Positions 1 to 64,000 of a stretch of 64,000 bases of DNA are shown here, one piece after another. The translations under genes were made by a program, and so were the position numbers. The notes beneath the pieces were generated by a model. It did not search any database and had not been told where the DNA came from. It saw only the letters and a list, made by a program, of their open reading frames with translations. Origin of the DNA: Thermoplasmata archaeon (GTDB lineage: Archaea; Thermoplasmatota; Thermoplasmata; Sysuiplasmatales; Sysuiplasmataceae); assembly GCA_021806165.1 (NCBI GenBank), contig JAJZXY010000004.1:1-64000 (forward strand), given 5' to 3'. Numbering within the stretch: the first letter of the stretch is position 1; each line of letters starts with the position of its first letter.

Positions 1-2
1 AG

Positions 3-116
3 CATCTGTCAAGGGTGCAGATGCTCAGTGTGGATGGCAATTGGATAATGACTGAGATACCTAAGAAATCGAGGGAAATAATCAATGCGCTCGAGATACC
101 TATTATGCATAATTGA
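3..116 (+). CDS. C-terminal end of a truncated CDS, unknown function
   Basis: Open frame from the window edge ending ...VQMLSVDGNWIMTEIPKKSREIINALEIPIMHN*; too short to classify. Confidence 0.35.
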   Translation, partial: HLSRVQMLSVDGNWIMTEIPKKSREIINALEIPIMHN

Positions 117-222
117 CGGAGTTACGGGTTAAATGCACCAGCTAAGGTGTCAGGCAGTCCGTTCAAACAGGCACCGGTGCGAGGTTTAAATCGGTGCAGG
201 TGAATCTGCATATGGTGGCAGG

Positions 223-693
223 ATGAAGGTGGATTTCAGGATTAAGCGGTCTGCCCCCTTCAGGGCAGCGTGCATGACTGAGGAGAAGCCGTACAGCGAC
301 AGGGCCATTCGTTCCTCGTTTGCGAAGGTTGCGGAATGGGCAGCCCGGAGGAAGCTCAAGACGGGAAGATGGCTCTTCGTGGAGCACTGGGAAGAGGGGG
401 GACGCGTGAAATGGGACGCGTGCATTGAAGTCAAGGGGAGGGCAAAGGGGAGCGGAGGAGTCGCCGTCAAGAACCTCAGGGCGGCAGACGTGGTGAGTGT
501 GACATTCAACCCGGACGAAGTGTCCCCGAGGATTGTGTATCATGCAATAAGCGACTGGGTCAGATGGAGGAGGAAGGACGGGACAATATCGAGGACAGGA
601 AGGTTCAGGGAGGTCTATCCGGGTGATCCATGGAAGGAAGCAGCTGCCTGGCAGAACATGGAAGTGCAGCTGATGATCTCGAGGAAGAAGTGA
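223..693 (+). CDS. GyrI-like / AraC effector-binding-domain-like protein
   Basis: ORF 156 aa; layout and C-terminal '...EVQLMISRKK' resemble GyrI-like small-molecule binding domains. Confidence 0.5.
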   Translation: MKVDFRIKRSAPFRAACMTEEKPYSDRAIRSSFAKVAEWAARRKLKTGRWLFVEHWEEGGRVKWDACIEVKGRAKGSGGVAVKNLRAADVVSVTFNPDEVSPRIVYHAISDWVRWRRKDGTISRTGRFREVYPGDPWKEAAAWQNMEVQLMISRKK

Positions 694-725
694 GGAGGGT
701 TGTTTGCGGACCGGGCGCGCGGTGA

Positions 726-1418
726 TTGAGATTGGATCTGGGGGACGGAATATACAGGGTTGACGGCGTCAGTGCAAACGTCTATGTTGTCGTGGGAGAC
801 GGAATAACAGTGGTCGATACGGGCATGCCCGGGAGCGGCCGCAAAATCCTGCGCTTCCTGAACGGGGTGCTCAGGGTCGATGCAGGGGATGTGGACAGCA
901 TTGTGATCACGCACCAGCACATTGACCATGCCGGGTCCTCCCTGTTGCTCCGTGACGCCACAGGCGCAAAGACGATGGTGCATGAGGCTGATGCAGACTA
1001 CCTGTCCGGGGGCAGGAAGCCCCTGAGACCCAGGGGTGCTGCAGGAGCTGCAATGGCGCTCTTCTCCCCCTTTTTCAGGCTCCGCACGTTCGACCCGGAC
1101 GTGAGGCTCAAGGAGAGGGATACGGCGGGAGGCATGGAGGTTGTTCATCTCCCCGGCCATACGCCGGGGAGCATTGCACTGTACGACCGGGGAAAGGAGA
1201 TAGCGTTCACAGGCGACATAGTTGCCATGCGCGGTGAGCATCCGTCCTTTCCGCCGCATGCATTCAATGATGATGAGAGGGAGATGCGCGCCTCGTTCGG
1301 AAAACTGCTGTCCCTGGCGCCTGCCACCTTGCTTCCGGGGCACGGGCCGCCTATAAGTGCAGGAACAGACCTTTCGTCCCTCCTAGCGGGTGACGGTAAT
1401 AAGGAATCGCCGCCATAG
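726..1418 (+). CDS. MBL-fold metallohydrolase
   Basis: HQHIDHAG, HLPGHTPGS and FTGD motifs; TTG start. Confidence 0.85.
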   Translation: MRLDLGDGIYRVDGVSANVYVVVGDGITVVDTGMPGSGRKILRFLNGVLRVDAGDVDSIVITHQHIDHAGSSLLLRDATGAKTMVHEADADYLSGGRKPLRPRGAAGAAMALFSPFFRLRTFDPDVRLKERDTAGGMEVVHLPGHTPGSIALYDRGKEIAFTGDIVAMRGEHPSFPPHAFNDDEREMRASFGKLLSLAPATLLPGHGPPISAGTDLSSLLAGDGNKESPP

Positions 1419-2242
1419 TGATTGGTGCGGTTGAAATGAAAATAGCGGAAGGCAGGAGCTTTGCGGATATCGATTCCATGGGTGCCTATCTCAGGTCACT
1501 CGTTCTCGACGGGCGTGAGATTCTCATGGGCACCGAGGACGGGAGGCAGACCCACGGAGGCGCGGCCAGCCTCATACCATATGCGGGAAGGATCAGGGGA
1601 GGGAAGTACAGTTTCGGGGGGAGGGATTATGCCTTCAGGCCCGGGAAGGACGGGAACAGCATTCATGGTTTCGCGCGTGAAACGGAATTCAGAAGCACCG
1701 CGACAGGCTCCGGGAATGGCCTCTTCAGTGCCTCCCTGAAAGACGCCGGCTATCCTTCAGTGCTCGACATGGAGATAGGTTTTGCAGTGGGGACTGATTC
1801 GCTCGCGGTGACTTACAGTGCTGCAAATGCGGGGGATCTTGCTGCGCCGCTGGTAATAGGCTGCCATCCCTATTTCCTTGTGGAAGGCCCGTATGAACTG
1901 CACCCTTCCGCACATGCGAGGAAGCTGAACCTTGAAGATGTCTACTTCCCCGACGGAACGTATTCAGAGTTCGACTTCGATCGCAGCCTGGACGACATAC
2001 AGCTTGACAGCTGCTTCGAGGGTGGTGGCCTGCTTAGCCTTGTGAGCGGCGGGAGGACGATTGAGATTTCCAGGAGTGGGATGGACTACTTCCTTGTTTA
2101 CAACGGGGAATATGCAAGGGGCCGGTCGGTTGCCGTCGAGCCCATGACAGGTGCGCCCGACGCATACAACAATGGCATCGGTCTCACAGTCCTGGAGCCG
2201 GGGCAGAAGCTTGAGTGCGGTTTTACCATAAGGCTGGAATGA
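1418..2242 (+). CDS. aldose 1-epimerase family protein
   Basis: ASLIPYAGRIRGGKYSFGGRDY, NSIHGFAR, CHPYF motifs. Confidence 0.85.
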   Translation: MIGAVEMKIAEGRSFADIDSMGAYLRSLVLDGREILMGTEDGRQTHGGAASLIPYAGRIRGGKYSFGGRDYAFRPGKDGNSIHGFARETEFRSTATGSGNGLFSASLKDAGYPSVLDMEIGFAVGTDSLAVTYSAANAGDLAAPLVIGCHPYFLVEGPYELHPSAHARKLNLEDVYFPDGTYSEFDFDRSLDDIQLDSCFEGGGLLSLVSGGRTIEISRSGMDYFLVYNGEYARGRSVAVEPMTGAPDAYNNGIGLTVLEPGQKLECGFTIRLE

Positions 2243-2257
2243 GCCGGGGTGCCGGGA

Positions 2258-3049
2258 CTATTCGCCGCTGCCCTTCACGGCGGCATCCCTCAGCGACCTG
2301 ACGAAATCACCGACTGCTAACGGCTCCATTCCGGAGCCAATCCTTGTCACTATTGCGCTTCCGACAACTACGCCGTCGGCACCGGAGGCTGCCAGGTCTG
2401 CCACATGCGCTGGCGTGGATATCCCGAAGCCGACCGCCACGGGAAGGCTCGTCAGTCCGCGGTATGCCCTCACAAGCGACTGCGCCTGCCCGGGAAGCGA
2501 TGAGCGCTCTCCGGTAACTCCGTACCTGCTGACCAGGTACAGGAAGCCCCTGCCTGCCGAAGCTATGAGCCTGGCCCTGTCCGGCGGGGTTGCAGGCGTT
2601 GCCATCAGGATATGGTCTATGCCATGCCTTGAGCAGCTCCTCCGCAGGTGCCTGCCCTCCTCGAGTGGAAGATCGGGGACTATGAGACCGCTCGCTCCTG
2701 CCGCGGCAAGAGCGGCGGCGAACTTCTCTTCACCCATCCTGAATACCGTATTGTAGTAGCACATTATTACGACAGGTATTGATGAAGTGAAGGCTGAACA
2801 TGCCTCCAGGACCTGTGAAACCCTCGTCCCCGAAGCAAGGGAGCGCATGCCTGCGGCCTGCACCGCCGGCCCGTCAGCAACAGGATCGGAGAATGGTATT
2901 CCCACCTCCAGTATATCCGAGCTGGCGGCAACGGAAGCCGCATATTCCAGGAAGGAGTCGGCATCGGGGTCTCCGCCCATAAGGTAGGACACCATAGCGG
3001 CGCGTCCCCCGGCGGCCGCCGCCCTGAATGCCCCGGCAAGCCTGCTCAG
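2258..3049 (-). CDS. trpA: tryptophan synthase alpha chain (proposed CTG start at 3049; first ATG at 2995)
   Basis: [35 protein letters not shown]-terminal helix [28 protein letters not shown] is encoded upstream of the first ATG. Confidence 0.93.
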
Positions 3050-4224
3050 CGCCCTCCCCCCCTGTATGAGGCGGCCGTGTCGACATCCTTGTCTCCCCTG
3101 CCGCTGAGATTGACAACCACTATCGATTCCCGGGGCATTCTGCGCGCCTCCTCGACCGCAGCATGGACCGCATGGGCCGACTCAAGTGCGGGTATTATGC
3201 CCTCAAGCCTGCTGAGCAGCCTGAATGATTCCATTGCCTGGTCATCCGTGACTGCAACATACCTCGCCCTGCCTGTCTTCTGCAGGTGTGAGTGCTGCGG
3301 GCCCACGGAAGGGTAGTCAAGGCCGGCGCTGATGCTGCTGGTCTCCTTCACCTGGCCATCCCCGTCCTGGAGAAGCATGCTCCTTGCCCCGTGAAGGACG
3401 CCCGGCTCGCCAGCAAGGAGCGGGGCTGAGTGCCTGCCGCTATCCAGGCCGAGGCCTCCCGCCTGCGCTCCAAGGAGCGCAACCTCCCTGTGCCTTATGA
3501 AGGGTGAGAAGGCGCCTATTGCATTGCTGCCGCCACCCACGCATGCCACAACCATATCCGGAAGCCTTCCCTCCGACTTCAGTATCTGCGATCTTATCTC
3601 CCGCCCGATAATGCTCTGGAAGTCGCGCACCATTGCCGGGTACGGGTGTGGCCCCACAGCGCTGCCAAGGAGGTAGTATGTGTCCCTGACATTCGTCACC
3701 CAGTCGCGAAGCGCTTCGTTTATTGCGTCCTTCAGCGTCATTGAGCCGGAGACAACAGTGTGCACCTTTGCACCGAGCAGTTCCATCCTGACCAGGTTCA
3801 GCCTCTGCCTTTCGGTGTCCTTCCTTCCCATGTATATTTCAGTCGTGAGGCCGAGTGCGGCGCCTGCTATTGCTGTCGCCACACCGTGCTGCCCGGCGCC
3901 CGTCTCGGCTATTATCCTCCTCTTCCCCATCATGCTGGCCAGCAGCGCCTGGCCCATCACGTTGTTGAACTTGTGCGCTCCCCCGTGCAGAAGGTCCTCG
4001 CGCTTGAGGTAGATGCGCGCCCCGCCTGCATATTCAGTTAGCCTTGCCGCGAAATAGAGCGGCGTGGGCCTGCCTCCGAACTGCGTGTTATAGTAGTGCA
4101 GCCTTGACCGGAAGGCGCTGTCCTTCCTCAGCCTCAGGTACTCATGCTCCAGCTCCCCGAGCGCCGGCACCAGCGTCTCAGGCACATACCTGCCGCCAAA
4201 CTCGCCGAACCATCCTTTTGCCAA
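3046..4224 (-). CDS. trpB: tryptophan synthase beta chain
   Basis: [32 protein letters not shown] (PLP lysine), [14 protein letters not shown] start inferred at 4224. Confidence 0.95.
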
Positions 4225-4228
4225 TCTC

Positions 4229-4879
4229 TCACTCCCCTGCAATCCCGATGAACTCCGATACAAGCTCCCGCGATTTCCAGCCCTCGCGCTCCACCCCGCT
4301 GGACACATCAACCACGGCGGGGTCGACTGCCCTGACTGCCTCCCTGAGGTTCAGCCTGTTGAGTCCCCCCGAAAGCATCATGGCAGACGGGTACACCGCA
4401 TCCCTGACGCTCCTGCTGATCGCCCAGTTGTGCGTCCTGCCCGTGCCGCCCGTCCTCCCGCCCACCACGGTGTCGGTATGCACCATGTCGGCCGCTCCCG
4501 ACAACGCCTTCGCCCTTTCCGCTGCCCCTTCGGACGGATCCACCAGAGCGATTATCCCCGCACCCAGCGAGTCGCCCAGATTCTTGATGAGCAGAGGGTC
4601 TGCCTCCAGCTGCAGCTGCACATAGTCCGGCCTTAGAATGGAGCACACACCGGCAAGGAAGTCCATGTCTGTGGACTTCACGACAGCAACCGTCCTTGCG
4701 GTGCGTGCCGCCTTCCTGAAGAGAGGCGCCGCCTCCTGGGGAGTGAGCGAGCGGAAGGAGTCTTCGATGCCGATTACGAAGCCGAGATAGTCCGCGCCTG
4801 ACGCATAATCTATGTCCTCCATTCTCCTGTTACCGCATATTTTCACTTCTGGCACTGGCAGCAGCCTCCGTAATTTCAT
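4229..4879 (-). CDS. trpF: phosphoribosylanthranilate isomerase
   Basis: [35 protein letters not shown]; true start may be an internal GTG. Confidence 0.9.
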
Positions 4880-5612
4880 TCAGCAGCCCGGCATCGCCCC
4901 CCATGACGGATGTGCCTACAAGCACGCCGTCGGCCCCCGCCCTGATCATGGCGGCAGCCTGTTCGCCTCCCCTTATGCCGCTCATTCCGATTACAGGCCT
5001 GTCCTTGCCCTCGGCGGACAGTATCTCCTCCGTCCTGCGGGGCTCAAGCGAAAGATCTGAAAGATTCCTGTTGTTTATGCCTATAATGTCGGCATCCGTC
5101 TCCATTGCCTGCCTGTACTGCTCCACAGAGTTCACCTCGAGCACAATCTCCAGGCCCGCCGATCTGGCATCCTCCATCAGCACGTCAAGGTTGTACCTGG
5201 AACGGTTGAATATCTCGAGTATCAGAAGCACGCAGTCCGCCCCCAGCCTTCTTGCCGCATCAATCTGGTCGGTAGATATGATGAAATCCTTCATGATTAC
5301 CGGGATGCCGAAGGAGGATGCCTCGGGGACATTGGCAAGAGCGCCGTCGAACCTGTGCGGTTCGGTAAGCACGGAGAATCCGCACACGCCTGACCTGTAG
5401 AATTCGGCCAGCCTCTCCCTTACCGGGACCCCGGATGAAAGCTCCCTGACAGATGGCGTCCTCCTCTTGAATTCGGCTATGACCGGCGCCCTCCCTCCCG
5501 ACAGTGCTTCCTTCAGGGAGAGTATCTCCCTGCTGCGGTCCTCCTTCACCCTGTAGTAGCCTGACATAACCAGTGAAAAGGCATTATCCACGAAATAGTC
5601 GAGCTCATCCAA
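4830..5612 (-). CDS. trpC: indole-3-glycerol phosphate synthase
   Basis: VIAEFKRRTPS, SVLTEPHRFDG, IGINNRNLSDL, LVGTSVM. Confidence 0.93.
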   Translation of the reverse strand: MDELDYFVDNAFSLVMSGYYRVKEDRSREILSLKEALSGGRAPVIAEFKRRTPSVRELSSGVPVRERLAEFYRSGVCGFSVLTEPHRFDGALANVPEASSFGIPVIMKDFIISTDQIDAARRLGADCVLLILEIFNRSRYNLDVLMEDARSAGLEIVLEVNSVEQYRQAMETDADIIGINNRNLSDLSLEPRRTEEILSAEGKDRPVIGMSGIRGGEQAAAMIRAGADGVLVGTSVMGGDAGLLNEITEAAASARSENMR

Positions 5613-6630
5613 CGCTGCCCGCCCTCCTGCTGGCCTGCCTGAATTCCTCGAGCTTCAACCCTGCCTTCCCGCCCGCTATGCAGTCGAGGGCCATCCCCAT
5701 CCCCCTCTCCATGCTGGACGCAGCGCCGGCGGCATAGAGCGCCGCGCCCGCGTTTAGCAGGACCGGGCTGAGCTCCCCCTCACCGGCGCGCCCTTCCAGC
5801 ACGCGCTGTGCAAAAATCGCGCTATCCTCCGGCCCGGGAGTTGCAGGTGCGGTCCACTTCCCCGTGCCGAATCCGGTGAAATCAGAGGCATCTATGACAT
5901 AACGTTCCACTCCGCCATCCCTTATTTCGGCCACTGCTGTCTCCCCGATGGGCGCAACCTCGTCCATTCCGATCCTGCCAAACACTACCATTCCCCTCCT
6001 GCATCCGAGTATTGCCAGCGCCCCAGCTATCCTGTCCAGGTACTCCTCCGAAAATACACCCACGAGCTGCCTGTCCACACCTGCCGGGTTGGTGAGCGGG
6101 CCAAGTATGTTGAATACAGTCCTGAATGCAAGCGAGCGCCTTACCGGAATGACGTTTCTTGTGGCGGGATGATAAAGGGGTGCGTAAAGGAACGTGATGC
6201 CCGCGTCAGCGAGCATGGTTGCCGCATCTTCGGGCCCTATGGAAATGTTCACACCGAGCGCCTCCAGCAGGTCGGCGCTGCCGCTCCTGCTTGTGAAGGA
6301 TCTGTTGCCATGCTTCGCAACGGGTACGCCCGACGCCGATACGACCACTGCACTTACCGTGGAAATGTTGTAAGTCTTCACAGCTGCGCCCCCTGTACCG
6401 CACAGGTCGGCAGTTCCCTCCGGGGCGTGCACGTGCCTGCACTTCATGCGCATGACAGAAGCCATGGCCGCGATCTCGGAGGAACTCTCACCCTTCATGC
6501 GCATGGCCGTGAGGAATGAGGCCATCTCAGCCTCCGATGCCCTCCCGTCCATGATCTGTTCGGTTGCTGAACATGCCTCTTCAGTGGTGAGTTCCATTCC
6601 GCCTGCAAGCTTTGAGAGTATTTCCTTCAG
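5605..6630 (-). CDS. trpD: anthranilate phosphoribosyltransferase (proposed CTG start at 6630; first ATG at 6597)
   Basis: LCGTGGAAVKTYNIST, KHGNRSFTSRSGSADLLEALG; N-terminus KEILSKLAGG lies upstream of the first ATG. Confidence 0.93.
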   Translation of the reverse strand: MKEILSKLAGGMELTTEEACSATEQIMDGRASEAEMASFLTAMRMKGESSSEIAAMASVMRMKCRHVHAPEGTADLCGTGGAAVKTYNISTVSAVVVSASGVPVAKHGNRSFTSRSGSADLLEALGVNISIGPEDAATMLADAGITFLYAPLYHPATRNVIPVRRSLAFRTVFNILGPLTNPAGVDRQLVGVFSEEYLDRIAGALAILGCRRGMVVFGRIGMDEVAPIGETAVAEIRDGGVERYVIDASDFTGFGTGKWTAPATPGPEDSAIFAQRVLEGRAGEGELSPVLLNAGAALYAAGAASSMERGMGMALDCIAGGKAGLKLEEFRQASRRAGSVG

Positions 6631-7214
6631 AGCGATCCCCTCACCATCTTCCTGAAATTTAGCAGTATGTCATATCCCCTGGGGGTCAGTATAGACTCCG
6701 GGTGGAACTGCACCCCGTATGCCGGCCTTCCCCTGTGCGACAGTGCCATGATCTCCCCGTCCTCGCTGGTTGCCGTTACTGCGATATCTGCAGGCAGCGT
6801 CTTCCTGTCAACCGCAAGCGAGTGGTAGCGGCCTCCAGTCAGGGGGGAGGGTATGCCTTCGAAAAGAGGGCTGCCGTCGTGCTCAATGCTGGAGGGTTTG
6901 CCATGCATCACCCTGCCTGCATGAATAATCCTGGCGCCGAAGGCATGGGCTATTCCCTGGTGTCCAAGGCAGACGCCGAGTATCGGGGTGCTGCCCAGCT
7001 CCATAATGAGGGCGGAATTGATGCCGAAATACCTCTTCCTGAGGGGTGTGCCCGGGCCGGGGGAGATTACTATGCAGTCCGGGTCCAGCTTTTCCACATC
7101 CTCCAGTGTTACCCTGTCATTGCGCCTCACTGTTATCTCGAAGCCGGCCCTGCCGAGCAGCTGGTACAGGTTGTATGAGAATGAATCATAGTTGTCCATC
7201 AGCAGCAGCTTCAC
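6627..7214 (-). CDS. trpG: anthranilate synthase glutamine amidotransferase component
   Basis: MDNYDSFSYNL, ISPGPGTP, GVCLGHQ, FHPES. Confidence 0.94.
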   Translation of the reverse strand: MKLLLMDNYDSFSYNLYQLLGRAGFEITVRRNDRVTLEDVEKLDPDCIVISPGPGTPLRKRYFGINSALIMELGSTPILGVCLGHQGIAHAFGARIIHAGRVMHGKPSSIEHDGSPLFEGIPSPLTGGRYHSLAVDRKTLPADIAVTATSEDGEIMALSHRGRPAYGVQFHPESILTPRGYDILLNFRKMVRGSL

Positions 7215-8542
7215 CTTCTTCCCCTCCTGAAGACTTCAAGCAGTGCCCCCATCTTGTTTTCAGTCTCGGCATATTCCTTCTCCGGGACTGAATCGTTGAC
7301 TATTCCGCCGCCTGCCTGGAGGAATGCCCTGCTGCCCTGCCTGAAGAATGTGCGGATGGAGATTGCGCTGTCCAGCGAGCCGTTGAAGCTGTAGTAGCCG
7401 ACGGCACCTGCATAGGGCCCCCTGCGGCAGCCCTCAAGCTCATCTATTATCTCCATGGCCCTGATCTTAGGTGCACCGCTGACCGTGCCCGCAGGAAAGA
7501 CGGAGAAGAGAGCGTCCACTGCATCCTTCCCCTTCTCAAGAGTGCCTTCCACGCGTGACACGATGTGCTGGACATGGCTGTACTTCTCCACCTTCATATA
7601 GCTGGGAACCGTAACAGAGCCATACCTGCAAACCCTGCCTACGTCGTTCCTTGCAAGATCGACGAGCATGTTGTGCTCTGCACGCTCCTTCTCGTCTGCC
7701 AGCAGCTGCCTCCTGAGCCTGGCATCCTCACCCCTTTCACCTGTGACGGGCCTGGTCCCTGCAATTGGATGAGTGACAACCTTCCTGCCGGAAACGCTCA
7801 CCAGCGTTTCGGGGCTTGAACCTATGACTTCCCTGTCCCCGGACCTGACGTAGTACATGTAGGGCGAAGGGTTGAGGCGCTTGAGCGCCGAATAGAAGGG
7901 AAGCATTCCTCGCGTGCCCCTGATGCCTGTCCTCCTCGACAGGACCACCTGGAATATGTCTCCGTCACGTATGTACTCCATCGCCTTCTCGACGGATTCA
8001 ATGAATGCACCCTTTGCCTTCCCCCTCTCTATGGTGGGGGTGCCCTCCTCCTCCTCTAGACGTGGGTTGGACAGCATGTTTCGCTCCCTGTCATCATCCC
8101 ATGAGAAGTAGTAGCGCTTGCCACGCAGATGATCGAAAATGAAACCGTCTGTGTACAGGCCCAGCTCGGCATCAGGGAACCCGGAGGAAGGATGCCTGTC
8201 CGGCAGCTTCTCGAAGTGTCTGACAGTATCATACGAGAAATAGCCAACGAAGCCGCCTATGTAGGGGAACGGCATGCTGCGCTGGGGCCTCCTCCTCTCC
8301 ATATTTTCCTTCAGGAAGAGGTCAATCCTGGCGGACGAGCGCGACCCGTCGAAACTCACCCTTCCCCCGTCATAGACTGCCTTTGCACCCGGGGATGACC
8401 CCAGGAAGCTGAACCTGGCGGACCTCCTAGGTCCGGATGCGCTTTCGAGCAGGAAGCAGTCCTCGCCTGAGCTGAGGAGCCTTGAATAGAGCTCGACGGG
8501 CGATTCATCGGCAATGCTTTCCCTGAAGATCATGTCAGTCAC
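7211..8542 (-). CDS. trpE: anthranilate synthase component I
   Basis: GDIFQVVLSRR, SSPETLV, HPIAGTRPVTGE, GTVSGAPKIRAMEIIDE. Confidence 0.93.
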   Translation of the reverse strand: MTDMIFRESIADESPVELYSRLLSSGEDCFLLESASGPRRSARFSFLGSSPGAKAVYDGGRVSFDGSRSSARIDLFLKENMERRRPQRSMPFPYIGGFVGYFSYDTVRHFEKLPDRHPSSGFPDAELGLYTDGFIFDHLRGKRYYFSWDDDRERNMLSNPRLEEEEGTPTIERGKAKGAFIESVEKAMEYIRDGDIFQVVLSRRTGIRGTRGMLPFYSALKRLNPSPYMYYVRSGDREVIGSSPETLVSVSGRKVVTHPIAGTRPVTGERGEDARLRRQLLADEKERAEHNMLVDLARNDVGRVCRYGSVTVPSYMKVEKYSHVQHIVSRVEGTLEKGKDAVDALFSVFPAGTVSGAPKIRAMEIIDELEGCRRGPYAGAVGYYSFNGSLDSAISIRTFFRQGSRAFLQAGGGIVNDSVPEKEYAETENKMGALLEVFRRGRR

Positions 8543-9908
8543 CGAAGAAGACGTCGTGGACGGCGTTCATGGCTCTGTCCAGATCCTCCATCTTCACCGT
8601 GAAGTGGTAGGCCGCCCTCGATGCCCCGGCGGACATCATGCCCACGTTTACACCGCAGGCGGAGATTGCGGTGAAGACGCGGGCAGCTATGCCCTTTGTT
8701 GTTCCGAGGCCCTCCCCCACTACGCACATGAGCGCCACCCTCCTTTCACTCTCTATCTTCTCGATGCCCCTGTTCATGCTCTCCCTGAGAGCGGAGACGG
8801 CCGTGGGAAGGTCTGAATTCAGGACGAGAAAAGCGATGCACGTCTGGGAAGTGGTTGCAGACATTATGTTTACACCCGCGCGCCCGAGGAAGCCCGATAT
8901 TTCAGAGATTGTACCTGCCTGGAAGCCTCCTCCGCTGACGTAGACCCTCACGATGGAGAGGTTCTTCAGGCATGAAACGCTCTTCACCACTCCAACCGCC
9001 TTCTTCCTGCTGGATGTAACAAGAGTTCCGGTGGAGGGTCCCTCTATGTTCCTGATGGATATGCGTATCTTCCCCTCCTCGGCAGGCTCGACAGCCTTTG
9101 GATGCAGGACGTTGGCACCAAAGTATGAGAGCTCTGAAGCCTCACCATAGGAGAGCTCGGCGATGAGCTTGGCCCTGCCCACATACGAGGGGTCCGCTGT
9201 GAGGAAGCCGTCCACGTCCTTCCATATGACCAGCCTGGAGGCGCCCATTGCATATGCCACAATGGATGCGCTGTAGTCCGTGCCGTTCCTTCCGAGCAGC
9301 GTTACATGCCCCTCCCTGTTGGTGCCGAAGAATCCAGTGACGACAGGTATAGTTCCCTCCTCAACGGCAGCATTCAGCTTGTCATGGGCCATCTTCTTTG
9401 TCATGGGAAGGAGCGCATTGCCGTTACCATAGTTGTTGTCGGTGAGCAGGGGGAGGGTGTCGGCGTCAAAGACGCGGACTCGCATGCCGGATGATTCCAG
9501 CGCCCCTGCGATCACCCTCGCTGAAAGGCGCTCCCCGAAGCTCATCAGCAGTGCCTTCATGCGCTGCGTCAGCTCCCCTGTATAATAGACGCCGTAGAGT
9601 ATGCGGCTGAAACCAGCAACTGTCTTCCTGACATCATTTGAATATCTCTCGAGCATCTCCCCTGAACAGAATACGCCGAGCATCTGCAGGTGCCTGGCCG
9701 CGAGCTGCTTCGTGAACGCCTCGATGCTCTTCTCGCTGAGTCTGCCTGTTATCTCCCTGACTATGCTGTCGGTAACGCCCGCGAGCGCACTTACCACGAG
9801 TGCCACCCTCTTCTCGCGCGACGTTATTGCCACTATCTTCCTGATTCCGTCGGTGCTCCTCAGGCAGGAGCCACCGAATTTCATCACAACAGACCCGGAT
9901 GGCATCAC
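8535..9908 (-). CDS. lysC: aspartate kinase with C-terminal ACT domains
   Basis: VVMKFGGSCL, VVTGFFGTNREGHVTLLGRNGTDYSAS, ACT-like C-terminus. Confidence 0.9.
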   Translation of the reverse strand: MMPSGSVVMKFGGSCLRSTDGIRKIVAITSREKRVALVVSALAGVTDSIVREITGRLSEKSIEAFTKQLAARHLQMLGVFCSGEMLERYSNDVRKTVAGFSRILYGVYYTGELTQRMKALLMSFGERLSARVIAGALESSGMRVRVFDADTLPLLTDNNYGNGNALLPMTKKMAHDKLNAAVEEGTIPVVTGFFGTNREGHVTLLGRNGTDYSASIVAYAMGASRLVIWKDVDGFLTADPSYVGRAKLIAELSYGEASELSYFGANVLHPKAVEPAEEGKIRISIRNIEGPSTGTLVTSSRKKAVGVVKSVSCLKNLSIVRVYVSGGGFQAGTISEISGFLGRAGVNIMSATTSQTCIAFLVLNSDLPTAVSALRESMNRGIEKIESERRVALMCVVGEGLGTTKGIAARVFTAISACGVNVGMMSAGASRAAYHFTVKMEDLDRAMNAVHDVFFGD

Positions 9909-10951
9909 AGCACCCCCCTGCTGTGGAGAATCTCCGCGTTGAGGACCGAGCCTCCAGCAGCACCCCTTATCGTGTTGTGCGTGAGTATTATAAAGCGGAC
10001 ATTCCTTCCCGAAACCCTGACCCTCCCGACGGTTGCGGCCATGCCCCTTGCCCTGGCCGGTTCCCCGGCATTGACGTCCAGGATAGGCTGGGGCCTCCTG
10101 ATGTCTGCTGCTAGTATGACCGGCCTGGCAGGTGCGGAGGGGAGTTCGAGCCTCTGCGGAAGCGATGTGAATGAGCTGAACATCCTCCTGACCTCGTCCG
10201 CGTCCACCTCTTTCCCGAGGCTGACGAGGACCGACTCCATATGGCCGTCCCTTACCGGCACCCTTGTGCAGGTGGCGCTGACCTCGACCGGGGAAGGGGT
10301 GATACCCCCCCCTTCAAGCGTCCCGAACATCTTGGGTATCTCAATGCCCAGCTTTTCCTCCTCTCCGTCGATATACGGTATGACGTTCGATGAGGCATCG
10401 AGGGATGGGACGCCCGGGTAGCCTGCTCCGCTGAGCGCCTGCATTGTTGTCACTTCCACCCTTTCCAGCCCGAGCGGCTCCAGTGGTTTAAGGCCCATTG
10501 CCAGCCCTATAGAACTGCAGTTTCCGTTTGCGACGATGAATCCTTCCCTTCCCTCAACCATTCCCAGGTGCTCATGATTGACTTCGGGCACGACCAGGGG
10601 GACCTCCCGCCTCATCCTGTTCGATGACGCATTGGTGAATATGCGGCACCCCTTCTCCATAAGAGGCATCTCAACGCCCGAGGCGACACCGGAAGGGAGG
10701 GCGCTGAACACTGCGCCGAAATTGCCATCCGCAATCTCACCCATATCGAGTGGCCTTATCTTCGCGCCCAGAAGTTCGTCCGATATCCTTGGTTCGGGAA
10801 TGGTGAGCACCTCCGCGATGCTCTTTCCCCCGCTCCTCTCCGAACCGAACAGCACAGGAGTGTCGAAATAAGGGTGATCGGAAAGCATCTCGCAGAAACG
10901 CTGGCCCACCATTCCGCTTGCTCCGAGCACCGCGGTTGAAACCTTACTCAA
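9905..10951 (-). CDS. asd: aspartate-semialdehyde dehydrogenase
   Basis: VLGASGMVGQRF, ANGNCSSIGLAM active-site Cys region. Confidence 0.92.
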   Translation of the reverse strand: MSKVSTAVLGASGMVGQRFCEMLSDHPYFDTPVLFGSERSGGKSIAEVLTIPEPRISDELLGAKIRPLDMGEIADGNFGAVFSALPSGVASGVEMPLMEKGCRIFTNASSNRMRREVPLVVPEVNHEHLGMVEGREGFIVANGNCSSIGLAMGLKPLEPLGLERVEVTTMQALSGAGYPGVPSLDASSNVIPYIDGEEEKLGIEIPKMFGTLEGGGITPSPVEVSATCTRVPVRDGHMESVLVSLGKEVDADEVRRMFSSFTSLPQRLELPSAPARPVILAADIRRPQPILDVNAGEPARARGMAATVGRVRVSGRNVRFIILTHNTIRGAAGGSVLNAEILHSRGVL

Positions 10952-12041
10952 CGGCGCTGCCCCCGAAGTAGCCGCTGCCTGCCTCCATTATTCCATCGAA
11001 GGAAGAGCTGTTGTCTGAGAAGGAGGCGCTCCTGAGCTCGTCGAGCGATTTCTGCAGCCCACCGAAGACTGCATCCCTGTGCCTGTTGAGGTTCTGTATC
11101 TCATAGTACAGGTGCGGATTTTCCCTTGCCACATCCGATGCAGTCTGCATCTGCTTCCTGAATGTTGTGCTGGCGAGCTGGGAAAGCTCCGCATAGCTGT
11201 AACCGCTCTGCACCAGTGCATTGAAGAGCATGATGTTGACCGCATGGGTCATGCCGAGAAGGTATGACATGATTCTGTCATGGCTGTCCAGATCCATCCT
11301 CCTTATTGAGAGGCAGGTGTCGGTGAACAGGGAGGCTGCCTCCTCTGCCGCGGCACTGTTGCCGCAGTCGCAGACGATCATGTTCTGGTCGGCAAGCGTC
11401 ATTGTATCCGGACCGAACATCATGTGGATGCTGGTTACCCTCCTGCCTGAAACGGCGGCTGCTTTAAGCGCCGATGCGATCGGCGACTTGAGGCTGCACC
11501 CGTCCATGACGAGCGCATCCCCTCCCGCGGAGAGGACCCTGCCGAGGAGCGAGGAGGTTGCCGATATGGGAGTGGAGAGCAGCACAATGTCGGACTCGGC
11601 CGCACCCTTCTCAAGGTCATCGACCATCCTGAAGGGGGAGCTGCCGGATATGTCGTTCACGGCAACCTCGTGCCCCTGAACATTGAAGAAGCGGGTGTAC
11701 CACTGCCCCATCTTGCCGTTTCCGCCCACTATCAGTATCCTCTTCTTCGCACCGGTGTAGACCCTGGCATCGCTTGATGACTGGACTGCAACCGCGGCGC
11801 CGATGAGCAGCTTGGCGATATCCCTTCCGATATGGCTGTCGATGCCCAGGCGTGAGCACACTTCCTCGGCGTTGCCCATTACCTGTGCCTCGACCGTGTA
11901 GTCCCTCAGGGGGGCGCTCTCACTCCTCTTCAGGCTGCCTATCCGCCTGGCGGCCTTGAGCCTTTCAGCCACAAGCTCCAGTATCTGCGTGTCAAGCTCC
12001 CTTATTCTCCTGCGCATTCTACCAATGTCGTCCGAACTCAC
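10944..12041 (-). CDS. tyrA: chorismate mutase / prephenate dehydrogenase fusion
   Basis: N-terminal AroQ-type RRIRELDTQILELVAERLKAARRIG; ILIVGGNGKMGQWYTRFF Rossmann motif. Confidence 0.88.
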   Translation of the reverse strand: MSSDDIGRMRRRIRELDTQILELVAERLKAARRIGSLKRSESAPLRDYTVEAQVMGNAEEVCSRLGIDSHIGRDIAKLLIGAAVAVQSSSDARVYTGAKKRILIVGGNGKMGQWYTRFFNVQGHEVAVNDISGSSPFRMVDDLEKGAAESDIVLLSTPISATSSLLGRVLSAGGDALVMDGCSLKSPIASALKAAAVSGRRVTSIHMMFGPDTMTLADQNMIVCDCGNSAAAEEAASLFTDTCLSIRRMDLDSHDRIMSYLLGMTHAVNIMLFNALVQSGYSYAELSQLASTTFRKQMQTASDVARENPHLYYEIQNLNRHRDAVFGGLQKSLDELRSASFSDNSSSFDGIMEAGSGYFGGSAVE

Positions 12042-13120
12042 TGCAATCCGCTCCTGATATAGAGATCTGAAAGAACAAGTGCGCAGGCCGCCTCAACTAC
12101 GATTACAGCCCTTGGCACTATGCATGGATCATGCCGTCCCCTGACCACGAGTTCCCTTTCCTCCATCGATGACATATCCACGCTCCTCTGCGGCATGGCA
12201 ATTGAGGATGTGGGCTTCACTGCAACCCTGAAAATGATGTCCATGCCGTTGGTTATGCCCCCGTTAATGCCCCCTGCGTTGTTAGTGGATGTTGCCAGGA
12301 GGCGCTCCTTTCCACTCCCTATTATGAAAGGATCATTGTTTTCGCTGCCGTAGAGCGCAGACCCGCCGAAACCTGATCCGAACTCCACGCCCTTGACCGC
12401 GGGTATGGCGAAGAGCATCTTCGAAAGTTCCCCCTCTACTGTATCGAAGAACGGTTCACCAAGTCCGGCGGGGATGCCTGACGAGGCACACTCTATCACC
12501 CCGCCGACGCTGTCCCCCCGCTTCCTGGTCTCCAGGATGCATTCCTTCATCCTTGCCGCCGCTGACGGGTCGACGCACCTGACCTCGTTTGAAAATCTCC
12601 CTGCGCTCACTTCGTCAAATGTGTAGTGCCTGTCGTCGCTAACATCGTGTATGCTCCTCACCATTGCAGCGATGCGCACTCCCCTGGAGGAGAGAAACTG
12701 CCTGGCAACAGCGCCTGCCGCCACAAGTGGTGCGGTCAGCCTTCCGGAGAACTGTCCGCCGCCCCTGTGGTCTGCAAAGCCCCGGTACTTTACGTATGAT
12801 GTAAAATCGGCATGTCCCGGGCGCGGGACATTCTCAGTTGCGCGGTAGGATTCACTCCTGATGTCGCTGTTGTCGAACAGGAACAGAACGGGTGCGCCCG
12901 TGAGCTTTCCGTCCCTGATTCCTCCTGTGATGGAAACGATGTCTGGTTCATGCCGCGCTGTGCCTATGAGCGGGGCGGGGCGCCTGAGGTCCACCTCCTT
13001 CTGCACCTCCGCAATATCCACCGCTGTTCCCGCAGGAAGTCCGTCCAGCACCGAACCGACATGCTCGCCGTGGCTCTCCCCGAATATGGTCAGCCTGACG
13101 TGGCTTCCAATGCTGTTCAT
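12038..13120 (-). CDS. aroC: chorismate synthase
   Basis: RLTIFGESHG, RPGHADFTSYVKYRGFADHRGGGQFSGRLTA; ATGA overlap with upstream gene. Confidence 0.95.
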   Translation of the reverse strand: MNSIGSHVRLTIFGESHGEHVGSVLDGLPAGTAVDIAEVQKEVDLRRPAPLIGTARHEPDIVSITGGIRDGKLTGAPVLFLFDNSDIRSESYRATENVPRPGHADFTSYVKYRGFADHRGGGQFSGRLTAPLVAAGAVARQFLSSRGVRIAAMVRSIHDVSDDRHYTFDEVSAGRFSNEVRCVDPSAAARMKECILETRKRGDSVGGVIECASSGIPAGLGEPFFDTVEGELSKMLFAIPAVKGVEFGSGFGGSALYGSENNDPFIIGSGKERLLATSTNNAGGINGGITNGMDIIFRVAVKPTSSIAMPQRSVDMSSMEERELVVRGRHDPCIVPRAVIVVEAACALVLSDLYIRSGLQ

Positions 13121-14385
13121 GCCAGTGTCACCTCCGCGCCTATAGAGCATATGTCCCTGATGAATGACGGGTATGACACGGAATGGGACTCGCCATCCGA
13201 TATCGTGCACCCCTTCTTCGAGGAAAGGCCTGCGACGCATGCTGCCATTGCTATCCTGTGGTCACCCATGCTCTCAACCCTTCCGCCGACTATCCTCCCG
13301 CCTTCAATCACAAGATCGTCCCCGTCAGCTGCCGCGCGGACCCCGAGGGAGTGGAGCATGGCGAGGGTAGCCTCTATCCTGTCGCTCTCCTTGAACCTGA
13401 GCGCGCGTGAGCCGTGTATCCTGCTGCGTCCCCTGGCTGCGGCAGCAACAGCGCAGACCACAGGAAACAGGTCGGGGGAGGCGGTACAGTCTATATCAGC
13501 ACCCGAAAGCTCCTCAGCGTGCACAGTTACGCTGCCGCCACGCACCCTTGTGCTGCAGCCGAAGGAGGCGAGCATACCCGCTATCGAGGCGTCTGCCTGC
13601 GCACCGCTGCCCTTCAGTCCCCTGACTGTCACGCTTCCGCCGGTAACAGCGGCAGCTGAGAGAATGAACGCCGCTGAGGAGAAGTCACCAGTGACTGTGA
13701 AATCCCTCCCGTGATATGAGCTCCCTCCAGCACAGTAGATTGTGCCTTCTTCAAACACGGACCTGCAGCCGAAGAGTGCGGCCGTTTCGACTGTCAGCCG
13801 AAGGTAGGAGGGAGACTGCACCCTGCCTTTCAGCCTGATCTCGGTGTCCCCCTCCTTGAGCGGGCATGAAATGGCAAGGGATGACGCGAACTGGGAGCTG
13901 AGGTCTGCCTGCAGGGTAGCGTATCCGCGGTGCATGACGCCCCCGAAGACTGCGGGAAGGGTGCCGCTGCCGAGTGTGGAGAATGCCCTGCCTCCCAGCT
14001 GCCTCACGGCCCTTATCACAGGCTCCATCGGCCTGGTGCGCAGGGAGGCGTCGCCAGTGATGACTGCATGACCCGGAAGCAGCGCGCACACCGAGCTCAG
14101 CAGCCTGGCAGTGGTTCCGGAGTTGCCTGCATTGATTACATCGGGTGCCTGGCGCAGCGATGGCCTGATGCGGAGAGTCCTCCCGCGGCTGACGACGGAG
14201 CCCATGAGCGCAGCCGCATCCATACTTCTCAGGGTGTCGTCGCAGTAGAGCGGGTTGCGTATGATGCTTTCGCCTTCAGCAAGCATGGCAATTACCACCG
14301 CCCTGTGTGTAATGCTTTTCGAGCCTGGTGCAGTCACACTGCCCGAAAGCGGTCCGGAAGGCTCAGAATGCATATCCGTCTGCAC
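13117..14385 (-). CDS. aroA: 3-phosphoshikimate 1-carboxyvinyltransferase (EPSP synthase)
   Basis: PGSKSITHRA, NAGNSGTTARLLSS, RFKESDRIEA, GDHRIAMA. Confidence 0.94.
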   Translation of the reverse strand: MQTDMHSEPSGPLSGSVTAPGSKSITHRAVVIAMLAEGESIIRNPLYCDDTLRSMDAAALMGSVVSRGRTLRIRPSLRQAPDVINAGNSGTTARLLSSVCALLPGHAVITGDASLRTRPMEPVIRAVRQLGGRAFSTLGSGTLPAVFGGVMHRGYATLQADLSSQFASSLAISCPLKEGDTEIRLKGRVQSPSYLRLTVETAALFGCRSVFEEGTIYCAGGSSYHGRDFTVTGDFSSAAFILSAAAVTGGSVTVRGLKGSGAQADASIAGMLASFGCSTRVRGGSVTVHAEELSGADIDCTASPDLFPVVCAVAAAARGRSRIHGSRALRFKESDRIEATLAMLHSLGVRAAADGDDLVIEGGRIVGGRVESMGDHRIAMAACVAGLSSKKGCTISDGESHSVSYPSFIRDICSIGAEVTLA

Positions 14386-15223
14386 TCACCCCCGTAGGCC
14401 TGGTGAACATGACCTTCCCGAACCCTGACATCGCTGCTGCAACCCGCCTTTCAGTTCGATTGCCTGCCACCGCAAAGAAAGCAGGGCCGGTGCCTGTGAG
14501 GCCCGATATCAGGGCGCCCGCGTTCATTGCCTCCAGGGCTGGGGATGGATCAATATCAAGCAACCCGCAGAGCAGCATGGTGCTGCCCCTGCATGCATCG
14601 CCTATGCTGCCACGCTTCGCCTGATCGAAAAAGAGCTTCATGGCTGATGCATGCCTCCTTATTCTCTCCATCGGCAGGGACTCCTTTGTTATCCTCCTTT
14701 CGGGAACGCAGAAAAGGACTGAATAGCCGCCCCGTACATGAAGGCGCCTGACGGTCCTCATGCGCCTGTTGTCGGCGAATATCAGTCCGCCGAAATGGCA
14801 GGCCGCCGCATCGTCGTAGGCGCCTGTGATCGAGACACCGGCTGCTATGGCGGATTCGGCTGAGGCGACAAGGAGCCCCCTTGGGGTAATCCTTCTGCCG
14901 GCGGCCTTCATGAGAGCGCCTGTCACGGCAAGTGAGACGCTGCTGCTGCTCTTCATGCCGCGGGACGGCGGTATTTCAGAGCTGACCTCAACTGTGACAC
15001 CGCCCTTCAGCACACCTGATGCTCTCGCGCGCCTTACGCACTCGGAAACAAGCCTGGTATCGCTCTCCCCACCGTCTATTGTGATGCTGGTTTTCTCCCC
15101 TTTGCCGAGCACCACATGAGCAATGGTCTCCAGGGATACACCCAGCGTGACTCCATAGAAGCTGCCTATTGCACTGACTAAGGTGGCCGCACCGTGCTCC
15201 ACTGCCCGGGCTTCACCTTCCAT
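14363..15223 (-). CDS. aroK: archaeal GHMP-type shikimate kinase
   Basis: GVTVEVSSEIPPSRGMKSSSSVSLAVTGAL GHMP motif and operon context. Confidence 0.88.
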   Translation of the reverse strand: MEGEARAVEHGAATLVSAIGSFYGVTLGVSLETIAHVVLGKGEKTSITIDGGESDTRLVSECVRRARASGVLKGGVTVEVSSEIPPSRGMKSSSSVSLAVTGALMKAAGRRITPRGLLVASAESAIAAGVSITGAYDDAAACHFGGLIFADNRRMRTVRRLHVRGGYSVLFCVPERRITKESLPMERIRRHASAMKLFFDQAKRGSIGDACRGSTMLLCGLLDIDPSPALEAMNAGALISGLTGTGPAFFAVAGNRTERRVAAAMSGFGKVMFTRPTGVSADGYAF

Positions 15224-16622
15224 TCGCTGCAGCCCCCAGGTGCCTCATCAGATCACCGTATCCGAACTCTACTCCAGTCCAAAGCCTGAATGAGAGGACA
15301 GCCTGCCTTGCCAGTATTTCGAGGCCGCCCACGTAGTCGGCTGACCATTCCTCGGCAAGCCTGCCGAAGGGCGTTTCGGAGTTTGAGTAGACAAAATCCA
15401 CCACCGTTCCAGCCCTGATGCCCCGCAACGCCGGCGGCAGCTCAAATGGCCTCCCTTCCATGCCCGCAGGTGTGCAGTTGACGATCATGTCGAACCGGGT
15501 GCGTGAAGCGTCGAACTCGCCCATTCCAAACTCGCGTGCAAGCAAAAACCCCTTCTGCCGGTTGCGCGAGGCAATTACCACGTCTGCTCCCCTCAGCGCG
15601 TGGGCGGCAGCGCGCGCGGCGCCACCGCTTCCAAGTATGAGGGCGGTCCCGGGCCTGCGTTCTCTGACGATCTGGTATGCCGCCTCCGCATCTGTGTTGT
15701 ATGCCCGGAAACCACTGCCTTCCCTGACAAGAGTGTTGGCAGCCCCGACCGCCCCGGATACGCTGTCTGCACCCGACGCCAGTGAAAGCGCCTGCTCCTT
15801 GTACGGCATTGTCACATTGAAGCCAAGGGCGCCCGCATCCGAAGCGGATTCGAAAAATCCAGGCAGACCGCCCTCCTCAACCGGGAAGCGCAGATAGAGG
15901 CCGCGGAGACCCGCCTCCTCTAGCATCATGCCCTGGATGGCTGGCGAAAGGCTGTGCTCTGCCGCCTCCCTGGAACCTGCTATCCCCAGCACTATCCCGT
16001 CAAGCGCTGCCTGCATTTCCTCGATAGTCAGCTGCCCTGGAGCGGTGGCATCCGCCTGTGAGAGGCTGGAATAAGCGATGGGGGCGGCATGCTTCATTGA
16101 TGCTACCCTCGACAGTGTACCGCTCTCGCCGGTCGAGAAGGCTGTGACCCTCCCAGGGCTGAACGCACGTGCGGCCATGAAGGGCAGCCTGGCCCTGGAG
16201 TAGCCGGCGGAGGTGTTGATGCACTTCACAATGGAGCATCTTCCCAATGCGCTGCGAATCAGGCGATCAGCCTCGTCCTCCGACTGCACATCTCCATGGT
16301 AGGAAAGAATGAGCTTCTGCCTCATCCCGTCCGTAAGGGGCAAGGTTCCCTCGTCATCCAGTCCAATATCGACATAATCAAATGTGCCGAAAATCTCCTC
16401 AGCACCTCCGGAAAGCAGGGAGAGGGAGTCGCCCTTGAACGTTGCGATTGACACCATATCAGCAGCTTTCAGGCTGAGCACCCCGTCAAGCGTTGGGGAT
16501 TCAAGAGAATCTATCCTGAATTCCACCGCCTCCGCGCCGCGGGCGGCGGCTGCCCTTGCCCTGGAAAGCATTCCGCCGATGCTGCCCGACATTATGGAAG
16601 CGCATATCAAGGGGATAATCAC
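15213..16622 (-). CDS. aroDE: bifunctional type I 3-dehydroquinate dehydratase / shikimate dehydrogenase
   Basis: N-term AroD-like (VEFRIDSLE, ISSYHG-like LSYHGDV); C-term AroE-like (SPAIQGMM, FNVTMPYKEQAL, ALILGSGGAARA, NCTPAGMEG). Confidence 0.9.
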   Translation of the reverse strand: MIIPLICASIMSGSIGGMLSRARAAAARGAEAVEFRIDSLESPTLDGVLSLKAADMVSIATFKGDSLSLLSGGAEEIFGTFDYVDIGLDDEGTLPLTDGMRQKLILSYHGDVQSEDEADRLIRSALGRCSIVKCINTSAGYSRARLPFMAARAFSPGRVTAFSTGESGTLSRVASMKHAAPIAYSSLSQADATAPGQLTIEEMQAALDGIVLGIAGSREAAEHSLSPAIQGMMLEEAGLRGLYLRFPVEEGGLPGFFESASDAGALGFNVTMPYKEQALSLASGADSVSGAVGAANTLVREGSGFRAYNTDAEAAYQIVRERRPGTALILGSGGAARAAAHALRGADVVIASRNRQKGFLLAREFGMGEFDASRTRFDMIVNCTPAGMEGRPFELPPALRGIRAGTVVDFVYSNSETPFGRLAEEWSADYVGGLEILARQAVLSFRLWTGVEFGYGDLMRHLGAAANGR

Positions 16623-17644
16623 CTTTCATGAATTGTCTCTCTCACCTTCATGCCGAAGTGCCTCCCGCCTTCCTCCTTGTGCACCAGCACCTTGTCACCC
16701 TTCCTGACAGAGGTGACAGGTTTCGCCCCGTCCGGGGTGCACAGGTTGACAGTTTCAGCATTCTGAAGTATTATGCTGCACTCAGTGCCTTCCGCAAGGG
16801 CGCGCACTATCAGCAGCGGCCTGCGCTCGATCTTCACCCTGCCCACTGTCACGGTCCTAGCGGAGCCGTCCTTTCTGACGGCAAGAACCTCAGCGCCGGC
16901 GCTGAGCTCCGACAGGTATCCTGTCCTTCCGCCCGGAAGCGGCAGGTATGAATGCACTGGGCCGGCGTTGACCCTGAATGGCCTTGCGTTGACGTACTTC
17001 GTCTCCAGCGATTCTGAATGGACGAGAAAGAAGACTGAAGACTGCGAGCCGACCAGCATCCCCTCACCCGGATCCAGGAGGGAGCATGTGTCCACGCATA
17101 CACGGTCGCCCATACCGGCTGCGGAAACAGAGATTACTTCTGCGCTCTGCAGATCAAACCTTGCTGATCCGGCGGAGATGAGCGCCTGGAACTCCGACAG
17201 CGACTGTCCGTGTGATGAAATCAGGAGGCCGTCTACTCCGTTCTCAAGCGTCTGCAGGAAAAGCTTCGCCTCGGAAGTGGACTGGACCACGGCAATAAGC
17301 CTGATCTTCTTCGATGAACACTGCGCAATCAGGTTCTCCAGCGGTATAACCTTCCAGTTGAGTGCCTCGACAACTAGATAGTCCCCTGAAAGTTCGGAAT
17401 CGGAGGGCATGTCGTCCGCATTCCTGATCTGAAGGTATCTGCCTGCCTCCCTTCCGTCTATCTGCACTGCGCTCCCCTCAAGTACAATAGGGATGAAGTT
17501 TGCAGCTGAAGTCATGCCTGCATCCTCCCTCTTCACCACGATCTCGGAGAAACCGCGCTGGACTGCGTCAAGGAGCGCTTCGTGCCTCCTGTCCTCATCC
17601 TCTATGTTGTCTGTCCGTACCCACAGCAGTACGCCTTCGGTCAA
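16619..17644 (-). CDS. aroB': 3-dehydroquinate synthase II (archaeal)
   Basis: Archaeal DHQS family layout: [29 protein letters not shown]; operon position. Confidence 0.88.
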
Positions 17645-18465
17645 CTCTGCACCAGCAGCTTTCCTGCCTCCTCCAGCGACTTCTTCTGGAAGAGGATTGA
17701 ACTGACAGCAGCGGTCATGTTCCTTGGGTCCCTGTGCTGCCAGATGTTCCTGCCGATGGAGACCCCCTTGGCACCTGCATTCATGCAGCCGGACACCATT
17801 TCAAGGACCTGCCTGTCGGAGTCCACCCTTGGACCGCCGGCGATGAGTACAGGCGCAGGGCACCCCCTGACAACCTCCCTGAATGTCTCCTCGTCACCCG
17901 TGTAGTTGACCTTGACAACATCCGCACCCACCTCTGCGCCGATGCGGGCCACGTGCCTGATCAGGTCCACATCGTACGGATCGGCGATGTCCTTGCCCCG
18001 TGCGTACATCATGGCAAGAAGCGGGATGCTCCAGTTCCTGCATTCAGAGACTATCTCCCCCATATCCTGGAGCATCCTGTCGTCATCCTCCGCACCGACG
18101 TTGACGTGGATGGATACGCCGTCGGCACCGAGCCTGATTGCCTCCTCCACGCTGGTCACTATGACCTTCCTGTTCGGGCGGGGCGAAAGGCTGGTGCTCG
18201 CCGACATATGGACTATGAGGCCAACGTCCCTTCCGTATCCACGGTGGCCGTATTCCACCAAACCTTTATGTATGACAATCGCAGTCGCGCCACCTAGTGA
18301 CACGTTATTGATTGTCTCTTGAATGTCCTCAATTCCTGCAACGGGACCGTCAGAGATGCCGTGGTCCATGGGAACAACAAGAGCGTTTCCCGTGTTCCTC
18401 TCAAAAATCCTTTCCAGTCTAATCTCTTTTCCGATCATGGTAAATCGTGTCAGGTTCCTAGCCAC
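17641..18465 (-). CDS. 2-amino-3,7-dideoxy-D-threo-hept-6-ulosonate (ADTH) synthase / FBA class I-like
   Basis: NALVVPMDHGISDGPVAGIED, DVVKVNYTGDEETF, GGPRVDSD; start may be ATG at 18438. Confidence 0.88.
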   Translation of the reverse strand: MARNLTRFTMIGKEIRLERIFERNTGNALVVPMDHGISDGPVAGIEDIQETINNVSLGGATAIVIHKGLVEYGHRGYGRDVGLIVHMSASTSLSPRPNRKVIVTSVEEAIRLGADGVSIHVNVGAEDDDRMLQDMGEIVSECRNWSIPLLAMMYARGKDIADPYDVDLIRHVARIGAEVGADVVKVNYTGDEETFREVVRGCPAPVLIAGGPRVDSDRQVLEMVSGCMNAGAKGVSIGRNIWQHRDPRNMTAAVSSILFQKKSLEEAGKLLVQS

Positions 18466-18470
18466 ACAAC

Positions 18471-18480
18471 ATATTTATAC
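18471..18480. promoter_or_regulatory. AT-rich TATA-like element between divergent ACT regulator and aro/trp cluster
   Basis: atatttatac on +, reads gtataaatat on -; only TATA-like element in the short divergent spacer. Confidence 0.5.
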
Positions 18481-18492
18481 ATTATTGTACAG

Positions 18493-19011
18493 ATGTATCC
18501 TTTGAAGTTCATGTGGGAAGAAATTGCTCGTGAATTCGGAGTTTACCCTGGCCAGGCGAAGGTTGCAAGGCTCATGATCAAGCTTGGGCTGCGTGTCAGG
18601 GAAGGTAAGATCTACTGCGGAGACATCAGGCTGAGCGATGTCGCTCTCGCAAGGAGCGTGGGCGTTGACAGGCGCGTGGTGAGGGCGACAGCCGAGACAA
18701 TAAGCGGAAGCGCGGAGCTCATGCGGTTCTTCGGGAACCTGCTGCCGGTGGCAAACCTGAGCATGGCTGCGCACGACATGAACTGGGGAACCGTGGAGAT
18801 CAGCGTTGACGACCCGGAGCAGCCCGGGATCATAGCAGATGTGGCAAAGGTGATCGCGGATGCGGGCATAAGCATCAGGCAGGCAATCGTGGAGGACCCT
18901 GAGCTGAATGAGGACCCGAAGCTGTTTGTAGTCACCGAGTCGGAGGTGCCGCCGGAGCTGCTGCCCCTGCTGAGAAGGGCGAAGGGGGTCAAGGAACTCA
19001 CGCTTCGGTAG
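18493..19011 (+). CDS. ACT-domain predicted regulator of amino acid metabolism
   Basis: N-terminal HTH-like half plus C-term ACT domain (EISVDDPEQPGIIADVAKVIADAGISIRQAIVEDPE); alternative start ATG 18511. Confidence 0.75.
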   Translation: MYPLKFMWEEIAREFGVYPGQAKVARLMIKLGLRVREGKIYCGDIRLSDVALARSVGVDRRVVRATAETISGSAELMRFFGNLLPVANLSMAAHDMNWGTVEISVDDPEQPGIIADVAKVIADAGISIRQAIVEDPELNEDPKLFVVTESEVPPELLPLLRRAKGVKELTLR

Positions 19012-19020
19012 CGGGCAGGT

Positions 19021-22000
19021 TCATATCCTGAGAAGGCCAGGCTTACCCCTTATACCGAAGTCTATTGCCTCTGCCATTGCCTTGGCCCCCCTTACAGTTG
19101 TCACAAGCGGTATGCCTGTTTCGACGGCAACGCGCCGCATCATGGAGCCGTCCCTGACGCTCCCGGAGGCAACCCGCGGTGTGTTTATTACAAGTGAGAC
19201 AGCCCCGGATCTCATCAGGCCGATTGCATCGGGCTTCAGATTCTCGGACAGTTTGTAGGCGCGTGCTGCCGTTATCCCGTGCCTTTCCAGGAATTCCTGC
19301 GTTCCTCTGGTGGCGTAAAGTGTGAAGCCCATGCCTGCCAGCCTTGTGGCAATCGGCAACAGCTGCTCCTTGTCCGGATCGCTGACAGTGAGGTAAACAG
19401 CACCGTGCCTCGGAAGCCTGTAGCCGGCGGATGTGAATGCCTTCCATGCGGCTTCGGCATATGATGTGCCGATGCCCATGACCTCCCCGGTGCTCTTCAT
19501 TTCCGGCCCGAGCACGCTGTCGACCCCCCTGAGCTTGAGGAATGGGAAGACTGATGCCTTCACGGCGATCTTCTCTCCAATCCTGCTGTTGAGCTCAAAT
19601 TCATCCAGCGTATGGCCCAGTATGAGCTTCGTCGCAATCTTCGCGAGAGGGATGCCTGTAGCCTTGGAAACGAACGGTACGGTCCTGCTGCCCCGCGGGT
19701 TAGCTTCAAGCACATACACCCTCCCTTCCTTTACAGCGAACTGGTAGTTGGCCAGACCGCGGACTGAAAGCGCCCCTGTGAGGACGCGCGACTGCCTTTC
19801 TATTTCAGCGATCTCGCCTGGGCGGAGTGTCTGTGGAGGCATCACCATTGTAGCATCACCGGAGTGGACTCCGGCAGCCTCTATGTGCTCAAGTATGCCC
19901 CCTATGAATGTGCTGCTCCCGTCCGACAGGACGTCCACATCCACCTCGATCGCATTTGACAGGTAGCGTTCTATCAGGAGGCCGTTGGACATGGAAATGC
20001 TTGTGTCCCGGAGGTAGGATGCCATCTGCTCCTCATCGAAGACAATTTCCATCCCCCTTCCGCCTATAATGTTGGAAGGGCGGAGGATCAGGGGGTAGGA
20101 GAGTCGGGCTGCCGATGCTATCGCCTCCTCGGGCGAGAATGCCTCGAGGGACTCGGGCTGTTCCAGTCCCAGCCCCCTGACAAAGTCGGAGAACCTCTTC
20201 CTGTTGCCTGCAAGCACAAGCGACGAGGTCGGTGTCCCGAGTATCTTCACCACGCCTTCACCCTGCAGCTGCATGGCCGCGTTCAGGGCTGTCTGCCCGC
20301 CAAACTGCGTCATCACCCCGTACGGCTTTTCCCTGTTGATGACGTCCATGATATCCCCCTTCATGAGGGGTTCGAAGTAGAGCCTGGAACTCAGGTCAAA
20401 ATCGGTGGACACAGTCTCGGGATTGTTGTTGATTATGACTGCGTCGAAGCCCTCCTCTCTGGCGGAGATCGCGGCATGTACGCAGCAGTAGTCGAACTCT
20501 ATCCCCTGACCTATCCTGATTGGGCCGCCGCCGATTATGACCACGGTCCTCTTCCCCGAGAGTGAAACCTCATCCTCCCCACGGGAGGTACCGTAGTAGT
20601 AGGGGGTCTGAGCCTCGAATTCAGCCGCGCAGGTGTCAACCATCCTGAATGACTTCCCCCCTTCTGCGCCCCGCCCTCCAATCTTCTCCAGGTATCCGGG
20701 GCTGAAACCCATTGCAAGCGCCTCGTCCAGAGCGCCTTCTCTTCCAGCCCTGACACCGGCAGCCACATCGACCATGTGCGACATCTTTCTGAGGAAGAAT
20801 GTGTTCCAGCCCGTCTCCTTCGCTATCCTCTGAGCGGTGAACGAGCGGCCGAGGGCCTCTATTATGGCATATATCCTCCTGTCGGTGGGCCTCCTCAGCT
20901 CCTCGACTATCCTTGCATCATCCCATCCTGCGACCTCACCAGTCTCCAGGTCGGTAAGGCCCGTCTCCAGTGATCGCAGTGCCTTCAGCAGCGCCTCTTC
21001 GAATGACCGGCCGATGGCCATTGTCTCCCCCGTGCTCTTCATCTGCGTCCCGATCCGCCTGTCGGCAAACCTGAACTTGTCAAAGGGCCACCTTGGAATC
21101 TTCACAACAACATAGTCGAGTGCCGGTTCGAATGCAGCAGTCGTCTTCCTGGTTATCGCATTCTCAATCTCGTCGAGCCTCAGTCCCAGCGCTATCTTGG
21201 CAGCAACCCTCGCTATCGGGTAGCCTGTCGCCTTGGATGCGAGGGCGGAACTCCTTGATACGCGCGGGTTTACCTCGACAACCCTGAATTCGCCGGTCCT
21301 GGGATGGACGGCAAACTGCACATTGCACGCGCCCTCAATCCCCAGGGCCTCCGCAATCCGCAGCGCGGCACTTCTCAGCATCTGATGCTCCCTGTCGCTC
21401 AGGGTCTGAGCGGGGGCCACAACTATGCTGTCACCTGTGTGGACGCCCATAGGGTCAAGGTTTTCCATGTTGCAGATGATAATGCTGTTGCCTGCAGAAT
21501 CCCTGACCACTTCATACTCGTACTCCTCCCAGTTGAGTATGCTTTCCTCCACTATAACCTGGCCGATCCTTGAACTGGCAAGTCCTGTCCCGACCACGTA
21601 TTCGAGTTCATCGTCACTGCGGACAATCCCGCTCCCTGTCCCGCCGAGCGTGTATGCAGACCTGATCATGACAGGATAGCCGCCAAGCTCCTGGACGTAC
21701 TTCCTGGAATCGGCAATGGATGTGCATGTAAAACTCCTTGCCACTGGCAGGCCGGCCTTTATCATTGCTTCCCTGAAGAGCTCCCTGTCCTCGGAAGCGG
21801 CAATTGCAGACTGGTTTGAACCTAGAAGCCTGACTCCCCTGGAGGAGAGCATGCCCGCCTCCGACAGTTCGGAGCAGAGGTTAAGCGCTGTCTGGCCGCC
21901 CATCCCGCTGAATATGCCGTCAATGTGCTCCTCGTCCATTATGCGGGCAATCGTATCCGTGTTCATTGGTTCTATGTACACGGTGTCGGCAATCTCCCTG

Positions 22001-22164
22001 TCACTCTGTATAGTTGCCGGGTTGGAATTGAGAAGGACCACGTGAACGCCCTCCTCCCTGGATGCCTTGCATGCCTGGCTTCCTGAAAAGTCGAATTCGG
22101 CTGCCTGCCCGATGATTATCGGGCCCGACCCGACAACCAGGACCTTCTTCAGGTGAGGGTCTAT
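19021..22164 (-). CDS. carB: carbamoyl-phosphate synthase large chain (proposed ATA start at 22164; first canonical start at 22041)
   Basis: Full CarB; upstream in-frame DPHLKKVLVVGSGPIIIGQAAEFDFSGSQACKASREEGVHVVLLNSNPATIQ is the conserved CarB N-terminus. Confidence 0.94.
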   Translation of the reverse strand: MDPHLKKVLVVGSGPIIIGQAAEFDFSGSQACKASREEGVHVVLLNSNPATIQSDREIADTVYIEPMNTDTIARIMDEEHIDGIFSGMGGQTALNLCSELSEAGMLSSRGVRLLGSNQSAIAASEDRELFREAMIKAGLPVARSFTCTSIADSRKYVQELGGYPVMIRSAYTLGGTGSGIVRSDDELEYVVGTGLASSRIGQVIVEESILNWEEYEYEVVRDSAGNSIIICNMENLDPMGVHTGDSIVVAPAQTLSDREHQMLRSAALRIAEALGIEGACNVQFAVHPRTGEFRVVEVNPRVSRSSALASKATGYPIARVAAKIALGLRLDEIENAITRKTTAAFEPALDYVVVKIPRWPFDKFRFADRRIGTQMKSTGETMAIGRSFEEALLKALRSLETGLTDLETGEVAGWDDARIVEELRRPTDRRIYAIIEALGRSFTAQRIAKETGWNTFFLRKMSHMVDVAAGVRAGREGALDEALAMGFSPGYLEKIGGRGAEGGKSFRMVDTCAAEFEAQTPYYYGTSRGEDEVSLSGKRTVVIIGGGPIRIGQGIEFDYCCVHAAISAREEGFDAVIINNNPETVSTDFDLSSRLYFEPLMKGDIMDVINREKPYGVMTQFGGQTALNAAMQLQGEGVVKILGTPTSSLVLAGNRKRFSDFVRGLGLEQPESLEAFSPEEAIASAARLSYPLILRPSNIIGGRGMEIVFDEEQMASYLRDTSISMSNGLLIERYLSNAIEVDVDVLSDGSSTFIGGILEHIEAAGVHSGDATMVMPPQTLRPGEIAEIERQSRVLTGALSVRGLANYQFAVKEGRVYVLEANPRGSRTVPFVSKATGIPLAKIATKLILGHTLDEFELNSRIGEKIAVKASVFPFLKLRGVDSVLGPEMKSTGEVMGIGTSYAEAAWKAFTSAGYRLPRHGAVYLTVSDPDKEQLLPIATRLAGMGFTLYATRGTQEFLERHGITAARAYKLSENLKPDAIGLMRSGAVSLVINTPRVASGSVRDGSMMRRVAVETGIPLVTTVRGAKAMAEAIDFGIRGKPGLLRI

Positions 22165-23249
22165 CGGCGTGCATCTCCCTCCTTTTCAACTATAGCGGAG
22201 AAGAGGTCATACATGAACCTCGTGTCCGAAGGGCCCGGGCCGCCTTCGGGATGGTACTGCGACGTGATTATCCGGCCGTTCTCGTGAGTCAGGCCCTCGA
22301 CGGTGCCGTCATTGAGACTTGTCTGTGTTATCCGCATCGGCAGATCTGCTATTGAATCCGCCTCGAGCCCGAAGCCGTGGTTCTGCGAGGTGATGTATAC
22401 CCTCCCGCCCATCCTGACCGGATGATTGGTTCCCCTGTGCCCGAACTTCAGCTTGAAGCTTTTCGCCCCGTGCGAGAGCGCGAGCAGCTGGTGCCCTAGG
22501 CAAACGCCCAGTACAGGGTAATCCTCTGAAAGCCTGCGTAGAGTCTCAACCGTCCCGCGCATCGCGGCATGGGAAGGATCACCCGGACCGCTCGATACTA
22601 CGATGCAGTCCGGTTCAAGTGCCTGTATCTTCCCGTATGATGCTGAATAGGGGACGACGTACGTCCTGAAACGCGAGGATATGTCCCTGAGCAGGTTGTT
22701 TTTCATGCCGCAGTCTATGATGATTGCCGTCCGTCCTTCGCCATAGGGTCCCCTGACGCGGGGAGTGCTTACCTCTCCCACCAGGTTCTCATCCCATGCA
22801 TTCTTCATGCGGGCAAGCTCCCCGATCCTCGACTCCGCCTCGCGCCTGCCTGACGAGGGCAGAATAATCCCTTTCATTGTTCCATGCGTCCGGACCTTCC
22901 TGACAAGGGAGCGGGTGTCAACGCCCTCGAGGGCGGGAATGCCGTGGCGCCGAAGGAAGTCGCTGAAGCCTGTCCCTGCGCCCACCGAAACGGAGGTGTT
23001 CTCTGAAACAACAATGCCCCTCACCTGCGGTACGCGCGACTGGAGGTCTGAAGAGGCAAAGGAGTAATTGCCCACCAGCGGGTAGCAGAAAACCAGTATC
23101 TGCCCCCTGTAGGAAGGGTCGGTGATTGACTCCTCATAGCCAGTCATCGAGGTTGTGAATACAACCTCACCGTATGCTTCAGCAGGATTACCGAAAATGC
23201 TGCCTTCAAAAAAAGTCCCGTCCTCTAGCAGCAAGCCTGCATTTTTCAA
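22161..23249 (-). CDS. carA: carbamoyl-phosphate synthase small chain
   Basis: LEDGTFFEG, GYEESITDPSYRGQI, VLGVCLGHQLLA, QYHPE. Confidence 0.95.
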   Translation of the reverse strand: MKNAGLLLEDGTFFEGSIFGNPAEAYGEVVFTTSMTGYEESITDPSYRGQILVFCYPLVGNYSFASSDLQSRVPQVRGIVVSENTSVSVGAGTGFSDFLRRHGIPALEGVDTRSLVRKVRTHGTMKGIILPSSGRREAESRIGELARMKNAWDENLVGEVSTPRVRGPYGEGRTAIIIDCGMKNNLLRDISSRFRTYVVPYSASYGKIQALEPDCIVVSSGPGDPSHAAMRGTVETLRRLSEDYPVLGVCLGHQLLALSHGAKSFKLKFGHRGTNHPVRMGGRVYITSQNHGFGLEADSIADLPMRITQTSLNDGTVEGLTHENGRIITSQYHPEGGPGPSDTRFMYDLFSAIVEKEGDARR

Positions 23250-23342
23250 TTGAGATACCTTTGTTGCATTATCATCTCGTACTTATTAGTTTTCTGAAAA
23301 ACGGCTGCCTCCCCGTCAGATCGGCCTGATAAACCCGGACGA

Positions 23343-23594
23343 TCACAGGAAGTTGCCGCGCCTGATGACAAGAGCCAGGCCGACAGCGGAAACAAGTGCA
23401 ACTGCGATGCTGACGGCAGTGTAGTCGAACTGGTTGAGTGCCTGCCCTGCCGTGCTGTTTGCAGCTGCCTGCGTCCCTCCCTGTGTGCTGACCCCGGTGG
23501 AGAACGACACTGCGTGGTGTGCAGACTGCATGACGAGCAGGATGACGACAAGAAGCGCCATGGCAGCGAAAATGCCAGCCGCAGTTGAATTCAT
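23343..23594 (-). CDS. small two-TM membrane protein, unknown
   Basis: 83 aa with two hydrophobic segments and a short basic C-terminus. Confidence 0.55.
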   Translation of the reverse strand: MNSTAAGIFAAMALLVVILLVMQSAHHAVSFSTGVSTQGGTQAAANSTAGQALNQFDYTAVSIAVALVSAVGLALVIRRGNFL

Positions 23595-23642
23595 GTCTTA
23601 TCGGAGGAGATGTACCTTTATTTAGATATTTTCAGGCAATTC

Positions 23643-24839
23643 TCATGCCTCCAGCCTTGCGCTCCTCTTCCTCTTTCTTGAATCCACGCGCATGGACTTC
23701 ATCTCCTTCACCATCCTTTCAAGCCTGCCCAGAAGCTCCTGGACTGTCTGCAGCGGCTCCCAGTCGAAAGCCTTAGCCACAAACAGCCTGTCGACTGTGA
23801 GCAGTTTGGCGCTTATCGAGTACTTCACCTTGCTGAATTCACTGCTGTAGGTGTGTATGTGCAGGTAGAGAGAAACAGGCCTTGAGATCTTTTCAATTCT
23901 GTTCATGCTCTTCTGTATCTCCCCGTACATCTCCTCCAGTATTCCCTCATCCGAAAGACCCGTAATCTGCACATATACGGATTCCCTCACCTTAAGCGAG
24001 GCCACCATCTGGGCAACGTCGAACTGCGTTACAATCCCAGCAGGCTTTCCGTCCTCCAGCACCGGTATTGACAGGAGTTTCTGGTTCAGCATGAGCTTCA
24101 TTGCCTTTTCCATCCTGTCGCCTGACGCAACTGTGCGGTAATCCTTCCTTGCAAGGCTCCCCACCGTGACTTCCACGGGATTGGCATTTCCCACCATCTC
24201 GCCGAATGTCTGACTGGACTTGCTTCTGACGCCCAGCGGTATCAGGTCGGTGATGGTGAGCATAGACGTCATCCTGCCGCTGTCATCCACGACAGGTATG
24301 GTCCGGATGCCCGTTGATCTCATTGTTTCATACGCCCTCTCCACGTATTCCCGCTCCGAGAGGGTGATGACGGAAGAGGTCATTACCTCCGAAATCCCGA
24401 CCCTGCCGAGCTCCTTGACGCCGGATGCAAGCCGTACCAGGAGCGTCCTGTCGGCAATCCCCACGATCCGTCCGTCCTCCGTCACAGGAAGCTGCCTGTA
24501 TCTTGTGTTTATTATTGCCTCAGCCAGGTCAAACAGGTTGCTCCATGGGTGAAGTTCGGGCGGGATGGACATAAGCGTCTTCACCTTGGTGGTAGGCGGA
24601 AGAGTGCGCCTCCTGACAATTGTCTTGAGGGAGAGCACGCCCACGACCTTCTTCCTGTCCATTACAGGTATTTCATCGAGTTCCCTCTCCACCATCTTGC
24701 TGACAACGTTCCTTATCTCCTCCTCGGGCCTTGCATAGACAAGCTCCCCCTCCACCCCGGGTTTGCCGATGGATATTTTCGAAATTCTGCCGGCCAGGAC
24801 GCTGACATCCGTCATAGAACCGAATATTGTGCTTTCCAT
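23643..24839 (-). CDS. multi-CBS-domain protein
   Basis: Repeated CBS signatures (LDEIPVMDRKKVVGVLSLKTI, RQLPVTEDGRIVGIADRTLL, IRTIPVVDDSGRMTSMLTITDL, LLSIPVLEDGKPAGIVTQFDV). Confidence 0.85.
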   Translation of the reverse strand: MESTIFGSMTDVSVLAGRISKISIGKPGVEGELVYARPEEEIRNVVSKMVERELDEIPVMDRKKVVGVLSLKTIVRRRTLPPTTKVKTLMSIPPELHPWSNLFDLAEAIINTRYRQLPVTEDGRIVGIADRTLLVRLASGVKELGRVGISEVMTSSVITLSEREYVERAYETMRSTGIRTIPVVDDSGRMTSMLTITDLIPLGVRSKSSQTFGEMVGNANPVEVTVGSLARKDYRTVASGDRMEKAMKLMLNQKLLSIPVLEDGKPAGIVTQFDVAQMVASLKVRESVYVQITGLSDEGILEEMYGEIQKSMNRIEKISRPVSLYLHIHTYSSEFSKVKYSISAKLLTVDRLFVAKAFDWEPLQTVQELLGRLERMVKEMKSMRVDSRKRKRSARLEA

Positions 24840-24840
24840 G

Positions 24841-26598
24841 TCATTCAGCCTCGTTTTCGCCCTTCTCCTCTTCAGCTGCTTCGGTCAACACGCCGACCCT
24901 GTCAAGTCTTTCACCCGACAGCAGTCTTGCGAGTGAGTTCACGACATCATCAAGCGGGGTGCGAACCTGCCTCCTGGTGTCCCTCTCCCTGATTGTGACT
25001 GTCTCCTCATCCAGTGTAGTGTTGTCCACCGTAATACAATATGGCGTTCCGACTTCATCCATTCTTGCATACCTTCTGCCGATTGAGCCCGTTTCGTCGT
25101 AATAAGGCTCCATACCTGCTGCGAGCATTTTCCCCTCTATGGAGGCCGCCGCATCCCTGAGCCCCTGTTCGGATGTCATTGGAAAGACCCCGGCCTTTAT
25201 CGGAGCCACGGGTCCTGGAAGCCTGAGAACCGTGTATCCCCCAGCTGATGTAAAACTGTGCTCGAGCGCAGAGTAGAATATCCTGTCGAGTCCCAGGGAT
25301 GGTTCTATGACGTGCGGGACAAACTTATCCCCCTTCACCTTCTCCTCCACCTCTGCAACCGAAAAGAACTCCTTCCCTATACTGTGCTCGCTGCCGCCAG
25401 CCTTCACGGAGACATGGTCCTTTCCTGCCGCCTCGTCTGCGGGAAGGCGCTCAATCGCGGATGCAATCTCCCCTGCCAGCGCCTTGTAGACCGGGCCTAG
25501 TTTCGACCTGTTTGCCCTGACTGTCATCCTCCTCTCCGTCCTCTCCTCAGAACTGCGGCGGAAAAAGGTCAGATCGGCAGATGACCCCTTTATGTGGGCG
25601 GCCAGATCATAATCCCCCCTGTCGGCTATTCCGCCAAGCTCCAGCCAGCCGCTTGATAGCTCGGCCTCGAAATCCCATGTTTCCCTGGAATAATGGGCCA
25701 TCTCATCCTTCTCATGCTGGCGGAATCTGCTCCTCGCAGGGTCGATCCCGACCTCTGTCATCAGCTTCATGGTCAGGTGCATGAAATAGGCAAGGACCTC
25801 GCTGCCGATTATGCCGTCGGCAACCGCCTTCCCAATCTCAACCCTGACAGGTTTCCCGCCCCGGGGGACAAGAGATAGCTTCTCCCGCCTGATGCTGTCG
25901 AAACCCCTCCAGTGCTTCTGTTCAGGATCGACGAACAGCTCAGCCTCCAGCATATTGAGCTCCCTGAGTCTCACCAGACCCTGCCTGGGGGATATCTCAT
26001 TCCTGTAACCCCGCCCTGTCTGGATGGCGCCGAAAGGCAGCTTCTCCCTGAAGAAGCGGTTGAGCTGCTGAAAACTCATGAAGATGCCCTGGGCGGTCTC
26101 CGGCCTGAGGTATCCGGGTTTGTTCCCGGACGGTCCTATGTGGGTCTGGAACATCAGGTTGAACGGGCGCGGGCTGCTGAAGCTCCTGCTGCCGCACCTC
26201 GGGCAGCGTGCATCCCCCGAAGCAATTCTGGCCGATATGGTTTCCAGGGTGGCAGGTTCGCCGCCGATGTCCACTATATGATCGGCTCTGAAAGACTCGT
26301 GGCACTTTTCACAGTCGACCAGGAAATCTGTGAAGAAGTCCAGATGGCCGGAGGACCGGAATACTACCTCGGGGTTGACGGTGGGAGTGTCTATCTCATA
26401 GAATCCCTCGGCCCTGAACAGTCTTCTCCAAACTCCGGATATGTTGTTCCTGAAGATGGTCCCGAGCGGGCCGTAGTCGTAGAAGCCCGCCACACCACCA
26501 TATATTTCGAACGATGGCCAGAAGAAGCCACGGCGCTTCGACATCGACAGCAGCTTCTCCGCGATGTCGCCGCCCTCTTCCCCTTTTGCATTCGGCAT
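24841..26598 (-). CDS. glyS: glycyl-tRNA synthetase
   Basis: Archaeal/eukaryal GlyRS: RRGFFWPSFEIYGGVAGFYDYGPLG, YLRPETAQGIFM, FGAIQTGRGYRNEISPRQGLVRLRE. Confidence 0.94.
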   Translation of the reverse strand: MPNAKGEEGGDIAEKLLSMSKRRGFFWPSFEIYGGVAGFYDYGPLGTIFRNNISGVWRRLFRAEGFYEIDTPTVNPEVVFRSSGHLDFFTDFLVDCEKCHESFRADHIVDIGGEPATLETISARIASGDARCPRCGSRSFSSPRPFNLMFQTHIGPSGNKPGYLRPETAQGIFMSFQQLNRFFREKLPFGAIQTGRGYRNEISPRQGLVRLRELNMLEAELFVDPEQKHWRGFDSIRREKLSLVPRGGKPVRVEIGKAVADGIIGSEVLAYFMHLTMKLMTEVGIDPARSRFRQHEKDEMAHYSRETWDFEAELSSGWLELGGIADRGDYDLAAHIKGSSADLTFFRRSSEERTERRMTVRANRSKLGPVYKALAGEIASAIERLPADEAAGKDHVSVKAGGSEHSIGKEFFSVAEVEEKVKGDKFVPHVIEPSLGLDRIFYSALEHSFTSAGGYTVLRLPGPVAPIKAGVFPMTSEQGLRDAAASIEGKMLAAGMEPYYDETGSIGRRYARMDEVGTPYCITVDNTTLDEETVTIRERDTRRQVRTPLDDVVNSLARLLSGERLDRVGVLTEAAEEEKGENEAE

Positions 26599-26761
26599 GC
26601 TCTGATACTAACAAAGTGCGAATTATCAATGTTTCCATATGGCACCGATGCCATGCTGAACACAGTGTAATTTAATGCCAATAAATTATACATTATAATA
26701 GATTATAAGAAATGCCTTCTCTGAACTCGGGGGTTAAATGTTATACTTTGGAGAGGCATAG

Positions 26762-27466
26762 GTGTGGATGATGTCTCTTCGACGCATGGTGCTTGACCTA
26801 GACCTGGATGCAATTAGCCCTCTGGGGGAGCTTCTTGCCAGGTTTTACAGGAACAACAGCAGCATGGAGCTCCTGCAGACGCTGTTCACTTCGGATGATG
26901 TGGTGGTGGAGCTTGTCCGAGTAAGGCGTGACTCAGATTTCTACACCCTTGAGGAAATCGCAGGCAAGAGGAATGGGCTTCTCAGGAAGTACGGGCTGAT
27001 GGACTTCGAGATTCTGGAGGCCGATCCGGGTGCAGGCTCATACACGGCGATTATAAAACACAGGACGCCGCCTAAGATCGCGCCTGTGCTGAGGGAGCTT
27101 GGCGGCTCCGTCTATCTGGCATCCCCGCTTGGAATCAGGAAGGGTAACGTGACTCTTACCCTGTTCATAGACGGGAGGAAGGCCCCGGCTCTCACCAGGC
27201 TCCTTTCCAGGCAGGGGATAGGTCACACTGTTCGCTCGGTATCGGATGCCTTCGGCGGATCGGGGAAGGGAAGCGGCCTCACAGCCTCGCAGCTTTCCCT
27301 CCTGCGACTCGCGAATGCAATGGGATATTTCGATGTGCCACGGAAGGTTACAACCGATGACGTAGCAAGGATAGCCGGAATCACGGCACCGGCGGTCAGC
27401 AAGGCCATACGCAAGGCTGAAAAGGTGCTGGTGGAAAGATTGCTGAAGGAGAGCATATCCCTATGA
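26762..27466 (+). CDS. HTH_10 (Bat-like) transcriptional regulator
   Basis: C-terminal LTASQLSLLRLANAMGYFDVPRKVTTDDVARIAGITAPAVSKAIRKAEK. Confidence 0.78.
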   Translation: MWMMSLRRMVLDLDLDAISPLGELLARFYRNNSSMELLQTLFTSDDVVVELVRVRRDSDFYTLEEIAGKRNGLLRKYGLMDFEILEADPGAGSYTAIIKHRTPPKIAPVLRELGGSVYLASPLGIRKGNVTLTLFIDGRKAPALTRLLSRQGIGHTVRSVSDAFGGSGKGSGLTASQLSLLRLANAMGYFDVPRKVTTDDVARIAGITAPAVSKAIRKAEKVLVERLLKESISL

Positions 27467-28081
27467 GATCATGAATTCCAGGAATGCCTCTTTCGTCCGT
27501 TTCTGCATTGTGTAGTTGCTCCTCTTCTCCATGCCGATTGTGGAGGAGGGTGTCTTGCCATAGTCGTGGCCGGGGAATACGATCACATCGTCCGGAAGCG
27601 CCGGCAGCTTCACCAGCAGGCTTTCATACATCCTTTCTGGATCGCTATCATCCAGATCCACACGTCCGCACTCACCGACGAAGAGCGTGTCTCCTGTGTA
27701 CAGGTTGCCCGACGCGAGGTAGCACGAGCTGTCGGATGTATGACCCGGGGTGTGCATCAGCTTCACTTCCGTTGATCCCAGGCTTACGCTCTGGCCGTCC
27801 TCCAGGCCGATGTCGTGTCTGACCTTGGACGAAGCGTGTGCCACAATCTTTGCTCCAGTCTTCCTGCTCAGGGAGTCAGCCTCCTGGACGTGGTCATAAT
27901 GGTGGTGCGTCAGCAGTATGTACTTGAGCTTCGCCCCGGAGGATGCAAGCGCTGTTTCCACCTGGGCTGTCTCGAAAGAAGGATCAACTACTGCCGCTTC
28001 CCCAGATTCAGTATCGATGAGGAGATACGAGAAATTCAGTGCCTTTCCTACCCTGTACTGCTCTGTCTTGAACACATTCAT
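27461..28081 (-). CDS. MBL-fold hydrolase (glyoxalase II-like)
   Basis: LTHHHYDHVQEA, MHTPGHTSDSSCY, YTGDTLF, PGHDYG. Confidence 0.85.
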   Translation of the reverse strand: MNVFKTEQYRVGKALNFSYLLIDTESGEAAVVDPSFETAQVETALASSGAKLKYILLTHHHYDHVQEADSLSRKTGAKIVAHASSKVRHDIGLEDGQSVSLGSTEVKLMHTPGHTSDSSCYLASGNLYTGDTLFVGECGRVDLDDSDPERMYESLLVKLPALPDDVIVFPGHDYGKTPSSTIGMEKRSNYTMQKRTKEAFLEFMIS

Positions 28082-28124
28082 AAAATTATTATTAGGATAT
28101 TTAGCATTTCATGCTGGTAGGGCA

Positions 28125-28604
28125 GTGCAGGAGGTGGAGCTCTCGGAGTCGGAGGGATTCAGGCTGAGGAAGGCGGGGATATGGGATATAGATGAACTTG
28201 AGGAGCTGGAGCGCAGATCCTTCACATTCGGCAGATTCTCAAAATCCATACTCCTCGGCTTCCTCAGGCATCCTTTCTGCACGACGATTGTTATTGAGAG
28301 GGACAGCATAGTTGCCTCTGCCATTGTGCTCTTTCACACCCAAGGGACAGAGATAGCATCAATAGCAGTCATTCCGGAAGAAAGAAGGAAGGGGTACGCC
28401 GGGAGGCTGCTTGAAGAGGCTGAAAACATATCCAGGAGGAGGGGCATCTTAAGCCTTTCACTCCATGTGGCGGTGGAAAATGATGCTGCAACAAGCCTCT
28501 ATGCCAAATACGGCTACAACATATCTGAGAGGGTGAGGGATTATTACGGCGCAGGAAGGGATGCATACTACATGGTCAAGAAGCTGGATGACCCTGATGC
28601 ATGA
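28125..28604 (+). CDS. GNAT-family N-acetyltransferase (RimI-like)
   Basis: IASIAVIPEERRKGYAGRLLEEAE acetyl-CoA motif, NDAATSLYAKYGYNISERVRDYY. Confidence 0.83.
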   Translation: MQEVELSESEGFRLRKAGIWDIDELEELERRSFTFGRFSKSILLGFLRHPFCTTIVIERDSIVASAIVLFHTQGTEIASIAVIPEERRKGYAGRLLEEAENISRRRGILSLSLHVAVENDAATSLYAKYGYNISERVRDYYGAGRDAYYMVKKLDDPDA

Positions 28605-28714
28605 AAACAGACAGCATAACGGGAGCGGCAGATGCCCGCTTCCAGGCGCCGCATCCGTATAATAAACAGTTAAATATTGCATGCCTCTATGCCACTCCGC
28701 AGAGGACGCGAAAT

Positions 28715-28876
28715 ATGGAAGAATCCCTGTGTAACGTCGAATTCCTGAAAACGGATTCCAGTTACCTCGCAAGGGTGCAGAGCGAGCTTGGAGGACTCAG
28801 AGAATACAAGAGCGGCTCCTTCGAGGAAGTGCTGGAACAGGTAATCATTGATTTGCAGGAAGAGTTTGAAAGCTGA
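28715..28876 (+). CDS. small conserved hypothetical protein
   Basis: MEESLCNVEFLKTDSSYLARVQSELGGLREYKSGSFEEVLEQVIIDLQEEFES; start preferred over ORF-track start 28601. Confidence 0.5.
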   Translation: MEESLCNVEFLKTDSSYLARVQSELGGLREYKSGSFEEVLEQVIIDLQEEFES

Positions 28877-29061
28877 GACTCGCTTCCGGTTCAGAGGTTT
28901 GCGTCCGGCGACAGTTTTCTGGCCGCGCGCTGCCTGAAGGTTTTGCTTCTGCTGCTCACGCTGAACGATCAGTAGGTGCATTCTTCTTAAATAGTTGTGA
29001 CCGGAATTAGACAGATGGTACCTTTGCAGTTTGGAGAATAGAGATTCGAGGTGCTGCCATT

Positions 29062-29595
29062 ATGACATCCGACCGGACTGATATACGGAAGCAGGTGGAG
29101 GACAGCAGCGGACTGCTGAAGAAGATACAGCTTGTGATCCCGGGATTCAGGGGATACAGGGAACTTGAAGACCTAAGGGTCGCTGACGAGCTCCTGAGGA
29201 GGCAGGTGGCCCTTTCGCTCCAGAAGGGGCTGAACAGCCTGAGGGAGGGCAGGAGGACTCTGGTGGAGAAGGGCGATTACACATACCTTGAGAGAGTGGC
29301 ATCCCTCATCTCCAGGCTCCAGCAGCTTGAGGGGCAGGTGGAGCATGCCGAACAGGTATACTCTGGAATATCACCCATGATAAGGGTGGGCCAGGATACG
29401 CTGAACAGCCTTTACGACTATGATTTTGCATTCATTGACACTGCCTCCAAACTGTCGTCGGGCTGCGAAATAGCAGGCGCTGTCGGAACCGACGGGTTTG
29501 AGGGGCTTCTTGACGGCGTCGATAACGCCATCGCCGGTTTCAAGTCTGCATTCGATAACAGGATTAGGACTGTTGAGAAAATACAGGTAAAGTGA
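29062..29595 (+). CDS. coiled-coil-rich hypothetical protein, first gene of SPFH/zinc-ribbon cassette
   Basis: Charged helical sequence; 10 nt upstream of the SPFH gene. Confidence 0.65.
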   Translation: MTSDRTDIRKQVEDSSGLLKKIQLVIPGFRGYRELEDLRVADELLRRQVALSLQKGLNSLREGRRTLVEKGDYTYLERVASLISRLQQLEGQVEHAEQVYSGISPMIRVGQDTLNSLYDYDFAFIDTASKLSSGCEIAGAVGTDGFEGLLDGVDNAIAGFKSAFDNRIRTVEKIQVK

Positions 29596-29605
29596 GGTTT
29601 GGGAG

Positions 29606-30775
29606 TTGTTCGGAAGAAAGTCAGGCGGAGGCGGTATACCCGCCTCTGGTGGAAGTGTGCTCGGGTCCGTCACCATAAACTGGGAGAACCAGTACAAGCG
29701 TGACAATGTGATGTGGAAAGTGCCCAGGCTGATAAGGCTCAATGACAATATAGTGGTGAGGGAGGATGAGATAGCCGTCTTCTTCAGGGACGGCAAGGTG
29801 CTCACCTACTTCGATCAGCCTGACAGGTATGCTCTCACCGATTTCAACGCCCCGGTGGTAGGGAAGCTGCTGAAATTCTTCACAGGTGTTGTGCAGCAGG
29901 CAGAGGTATACTATCTTCAGAAGAGGTTCTTCGACGGCAAGTTCGGAAGCACGCAGCCGTACGAGTTCCTGGATACCATGTTCGGCATTGTCAACCTGAG
30001 GGTATACGGGGAATACAGGTACCGTGTATCAAATGCGGAGAATTTCATAAACCAGTTCGTGGGCACTTTCAATGACGAAACGGCGGCGGACGTGGAGGAC
30101 AGGCTGAAGGACCAGATGGTGCTCCTTACATTCAATGCGATCGGCAAGATGAAGGACAAGGGAATGAAGGTCACGGACCTGGCAACAAACCTGACAAACA
30201 TCGAGCAGGTGATTCTTGCCATGTCCCCAGACCATTTCCAGCAGTACGGTGTGGAGATAAACAAGGTCCCCGGGCTTACCATCAGCCTTCCGGACGAGGT
30301 GCAGAAGGCGGTCGACACGAGGTCGCAGATGTCGGTGCTGGGCGTCAACTACATGCAGTACCAGGCCGGACAGGCGATGGTCGACGCGGCTCAGAACACT
30401 TCCGGGGTTGCGGGCGTGGGCGCCGGACTGGGTGTCGGACTTGGGGCAGGAGCGGGAGTCGGCTATGCCATGGCAGGTCCGATGATGCAGGGCATTCAGC
30501 AGCAGCCGACAAAGACCTGTGCCAAGTGCGGGAGCATGGTCCCTGCGAGCAGCGCGTTCTGTCCGAACTGCGGTGCCAGCATGTCCCAGCAGGTTCAGAT
30601 GATTACATGCGCCAAGTGCGGGGAGAAGATGCCGGAGGGCACCAAGTTCTGCCCGAACTGCGGCACGGCAGTCTCCCCACAGCCCCAGGCGAAGCAGGAA
30701 ATCAAATGTGCGAGCTGCGGTTTCGTGCTGCAGTCACCGGCAAAGTTCTGTCCGAACTGCGGAAAACCGATGTGA
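29606..30775 (+). CDS. SPFH-domain protein (YdjI/virion-core-like) with three C-terminal zinc ribbons
   Basis: SPFH-like N-terminal region; Gly-rich linker; CAKCG..FCPNCG, CAKCG..FCPNCG, CASCG..FCPNCG. Confidence 0.8.
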   Translation: MFGRKSGGGGIPASGGSVLGSVTINWENQYKRDNVMWKVPRLIRLNDNIVVREDEIAVFFRDGKVLTYFDQPDRYALTDFNAPVVGKLLKFFTGVVQQAEVYYLQKRFFDGKFGSTQPYEFLDTMFGIVNLRVYGEYRYRVSNAENFINQFVGTFNDETAADVEDRLKDQMVLLTFNAIGKMKDKGMKVTDLATNLTNIEQVILAMSPDHFQQYGVEINKVPGLTISLPDEVQKAVDTRSQMSVLGVNYMQYQAGQAMVDAAQNTSGVAGVGAGLGVGLGAGAGVGYAMAGPMMQGIQQQPTKTCAKCGSMVPASSAFCPNCGASMSQQVQMITCAKCGEKMPEGTKFCPNCGTAVSPQPQAKQEIKCASCGFVLQSPAKFCPNCGKPM

Positions 30776-30780
30776 TTTGG

Positions 30781-31794
30781 ATGTACTGTATAAAGTGCGG
30801 AACGGAGCTGCCACAGGATGCTAAATTCTGCTACAAGTGCGGTGCTGAACAGACCGCCCGGGCCGGAGGGCAGCAGGCGCAGGCGGCAAAGCCTGATTCG
30901 TCCAGGAATGTGATCGCAGCCGCTACGGTAACAGAGCTTAAATGCCCCGGGTGCGGTGCGCCCATCAAGCCGCAGCTTGGGGAGATGGTTATCACTTGCG
31001 AATACTGTGGCGCCAGCATCTCACTTGCACAGGCAGGGTGGGAAGACATACAGAAGCATACCATGCTTCCCCTGAGGCTGATGGACCAGCAGAGTGTGCT
31101 GAAGGTCATCTACGACGTAATGGACAAGGGTCTGCTGCGCAGGCACTTTTCAGAGGATGCCAAGCTTGAGGAGATGAGTCTGAGCGTCGTCCCATACTGG
31201 ATTGTTCCCGTTTCCGCAAGGACCACCTACACGGCTGTTGATGTGTATGCGCAGGTGGGTACCATTGCCACAACGGCGGCACTTTTCGGTGTCATGGGAG
31301 GAGCCTTCGGCGGAGGCAGGGAGCGCGGCGGCAACGTGGGAACCGGTCTGCTCGAAGGCACGCTGGTCGGAGGTATGATAGGAGGCAGAGGGAACAGCTC
31401 AAGGGCCTATTCCCTGAACCAGAACTACCAGTTTCCTGTTGTGGCCATGAAGGCACTGGATGAGTACCAGCCGAAGAATTACGAGTTTGAGCTGGAGGAG
31501 AGGGAGCTATTCGACTCGAGCAGGTTCCCCAAGGGGATAAAGGTGCTGAACGGGGATGTGGGCGAAGAGGCTGCGGAGTACGAGGCAAAGACCAATGTCA
31601 GCCAGCTCCAGTACACGAAGGTGCATGCACAGCACCACATGGTTCAGAGCCTGCACACGGAAATGGACACTTCTGACCCCGAACTACTCCATACGCCTGT
31701 CTGGTTTGCCAGATTCGAGAGGAAGGGAAAGAAGATAGTTGTGGTCGTGGACGGCCATACGGGCGGCATAATAAACAGCATAGGACTTGACTGA
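30781..31794 (+). CDS. double zinc-ribbon protein (YdjG-like)
   Basis: MYCIKCGTELPQDAKFCYKCGAEQ and CPGCGAPI..CEYCGASI, Gly-rich segment; ATG 30781 preferred over ORF-track start. Confidence 0.75.
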   Translation: MYCIKCGTELPQDAKFCYKCGAEQTARAGGQQAQAAKPDSSRNVIAAATVTELKCPGCGAPIKPQLGEMVITCEYCGASISLAQAGWEDIQKHTMLPLRLMDQQSVLKVIYDVMDKGLLRRHFSEDAKLEEMSLSVVPYWIVPVSARTTYTAVDVYAQVGTIATTAALFGVMGGAFGGGRERGGNVGTGLLEGTLVGGMIGGRGNSSRAYSLNQNYQFPVVAMKALDEYQPKNYEFELEERELFDSSRFPKGIKVLNGDVGEEAAEYEAKTNVSQLQYTKVHAQHHMVQSLHTEMDTSDPELLHTPVWFARFERKGKKIVVVVDGHTGGIINSIGLD

Positions 31795-31802
31795 AGGGCT
31801 GT

Positions 31803-32846
31803 TCAGGCTTCGTAGTCGACCGTAACTGTCCCGTCATCCGATTCGGCGGTGGATGATGCGCACGGAAGCTCAATGCCGGTTTCCTGCAAGGTTGTCACCG
31901 GAAAACCATACCTGCTGCTGACGTAACCCAGATTCCTCCCCCTCCTTTCGCATTCCGCGACATAATCGAGATGCGATTGAACACGGGAGCTGGTGAAATT
32001 TCTCGACCCGCGGACGGCGCCGCGTAAATTAGCCCGGGCAATGAGGGCAAGCTGACCTTCAAGTTCAAGACCTACGCTGTTCCTTGCGCATTCTGCCGCC
32101 GCAAGGCATGTGGTCCCGCTTCCGGCAAACGGGTCGAGCACTGTATCCCCCTGCAGTGAAAACATGCATATCAGCCTCCTGGCAAGGCCTGCAGGGAAGC
32201 TGGCGCTTCTTACGCGCGGGGAGCCAGCGCCTGCCGTCTGCCTTTCTCCCTTCACATCCTCCCAGACATCGGAGAACCACAGGTTACGCTCTTCCCAGAA
32301 AAACGCGCTCCGCCTTCTGGTGCTCCTTTCAGCGGCTGTCGAGAAATGCCTCACAGCACCTTTGCGCAATACAAGAATGTGCTCGTGCTCCAGAGTGGGA
32401 TATGCTGATGGTGGCATCATGCCTGAGCCCATGAACTTGTTGGGTTTGTTGGACTGCTTTCTCCACAGTATTCCCGGCAGAACGTGGAATCCCGCAAGGC
32501 GGCAGGATTCGAGAATCCTGGAGTGGTTCGGGAACAGCCTGAAAAGACCGTCGGCCTTTCTTGTCGCATCTCCCACCACTATGCATGCGATGCCCCCTTC
32601 CCTGAGCGCCGCGTAGATGCCCCGCCATACAGGGTCAAGCTCAGCGTGCATGAGTTCGAATGCCTTATCCGCGTTGCCGGAGGATAGTTCCCTTCCGACC
32701 CTGGCGTTCAGCCTGCTGAAGAGTGCATCCCACATGCCTATCATCGGGTAGGGGGGGGATGTGACCACGAGATCCGCGGTACCCCTGCCAGCCCAGGCAA
32801 GTGAGCGCGAGTCGGCCTGAAGCACCCGATGCACCGTGGACTCCAT
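31803..32846 (-). CDS. DNA methyltransferase (beta-class N4-cytosine/N6-adenine type)
   Basis: TSPPYPMIGMWD near N-term, DPFAGSGTTCLAAAE near C-term. Confidence 0.85.
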   Translation of the reverse strand: MESTVHRVLQADSRSLAWAGRGTADLVVTSPPYPMIGMWDALFSRLNARVGRELSSGNADKAFELMHAELDPVWRGIYAALREGGIACIVVGDATRKADGLFRLFPNHSRILESCRLAGFHVLPGILWRKQSNKPNKFMGSGMMPPSAYPTLEHEHILVLRKGAVRHFSTAAERSTRRRSAFFWEERNLWFSDVWEDVKGERQTAGAGSPRVRSASFPAGLARRLICMFSLQGDTVLDPFAGSGTTCLAAAECARNSVGLELEGQLALIARANLRGAVRGSRNFTSSRVQSHLDYVAECERRGRNLGYVSSRYGFPVTTLQETGIELPCASSTAESDDGTVTVDYEA

Positions 32847-32971
32847 CAGGACGAGGCAATGACAAGGCTGAATAAAACGAATACGGTTGACCGATGCACT
32901 GGCAGTTGAGGACGGGATTCCTGGGGAAAGGGACGGGCCTATGATGCGGCCTGTGTGTATCGACTACAAAT

Positions 32972-32980
32972 CTTTATATA
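32972..32980 (+). promoter_or_regulatory. TATA-like box upstream of hsp20
   Basis: ctttatata about 36 nt upstream of the ATG. Confidence 0.55.
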
Positions 32981-33015
32981 GAAGTGCTATCATATAATAC
33001 TGTCTGGTGACAAGA

Positions 33016-33501
33016 ATGGCTAACAAGATAGAACCTTACAGGAAGGGCATCAGGCCAAGAACAATCGATGAGCTGTTTGACGACATGCAGCGTTCATTTG
33101 AGGACATGATGTGGCCTTTTCTGCCTGCATCCCGCTGGCCATCGTTCGGGGAACTCGAGTCTGTAACAGGAAGGCTTCCACATGCGGATGTTGAGGAGAC
33201 GGAGAAGGAATACAGGATCACTGCGGACATGCCCGGTATCCCCAAGGAGAACATCGAGGTAAAGCTAAGCGAGGGAAATGTCGTGGAGATTGCCGGAAGG
33301 TCCTCCTCTGAGAAGGAAGAATCCAAGGGAAAGTATCTCAGGCAGGAGAGGAGCAGCACCGACTTTTACCGCAGGTTTGCCCTCGAGAGCGAAGTTGACG
33401 AGGAAAAGGTGGAGGCGAGGATGGAGAACGGAGTCCTCACTCTCACGCTGCCCAAGAAGACTGTGGAGCCGTCGAAGGTGCACAAGGTACCTGTAAAATA
33501 A
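33016..33501 (+). CDS. hsp20: Hsp20/alpha-crystallin small heat-shock protein
   Basis: ACD: EYRITADMPGIPKENIEVKLSEGNVVEIAG..YRRFALESEVDEEKVEARMENGVLTLTLPK. Confidence 0.93.
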   Translation: MANKIEPYRKGIRPRTIDELFDDMQRSFEDMMWPFLPASRWPSFGELESVTGRLPHADVEETEKEYRITADMPGIPKENIEVKLSEGNVVEIAGRSSSEKEESKGKYLRQERSSTDFYRRFALESEVDEEKVEARMENGVLTLTLPKKTVEPSKVHKVPVK

Positions 33502-33503
33502 CC

Positions 33504-33522
33504 AAATCCTTTTTTATTTTAT
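33504..33522 (+). terminator. T-rich element after hsp20, also possible TATA-like region for cdc48
   Basis: aaatccttttttattttatt immediately after the hsp20 stop and upstream of cdc48. Confidence 0.4.
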
Positions 33523-33539
33523 TAAGGGATTGAAGGTAA

Positions 33540-35741
<2,202 letters not shown>

Positions 35742-35746
35742 GTGCC

Positions 35747-36730
35747 ATGGCGAAGAACCCTGACCCGGCAAAACGCGAGGACATCATCCGCTTCGTGTGG
35801 GAGATGCTCTCCAAGGCGGGGTTCTACCTTACTGACTGCCGTGAATTCAGGAGCATGACATTTGACCTTATCGGCAGGAGGGACAGGGAGCTCCTGTTCG
35901 TTAAGGTGCTCAGGAATGTCGACGGTTTCAACCGCGAGACTGCAGTGGAGATGAAGCGCATTACCAGCGCACTGGAAGGCAAGCCGCTCATTGTCGGTCT
36001 GCATTCGGGAGCTGGTGAACTTGAGGACGGGATTGTCTACTCCAGATTCGACGTGCCCATAGTGACTCTTGGGACGCTGAACGATGAATTCCTTGAGGGA
36101 GTTCCGCCCTTCATACTGGCTGAGCCCGGTGGCCTTTACGTGAGGATTGACGGCATGATGCTCCGCAGGATGAGGGTTGAAATGAACCTCTCCCTTGGCG
36201 CCCTCGCGGAGATTGCTGGAGTTTCCAGAAGGGCGATACAGATGTACGAGAGCGGGATGAAGGCAGTAATAGAGGTTGCCCGCAGGCTGGAGGAATTTTT
36301 CGACCAGCCCTTTGTCCTGCCCCTGGAGGACTGGGATCTGAGGGAGGAGACCGGCGGGGGAGAGAAATGGCACCCCGATTTTGACGAGCTGGGCGGATTC
36401 GAGAGCGAAGTATACAGGCTGCTCACCGAGATAGGCTATTCGGTTCTTCCCACACGCCGCTCGGCATTTGACGCCATAACGGTTCACAGGGATGACGTCC
36501 TCATAACTTGGCTCGGACAGAATTTCACCGATTTTGGAAGAAAGGCGGCTGCGCTCGACAGCATCACGAGGGTTGCGGAGAAGGAAGCGGTGATATTCCT
36601 TCAGAGACCGACCGGGAAGGAGAGCGCTGCAGGCATACCTATCATAGGCAGGGAAGAGCTGCTTTCAATCCATTTCCCGGAGGAGCTCTCCGCAGTGGCA
36701 GAGAGCAGAAGGCGTCGCAACAGGGATTAG
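35747..36730 (+). CDS. archaeal HTH (Xre-like) transcriptional regulator, COG1395-like
   Basis: Central HTH: LGALAEIAGVSRRAIQMYESGMKAVIEVARRLEEFF. Confidence 0.8.
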   Translation: MAKNPDPAKREDIIRFVWEMLSKAGFYLTDCREFRSMTFDLIGRRDRELLFVKVLRNVDGFNRETAVEMKRITSALEGKPLIVGLHSGAGELEDGIVYSRFDVPIVTLGTLNDEFLEGVPPFILAEPGGLYVRIDGMMLRRMRVEMNLSLGALAEIAGVSRRAIQMYESGMKAVIEVARRLEEFFDQPFVLPLEDWDLREETGGGEKWHPDFDELGGFESEVYRLLTEIGYSVLPTRRSAFDAITVHRDDVLITWLGQNFTDFGRKAAALDSITRVAEKEAVIFLQRPTGKESAAGIPIIGREELLSIHFPEELSAVAESRRRRNRD

Positions 36731-36742
36731 AACGGTGTCCTG

Positions 36743-37378
36743 ATGGCCGAACGGGAGTGGTTTTTCGACATACACGGATGCAAAGTTGTGCTGCTCGCCA
36801 CGATTAATGGCCTGACTTCGGAGATTGAGATCATTCGCACCGCGCTCGAAAAGCACACGCCCGATGAGATTGGACTTTCGGTGACTTCAGCCCAGCTGGC
36901 CAACCTGAGAAAGTGGAACGGCAAGGAGGAACAAGAGGAGCCTGATTACTCTGATTTCGACCTCTTCTATATCAGGGAAATGTCGAAGTTCGGGGATGTC
37001 CTGCTCCCCTCCCCCTCCCACCTCTATACAGTTGCAGCGGCGGATGCCGCAGGCATAGGCATAGTGGCGCTTGACATGGACGATGAGCTGTACACAGGCC
37101 TGTACGTGAGCCTTGTGACGCCTTCCTCCCTCTTCCTCGATTCCATATCCAGGAAGAGGAGGATGAGGAAACGCCTCGACGGCACGCCGGAGGAAGTTGT
37201 CCTCAAGCTTGACGATATTGCAAAACACCCCCGTGGCATCGTTGAGGTCGACAGGGAAAGGGAGAAGCACATGGCTTCGGAGATCAGACGGCGGGCAATG
37301 GAGGGTGAGACCTTCCTGGCCGTGGTGGATTATGAGAGATCGGCCGGCGTCCGCGCATTCCTCGAGAATGAGGAATGA
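36743..37378 (+). CDS. conserved hypothetical, possibly divergent TraB/PrgY-like
   Basis: N-term IHGCKVVLLATINGLTSEIEIIRTALEKHTPDEIGL and C-term REREKHMASEIRRRAMEGETFLAVVDYERSAGVRAFL follow the TraB-like order. Confidence 0.45.
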   Translation: MAEREWFFDIHGCKVVLLATINGLTSEIEIIRTALEKHTPDEIGLSVTSAQLANLRKWNGKEEQEEPDYSDFDLFYIREMSKFGDVLLPSPSHLYTVAAADAAGIGIVALDMDDELYTGLYVSLVTPSSLFLDSISRKRRMRKRLDGTPEEVVLKLDDIAKHPRGIVEVDREREKHMASEIRRRAMEGETFLAVVDYERSAGVRAFLENEE

Positions 37379-37380
37379 GT

Positions 37381-38769
37381 TCACATTTCAGACTCCACTT
37401 CCCTCAGGGAGCTGTCGAATATCTCCAGACCCCTGCCCACCAGTTCATCCTCGATTGTAAGCGGTGCCATGAAGCGCATGACGTTTCCATAGTGGCCGCA
37501 TGTATGCATTAGCACACCCTTCCTGAACAACCTGTCCCTCAGAGAGCGAGCTGCAGACTGGGAGGGGGCGCGACTCTTCCTGTCTTCCACAAGTTCCACC
37601 CCTATCATGAATCCCAGTCCCCTTACTTCTCCGATTGATCTGCTGCCTGATGCAATCTCCTCAAAATGCGCCTTCACCCTCGCACCCACTTTCGAGACTC
37701 TGGAGAGCGTGTTGCTTTCCTTGAGGTGCTTCAGGATTGCATCACCCGCGGCAAGTGCAATGGGGTTGCCGCGGTAGGTGCCGAGGTGGAATCCGGGAGG
37801 GAGATCTTCATCGTACTCCCGGCGGTAGGTGATCATCGAGTTTGGAATGCCCCCGCCTATTGCCTTTGAAATGCACATGATATCCGGCGTGATGGAGGAG
37901 TGCTCCGATGCCCATATGCGCCCCGTTCTTCCAACACCGCTCTGCACCTCGTCCACTATCAGTGGAATTGAATGCTTTTCGGTGACCTCACGCAGCATGG
38001 GAAGGAAATCTGGCGGTGGAACTATATAACCACCCTCCCCCTGAACGGGCTCCACCAGAACACCTGCGATGGAGTCGGGCCCGGAACTCGTGTCACGTAT
38101 CAGGTATTCCAGCGTATCGACAACGCTCTTCGACTCGTCACCCTCCCGCACGGAGTAGGGGAATCTGTAGGTATACGGGTAGGGGAGGTGATGTACGCCG
38201 TAGGAGGGCAGTGATGCATACTCCCGGTAGTGCCTGTTCGCGGTGGCCCCGATGATGCCGCCATGAACGCCGTGGTAGGCTCCGCCGAAGGCGACAATTG
38301 TTCTCCTTCCTGTAACGTGCCTTGCGAGACTGACAGCAGCCTCGCATGCATCTGCCCCCGTGACAGTGAACATTGTCCTGCTGTTGTTCCTGAGATCTCC
38401 AGGCAGGGTTGAGTTGAGCGTCTTGAGAAACGAGGTTCTTGCAGGCACGGGCATCTCATTGATGTGGGAGATGGCTTCGAGCTGCCCCCTCATGGCATTT
38501 ACCACTAAAGGGTTCGCATGGCCCAGGTTGATCACGCAGACGCCTGCAAACCAGTCAACGAAAACGTTGCCGTCCATGTCGCGGATAGAGGAGTTCCTGC
38601 CCTCCGCAATTGCGACAGGAAAGAAGGAGGTGTATGTCCTTGACAGTGTCTCCAGCTCATTCTGAACATCAAGTATCTCCTTCGATCTCGGGCCTGGAAG
38701 TTCGGTCTTTACCGAAGGCGCGTCCGGGTAGCTTGAAAAAGTTGCCGGCATCTGATTCAACATCCACAC
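37381..38769 (-). CDS. class III aminotransferase (4-aminobutyrate/acetylornithine type)
   Basis: GNVFVDWFAGVCVINLGHANP, GAYHGVHGG, LIVDEVQSGVGRTGR, ISKAIGGGIP. Confidence 0.88.
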   Translation of the reverse strand: MWMLNQMPATFSSYPDAPSVKTELPGPRSKEILDVQNELETLSRTYTSFFPVAIAEGRNSSIRDMDGNVFVDWFAGVCVINLGHANPLVVNAMRGQLEAISHINEMPVPARTSFLKTLNSTLPGDLRNNSRTMFTVTGADACEAAVSLARHVTGRRTIVAFGGAYHGVHGGIIGATANRHYREYASLPSYGVHHLPYPYTYRFPYSVREGDESKSVVDTLEYLIRDTSSGPDSIAGVLVEPVQGEGGYIVPPPDFLPMLREVTEKHSIPLIVDEVQSGVGRTGRIWASEHSSITPDIMCISKAIGGGIPNSMITYRREYDEDLPPGFHLGTYRGNPIALAAGDAILKHLKESNTLSRVSKVGARVKAHFEEIASGSRSIGEVRGLGFMIGVELVEDRKSRAPSQSAARSLRDRLFRKGVLMHTCGHYGNVMRFMAPLTIEDELVGRGLEIFDSSLREVESEM

Positions 38770-38908
38770 ACGAGATTGCGTGGAATGATATTAATAAAGC
38801 GCAGCTCGATGGGAACAGCTACTAATAGGAAATGGAATAGTACAAGGCCGGGACAGGAGCGCAGGCAGCCTGCAGGGAGGAAATTCCGTTAAGAGCGGAG
38901 ATCGAAAT

Positions 38909-40444
38909 ATGGACAGCGCAGATAGCGAAAACAGGCAGAGGGTTGAATGCTACAACTGCTACAGGCTGATGCCTGCCGACTCGAAGTTCTGCCCATACTG
39001 CGGGCATAACCAGCAGGAAAAGAGTGGCTACACGCTGAGGACAGGAGGGCAGCAGCCAGCTGAAGCGGCCGCCCACGGGGCAGAGGTACCCGCTGCCGCG
39101 CCCGCCGCATATTCACCACCGGGGCCGGCGCCTGTGCAGCATCCCTATGGTGGCCAGCCGTACGCTTCCGGGGGAGGCACATATGCCGCTAGGGAAGGCG
39201 TAAACTGGGTCGACGTAGCGAAATACGGCGGCGTGATCGGCACAATACTGTTCATAATTGTCCTTGTGATGGAATTCGCGGCAGTACTCTACGGCTTCAC
39301 CTACCTGCAGCAGATGAATTCCTTTCCCTACTTCTACCCGTTCTACTTCATCACGCCGTATGTTATCGGGCTGTTCATAATAGGAGGGGTGGGATACAGC
39401 ATCGTATATGTCCTCTTCGTGATGATAGCTGCCGTATCGCTTGCATATGTCCTCAGGGGTTCAGCCAGCTTTGCCAAGGAACTTAGGCCAATATCACGAG
39501 GCATATCCTCAAGCACGATCTTCCTGATAGCAACGCTGGTCATGACCTATTACTTCATAAGCATAGTCGTGGAAGTTGTACTGCTTGGCCTCGGATCGAG
39601 CGTCAGCTCGCCTAATTTCAGCGCCAGCCCGTGGTACATGGAGGTTTTCGGTTTTGTTTTCGCACCGGTCTGGGAGGAGATAGCTGTCAGAGTGCTGCTC
39701 CTTGGCCTCCCCCTTATGATAATAAGCGCACTTGCAGGGAAGACGGACAGGCCTTGGTGGAGGTACCTCACCGGTGGAAATCTCCGGATGTCGCCTGCGG
39801 CTGTCTTCTTCCTCATCCTGTCCAGTGTCATGTTCGGCCTGGGCCACTGGCTTGCAGGATCAGGGTGGGGTGCATGGAAAATATTTCCGGCGGCGGTTGC
39901 TGGCCTGTTCATGGGATTTCTTTTCCTCAAGAAGGGCCTTTTTGCTGCCATAATCTTCCATTTCAGCGTCGACACACAGGCATTGCTTATCCTGTCACCC
40001 AACAGCAACATAGGCATCACTTACATGATCAGCGTGGTCACCATAATCTGGGTCATCATAGGAGCGGTATTCTTCATCTACTACCTGCTTGTAATGCTGA
40101 GTTTCATCTCATCCAGGGACCTTCTTCCCAGGAAGGTTGGAGAACGCTACAGAAATGCGGGTGCGGCAGCGGCCTCTGCCTCAGCGGCACCACCGCAGCA
40201 GTACCAGCCGCAGGAGCCGCGGCCTCCTGCGGTGGCACCTCCTCCTCCAAAACAGGAACTGCATCCGTACAGACCTCCAGGGTTTGCCGGGGGAAACGTT
40301 ATGCGGGACCCGCATATGCCTGCGCCTGTCATTCCGGGAGAGCCCGTCTTCGGCTACATGTGCAGCAACTGCGGAAGCATGGAGGCGAAGTATGCAGACG
40401 GTAAATTCGTCTGCGTCTACTGCGGCCACGAAAGTGAGAAATGA
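38909..40444 (+). CDS. CPBP-family intramembrane protease with N- and C-terminal zinc ribbons
   Basis: VWEEIAVR (EExxR), FGLGHWLAG, FHFSVDT; CYNCYRLMPADSKFCPYCG at N-term and CSNCGSMEAKYADGKFVCVYCG at C-term. Confidence 0.8.
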   Translation: MDSADSENRQRVECYNCYRLMPADSKFCPYCGHNQQEKSGYTLRTGGQQPAEAAAHGAEVPAAAPAAYSPPGPAPVQHPYGGQPYASGGGTYAAREGVNWVDVAKYGGVIGTILFIIVLVMEFAAVLYGFTYLQQMNSFPYFYPFYFITPYVIGLFIIGGVGYSIVYVLFVMIAAVSLAYVLRGSASFAKELRPISRGISSSTIFLIATLVMTYYFISIVVEVVLLGLGSSVSSPNFSASPWYMEVFGFVFAPVWEEIAVRVLLLGLPLMIISALAGKTDRPWWRYLTGGNLRMSPAAVFFLILSSVMFGLGHWLAGSGWGAWKIFPAAVAGLFMGFLFLKKGLFAAIIFHFSVDTQALLILSPNSNIGITYMISVVTIIWVIIGAVFFIYYLLVMLSFISSRDLLPRKVGERYRNAGAAAASASAAPPQQYQPQEPRPPAVAPPPPKQELHPYRPPGFAGGNVMRDPHMPAPVIPGEPVFGYMCSNCGSMEAKYADGKFVCVYCGHESEK

Positions 40445-41197
40445 TCAGGGGATGCCTTCCAGGAAAGCTCTGCCCTCGGCTGCACCTTCAAGAGTCGCGG
40501 ACTCGATGACCACAGGCAGACCGGTCTCCCGTATGAAATGAAGGGGTGTGGATACATCGAGCGAGCCTGTGCCTACAGGCAGATGCCCGTCTGACCTGCC
40601 GTCATTGTCGCTGAGGTGAACCATGCCTATGCTATCCCCCTCCGCGATGAATTCATTCAGGCTGCCATCAAGTGAAGCATGTGAGATGTCGAGGCATATT
40701 CCGGCTCTCGTTCCGGCCGTAAGCATCTTCATCTCCCTCGCGCTTGAGCCGATTGCATCCGTGCCTGATGCGTTCTCGACAAGGATGGAAACGCCGAGTG
40801 AAGTGGCGAGCGCTGAAAGGCTCTTGAGGCTCTCACGCGCAAGCAGAAAAGATCGCTCCCTCTCCCCGTGGGACAGAAGGGTGCAGCGCCCGGGATGCAG
40901 GACGAAACTTCCTATGCCGAGCGAGGCTCCAACCCTAATGCATGAGGCAACTTCAGTTACGGACGCAAGCCTGATCGCGCGGTTGAGGCTGGCAATATTG
41001 ATGTCACTGAAGGGGGCATGGACTGTGTATGCTATGTCATAGGACTGGGACATATCGGCGAATTCCTTCGAAATCAGGTCCATGGAATGCTTTCCCTCTG
41101 CCACGATCTGCCACCCGTCAAACTTCTCGGCAACTGATTCCAGTGCCCTTGAAAAGGGAATCAGGGAGAGGGAGGCACACGATACGTGGAATTTCAT
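40445..41197 (-). CDS. sugar-phosphate isomerase/epimerase-like TIM barrel
   Basis: VLHPGR, ILVENASG, ICLDISHASLDG, MVHLSDNDG. Confidence 0.78.
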   Translation of the reverse strand: MKFHVSCASLSLIPFSRALESVAEKFDGWQIVAEGKHSMDLISKEFADMSQSYDIAYTVHAPFSDINIASLNRAIRLASVTEVASCIRVGASLGIGSFVLHPGRCTLLSHGERERSFLLARESLKSLSALATSLGVSILVENASGTDAIGSSAREMKMLTAGTRAGICLDISHASLDGSLNEFIAEGDSIGMVHLSDNDGRSDGHLPVGTGSLDVSTPLHFIRETGLPVVIESATLEGAAEGRAFLEGIP

Positions 41198-41625
41198 CCT
41201 GCCTCAACCTCTCCCTGTGACTCTGCTTGATCGCGCCGGGCAGTGAGGAAGCCGACAGCGTCGAGCTCCTTCTCGAAATACAGGAGCGGATCGGGCAGTT
41301 CGCCTCCGAACTCTATTGAGCCCAGTGGTTTTGGCTCATCCACCACGTTGACCTTCGAGACGCAGGCAGCCTGCTTGTTGAGTTTCAGTGAAAAACGGCT
41401 GCCGGTACTTGATCTACCCACAGCCTGGAGAAAGGCGTACCTTGTCTTCTGGTCGGTGATTAGCCTGACGAGATGCTCCACACTGTCAAAAGAGGCCGAG
41501 ATTCTTCCGGGGGCGCGTTCGGTTGCGGCTTCAGGGAAGAGGCTGAGCAGGGCAGCCTCAACCTTGTCCGGGTCCTCGGAGGGAAAGACAGGAGCATTTG
41601 CCCAGAATGTAATCTTCGGTTCCAT
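41194..41625 (-). CDS. conserved archaeal RNA-binding-like protein (COG1931-like)
   Basis: MEPKITFWANAPVFPSEDPDKVEAALLSLFP..; ATG 41625 preferred over ORF-track start. Confidence 0.6.
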   Translation of the reverse strand: MEPKITFWANAPVFPSEDPDKVEAALLSLFPEAATERAPGRISASFDSVEHLVRLITDQKTRYAFLQAVGRSSTGSRFSLKLNKQAACVSKVNVVDEPKPLGSIEFGGELPDPLLYFEKELDAVGFLTARRDQAESQGEVEAG

Positions 41626-41775
41626 GGCTCCAGGATGATTGCAGTCGCTGCTTATACCTTGTTTCCCGGGCTGGCGATGCCTACGGAGCGTACAACCTGC
41701 TCGGCGGGGAGAACCGTACTTGAAGTTCGAATTTGCCAACTGTTTATTATCTTGTAGGCCATTTCTGATGGCACG

Positions 41776-42705
41776 ATGCAGGAGCACCTCTTCACAGTGG
41801 GCATTTGCGCCACGAATGACAGGGGCAGCATGCCCAGGCTGTTGGGGAACATAACGGCGGAAAAACTTCCAGCAGGCTGCTTTATTTCGGATATGGTCAT
41901 AGTGGTCAGCGGCAGCACTGACGGGACGGAGAGGATTGCGGAATCATTCAGGCCGGCATTCAGCAGGACGCTTATTGTGGAGGATAGCAGGAGGGGCAAG
42001 GCGGAAGCTGTCAACAGGATAATGAGCTGCATGAGGGGGAATTACCTGATACTGGTCAATGGCGATGCATTGCCTGAACTAGGTGCACTTTCCCGCATCA
42101 TGGAGTCGCTTTCAACGGGCGAATATTCGGTTGCCTGCGCCCTTCCAGTCCCTGCCGACTCGGAGTGCAGCAGGATCGTGGGTTGCCTGACATCGTTCCT
42201 CTGGTCCCTGCACAACAGCACCATGGAAAGGCTTCAGCAGGGGAGCGAGAATATCCACTTGACGGACGAAATGATAGGGCTCTCAGCCGCGGCGGTCAGC
42301 CCTCTGCCTGAAGGCACTGTGAATGATGGCGCATATATCGCTGTTAGAGCCCAGCATTACGGACATAAGACGGGATTCTGCAGAGATGCAAGAGTCACCG
42401 TATCGGTGCCTGCAGGCCTGGCCGGTCTCCTGAGGCAGCGCAGAAGAATACTGTATGGCCACATGCTTGTAAAGGAGATGACAGGCTCGGCTCCGGGGAC
42501 TGTTGAATTCAAGTTCAAGGAAAGACCTGTATTATGCGCAGGCATACTGTTTTCCCAGCTTCGCGCAGAGCCCAGGAATCTTCTTCTTCTGCCGCTTCTG
42601 GTTTCTGTCGAAATGCTCGCTATGTTCGGTGCTTTGAGGGACAGAAAGAGGAGATTCCAGATGCACACCATCTGGAAAAGAGTGAAGAACGCCGCATGGA
42701 GGTGA
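41776..42705 (+). CDS. glycosyltransferase family 2
   Basis: GICATNDRGSMPRLL.., VVSGSTDGTERIAESF, RGKAEAVNRIM, LVNGDA, QRRRILYGH. Confidence 0.8.
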   Translation: MQEHLFTVGICATNDRGSMPRLLGNITAEKLPAGCFISDMVIVVSGSTDGTERIAESFRPAFSRTLIVEDSRRGKAEAVNRIMSCMRGNYLILVNGDALPELGALSRIMESLSTGEYSVACALPVPADSECSRIVGCLTSFLWSLHNSTMERLQQGSENIHLTDEMIGLSAAAVSPLPEGTVNDGAYIAVRAQHYGHKTGFCRDARVTVSVPAGLAGLLRQRRRILYGHMLVKEMTGSAPGTVEFKFKERPVLCAGILFSQLRAEPRNLLLLPLLVSVEMLAMFGALRDRKRRFQMHTIWKRVKNAAWR

Positions 42706-42708
42706 AGC

Positions 42709-43626
42709 TTGGCCGGAGTTGCCGCAGGGGTTGGAAGCGGGTGCGAAGAGGACGCACTCCTGTCTGAACTTGGACAGTCGGCAAGATTTGGAGGGGTGAT
42801 GGGAAGGGATGAGATCCTGCGCTGGTCCTGGTATGATGGCGGAGTGTCCGATACTGGCGATTCACTTGACAGACTCCTCAGGAAGGGATATGTCCTTGAA
42901 AGGGATGGCTTCCTGACTGTTGCTGGAATGGGACACCTCTTTGCTTCTGGGAATCTTGGAAGGGAAAGGGCGGGAAGCAGGCTCAGGACGGGTGCCTGTT
43001 TCATTGAGGAACTCAGCTCATCATGCCCTGGAGTGATGATGGCGGGGGTGAGCGGTTCGGTGTCATACGGCACTTCCCGCAAGGATGATGATATTGACAT
43101 TCTGCTTATCACCACCGGAGGCTCACTCTGGAAGGTGGTGAAACATGCCCTGCTGGAGGCAAGGAGGAGAAGGAGAATTGACCCTGACATGCCGGTGATT
43201 TGCCTCAGCTACTGCATGGAATATGACTCATTCAGGGATGAGGTTGCTTCTCACCGAAGCAGGCTTTTTGCCAGGGATTTCCTGCGCTTGAAGACATTTA
43301 CGGGTGCAGGTGTCTACAGGCAGCTGCTATCTGAGAACGACTGGATCGGCGATTACTACCCCCGGATCTATGCCGAGAGGATGAAGGCGCTGGAAGAGTG
43401 CTCAACGCGCACCCAACCTTCGCCCTGTGCCGCCGACAGGCTGGAATATGCATCGGTGGGGAGCTACCTGAGGCTGTCTGCGCTAGCCAGGAATGTGCTA
43501 TTCAGGATTCGGGGAAGGAAGGACAGGGCATTCAGGGCCATAGTGAGCAGGGACAGGTGCATTTACGAGTCTGGCAAGTGGAAAGAGCTGGAATCCGGTC
43601 TTGAGCCTTTGAACACTGTCATTTGA
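42709..43626 (+). CDS. nucleotidyltransferase-domain protein
   Basis: MAGVSGSVSYGTSRKDDDIDILLIT matches the GSxxxGxxxxxSDID-type motif. Confidence 0.75.
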   Translation: MAGVAAGVGSGCEEDALLSELGQSARFGGVMGRDEILRWSWYDGGVSDTGDSLDRLLRKGYVLERDGFLTVAGMGHLFASGNLGRERAGSRLRTGACFIEELSSSCPGVMMAGVSGSVSYGTSRKDDDIDILLITTGGSLWKVVKHALLEARRRRRIDPDMPVICLSYCMEYDSFRDEVASHRSRLFARDFLRLKTFTGAGVYRQLLSENDWIGDYYPRIYAERMKALEECSTRTQPSPCAADRLEYASVGSYLRLSALARNVLFRIRGRKDRAFRAIVSRDRCIYESGKWKELESGLEPLNTVI

Positions 43627-43759
43627 CAGAATGTTCTTAAACTAACTATGCAAATGATGCTGTTTCCATCAATTTTATGAAAAAATGAGACTGATTTCCT
43701 GTGAAATTCTTAAATATGGATTGAAAAATGGCTAGTACATAGCACGGAGTTGCCCTGAA

Positions 43760-45211
43760 ATGAAGAATCATCAACTTAAGCCGGCCGATGCACTTGAGAG
43801 TATTGAAAAAGAAGGCGTGAGATGGGTAGATCTGCACTTCACAGACCTTCTTGGTGGCCTGCAGCATATCACTCTCCCCGCGTCGACCATCAACGAATCA
43901 AGTTTCAAGCATGGCGTGAACAAGCTTGACGGCTCTTCCATCAGGGGATTCAAGGAGATACATGAATCGGATATGGTTATGAAGCCAGATCCTTCCACCT
44001 ATGCTGTGCTTCCATTCTACCCGCCTGAGCACAAGACGGCGAGGTTCATTGTAGACATTTACGAAGGTGACAACAAGGGCAGGTTCACCAGGGATCCCAG
44101 GTTCGTTGCAGAGAAGGCCGTCTCTTATGCCAAGGATGGCGGATATGATGCGACATACTGGGGACCTGAGCCGGAGTTCTTCGTTTTTGACGGCATACGG
44201 GTGACACCCACGCACCTCAGCGCAAGGGATGCATGGGCGGGTTCGGGCTACGAGATAATCTCGCGGGAATCACCGTGGTACAACGACGGCGGAAAGGAAA
44301 CACCAATCAGGTTCAAGGAAGGATATTACCCTGCACCACCGCAGGATACGCTTGCGGATTTCAGGAACGAGGCCGCCGCAATTTTAATGGACAGTTTCGG
44401 GCTCGAGGTCGATGCACACCACCACGAGGTTGCTACAGGAGGGCAGTGCGAGCTCAACCTGCACTATTCGGAGCTTGTCCCTACAGCAGACAGCGTCATA
44501 ACCATGAAATACGTGCTCAAGAACGTTGCAAGGAAGATGGGCAAGGTGTGTACCTGGATGCCCAAGCCGATATATGGCGACAATGCTTCCGGAATGCATA
44601 TACACCAGAGTCTCTGGAGCTCAGGAAAGAATGCGTTCTACGACCCTTCCGACGAATATGCCGAGCTTAGCCAGACGGGGCGCTACTACATTGGCGGTCT
44701 CATGGAGCATGCAAGGGCGCTCTGCGCAATAACAAACCCGACGACAAACTCATACAGGAGGCTTGTCCCGGGCTACGAGGCACCGGTTTTCATTGCCTGG
44801 AGCAAAAGGAACAGGTCGGCAAACATAAGGATACCGATGTACGAGAGGGGAGAGGAGAAGAGCAAGCGCCTCGAGTACAGAACGCCTGACCCGAGCGCCA
44901 ACATCTACCTTGCAGAGGCAGCGCTCCTTGCAGCAGGAATAGACGGCATAAAGAAGAAGATAGATCCGGGCAACCCTGTCGACCGCGACATATACAAGCT
45001 CGCTGAGATAGACAGGAATGAGCTCGGGGTCAGGGAACTGCCTGGAAGTCTCAAGGAGAGTGTGGAGGAACTTGAATCTGACCACGACTTCCTTATGCCT
45101 GTTTTCAGTTCCGACCTTATAGAGAGGCATATTGAGATGAAGAAGGATGAATTCCTCAATGTGGCGCTGAGAACCACCCCCTATGAAGTATACAGATACA
45201 TGGACATCTGA
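43760..45211 (+). CDS. glnA: glutamine synthetase
   Basis: FTDLLGGLQHITLP, GPEPEFFVFD, HHHEVATGGQCE, NRSANIRIP, EYRTPDPSANIYLA. Confidence 0.95.
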   Translation: MKNHQLKPADALESIEKEGVRWVDLHFTDLLGGLQHITLPASTINESSFKHGVNKLDGSSIRGFKEIHESDMVMKPDPSTYAVLPFYPPEHKTARFIVDIYEGDNKGRFTRDPRFVAEKAVSYAKDGGYDATYWGPEPEFFVFDGIRVTPTHLSARDAWAGSGYEIISRESPWYNDGGKETPIRFKEGYYPAPPQDTLADFRNEAAAILMDSFGLEVDAHHHEVATGGQCELNLHYSELVPTADSVITMKYVLKNVARKMGKVCTWMPKPIYGDNASGMHIHQSLWSSGKNAFYDPSDEYAELSQTGRYYIGGLMEHARALCAITNPTTNSYRRLVPGYEAPVFIAWSKRNRSANIRIPMYERGEEKSKRLEYRTPDPSANIYLAEAALLAAGIDGIKKKIDPGNPVDRDIYKLAEIDRNELGVRELPGSLKESVEELESDHDFLMPVFSSDLIERHIEMKKDEFLNVALRTTPYEVYRYMDI

Positions 45212-45270
45212 GACTGACTGGTGACGCCGGGCGGTATAAGTGTTATAAACAAGCCTGTCAATCAACAGGC

Positions 45271-45591
45271 GTGTACCGAAGGGAAACGCAGGAAGCCAAG
45301 AGAATAGCAAGAGACAGGATAGAGGCGCTGTTCAACATGGCTGCCAGCCTTGCCGGCGAGGGAAAGGACGAACTCAGCCGCAGGTATGTGGCCCTCGCAA
45401 GGCGTATCGGGATGAAGGTCGACATACCGGTAGGACACAGGATGGACTACTGCAGGAAATGCAATTCATACATGCTGCCCTCGAGGAACTGCAGGGTACG
45501 TGTCACCAGGGGCAGAAAGATAATCGCCTGCCTCAACTGCGGACGCATATCCCGGTTCCCCTACCGCAGGAGGGAGGGGAGGGAGGACTGA
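45271..45591 (+). CDS. rnp4: RNase P protein component 4 (Rpr2/Rpp21)
   Basis: YCRKCNSYMLPSRNCRVRVTRGRKIIACLNCGRISRFPYRR. Confidence 0.88.
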   Translation: MYRRETQEAKRIARDRIEALFNMAASLAGEGKDELSRRYVALARRIGMKVDIPVGHRMDYCRKCNSYMLPSRNCRVRVTRGRKIIACLNCGRISRFPYRRREGRED

Positions 45592-45837
45592 TTGCCCCTG
45601 GAGAAGGAAGAAAGGAAGAAGGCGATGGCACTCAGGGCCACTGTCCTTGTAGGCAAGAACGGCGTGACTGAGAATATACTGAAGGAAGCAGTTGACCAGG
45701 TGAAGAAGAGCGGCCTGGTGAAAATAAGGTTCAATGGCCCCAAGGAGGATCTCGCCCTTTTCGAAGAGGGCATGCAGGGAAAGGCAACACTGGTGATGAA
45801 AGTCGGGAAGACACTGGTGTACAGGAAGAGAAGGTGA
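45592..45837 (+). CDS. YhbY/CRM-domain RNA-binding protein
   Basis: ATVLVGKNGVTENILKEAVDQVKKSGLVKIRF. Confidence 0.82.
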   Translation: MPLEKEERKKAMALRATVLVGKNGVTENILKEAVDQVKKSGLVKIRFNGPKEDLALFEEGMQGKATLVMKVGKTLVYRKRR

Positions 45838-47123
45838 GTCTGATGCTCGAAATCAGGATTATCCGTGACAATGGTGACCTCGTCAGGGATTCGCTCAAGA
45901 ACAGGAACAGGGACCCGCAGCTTGTCGACAGGTTCCATGAACTGGATGAGAACTGGAAGAAGCTCGTCGAAGAGAGGAACAACCTCAACAGGAGAAGGAA
46001 TGAAATTGCAATAGAAATTTCAAAGCTCTCCGATGAGAAGAAGGGGGCAGCCATGCAGAGTGCAAGGGGTGTGTCTGCAAGACTGAAGGAGGTCGAGAAT
46101 GAGATCGGGCAGGTGGAAAGGCAGAGGGATGATCTCCTCCTGTACTTCCCCAACATCCCTAATGACAGAACCCCCGTGGGGAAGAGCGAGGATGACAACG
46201 TGGTACTATCCACACCAGTCCCCCCGGCTGAGCTGAAATTCAAGCCCAGGACTCACTATGACATAGGTGAGGAACTTGGGCTCCTGGATCTGAAGAGAGG
46301 AGCGAAGATATCAGGCAGCGGATTCTATGTGCTGAAGGGTGACGGTGCCAGGCTTGAGCGTGCCCTGATCAACTACATGCTGGATGTCCACAGGAAGCAG
46401 GGGTACACGGAAGTTCAGGTTCCAGTCATAGTCAGGGCAAAGTGCGCCCTGGGTACCGGCCAGCTTCCTGAAAAGAAGGATGACATGTACTGGGTGCAGG
46501 GAGAGGAGATGCTTCTCAACCCGACTGCGGAGGTGCCGGTCACCAACCTGCTCGGAGAGGAGATACTGAGCAGGGAGGATCTGCCCATATACTACACCGC
46601 ATACCTTCCATCGTTCAGAAAGGAGGCCGGGAGACATGTGGACCTCAAGGGTATAGGGAGGGTCCATGAGTTCAACAAGGTGGAGCTTGTCAAGATAGTT
46701 GAGCCCGGGACGGAAGAGAAGGAGCTCGCCAAACTGCTCTCGGATGCGGAAGAGGTGGTAAGGGGGCTGAAGCTCCCCTACAGGATAAAGCATCTGTGCA
46801 CAGGGGATCTTGGCTTTGCAAATGAGGAAACCTTCGACATTGAGGTGTTTGCACCAGGAATAGGGAACTGGCTTGAGGTCTCATCGTGCAGCTCATTCTC
46901 CGACTTCCAGGCCAGGAGGGCCCGAATCAAGTACAGGAAGGAGCCGCATCTGAAGAGCGAATTCGTTGCCACCCTCAACGGCTCCGGACTGGCCCTGCCT
47001 CGGACGTTTATAGCTGTCCTGGAAAACTACCAGAACAGTGACGGGAGCATTACGATCCCTGAAGTGCTCAGGCCGTACATGGGTGGAGACGGCACAATAA
47101 GTGCCGTGCGGCATCCTGCATGA
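45834..47123 (+). CDS. serS: seryl-tRNA synthetase
   Basis: N-terminal coiled-coil plus TAEVPVTNL, FRKEAGRHVDLKGIGRVHEFNKVE, LEVSSCSSFSDFQARR. Confidence 0.94.
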   Translation: MSLMLEIRIIRDNGDLVRDSLKNRNRDPQLVDRFHELDENWKKLVEERNNLNRRRNEIAIEISKLSDEKKGAAMQSARGVSARLKEVENEIGQVERQRDDLLLYFPNIPNDRTPVGKSEDDNVVLSTPVPPAELKFKPRTHYDIGEELGLLDLKRGAKISGSGFYVLKGDGARLERALINYMLDVHRKQGYTEVQVPVIVRAKCALGTGQLPEKKDDMYWVQGEEMLLNPTAEVPVTNLLGEEILSREDLPIYYTAYLPSFRKEAGRHVDLKGIGRVHEFNKVELVKIVEPGTEEKELAKLLSDAEEVVRGLKLPYRIKHLCTGDLGFANEETFDIEVFAPGIGNWLEVSSCSSFSDFQARRARIKYRKEPHLKSEFVATLNGSGLALPRTFIAVLENYQNSDGSITIPEVLRPYMGGDGTISAVRHPA

Positions 47124-47192
47124 GGAAATTCAGCCGCCGGAGAATCTGCTCAATAGTTTAATATTCATGTTGCACGTTTTTCAATCTGTTTC

Positions 47193-47657
47193 ATGAATGA
47201 GGTCACAGACATAGTAGCATGCCCCGTATGCGGGACTCAGGTGTCCCTGACAGATACACACTGCCCCAAGTGCAACGCCGAGTTTGCGCCAGGCGTCATG
47301 GACGAACCGCTCGATGCAGCGGTTGCGGCCAAGCACAGGGAGCGAAAGGCTGCGAGGTCGGGACTTATGACGAAGGGGGGAATGGTACCCTCCATGCAGG
47401 TTACCATTCTTGCAGTAACATATGCTGTAGGATATGCATCTGTCATTGCAGCCAACTACATCTCGAGCGGCGGCATAATCAACCAGCAGTATGAGCAACT
47501 TCTGATAATGGCTGGCGCACTTACACTTGCGGCAGCGATAGTATCGGCATTCTTCGTGGGAAGACTGGGAAACATCCAGTCCACAAGGATTTCCTTCGCC
47601 CTGATTGCCACGTTCCTGCTGCTCATTCCACCGCTACTCATCATTTTCAAGTGGTGA
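47193..47657 (+). CDS. zinc-ribbon membrane protein
   Basis: CPVCGTQVSLTDTHCPKCNAEF followed by hydrophobic segments. Confidence 0.7.
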   Translation: MNEVTDIVACPVCGTQVSLTDTHCPKCNAEFAPGVMDEPLDAAVAAKHRERKAARSGLMTKGGMVPSMQVTILAVTYAVGYASVIAANYISSGGIINQQYEQLLIMAGALTLAAAIVSAFFVGRLGNIQSTRISFALIATFLLLIPPLLIIFKW

Positions 47658-48338
47658 AGTAGCCCCTGGTTCGCCATCCAGCTCCTCCTGGGCGGCGGGG
47701 GAAAGCTGGCCCTGCGGGGCACTGGAAACTGCGGCAGGACGGCCGCCTTTGACCGGTATCCTCTTTTGCGACCTCAGCCTTGTGAACTGCACAACCATCC
47801 CCGCAACCATAACCACAATGGAGATAATCGTGGCGAAGGTGCCGAAGTGAAGGAACGTAAGCCCGTAGTCCACAATAAGGCCGCCTGCAACCGCTGTGAT
47901 GACAGCCACTATGTCCTTGAAGAATATTATTGAAACCATGAAGACTGCAATGCCGGCTATGAAGGCAACAACCTCCACCGCAGTCAGGCCCGAAGCGGTG
48001 ACGCCGGAAGGGCTGCCGCCGGCGGCGTACAGGACGCCCTCGAAGACAAAGTATGCAATAACGAGCGCCATACCCGCTTCTGCAACGTAGTAGAATAGAA
48101 GGCCGCCGATAACGGCACCTATGAAGGCGACGATGAACGCGCCTATGGTGCCTCCGAGAGCTGCGCCGAATGCGAAACCAATAACCGCACCGATTATGCC
48201 TCCGATGACGGATGTGAGCATCTTGAAGACCGATTCTCCAAAGAATGCAAGGAGCAGCCCTATTATGAGGGCGAGTGCACCGACGAACGGGTATACAGCC
48301 GCGGGTATGGAGGGAGCGAGAGAATATATGCCGGCCAC
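47634..48338 (-). CDS. multi-TM Gly/Ala-rich membrane protein
   Basis: Repeated hydrophobic GGIIGAVIGFAFGAALGG type segments; convergent overlap with the preceding gene. Confidence 0.65.
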   Translation of the reverse strand: MAGIYSLAPSIPAAVYPFVGALALIIGLLLAFFGESVFKMLTSVIGGIIGAVIGFAFGAALGGTIGAFIVAFIGAVIGGLLFYYVAEAGMALVIAYFVFEGVLYAAGGSPSGVTASGLTAVEVVAFIAGIAVFMVSIIFFKDIVAVITAVAGGLIVDYGLTFLHFGTFATIISIVVMVAGMVVQFTRLRSQKRIPVKGGRPAAVSSAPQGQLSPAAQEELDGEPGATSPLENDE

Positions 48339-48470
48339 GGGACTGAATCATCCGGGGGGGGTATAAATTGCTTCTTGGACGGATATCGAAGTACCGTCAC
48401 CCGTCCTGGCAGAATGAGGTCGTGCCGTCCAAGCAAAAGGACGGCACTGTAAGAAATGATGTACTGCAGT

Positions 48471-48629
48471 TTACTTTCCTATTCTGAAAACCTTGGTCCC
48501 GCAGTTGGGGCACGTTCCCTTGGTTGCCGGCTTCCCGTTCTTCAACTTTGTCTTGGCGGGGTTCTTGATTTCAACCGACTTCTTGCACTTCACACAATAT
48601 GCTTTTAACTTTTCAGGCGTGGAATCCAC
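48471..48629 (-). CDS. small zinc-ribbon protein (DUF5679-like), absent from ORF track
   Basis: Read directly: (M/V)DSTPEKLKAYCVKCKKSVEIKNPAKTKLKNGKPATKGTCPNCGTKVFRIGK*. Confidence 0.72.
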   Translation of the reverse strand: MDSTPEKLKAYCVKCKKSVEIKNPAKTKLKNGKPATKGTCPNCGTKVFRIGK

Positions 48630-48828
48630 CTTTGCCGACGATTAGTATCCTATTATAAAAAAGGTATTGTCAAATGTCCATAACCGGCCTCTGGAAGTCC
48701 TTCTCCGGCGAGAAGGAGGGTCCAAAGGCAGTCGAAGGGCGAGGATTGTGCCCATTCCAAAGGCAAGTTCTTTAAATACGCCCGGCATACAAACCACACA
48801 TATCGCGTGTCCTGGAATCGTGTACAAG

Positions 48829-49830
48829 ATGCCTAACAGAAGGCCGACTGTATCAGTTTTGGTGACTGCATTCAGGCGCAGGGAGTTTCTCCTGGAGACG
48901 CTGCGCTCCCTGGAGAGGCAGACGGCGCCTCCCGGCAGTTTCGAGGTGGTGGTTGTAAAGGACTTCACTGACGAGGCAGTGGAGAGGGAGATAGACGCCA
49001 ACGGCTGGAAGTCTGTCCACTGCGTTGACGAGCGCCTTGGACCATTCATTACAGAGGCTGTGGAAAAGTGTTCCGGTGATGTCATAAGCTTCCTGGATGA
49101 CGATGATCTCTTTGAGTCTGGAAAGGTGGAAAGAGTGGCAGACGTCTTCAGCAGCCATCCCGAGCTCGGGTACTATCACAATTCTGCCGCATTCATAAAT
49201 GAACAGGGCGACAGCATCAAGGCACCTTATGCGTTCAACTTCTCCACTTCAAAGGAGCCGGACGGAGAGTGGATGATAGAGAAGGAGGAGATCCCGTCAA
49301 GCATAAATTCGCTGATTCACCTCCGGCACGACTTCAACAGGAGTTCTATTTCAGTGAGGAAGGAGATACTGATGAAGAAGCTGGACTATTCCAGGAAGAT
49401 GCTGTCGGCGTATGACAGCTTCATCTTTTTCAGCGCTGCACTGGGCGGCTGTTCCCTGCTGGTTGACAGCAGGCAGCTCACAAGGTACAGGTTCAACAGG
49501 AAGAGCGTTTCGATGTCCTCGACATACAGCTTTTCGAGGAGGCAGATTCAGACATACACTCTGATGCACAATATGGCTCTTGAAGCTGGTGAGCGGGAAA
49601 TAGCAAATCTGCTGGAAAGGCAGATACTCTTCTTCAACACCATAAACGCGATTCACAGTCCCATTAGCAACAGGGGCGAGGTTGTAAGGGCTGCGCTTTC
49701 ATTCGTTACGCACTTCAACAGGTACAGCAGACTTGGCAACACATTTGCGGGGCTGCTTTCCGCTGCATATGTGCTTTCACCGAAACTCAGCAAAAGTCTC
49801 TACTCCAAGCTCACGGCGCCTGAAGGCTGA
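48829..49830 (+). CDS. glycosyltransferase family 2
   Basis: PTVSVLVTAFRRREFLLETLRSLERQ, DVISFLDDDDLFES; ATG 48829. Confidence 0.85.
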   Translation: MPNRRPTVSVLVTAFRRREFLLETLRSLERQTAPPGSFEVVVVKDFTDEAVEREIDANGWKSVHCVDERLGPFITEAVEKCSGDVISFLDDDDLFESGKVERVADVFSSHPELGYYHNSAAFINEQGDSIKAPYAFNFSTSKEPDGEWMIEKEEIPSSINSLIHLRHDFNRSSISVRKEILMKKLDYSRKMLSAYDSFIFFSAALGGCSLLVDSRQLTRYRFNRKSVSMSSTYSFSRRQIQTYTLMHNMALEAGEREIANLLERQILFFNTINAIHSPISNRGEVVRAALSFVTHFNRYSRLGNTFAGLLSAAYVLSPKLSKSLYSKLTAPEG

Positions 49831-49836
49831 GCCTCG

Positions 49837-50925
49837 TCAGTCGAGAGATGAATAGTAGCCTTTCATCCTACCGGCGAATTCTGAGAAGCTGAACTCCTTC
49901 GCCCTTTCGATACCCTTCGCGGACAGCTCCCCGCCGGACGCAAGGGCCTGGCGGATGCCGTCAGAACATGCGCCCGGGACAGGCTCGACCAGAATTCCGG
50001 CGTTGCCTGCAATCTCCCGCATTACCTCTATGTCGGATGCCACCACAGGCAGGCCCGCAGCAAATGCCTCTATAACCGGGTAACCGAGGCCTTCATCTTT
50101 AGATGGGAAGAGAAGGACGTCACACGCATTGTAGATGGTGTTGAGAGTCTCTGCGTCGACATTGGAGAACGTGATGCTGTTGCCGACCTGCCCGCCGACC
50201 CGGACCAGTCTTGCTCCTGTACCGAGTGATTCGACTGCTTCCCTGACTGTGCCCAGGTTCTTCCTCCTGTGCATGGTTGATACTGACAGAATCAGCTTCT
50301 TGTCCATGGGAAGCCCCAGCCGTCTTCTGGCCCCCTCCTTGTCCCCAAGCGGCCGGAAGCTCGAAGAGACAGGGGAATGGACCGCGCGTATATCCCCGTC
50401 AAATCCCTCACGTTCAAGCTCACCGCGGACAAAATCAGAGACTGCGATTATCCTTCTGAACCGTCGGTAAATGGATATGTTCCTCAGCACAAGCTTCCTG
50501 TATTGCTTTGCCGAAAAACTCTCCTGGCCGAAATCCTCGCGGAGGGCAGCAAGATCATGAATTGTGACGACCTCCTCGCCTGTAGTGCGGAAGGGAAACA
50601 CCTCCTGGCTGGCATAATGGAATATGCCGCCGGAGCCAAGCTGCCCTGCCGCATAGGAAATGCCCTTCCTGAAGAAGAACCGGAAGAACCTGCTGTTGAG
50701 GTAGGCACAGATGCTGTTGGCAAACTGGCTCTCAGTGGAGAAGAATGGAAGGCTGAAACCTGTGAACCTTAATCCTGGAAACTCAGCCCGCGCGTCCCTT
50801 CTCATAACCTGGAAGCTGACAGCCATGCCGGAATCGCCAAGGGCGTTGGCAAGGTCGGTTGCATACCTGCCAAATCCCGTCGCGCTTCTGGATGTGTTTA
50901 CCACTGTGACTTTCCCTGTGCCCAT
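49837..50925 (-). CDS. glycosyltransferase family 1 (GT4-type)
   Basis: ILSVSTMHRRKNLGTVREAVE, LLFPSKDEGLGYPVIEAFAAGLPVVASD; ATG at 50925. Confidence 0.87.
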   Translation of the reverse strand: MGTGKVTVVNTSRSATGFGRYATDLANALGDSGMAVSFQVMRRDARAEFPGLRFTGFSLPFFSTESQFANSICAYLNSRFFRFFFRKGISYAAGQLGSGGIFHYASQEVFPFRTTGEEVVTIHDLAALREDFGQESFSAKQYRKLVLRNISIYRRFRRIIAVSDFVRGELEREGFDGDIRAVHSPVSSSFRPLGDKEGARRRLGLPMDKKLILSVSTMHRRKNLGTVREAVESLGTGARLVRVGGQVGNSITFSNVDAETLNTIYNACDVLLFPSKDEGLGYPVIEAFAAGLPVVASDIEVMREIAGNAGILVEPVPGACSDGIRQALASGGELSAKGIERAKEFSFSEFAGRMKGYYSSLD

Positions 50926-51045
50926 GATACAATACTTCCGCGCGGCTACCGTCCTGCACAAGATACAGTGCCTGCGATATATCTGTTGACGCTGATGGAG
51001 GCGCGGCAAAGTAATATAGCCAGGATCTGCCAGTTGACTGCCCAG

Positions 51046-52362
51046 ATGGAAGATACTGCCTCTTCAAGGGATGAGCTAGTCAGGTGGCTTTACGGCCTGG
51101 AGATCAGTGGCATCAAGCTCGGGCTGGACAATATGATGAAACTCCTCAGGAATCTGGGAAACCCGGAGAGGGAGTTCAGCTCCGTCCACGTAGCTGGCAC
51201 CAACGGAAAAGGGTCGACCTGCGCCATGATAGCTGCAATCCTGGAGACAGAAGGGTACAGGACAGGGCTGTACACCTCCCCCCACTTTGTGGAACTGGAG
51301 GAGAGGATCAGGGTCGATGACGGGCAGATAAGCACCCGGGATCTCCTGGACACTGCGCTAAAGGTAAGGGAGTCGGCAGAAGCAATTTCAGCGAGGGACG
51401 GGACATCATTCACCTTCTTCGAGATCACGACTGCCCTCGCGTTCGAGTATTTTGCCAGGCGCAGGGTGGAATATGCGGTTGTGGAGGTCGGACTTGGGGG
51501 AAGGCTGGATTCCACAAACGTTATCAGCCCCCTTGTGTCCGTAATAACCCACGTTGCGCTGGAGCACACAGCATACCTCGGCAACACGATTCAATCAATA
51601 GCTCATGAGAAGGGAGGGATCATAAAGAAGGGCATTCCTGCCGTTACAGCCGAGCTGGACAGGGATGCGCTCTCGGAGATGGAGAGGCTGGCAGCCGAGA
51701 GGGGTACCGAGCTGCTCAGGATGAATGAGCTTGTCGAGGTGCGGCCGGTAGTAAACAGATGGGGTGAGCTGGTCATTGAGGCTCATGGAATGAGGGACTA
51801 CGGCACCATTCGGCCCGGAGTCTGGGGGTCTTACCAGGTTGAGAATATAGGGCTCGCCATTGCTGCGTCAGAACAGATGCAGCAAACAGGTGTCTACATC
51901 AGCGACGCGGCCGTGATTGAGGGCATCAGGAATGTGAAATGGAGCGGAAGGCTGCAGATTCCGTCGGCATCCGACTACTTCGTTTTTGACAGCGCACACA
52001 ACCCTGACGCGATGCAGGCTCTACAGAAGTCAATCAGGGAAACTACGGATGAGGACCTGCTCTGTGTGCTTGGAATACTCAGTGACAAGAACCTCGCGAA
52101 GATGATGCCTTCCGTCAGGGGATTTGCCTCTGAGGTAATCTGCGTATCCCCTGAAACTCCCAGGGCAAGACAGGCGGTTGAGCTTAAACAGGCTGCGGAG
52201 GAGTGCGGCATGAGGGCCGTTACTGCAGGTGGAGTCGGCGAGGGCATGGAGATGGCCGAATCGATCCGTGCAGGCAGGAAGGTGGTTGTGACAGGCTCAC
52301 TCAGAACAGTGGGAGAGGCAATGGAGTGGTGGTTCGATAAGAAAGGCGAAAGGCTCTGGTAG
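51046..52362 (+). CDS. folC: folylpolyglutamate/dihydrofolate synthase family protein
   Basis: SVHVAGTNGKGSTCAMIAAILE, YTSPHFVELEERIRVD, EVGLGGRLDSTNV, FDSAHNPDAM. Confidence 0.88.
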   Translation: MEDTASSRDELVRWLYGLEISGIKLGLDNMMKLLRNLGNPEREFSSVHVAGTNGKGSTCAMIAAILETEGYRTGLYTSPHFVELEERIRVDDGQISTRDLLDTALKVRESAEAISARDGTSFTFFEITTALAFEYFARRRVEYAVVEVGLGGRLDSTNVISPLVSVITHVALEHTAYLGNTIQSIAHEKGGIIKKGIPAVTAELDRDALSEMERLAAERGTELLRMNELVEVRPVVNRWGELVIEAHGMRDYGTIRPGVWGSYQVENIGLAIAASEQMQQTGVYISDAAVIEGIRNVKWSGRLQIPSASDYFVFDSAHNPDAMQALQKSIRETTDEDLLCVLGILSDKNLAKMMPSVRGFASEVICVSPETPRARQAVELKQAAEECGMRAVTAGGVGEGMEMAESIRAGRKVVVTGSLRTVGEAMEWWFDKKGERLW

Positions 52363-52381
52363 GGCAGCCGCCTTCAACGAA

Positions 52382-53050
52382 GTGCTTGAGACGCTCCGCT
52401 CTAACTACGAGGGGACGGCTGCGCCAACAGCGCTGCAAAGTGCTTCACGCCTCGAAGACCCGTTTCGTGTACTCATTGCAACCGTCCTGTCCCAGAGGAC
52501 TAGGGATGAGGAAACAGAAATTGCCGGGGACAGGCTTTTCGAGACATATCACACTGCAGCGGACCTTGCCCGTGCAGGACTGGCGGACATAGAGGAGCGA
52601 ATAAGTAACGTTGGATTCTACAGGACCAAGGCAAAGGCTGTAAAGAGCATTGCAGGCATCATAGTCTCTGACTATGATGGGCATGTTCCGTCTGACATGG
52701 AATCACTGCTGGATCTCCCAATGGTGGGAAGGAAGACTGCCAACTGCGTGCTCGTTTACGGCTTCGGCCGGCCTGCAATTCCTGTCGACACACACGTGCA
52801 CAGGATAGCCAACAGGCTCGGCTGGGTCAGGACAAAGACGCCTGAGGAAACGGAAACCGCACTCTCGAGTCTGCTGCCTGAAGGGAGCTGGCTCATGCTT
52901 AATGAGCTGATGGTCACGCACGGAAAGAACATCTGCCGCCCTGTATCTCCCATGTGCGGGGACTGCCCTGTCAGGAATTTATGCCTTCATGGTTCAGGGC
53001 ACTGCATGCCCCATGCATCTGCCGGAGCAGCCTCAGGCAGAAGGCTTTGA
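52382..53050 (+). CDS. nth: endonuclease III
   Basis: LLDLPMVGRKTANCVLVYGFGRPAIPVDTHVHRIANRLG; 4Fe-4S loop CRPVSPMCGDCPVRNLC. Confidence 0.9.
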   Translation: MLETLRSNYEGTAAPTALQSASRLEDPFRVLIATVLSQRTRDEETEIAGDRLFETYHTAADLARAGLADIEERISNVGFYRTKAKAVKSIAGIIVSDYDGHVPSDMESLLDLPMVGRKTANCVLVYGFGRPAIPVDTHVHRIANRLGWVRTKTPEETETALSSLLPEGSWLMLNELMVTHGKNICRPVSPMCGDCPVRNLCLHGSGHCMPHASAGAASGRRL

Positions 53051-55771
53051 CGAAACAAGCCTGCCGGCAGCATGGACAAGCTTGTAGACTTCACTGAGGA
53101 CAAGGGGAAGGAATGAAGCTGCAAGGATGACTGTCCATTCTTCCACTGATGGGACGGATGTCTTAAGCACAGTGCTGAGAGGAGAGAGGAAGACGCTTGC
53201 CAGTATGAGGGCGATTGTTCCGGCAGCTGCCGCCCATACGTACCTGTTGGTAAACAGCCTTCTGCTGAACATCGAGCGCTCGCCGAATCTCTCATTGAAA
53301 ACATGAAGTGTCTGGCTTAGGGCCATGGTGAGGAATGCGGCTGTTGTGGATGATTCTGCGGATGCCGATCTTCCAAGCTCGAAGAGGAATGCCGTCAGGC
53401 CGGCTGCCGTCATGAAGAGCCCGGAAGAGAATATATTGCCTGCGAAGTAGAGACTGCCTCCTGAAAGCGTCTTGACCGGCGGATGCTTCATGATATCCTC
53501 GTCTGCCTTCTCGCTTATCAGGGACATTGCTGGAAGAACGTCGGTAACAAGGTTCAGCCAGAGAATCTGTATGGCAAGCAGGGGCAGGGGAATTCCGGCA
53601 AAAGTGGCCGCGAGCATTATGAACAGTTCGCTGAAGTTGCATGAGAAGAGATAGCTTACGAATTTCCTGATGTTTGCAAATGCAATCCGCCCCTCCTCCA
53701 CCGCAGATATTATTGAAGAGAAGTTGTCGTCCACAAGGATTACATCCGACGCCTCCCTCGCGACATCAGTCCCGCCCCTGCCCATCGATATGCCTATATC
53801 CGCAGCCTCAAGGGCCGGAGCATCGTTGATGCCGTCTCCCGTCATTGCCACGGTTGATCCTGACTCCCTGAGCGCCCTGACTATCTCGAGCTTCTGTTCT
53901 GGCGAAACCCTTGCAAACACGTCTGTCTGCTGGACTGTTTCGACGAATTCAATTCCACTCATGGCTGAAAGGGAGGCACCCTCGGTTACAACGATTTCCC
54001 CGTCCCTTCCGATGCCCAGGTCCGAAGCAATCTTCCTGGCGGTTTCCTTCTGATCGCCTGTTATCATCACAACACGGATGCTTGCATTGCGGCATACGGC
54101 AACCGACTCCCTTGCCTCCGGTCTTGGTGGGTCGTGCATTCCTACGAGAGAAAGGATGGTCAGGTCTGTGTATGTATCATCTTCGACTGAATCCATGAGC
54201 TTGAATGCTGTTGCAAGCACCCTGTAGCCCCTGCCGGCGAGTTCTAGATTGCTATTCTTCCACTCTTCCGCCGACCTGTCATCCAGAGGAATCTGCCTCT
54301 CGCCCTGAAGGTAATGACCCGCTGCATCGATAAGTGACTCAGGCGAACCCTTCACAAAGCAGATGAATTTCCCGCCTTTGTTTGCTCTTGTAAGGAAGGC
54401 GGGTAACTTTTCAGCGGGATGGACTGTGGCCATCATTCTCGTTGCAGTCTGGAATGGCACCTCCCTCAACCTGGGAAAATCGGAGGACAGGCTGGCGGGC
54501 GATAGACCCGCCTTCATACCAAGAGAGAGCAATGCTATCTCGGTAGGGTCGCCACTTCCCTTCCACTTTCCGTCAACCATGCTCAGTGAAGAATCGTTGC
54601 AGAGCATGCCTGCGGCCATTGCTAGGCGCATGCAGGGATCGTCGTGACTGCTGTTCCCATGGTTCTGCAACTCAAGAGTCCCCTCGGGTGAATATCCGGA
54701 GCCTCCTACCCTGAGGCTTCCCGAACCGAAAATGACCTCCCGGACAGTCATCTGGTTCAGAGTCATAGTGCCTGTCTTGTCTGAACATATAAGTTCCACG
54801 TTTCCAAGGGACTCGACCGCAGCAAGCCTTCGTATGATGGCGTTTCTGGACGCCATCCGCCGGACTCCTATTGCAAGTGATATTGTTATCACAGCAGGCA
54901 TACCCTCAGGCACAGCGGCAACGGCAACGGCAATGCCTGTTTCGACCATGAGAAAAACGTCCTCTCCCCTGAAAATGCCTACTGCAGTGACGGTAATGGC
55001 TATGAGGCCCACGAGTATGAGGACGTAACGCATCAGGTTGTTGATGCGCTTCTGAAGTGGTGTTGTCTCCTTCCTGCCTTCGGACATCAGCGTTGATATC
55101 TTGGCCATTTCAGTGTCGGCACCAGTTGCGACAACAACTGCCTGACCTCTGCCCCTGACGACCAGCGTGCCGGTATAGACCATGTTGATCCTGTCGGCTA
55201 CAACCGTCTCTTTGGGCAGGACTGTGTCACACTCCTTCTCGACTGGAACCGATTCCCCAGTAAGTGCGGACTCGTCCACACTGAGCTCAGCTGTTGCAGT
55301 CACCCTTGCATCTGCAAGAACCCTGAAACCAGCTTCAAGTATCATGATGTCTCCGGGCACCACTTCGTGAGTAGGCACGTCTATCACCTGGCCACCCCTC
55401 ACCACCCGGCAGCTGGTGATGAAAAGGTGTTTAAGGGCTGCGGATGCTTTTTCTGCGCGGAATTCTATGACAAAGCCGAGCGCCGTGTTTGCTGCAATTA
55501 CTGCTGCAATCGCTATCGCATCAAGCGTCTGTCCAGTCAGAAGGGCAAAGGCTGCAGCTACGGCGAGCAGCCCTATCATTATGTTCCTGACCTGCCTAAG
55601 CAGCATGACAAGCGGTGAGGTCGGTCTTCTCTCAGGAAGCCTGTTTTCGCCGTAGATCCTGAGTCTGGAATATGCTTCTTCAGAGCGCAGGCCGTTGAGT
55701 CCGTCGCTGCCTTGTGCATTGACAACTTCCTCCACGTGCATCGAATGCCAGTGCTCTGGAGGCGAGCTCAT
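53033..55771 (-). CDS. cation-transporting P-type ATPase (Ca2+-type)
   Basis: DKTGTMTLNQM, ALTGESVPVEK, MTGDGINDAPAL, AVAAVPEGMPA. Confidence 0.92.
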   Translation of the reverse strand: MSSPPEHWHSMHVEEVVNAQGSDGLNGLRSEEAYSRLRIYGENRLPERRPTSPLVMLLRQVRNIMIGLLAVAAAFALLTGQTLDAIAIAAVIAANTALGFVIEFRAEKASAALKHLFITSCRVVRGGQVIDVPTHEVVPGDIMILEAGFRVLADARVTATAELSVDESALTGESVPVEKECDTVLPKETVVADRINMVYTGTLVVRGRGQAVVVATGADTEMAKISTLMSEGRKETTPLQKRINNLMRYVLILVGLIAITVTAVGIFRGEDVFLMVETGIAVAVAAVPEGMPAVITISLAIGVRRMASRNAIIRRLAAVESLGNVELICSDKTGTMTLNQMTVREVIFGSGSLRVGGSGYSPEGTLELQNHGNSSHDDPCMRLAMAAGMLCNDSSLSMVDGKWKGSGDPTEIALLSLGMKAGLSPASLSSDFPRLREVPFQTATRMMATVHPAEKLPAFLTRANKGGKFICFVKGSPESLIDAAGHYLQGERQIPLDDRSAEEWKNSNLELAGRGYRVLATAFKLMDSVEDDTYTDLTILSLVGMHDPPRPEARESVAVCRNASIRVVMITGDQKETARKIASDLGIGRDGEIVVTEGASLSAMSGIEFVETVQQTDVFARVSPEQKLEIVRALRESGSTVAMTGDGINDAPALEAADIGISMGRGGTDVAREASDVILVDDNFSSIISAVEEGRIAFANIRKFVSYLFSCNFSELFIMLAATFAGIPLPLLAIQILWLNLVTDVLPAMSLISEKADEDIMKHPPVKTLSGGSLYFAGNIFSSGLFMTAAGLTAFLFELGRSASAESSTTAAFLTMALSQTLHVFNERFGERSMFSRRLFTNRYVWAAAAGTIALILASVFLSPLSTVLKTSVPSVEEWTVILAASFLPLVLSEVYKLVHAAGRLVSSKPSA

Positions 55772-55843
55772 TTTGAATTCCACCCCGGCGCCGCAAGCGT
55801 TTGCATCCCTCTGCCATCAGCGAATTGCAGACGAGTATTCATT

Positions 55844-56515
55844 TCACCCTCTCTTCCTGCGGGGCATTATCAGGCCTGGAAGATGTCTAACGATACCCTT
55901 CAGCCCCTCACTCCTGTAAACATCCAGGTATGCGCCCCAGTCAGCCCTTAGCATCCACAGTGTGATCAGTATTGTGAGGATGATGGCAGCCAGGATGACA
56001 ATGAAGGAATCACCACCCAGGAATTGTGCAGCAAGGTCGAAGTATGTCCTGCTGAGATATGCTACTGCAGTTGCGAGGACGATTTTCCCGGCTGTGTTTG
56101 CAAGCAGAAATCTCCAGAAGGGGAATTTCATCAGGCCGGCCGGTACGATGTATATGTCGTCTGGGAGGGGAGTCGCCGCGAAGATGAATATTATGATATC
56201 ACCGTATTTTTCCGTCAGCCCCCTGATAATCTCCATGTTCTTTCTGCTCTTCTCGCCGGTGAGGAAGTAGCCCCCCCGCCCCAGGAAATACGACGTTACC
56301 TTCCCGAGTGAGCCTCCCACACCTGCAACGATGCCAATGAAAAGCGGGTTAAGCACAGGGCTGAGGAACACAGCTGCTGCGAGATATGGCAGAGGTATGA
56401 AGGGTATCAGGCTGCCGGCAAGCGAATAAACGAATATGCCCAGATAGCCGTATTGTTTCGCGAGTTCATACAGGGTGTTGGAAAGAGCTCCGAAACCGTT
56501 AAGGTCCAGCGCTAT
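55844..56515 (-). CDS. DedA/VTT-domain membrane protein (proposed ATA start at 56515; first GTG at 56371)
   Basis: YELAKQYGYLGIFVYSLAGSLIPFIPLPYLAAAVF upstream in frame, then GVGGSLGKVTSYFLGRGG and ATPLPDDIYIVPAGLMKFPFWRF. Confidence 0.78.
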   Translation of the reverse strand: MALDLNGFGALSNTLYELAKQYGYLGIFVYSLAGSLIPFIPLPYLAAAVFLSPVLNPLFIGIVAGVGGSLGKVTSYFLGRGGYFLTGEKSRKNMEIIRGLTEKYGDIIIFIFAATPLPDDIYIVPAGLMKFPFWRFLLANTAGKIVLATAVAYLSRTYFDLAAQFLGGDSFIVILAAIILTILITLWMLRADWGAYLDVYRSEGLKGIVRHLPGLIMPRRKRG

Positions 56516-56764
56516 TCCCGCACCAGCCTTGAGTAAAGCAGACCAGTGAACAGGGGCAGTCCGGGAGGTGCAGAGGGTGGTACCCCTTCAGCTCCGGCGG
56601 GTAACGGCGATGACGCACAGGGCATGCATTGAGGTAGCATTCTGATTTTCAAATAGTTTTTCAGTGCACCCAAGCACGAGCCGGCCGAAAATGAGAGGCT
56701 GGCGACCAGGCGGCAAAGTAAGGTTATTTAACCCCCTGCACTGTTATCACGAAATCGCCCATAG

Positions 56765-56841
56765 GCGAGGTTAGTCTAGTCTGGTTAGGACATTAGCTTG
56801 CCAAGCTAGTAAGGCGGGTTCAAATCCCGCACCCCGCACCA
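56765..56841 (+). tRNA. tRNA-Gly(GCC) with encoded CCA
   Basis: Acceptor GCGAGGT/ACCCCGC, D stem GTCT/GGAC, anticodon arm TTAGC-TTGCCAA-GCTAG, T arm GCGGG-TTCAAAT-CCCGC, ACCA end. Confidence 0.92.
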
Positions 56842-57066
56842 TGCCGGGACTCGGTTTCACCGTTGACCATAGTCCGGAGATTTGTCCAGAGGGCTATGCT
56901 GATGTCCGCCTCTAGCAGCATACTGTGATGAGCAGGAACAATGATGCGATGCCGGCAATGGATACCCTTCCCTCGGCAACGAATATATGGCGATCGTAGA
57001 CTAAGTGCCGCCACATAGAATCAAGGGACGTTTTGTAAGTATTCCAAATCACCATTTCACCTCAGC

Positions 57067-57858
57067 ATGAGAAGTCTGTTTGTGGATATTGCCAGAACAC
57101 TGGTGAAATTCTCACCCGGTTATCATAACGAGCTGGGCTCATACCTGAGGAGCCAGGGATATTGCGTTTCTGACAGGGATGTTTACAGGGAGATCGCAAT
57201 GCAAAGGGCGTGGATGCATCTTCCCTGCCCGGGCACGGAAAAAGCCAGCCTGGACTTCGCGTGCCTGCTTGAAACACTAACAGGGGAAAGCCCTGATGAC
57301 GACATCATAGAAGGAATGAAATGCACAGGGGTGGCAGAACAGACCTGGGATCTCTATGATGATGCGGCTGAATTCCTGGAAAGTGCAAAGGAAACCGGAA
57401 TCAGGGTGGTGCTGATCGGCAGCATATCTGACCAGAATATGGGTCTCGTGTCGAAACTTGGCCTGGATAGGCTGGTCGAGGGTTCAGTCTTTGCAGCCAA
57501 TGAGGGATTGAGGAGGTGCGGCGCGGATGTGTTCAGGAGGGCCGAAAATATCGCCGGTTCAAGAGGGATCTTTATAGGCGATACATATGAAGTGGACGAA
57601 GCAGATGCTGTGTCGGCAGATCTGCCGTTTCTGCTCATTGACAGGGATGACTATTACTGCGATGTTAGAAGGGGAAAGACGAGAAGCCTCGTGGAAGCCT
57701 GGCCCTTTGTATACACCTCCTGCGTTTTCAACGAACCGGCTTCGCCCGTCCTGCTGCCTGGCAGAACCTCACCCGCTGACCGGCAGGACGGACGGAAGCC
57801 GCAGGCTGTGAGGAGCAGCCACCCAATGTCAACAAGGGCCCTGACAGGGCCGTTATGA
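57067..57858 (+). CDS. HAD-superfamily hydrolase-like protein
   Basis: SLFVDIARTLVKFSPGY, VVLIGSISDQNMGLVSKLGL, GIFIGDTYEVDEADA. Confidence 0.65.
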   Translation: MRSLFVDIARTLVKFSPGYHNELGSYLRSQGYCVSDRDVYREIAMQRAWMHLPCPGTEKASLDFACLLETLTGESPDDDIIEGMKCTGVAEQTWDLYDDAAEFLESAKETGIRVVLIGSISDQNMGLVSKLGLDRLVEGSVFAANEGLRRCGADVFRRAENIAGSRGIFIGDTYEVDEADAVSADLPFLLIDRDDYYCDVRRGKTRSLVEAWPFVYTSCVFNEPASPVLLPGRTSPADRQDGRKPQAVRSSHPMSTRALTGPL

Positions 57859-57936
57859 ACGGCCACCCTGACATCTGAGGCTTTCAGTTCAAATAAAAAG
57901 GTCTCCCTCTTTTAAACACAGCGGGAGCAACCTGAA

Positions 57937-58379
57937 TTGTCTTCTCCGGGTATCAACAGGATCATCAGTGCGCCTTCGAGATATGTGAGAGCATCGAGAC
58001 AGCCTGGAATGGCAATGTGGCTTGCGCATAGCATTACATGTGTTCTGATACTCCTCTTCCCGCTCGCACACCTGGTGGATTTTACCGACCTTGCCTTCAA
58101 TCCGCACATGACAGTCGCTGAATGCTCCCCACTCTTCCTTGGCATCCCCAACATAGTGCTGAACGGCGTATTCCTGAGGCAGTTCTGCTCCATGGCCTCG
58201 ACGGGATGCGCGTCATAGCAATAGATCTTTTTCCGTCACTCAGCAGGCATCACCGTGCTGTTGTCTGGTTGACCGCTGCCCTGAGCGTTGCTTCACTACT
58301 GGCAGCTGAGCTTATTATGATGAAGTTCGTTTACTCGATAGCAGCAGCGTGGGTTCACCCTACTTGGAATGGTATATTG
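57937..58379 (+). pseudogene. remnant succinate dehydrogenase membrane subunit
   Basis: Three TM-like segments split across two frames; ...NIVLNGVF then (other frame) AVLLHGLDGMRVIAIDLF. Confidence 0.6.
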
Positions 58380-60085
58380 ATGCAGACTGCCAGGCACGGG
58401 GTGCTTGTGATTGGAGGGGGGCTTGCCGGGCCAAGGACAGCAGTCGAGCTGGCAGATGCAGGCGTCGACTCAGCGGTGATTAGCAGGGTTCATCCGCGCA
58501 GATCACACAGTGTAGCTGCAGAAGATGGAATAAACGCAGCCGTTGGAAATGCAGCTGAAAGCGTATCAGACACTCCGGACATTCACGCATATGACACGGT
58601 GAAGGGAAGCGACTACCTTGCCGATCAGGACGCGGTGAAGATACTGGTGAGGGAGGGGGTCGACAGGGTCTACGAGATGGAGCACCGGGGGACTCCCTTC
58701 AGCAGAAACGCAGCAGGGAGGATAGCCCAGAGAGCATTCGGTGGGAACATACAACAGGAGCTGCTATTCAGCAGACAGGACCGGACATGCGCTTCTCACC
58801 ACACTCTACCAAAGATCCGTCGGGGAGAAGGTCAAGGTGTACGAGGAGCATCTAGTAATCAGGCTTGTCCTGGAATGCGGGAGGGCCGCCGGCGTTGTGG
58901 CGGTTGACCTGATAAGCGGAACAGTGGCTGGAATCGGGGCGAAGGCGGTCATATTCGCAGGAGGGGGATTTGGGCGGGCATTCAACCACACCTCAAATGC
59001 CCACATTAACACAGGACTTGCCACGGCTGTCGCCTACTGGGCGGGGATGCCTCTCAAGGGTATGGAATTCGTGCAGTTCCATCCAACATCACTACCAAGC
59101 ACCAGTATACTGAAAACCGAAGCGGGGAGGGTGGAATCCTGAGGAATGCAGAGGGTGAGAGTTTTATGGTAAGATACGTGAAGATGGACCCTCCGGAACT
59201 TGCGCCAAGGGATATAGTGACGAGGTCGATGATGACGGAAATAGAGGAAGGGAGGGGTTTTGTGGGGCCATGGGGTCCGTACCTCAACGTTGAAGTCACG
59301 CACCTGAATGCCAGAATAATCGAGGAAAGGCTTGGAGGAAGCAGGGAGCTGGCACAGAGCTTTGCAGAAATCGACCCGGAAAGGAAGCCCATCCCTGTGA
59401 TACTGGCGCAGCACTACTCCATGGGTTGGATTTCCACCGGGAATGAAGGTGAGACATGCGTTCCGGGGGTGTTTGCTGCTGGGGAATCGGCATGTGTGAG
59501 CATCCACGTAGCCAACAGGCTTGGAGGAAATTCCATTCTCGAGACTCTGGTGTTCGGGCGGAGGGTGCGGATCAACGCAGAGCGTTATGGGCGTGAGGCA
59601 GTCACGCCCGTCAACGATGTGCTGATAACCAGGGAAGCCGCTGATTGGGAAGCGTTTATTGAAGACATGTGTTCGAGGGAAGGAGGGAAAGAGACATGCA
59701 CTCTGGAGACAGAACTGCAGAAGACAATGGAGTAAGGCGCAGGGATTTTCAGGAGCGGCCTGCAGCTTGAAAAGGCGCTTTACAGGCTGCTTGACATCCG
59801 GAGGAGGGTGTGGAAGACGGGTGTGTCCGCGCACTCCCCTCGTTACAACCTGGAATTTGTCAGGGCGATGGATCTGAGGGCAATGACAGATCTTGGTATC
59901 GCTGTCACCGAAGGTGCGCTGCTAAGAAAGGAGTGCAGGGGGGGCGCTTCAGTAGGGATTTAAGGGAAAGAGATGATGCGGAGTGGATGAAACACACGAT
60001 TGTGATATTTTCAGAATCGGGTCGGGCTGTCAGCTACGAGCCTGTGAGGGTGACGAAATTCGAGCCCATGAGGAGGGCGTACTGA
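58380..60085 (+). pseudogene. sdhA: remnant succinate dehydrogenase/fumarate reductase flavoprotein subunit
   Basis: SdhA motifs in order but in different frames: GVLVIGGGLAGPRTAVE, HAYDTVKGSDYLADQDA, TYNRSCYSADRTGHALL, EFVQFHPT, LAPRDIVTRSMMTEIEEGRG, HYSMGWI, NRLGGNSILETLVFGRR, in-frame TAA at 59733, ERDDAEWMKHT. Confidence 0.88.
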
Positions 60086-60824
60086 TGAGCGGGGTGAACA
60101 AAGTGCACTTCAGTATATTCAGCTTTAACCCTGAAATGGTCAGGAAATACCATTATGATGAATACGAAGTGGATGTACTGCCTGGGGGAGGTGGTACTTT
60201 CCACGCTTCTCGAAATACAGAGGAGAATATATCCGTCACTCTCATTCAGATATTCGTGCAGAATGGCCCTCTGCGGTTCCTGCGGGATGGTGATAAAGGG
60301 AAAGCACATGCCTGCCTGCAGAACACAGACATCATTACTCAATGCCGGTGATTAAAGACCTTGTTGTTGACATGAATATCTTCTTTGACGGGCTGAAGAG
60401 GGTCAGACCATACCTGATCAGTCACTCACCGGAGCCTGAGCATGAGGTAATCCGGAGTCCAGGGCAGAGGAGCAGGATAGACAGGCTTGTGGACTGCATT
60501 TCATGTGGTGTATGCACCACCTCCTGTCCTGTGTTCTGGACCAATCATTCCTGCCTTGGACCGGCGGTGCTTGTGAGGGCATTCAGGTTCCTTTCAGACT
60601 CAGGGGATGAAGGGTACGAAGAGCACATGGAATTTGCGGCCCGGGACAATGGGGCCCTCACATGCAAGGAAGCATACCAGTGCACTGTCGGCTGTCCAAA
60701 GGACATCAATCCGCAGGAAGCGGTTGATGGAATACGTTCCATGATGCTTAGGAAAAGCATCTGGTCAAAGCTCCACAGGAGGCAGACGGGTGAAGAGCGG
60801 GAAGAAGCTGCGATGACAGCATAG
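60085..60824 (+). pseudogene. sdhB: remnant succinate dehydrogenase iron-sulfur subunit
   Basis: YHYDEYEVDVLPGG / LLEIQRRIYPSLSFRYSCRMALCGSCGMVIKGKHMPACRT / MPVIKDLVVDMNIFFDGLKRVRPYL..CISCGVCTTSCPVFW in three frames. Confidence 0.87.
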
Positions 60825-61001
60825 TGAGCTGGTTTGTGACAGTCGGTATTATTTTTATCCCGGGGTTGCGGGAGTTGAAGGAAAGCCGGATGCCAAGAGT
60901 TAAATCTCAAGTCCTGATCTGACCTACAGCACTGTCCGCAGCCGGCAGCCTCGATTATGTGGTGGCAGACTGCGCGCAACTGGTGCCATGGAGGAATCTG
61001 G

Positions 61002-61787
61002 ATGCCATACTGCTCGAACTGCGGGAGTCAAATACAGCAGCAGGCGAAGTTCTGCCCCAATTGCGGGACACCCGTAGGCGCGGGAGAGGCGAGGCCGCCC
61101 ACCGGATACCAGGTGAGGGCACAGGAAACCGCAAACAGCGGCAGCGACGCTGAAGACTATCTTTCAGATCCTTACCTGAGGCAGTACAAGCCCATTCAGC
61201 CCGATGCCAACCTTCCATTCAGGCTGCAGGATGGGGAAGTGATACTCAAGGAATTCCGGCCGAGCAAGAGGGTGATAGCAAAGTTTGCAGTCAACGGGCT
61301 TGTGGGCATCATCTTCCTTTTCATATTCATAGTTCCCTTTGTAATTTCCATACTCCCTTCGGTTGCCGCTTCTAATGCTTTCCTGTATGCCGTTGCGATC
61401 ATAGTTGGCCTGATTGCCGCGTTCCTTCTGATTGGCGGCCTGTTCGGCTACCTGGGTTACACCAAGTACCGGTACTGGATTACAAATCACCGCACAATTG
61501 GAAGAAGAGGGATGGTGGGATACAGCCTCGATTCAATGCCACTTGAAAATGTTGCCGACGTGATAGTTATGAGGGGTGTTTTTGACAGGATCCTCGGAAT
61601 TGCCAGCATCTACGTGCAGCCCATAGGCGGGTCCGGGTTCATGATGCCGGTGCGCGGCTTTGGAATGAACAGGTATTCAGGCAGCAACAGTTTCATGGGC
61701 CTGCAGCCGCAGGAGACTCCCGAGATTCAGCAGCTCATCTTCCATCTTCGTGACATCAGGAAGCGTGAGACGGGCAGGGTGCTCTGA
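61002..61787 (+). CDS. zinc-ribbon plus bacterial-PH-like membrane protein
   Basis: YCSNCGSQIQQQAKFCPNCGTPV; two TM segments; YRYWITNHRTIGRRGMVGYSLDSMPLENVADVIV..FDRILGIASIYV typical of bPH2. Confidence 0.78.
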   Translation: MPYCSNCGSQIQQQAKFCPNCGTPVGAGEARPPTGYQVRAQETANSGSDAEDYLSDPYLRQYKPIQPDANLPFRLQDGEVILKEFRPSKRVIAKFAVNGLVGIIFLFIFIVPFVISILPSVAASNAFLYAVAIIVGLIAAFLLIGGLFGYLGYTKYRYWITNHRTIGRRGMVGYSLDSMPLENVADVIVMRGVFDRILGIASIYVQPIGGSGFMMPVRGFGMNRYSGSNSFMGLQPQETPEIQQLIFHLRDIRKRETGRVL

Positions 61788-61829
61788 AGGCCCGCGCAGC
61801 TCACTGGGGTGGGAAGGCGGGTTTCACAT

Positions 61830-62546
61830 TCATATACCCGCCTGTGGACCAAATTCAGCCGGCACGAAAGCGACGTATATCATCAGGAAGGCAGTCCCCT
61901 CCAGCTTTCCTATGTGCCTGCCGGAGTCGAAAAAATACCAGAGCAGGATATTCGCCAGCAGCAGGAACAGCACAAGGCCGGCATGAGAACTCATGGAAAA
62001 TGTGGAACCTGAGAGGAGGCCTGTGAAGCCAAGTATCAGGGTGAGGTTTGTCATACTGCTTCCTGGTAATTCTTCCCTTCACCTACAGGCTTGCCTCCCT
62101 CCTTGCAAGGTAGTAGGAACAGCATGCGAATGTGAACAGGAGGAAGATGATTTCGATGGCACCAAGCCTGTCGAGCAGGAGCAGCGAAATGGACGTCAGG
62201 GATGTCATGAAGAGAAGCCTGATGAACCTCCTCGCATCCTCCCTCTTGACAGTAAGACCAGTTACAAGTGCCATCAGGCAATCACTACCAGGACATCGGC
62301 TATGTTTGAGCCAAAGACGTTGCCGATTGGGACTGCGCCATCGCCCGCGGGTGCTGAAATTACAGCTATGGCAAACTCTGGGAGCGAAGTTGAAATCGAA
62401 AGCAGTATGAACCCGGTCGCAAGCTCGCCTATCTTCAGGTACTCCGCAATCCTGAAGGCATTCCTCTCAACGAAATTCGATGAAATGGCCAGCGCTGCAA
62501 GTGAGCCTGCCAGAAGAAGATAGGAGAAATACATATCGGCAGGCAC
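61830..62546 (-). pseudogene. remnant Ca2+/Na+ (CaCA) antiporter
   Basis: Frame 1 IGELATGFILLSISTSLPEFAIAVISA..GNVFGSNIADVLVVIA*, frame 2 MALVTGLTVKREDARR.., then VGEGKNYQEAV*, then C-terminal-like TNLTLILGFTGLL..; second alpha-repeat not found. Confidence 0.78.
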
Positions 62547-62737
62547 TTCAGATTCAGTCTCCTGGAAGCGGCGTGTACTGTGCTGCAGCGCTGAAGGCTG
62601 CTGTCCGGCCTGAATGAGCGAGACGATAGCCCGCCGTCATGAGCAAACGATCGTGCCGGTAATGCATCAGGGTTTTGATTGGCGGTAATCTGCCAGAAGG
62701 CGGCTGAATGAGAATCCCAAGAATGAGGGCTGCCTGC

Positions 62738-63640
62738 TCATCTCTTCCTGTATATCCTCTTCCCCATTAGTGACTCTAGGAGCTCCACAGCAATTTCGGC
62801 GGTATGGTTACCCCTGTCAAGAATTGGGTTTACCTCCACGAGTTCGGCTGACGAGACAATGCCGCACTCGTACAGGTCTTCCATGACCAGGTGCGCCTCG
62901 CGGTATGTGAGGCCGCCAGGGACTGGGGTGCCAGTGCCTGAGGCCTCCCTCGGGTCCAGTACATCGATGTCAAAGCTCACGTGCACGTTCTTTACTCCCT
63001 TCGATGCTATCTGCACTGCGTCGTCTATGACCCTGCCAATGCCCAGTTCGTCCACCTCCTTCATGGTGTAAACTGTGACCCGGGATTCTGAGAGCATATC
63101 CTGTTCCATCTCATCGATGCTCCTGCACCCTATTATGACTGTGTTCTCCTCAACAGCCTTCGGGCAGATGCGCCTGAACCTGGAAAGTCTCGGTGTCCCG
63201 TACCCCAGGATTGCACTGAGCGCCATGCCATGCACATTCCCCGATGGTGTGGACTTCTCTGTATTGAAGTCTGCGTGGGCATCAATCCAGATGATTCCCC
63301 TCTTTGTTCCGTGCTCCGCCAGTCCTGCGAGAGTGCCGATGGATACTGTCTGGTCACCGCCGAGCACAAGTGGAAACATTCTCTTTGATACACAATCTGA
63401 AACCCTGTCCGCAATGAGACCGCAGATCCTGAGGACCTCGTCAAGGTAGCGCAGATTCTCCCTTCCCAGCTTTGCAGTGGATCTGTCGGGGCCCTGTATG
63501 TTTCCCATATCGGACACATCATGACCAAGGCCGGAGAGCCTTTCGACAATGCCTGCAATCCTCATTGCAGTTGGTCCCATGTCTACGCCCCTGCGCTTCT
63601 GGCCCAGATCCATTGGAACGCCGATTACACCTACCTTCAC
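62738..63640 (-). CDS. arginase/agmatinase family protein (arginase-like)
   Basis: LVLGGDQTVSIGT, IIWIDAHADFNT, VHGMALS, HVSFDIDVLDPREASGTGTPVPGGLTYREA. Confidence 0.88.
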   Translation of the reverse strand: MKVGVIGVPMDLGQKRRGVDMGPTAMRIAGIVERLSGLGHDVSDMGNIQGPDRSTAKLGRENLRYLDEVLRICGLIADRVSDCVSKRMFPLVLGGDQTVSIGTLAGLAEHGTKRGIIWIDAHADFNTEKSTPSGNVHGMALSAILGYGTPRLSRFRRICPKAVEENTVIIGCRSIDEMEQDMLSESRVTVYTMKEVDELGIGRVIDDAVQIASKGVKNVHVSFDIDVLDPREASGTGTPVPGGLTYREAHLVMEDLYECGIVSSAELVEVNPILDRGNHTAEIAVELLESLMGKRIYRKR

Positions 63641-63689
63641 TTACACCGCCTTCCGGATGTTGTTGGAGAGGGCAACGCTGCCTCGCGCA

Positions 63690-64000
63690 TCAGACAGCCA
63701 GCCTTCCCCTGTTGACCACTGTGCGCCCGAATGAATGCAGCGTGGGCTGCATAAGGACTGCGCGTGCAGACTGGCCTATCCAGAGAGTCACAGCTCCGGA
63801 GGAGTAGGAGTCACGGCCGTATCCTGGCTTCAGCCTGCTGTTAAGTCCCACTCCCAGATAGGTGGGTGCCCTGTTTGCCTGTTTCGAGAGGTATGCCGAC
63901 ATTGACTCCTCTGCATCGCCTTCCCATGATTTCGAGGAGAATGAAACAACTCGCCCCTTTGAAAATTCAATCTCTACAGATTTTGTTGACTTCCCCTGGT
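63690..64000 (-). CDS. C-terminal fragment of CDS running off the window; possibly M29-type aminopeptidase
   Basis: Open to the window edge: QGKSTKSVEIEFSKGRVVSFSSKSWEGDAEESMSAYLSKQANRAPTYLGVGLNSRLKPGYGRDSYSSGAVTLWIGQ... Confidence 0.4.
   Translation of the reverse strand, partial: QGKSTKSVEIEFSKGRVVSFSSKSWEGDAEESMSAYLSKQANRAPTYLGVGLNSRLKPGYGRDSYSSGAVTLWIGQSARAVLMQPTLHSFGRTVVNRGRLAV

Follow-up and report, generated by a model that had tools for sequence, protein, structure and literature searches.

The carB gene of this member of the Sysuiplasmataceae is probably translated from an ACG codon (22170-22168), one case of a wider use of near-cognate start codons in the class Thermoplasmata. The gene encodes the large chain of carbamoyl-phosphate synthase and occupies positions 19021 to 22170 on the minus strand of the window, the 64,000-nucleotide stretch of DNA that was analyzed, with 1049 codons from the ACG plus a stop codon. 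Its frame opens after an in-frame TGA (22188-22186) and reads AAA GGA GGG AGA TGC ACG CCG ATA GAC CCT CAC CTG AAG AAG GTC CTG. As the original prediction had stated, ATG, GTG, and TTG are absent from the frame between this TGA and a GTG at 22041-22039, so that no canonical start lies upstream of the conserved N-terminus. A purine run, GAAAAGGAGGGAG, precedes the start, which agrees with the Shine-Dalgarno (SD) element that had been predicted; its core AGGAGG (22183-22178; SD score of 6) lies within the 3' end of carA, 7 nucleotides from the ACG and 13 nucleotides from the ATA two codons further on (22164-22162). The upstream gene carA (23249-22161, minus strand, TTG start) overlaps carB by 10 nucleotides. 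Both belong to a long cluster of heavily overlapping trp, aro, and car genes on the minus strand (window positions 2261 to 23249), which is syntenic in the genomes G001, G002, G003, G005, and G006.

The product of this frame is a full-length CarB. It matches TIGR01369 over model positions 5 to 1052 with 1317 bits, compared to a cutoff of 1027, and contains the Pfam pre-ATP-grasp, ATP-grasp, oligomerization, and MGS domains. The frame has no internal stop codons. The gene is the only carB in the window and the sole full-length TIGR01369 match in the 1.88-Mb genome.

Alignment with three congeners (G001, G002, and G003) places an ATG exactly at the column of the ACG, and no gap occurs from the SD element via the start codon into the coding sequence. 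The congeners begin with ATG CCC CTC GAC in two cases and ATG CCA GTG GAT in the third, compared to ACG CCG ATA GAC (M P I D) in the window. The SD spacing of 7 nucleotides is the same as that in the congener G002. Thus, a codon with one mismatch to ATG stands at the orthologous start column and at a normal distance from its SD element. In the sister genus, the start column is occupied by ATT in three of four species (G005, G006, and G007), behind a match of 10 to 11 nucleotides to the anti-SD sequence, and by TTG in the fourth; the frames of these genes hold canonical codons upstream or downstream, but none at SD distance. Among 105 CarB N-termini, a set that includes one locus twice (L001 and L003), the window carB is the only one in which no canonical codon occurs as far upstream as the in-frame stop. 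One further case, from a different Thermoplasmata family (G089; L258), was found among class members added later. The frame of this gene contains no canonical codon across 56 open codons. Its start column reads ACG CCG AAG CGG and has an SD spacing of 7 nucleotides, while its relatives G103 and G061 carry ATG and GTG at this position.

The start codons of the class were analyzed systematically by means of orthologue pairs, transferring the position of a canonical start with SD support from one genome to the other. A gene was regarded as startless if its frame held no canonical codon at any position upstream of the mapped start or up to 8 codons from it. In the family, 23 of 404 tested genes have no canonical start. 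At the mapped column, 14 of these 23 genes carry CTG (6 genes), ACG (4 genes), or ATT (4 genes), compared to an expected 9.5% (p = 2e-9), with the reservation that the start regions were aligned in part automatically and that the true start of a few genes in the list may be at another position. With each orthologue group counted once, near-cognate codons are found in 9 of 17 (p = 8e-6). AAG and AGG also differ from ATG by one mismatch and are poor starts; both are absent from the near-cognate codons of the startless genes. Other Thermoplasmata families show 5 near-cognate starts among 126 genes, a rate indistinguishable from 14 of 404 (Fisher p = 0.79). Relaxed starts as a specialty of the Sysuiplasmataceae were therefore rejected, and judging from these orthologue comparisons, near-cognate starts seem to be class-wide and not specific to carB, making up about 3 to 4% of the tested genes. 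The mismatches span codon position 1 (CTG), position 2 (ACG), and position 3 (ATT and ATA), which points to a general tolerance at strong SD elements and not to an altered anticodon. Loss of the initiation factor aIF1 was rejected as the cause, since the near-complete genomes of the family contain SUI1, which is absent only from G002 and G003, which are 69 to 85% complete. Counts of SD-anchored codons made without homology were abandoned because of false internal SD elements, as they gave 42 to 81% "noncanonical" starts even in controls.

The main competing explanation is an error in sequencing or assembly, or a variant at the strain level, whereby the true base is T and carB starts with ATG. 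A single transition from ATG to ACG suffices for this explanation, all three congeners have ATG, and the base in question is known from a single assembly that is split into 33 contigs. It leaves unexplained, however, the ACG in the carB of G089, the ATT in the carB genes of G005 to G007, the ATA or ATT starts of the ATPase gene vcp in six genomes, and the enrichment of near-cognate codons among startless genes. Together, these observations argue that the ACG of the window is real, and an error is considered improbable, though less so than any other alternative.

The original prediction favored initiation at the ATA, in which the codon overlaps the carA stop TAG (22163-22161) as ATAG. This overlap is present in the window and resembles the common ATGA overlap, and AUA and AUU seem to be used as starts in vcp of the same family. 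The overlap is not conserved, however, as the congeners have a TGA upstream of the ATG. In every orthologue alignment, the ATA is codon 3, aligned with the codons CTC or GTG for the leucine or valine of the congener N-termini MPLDP and MPVDQ. The prediction was probably right in kind, as the start seems to be noncanonical, but the comparison with close relatives that it proposed corrects the codon, since the ATG of the congeners aligns with the ACG and not with the ATA. Given the gap-free alignment and an SD spacing of 7 compared to 13 nucleotides, the ACG is taken as the start and the ATA as codon 3, and initiation at the latter is very unlikely. Even less credible is initiation at an out-of-frame ATG (22174-22172; MHADRPSPEEGPG) with a subsequent +1 frameshift at a site such as CCC UCA C. 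The sister-genus carB does require a +1 shift at a later site, which keeps the idea from being absurd, but the ATG is not conserved among relatives, there is no sign of conserved coding in the upstream frame, and two unusual events are required where one is enough. An indel behind this ATG, which had been named as a possible way to restore a normal start, is likewise disfavored, as the SD element, spacer, and coding sequence align with those of the relatives without a gap, leaving no room for it. A truncated CarB starting at the GTG (residue 44 counted from the ACG and 42 from the ATA), the first canonical codon and the one that gene finders call, is very unlikely, as is a decaying gene, since this start would delete VLVVGSGPIIIGQAAEFD with the first strand and the glycine loop, as had been foreseen, and all 1049 codons of this single-copy gene are intact, with 82% identity to the congeners.

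For initiation at the ACG, the following course is proposed. The 30S subunit would be placed by the AGGAGG inside the end of carA so that the ACG sits in the P site. The ribosomes are probably handed over from carA; alternatively, fresh 30S subunits may be held by the AGGAGG. The initiator tRNA would then accept the ACG with its one mismatch (U to C), most likely inserting methionine, and the predicted product begins with M-P-I-D-P-H-L-K-K-V-L-V-V-G-S-G. Initiation at ACG is expected to be weaker than that at ATG, which would lower the output of CarB.

The start codons of NCBI table 11 comprise TTG, CTG, ATT, ATC, ATA, ATG, and GTG; the ACG of carB is outside this list, which would admit the ATA and ATT of vcp and the CTG of trpD. 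AUU start codons are known from infC and pcnB of Escherichia coli. These genes resemble the present cases in having a near-cognate chromosomal start behind a good SD element, for which low and factor-sensitive initiation is to be expected. In contrast, the cases described here are archaeal, with ACG or AUU in carB and vcp, concern several percent of genes instead of two, and show no evident autoregulation by an initiation factor. In reviews of initiation in Archaea, AUG, GUG, and UUG are the only starts listed (PMC7531240). Belinky et al. found two CUG and one AUU among 61,358 ancestral AUG starts in 2017 (PMC5622118). That survey is likewise a comparative analysis of start codons and sees CUG and AUU as replacements, but it is based on annotation, in which gene finders limit the starts, whereas 14 of 404 genes, including genes with ACG, were found here. 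No earlier report of archaeal ACG or AUU starts in carB or vcp, or of frameshifting in carB, was found in the open-licence literature. As gene finders accept only ATG, GTG, and TTG, several percent of the proteins of this class would be truncated or missed, essential enzymes included. A lineage tolerating ACG, CTG, AUU, and AUA starts would also make the policing of start codons in Archaea by aIF1, aIF2, and SD strength directly testable.

The carB genes of the sister genus show a second peculiarity. All four species (G004, G005, G006, and G007, with carB at L009, the L007:1541 region, L010, and L008, respectively) contain one extra base inside the gene, reading GCC GCC GAA TTT CGA CTT compared to GCA GCC GAA TTC GAC TTT in the window, whose frame is continuous, as are those of the congeners G001 to G003. 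All four species share CAG GCC GCC GAA TTT C GAC without variation. Counted by codon position, substitutions amount to 16/9/40 in the frame upstream of the site and 881/590/3282 downstream in the +1 frame, indicating purifying selection in both frames across a conserved frame change; the unshifted continuation downstream, with 88/8/6, shows no coding. Windows of 8 codons across the shift site have the highest nucleotide identity among 231 amino-acid-invariant windows of carB, and synonymous positions near the shift are frozen. The gene is present in a single copy, and across 474 gene-genome comparisons no other gene was found whose frame breaks in all four genomes. The invariant UUU CGA C combines a slippery P-site codon with a slow A-site codon; CGA, at 2.1 per 1000 codons, is the rarest arginine codon. 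No conserved RNA fold was found downstream of the shift site (z from -0.7 to +1.6). The carB of G116 (L257) was rejected as an instance of the same frameshift; its N-terminus is broken by a different, short insertion with a stop codon in a fragmented assembly, possibly an error.

These features make the sister-genus carB a candidate for programmed +1 frameshifting, which would be its first instance in Archaea. With the rare CGA waiting in the A site, the tRNA-Phe would slip by +1 from UUU onto UUC. Since CGA encodes arginine, a shortage of charged tRNA-Arg would raise the synthesis of CarB, an enzyme feeding arginine synthesis, and the shift might in this way sense arginine. A broader reading, for and against which the case is evenly poised, places the control of carB in this family at the decoding step, with weak ACG and AUU starts behind strong SD elements, an obligatory UUU_CGA_C +1 frameshift in the sister genus that would be the first in Archaea and through which a shortage of charged arginine tRNA would raise CarB, and a class-wide background of CTG, ACG, ATT, and ATA starts.

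Known +1 frameshift sites are CUU_AGG_C of Ty1 and CUU_UGA_C of prfB. Influenza A PA-X uses UCC_UUU_CGU (PMC3498833). The sister-genus site GAA_UUU_CGA_C matches the PA-X motif and is similar to the known sites in its P-site UUU, able to re-pair as UUC, and in its rare arginine codon in the A site. It differs from them in that it lies in an archaeal biosynthetic gene, all of whose product needs the shift, and in that no stimulatory fold was detected. According to a review from 2021, one programmed frameshift is documented in Archaea, which is of the -1 type (PMC8211752). If true, the +1 frameshift would be recoding of a second kind in this domain.

Several other genes of the window and the corresponding regions of its relatives appear to start at near-cognate codons. 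The second window gene without a canonical start is vcp, coding for the CDC48 AAA ATPase (frame 33540-35738, plus strand), with no canonical codon upstream and a likely start at ATA (33549-33551) according to the orthologue alignment. The aligned codon is ATA in the window genome and G002 and ATT in G001, G003, G004, and G006. G005 alone has ATG, which leaves ATA or ATT in six of seven family members, compared to ATG or TTG in other families. For trpD (frame 5608-6669, minus strand), CTG (6628-6630) is the likely start; its orthologues have ATG (G004 and G005), GTG (G003 and G006), or CTG (G001 and G002). A CTG (3047-3049) is a possible start of trpA (frame 2261-3181, minus strand), where orthologues have ATG in G004 and CTG in G001, G003, and G005; its SD spacing is poor in the window (3 nucleotides) compared to 7 nucleotides in G001 and G003. 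Further cases are ACG in trpF of G005 and G006 compared to GTG in orthologues, CTG in the G004 and G006 counterparts of the gene at 10947-12092 compared to GTG or ATG in other orthologues, and CTG in the shikimate kinase gene of G005. Four further window genes were rejected as startless. Three are shadows of overlapping upstream genes, with true starts at TTG (16622-17800) and GTG (45696-47120) in two of them and the third at 8538-10313, and the gene at 52292-53047 probably starts at its own GTG. In a control family, the aroA gene of G062 (contig C1 near 1137500; L204) likewise has a frame without a canonical start and reads GAGGGAGGTGACCCC ACG GCT, with an SD match of 8 nucleotides and a spacing of 7 nucleotides to the ACG.
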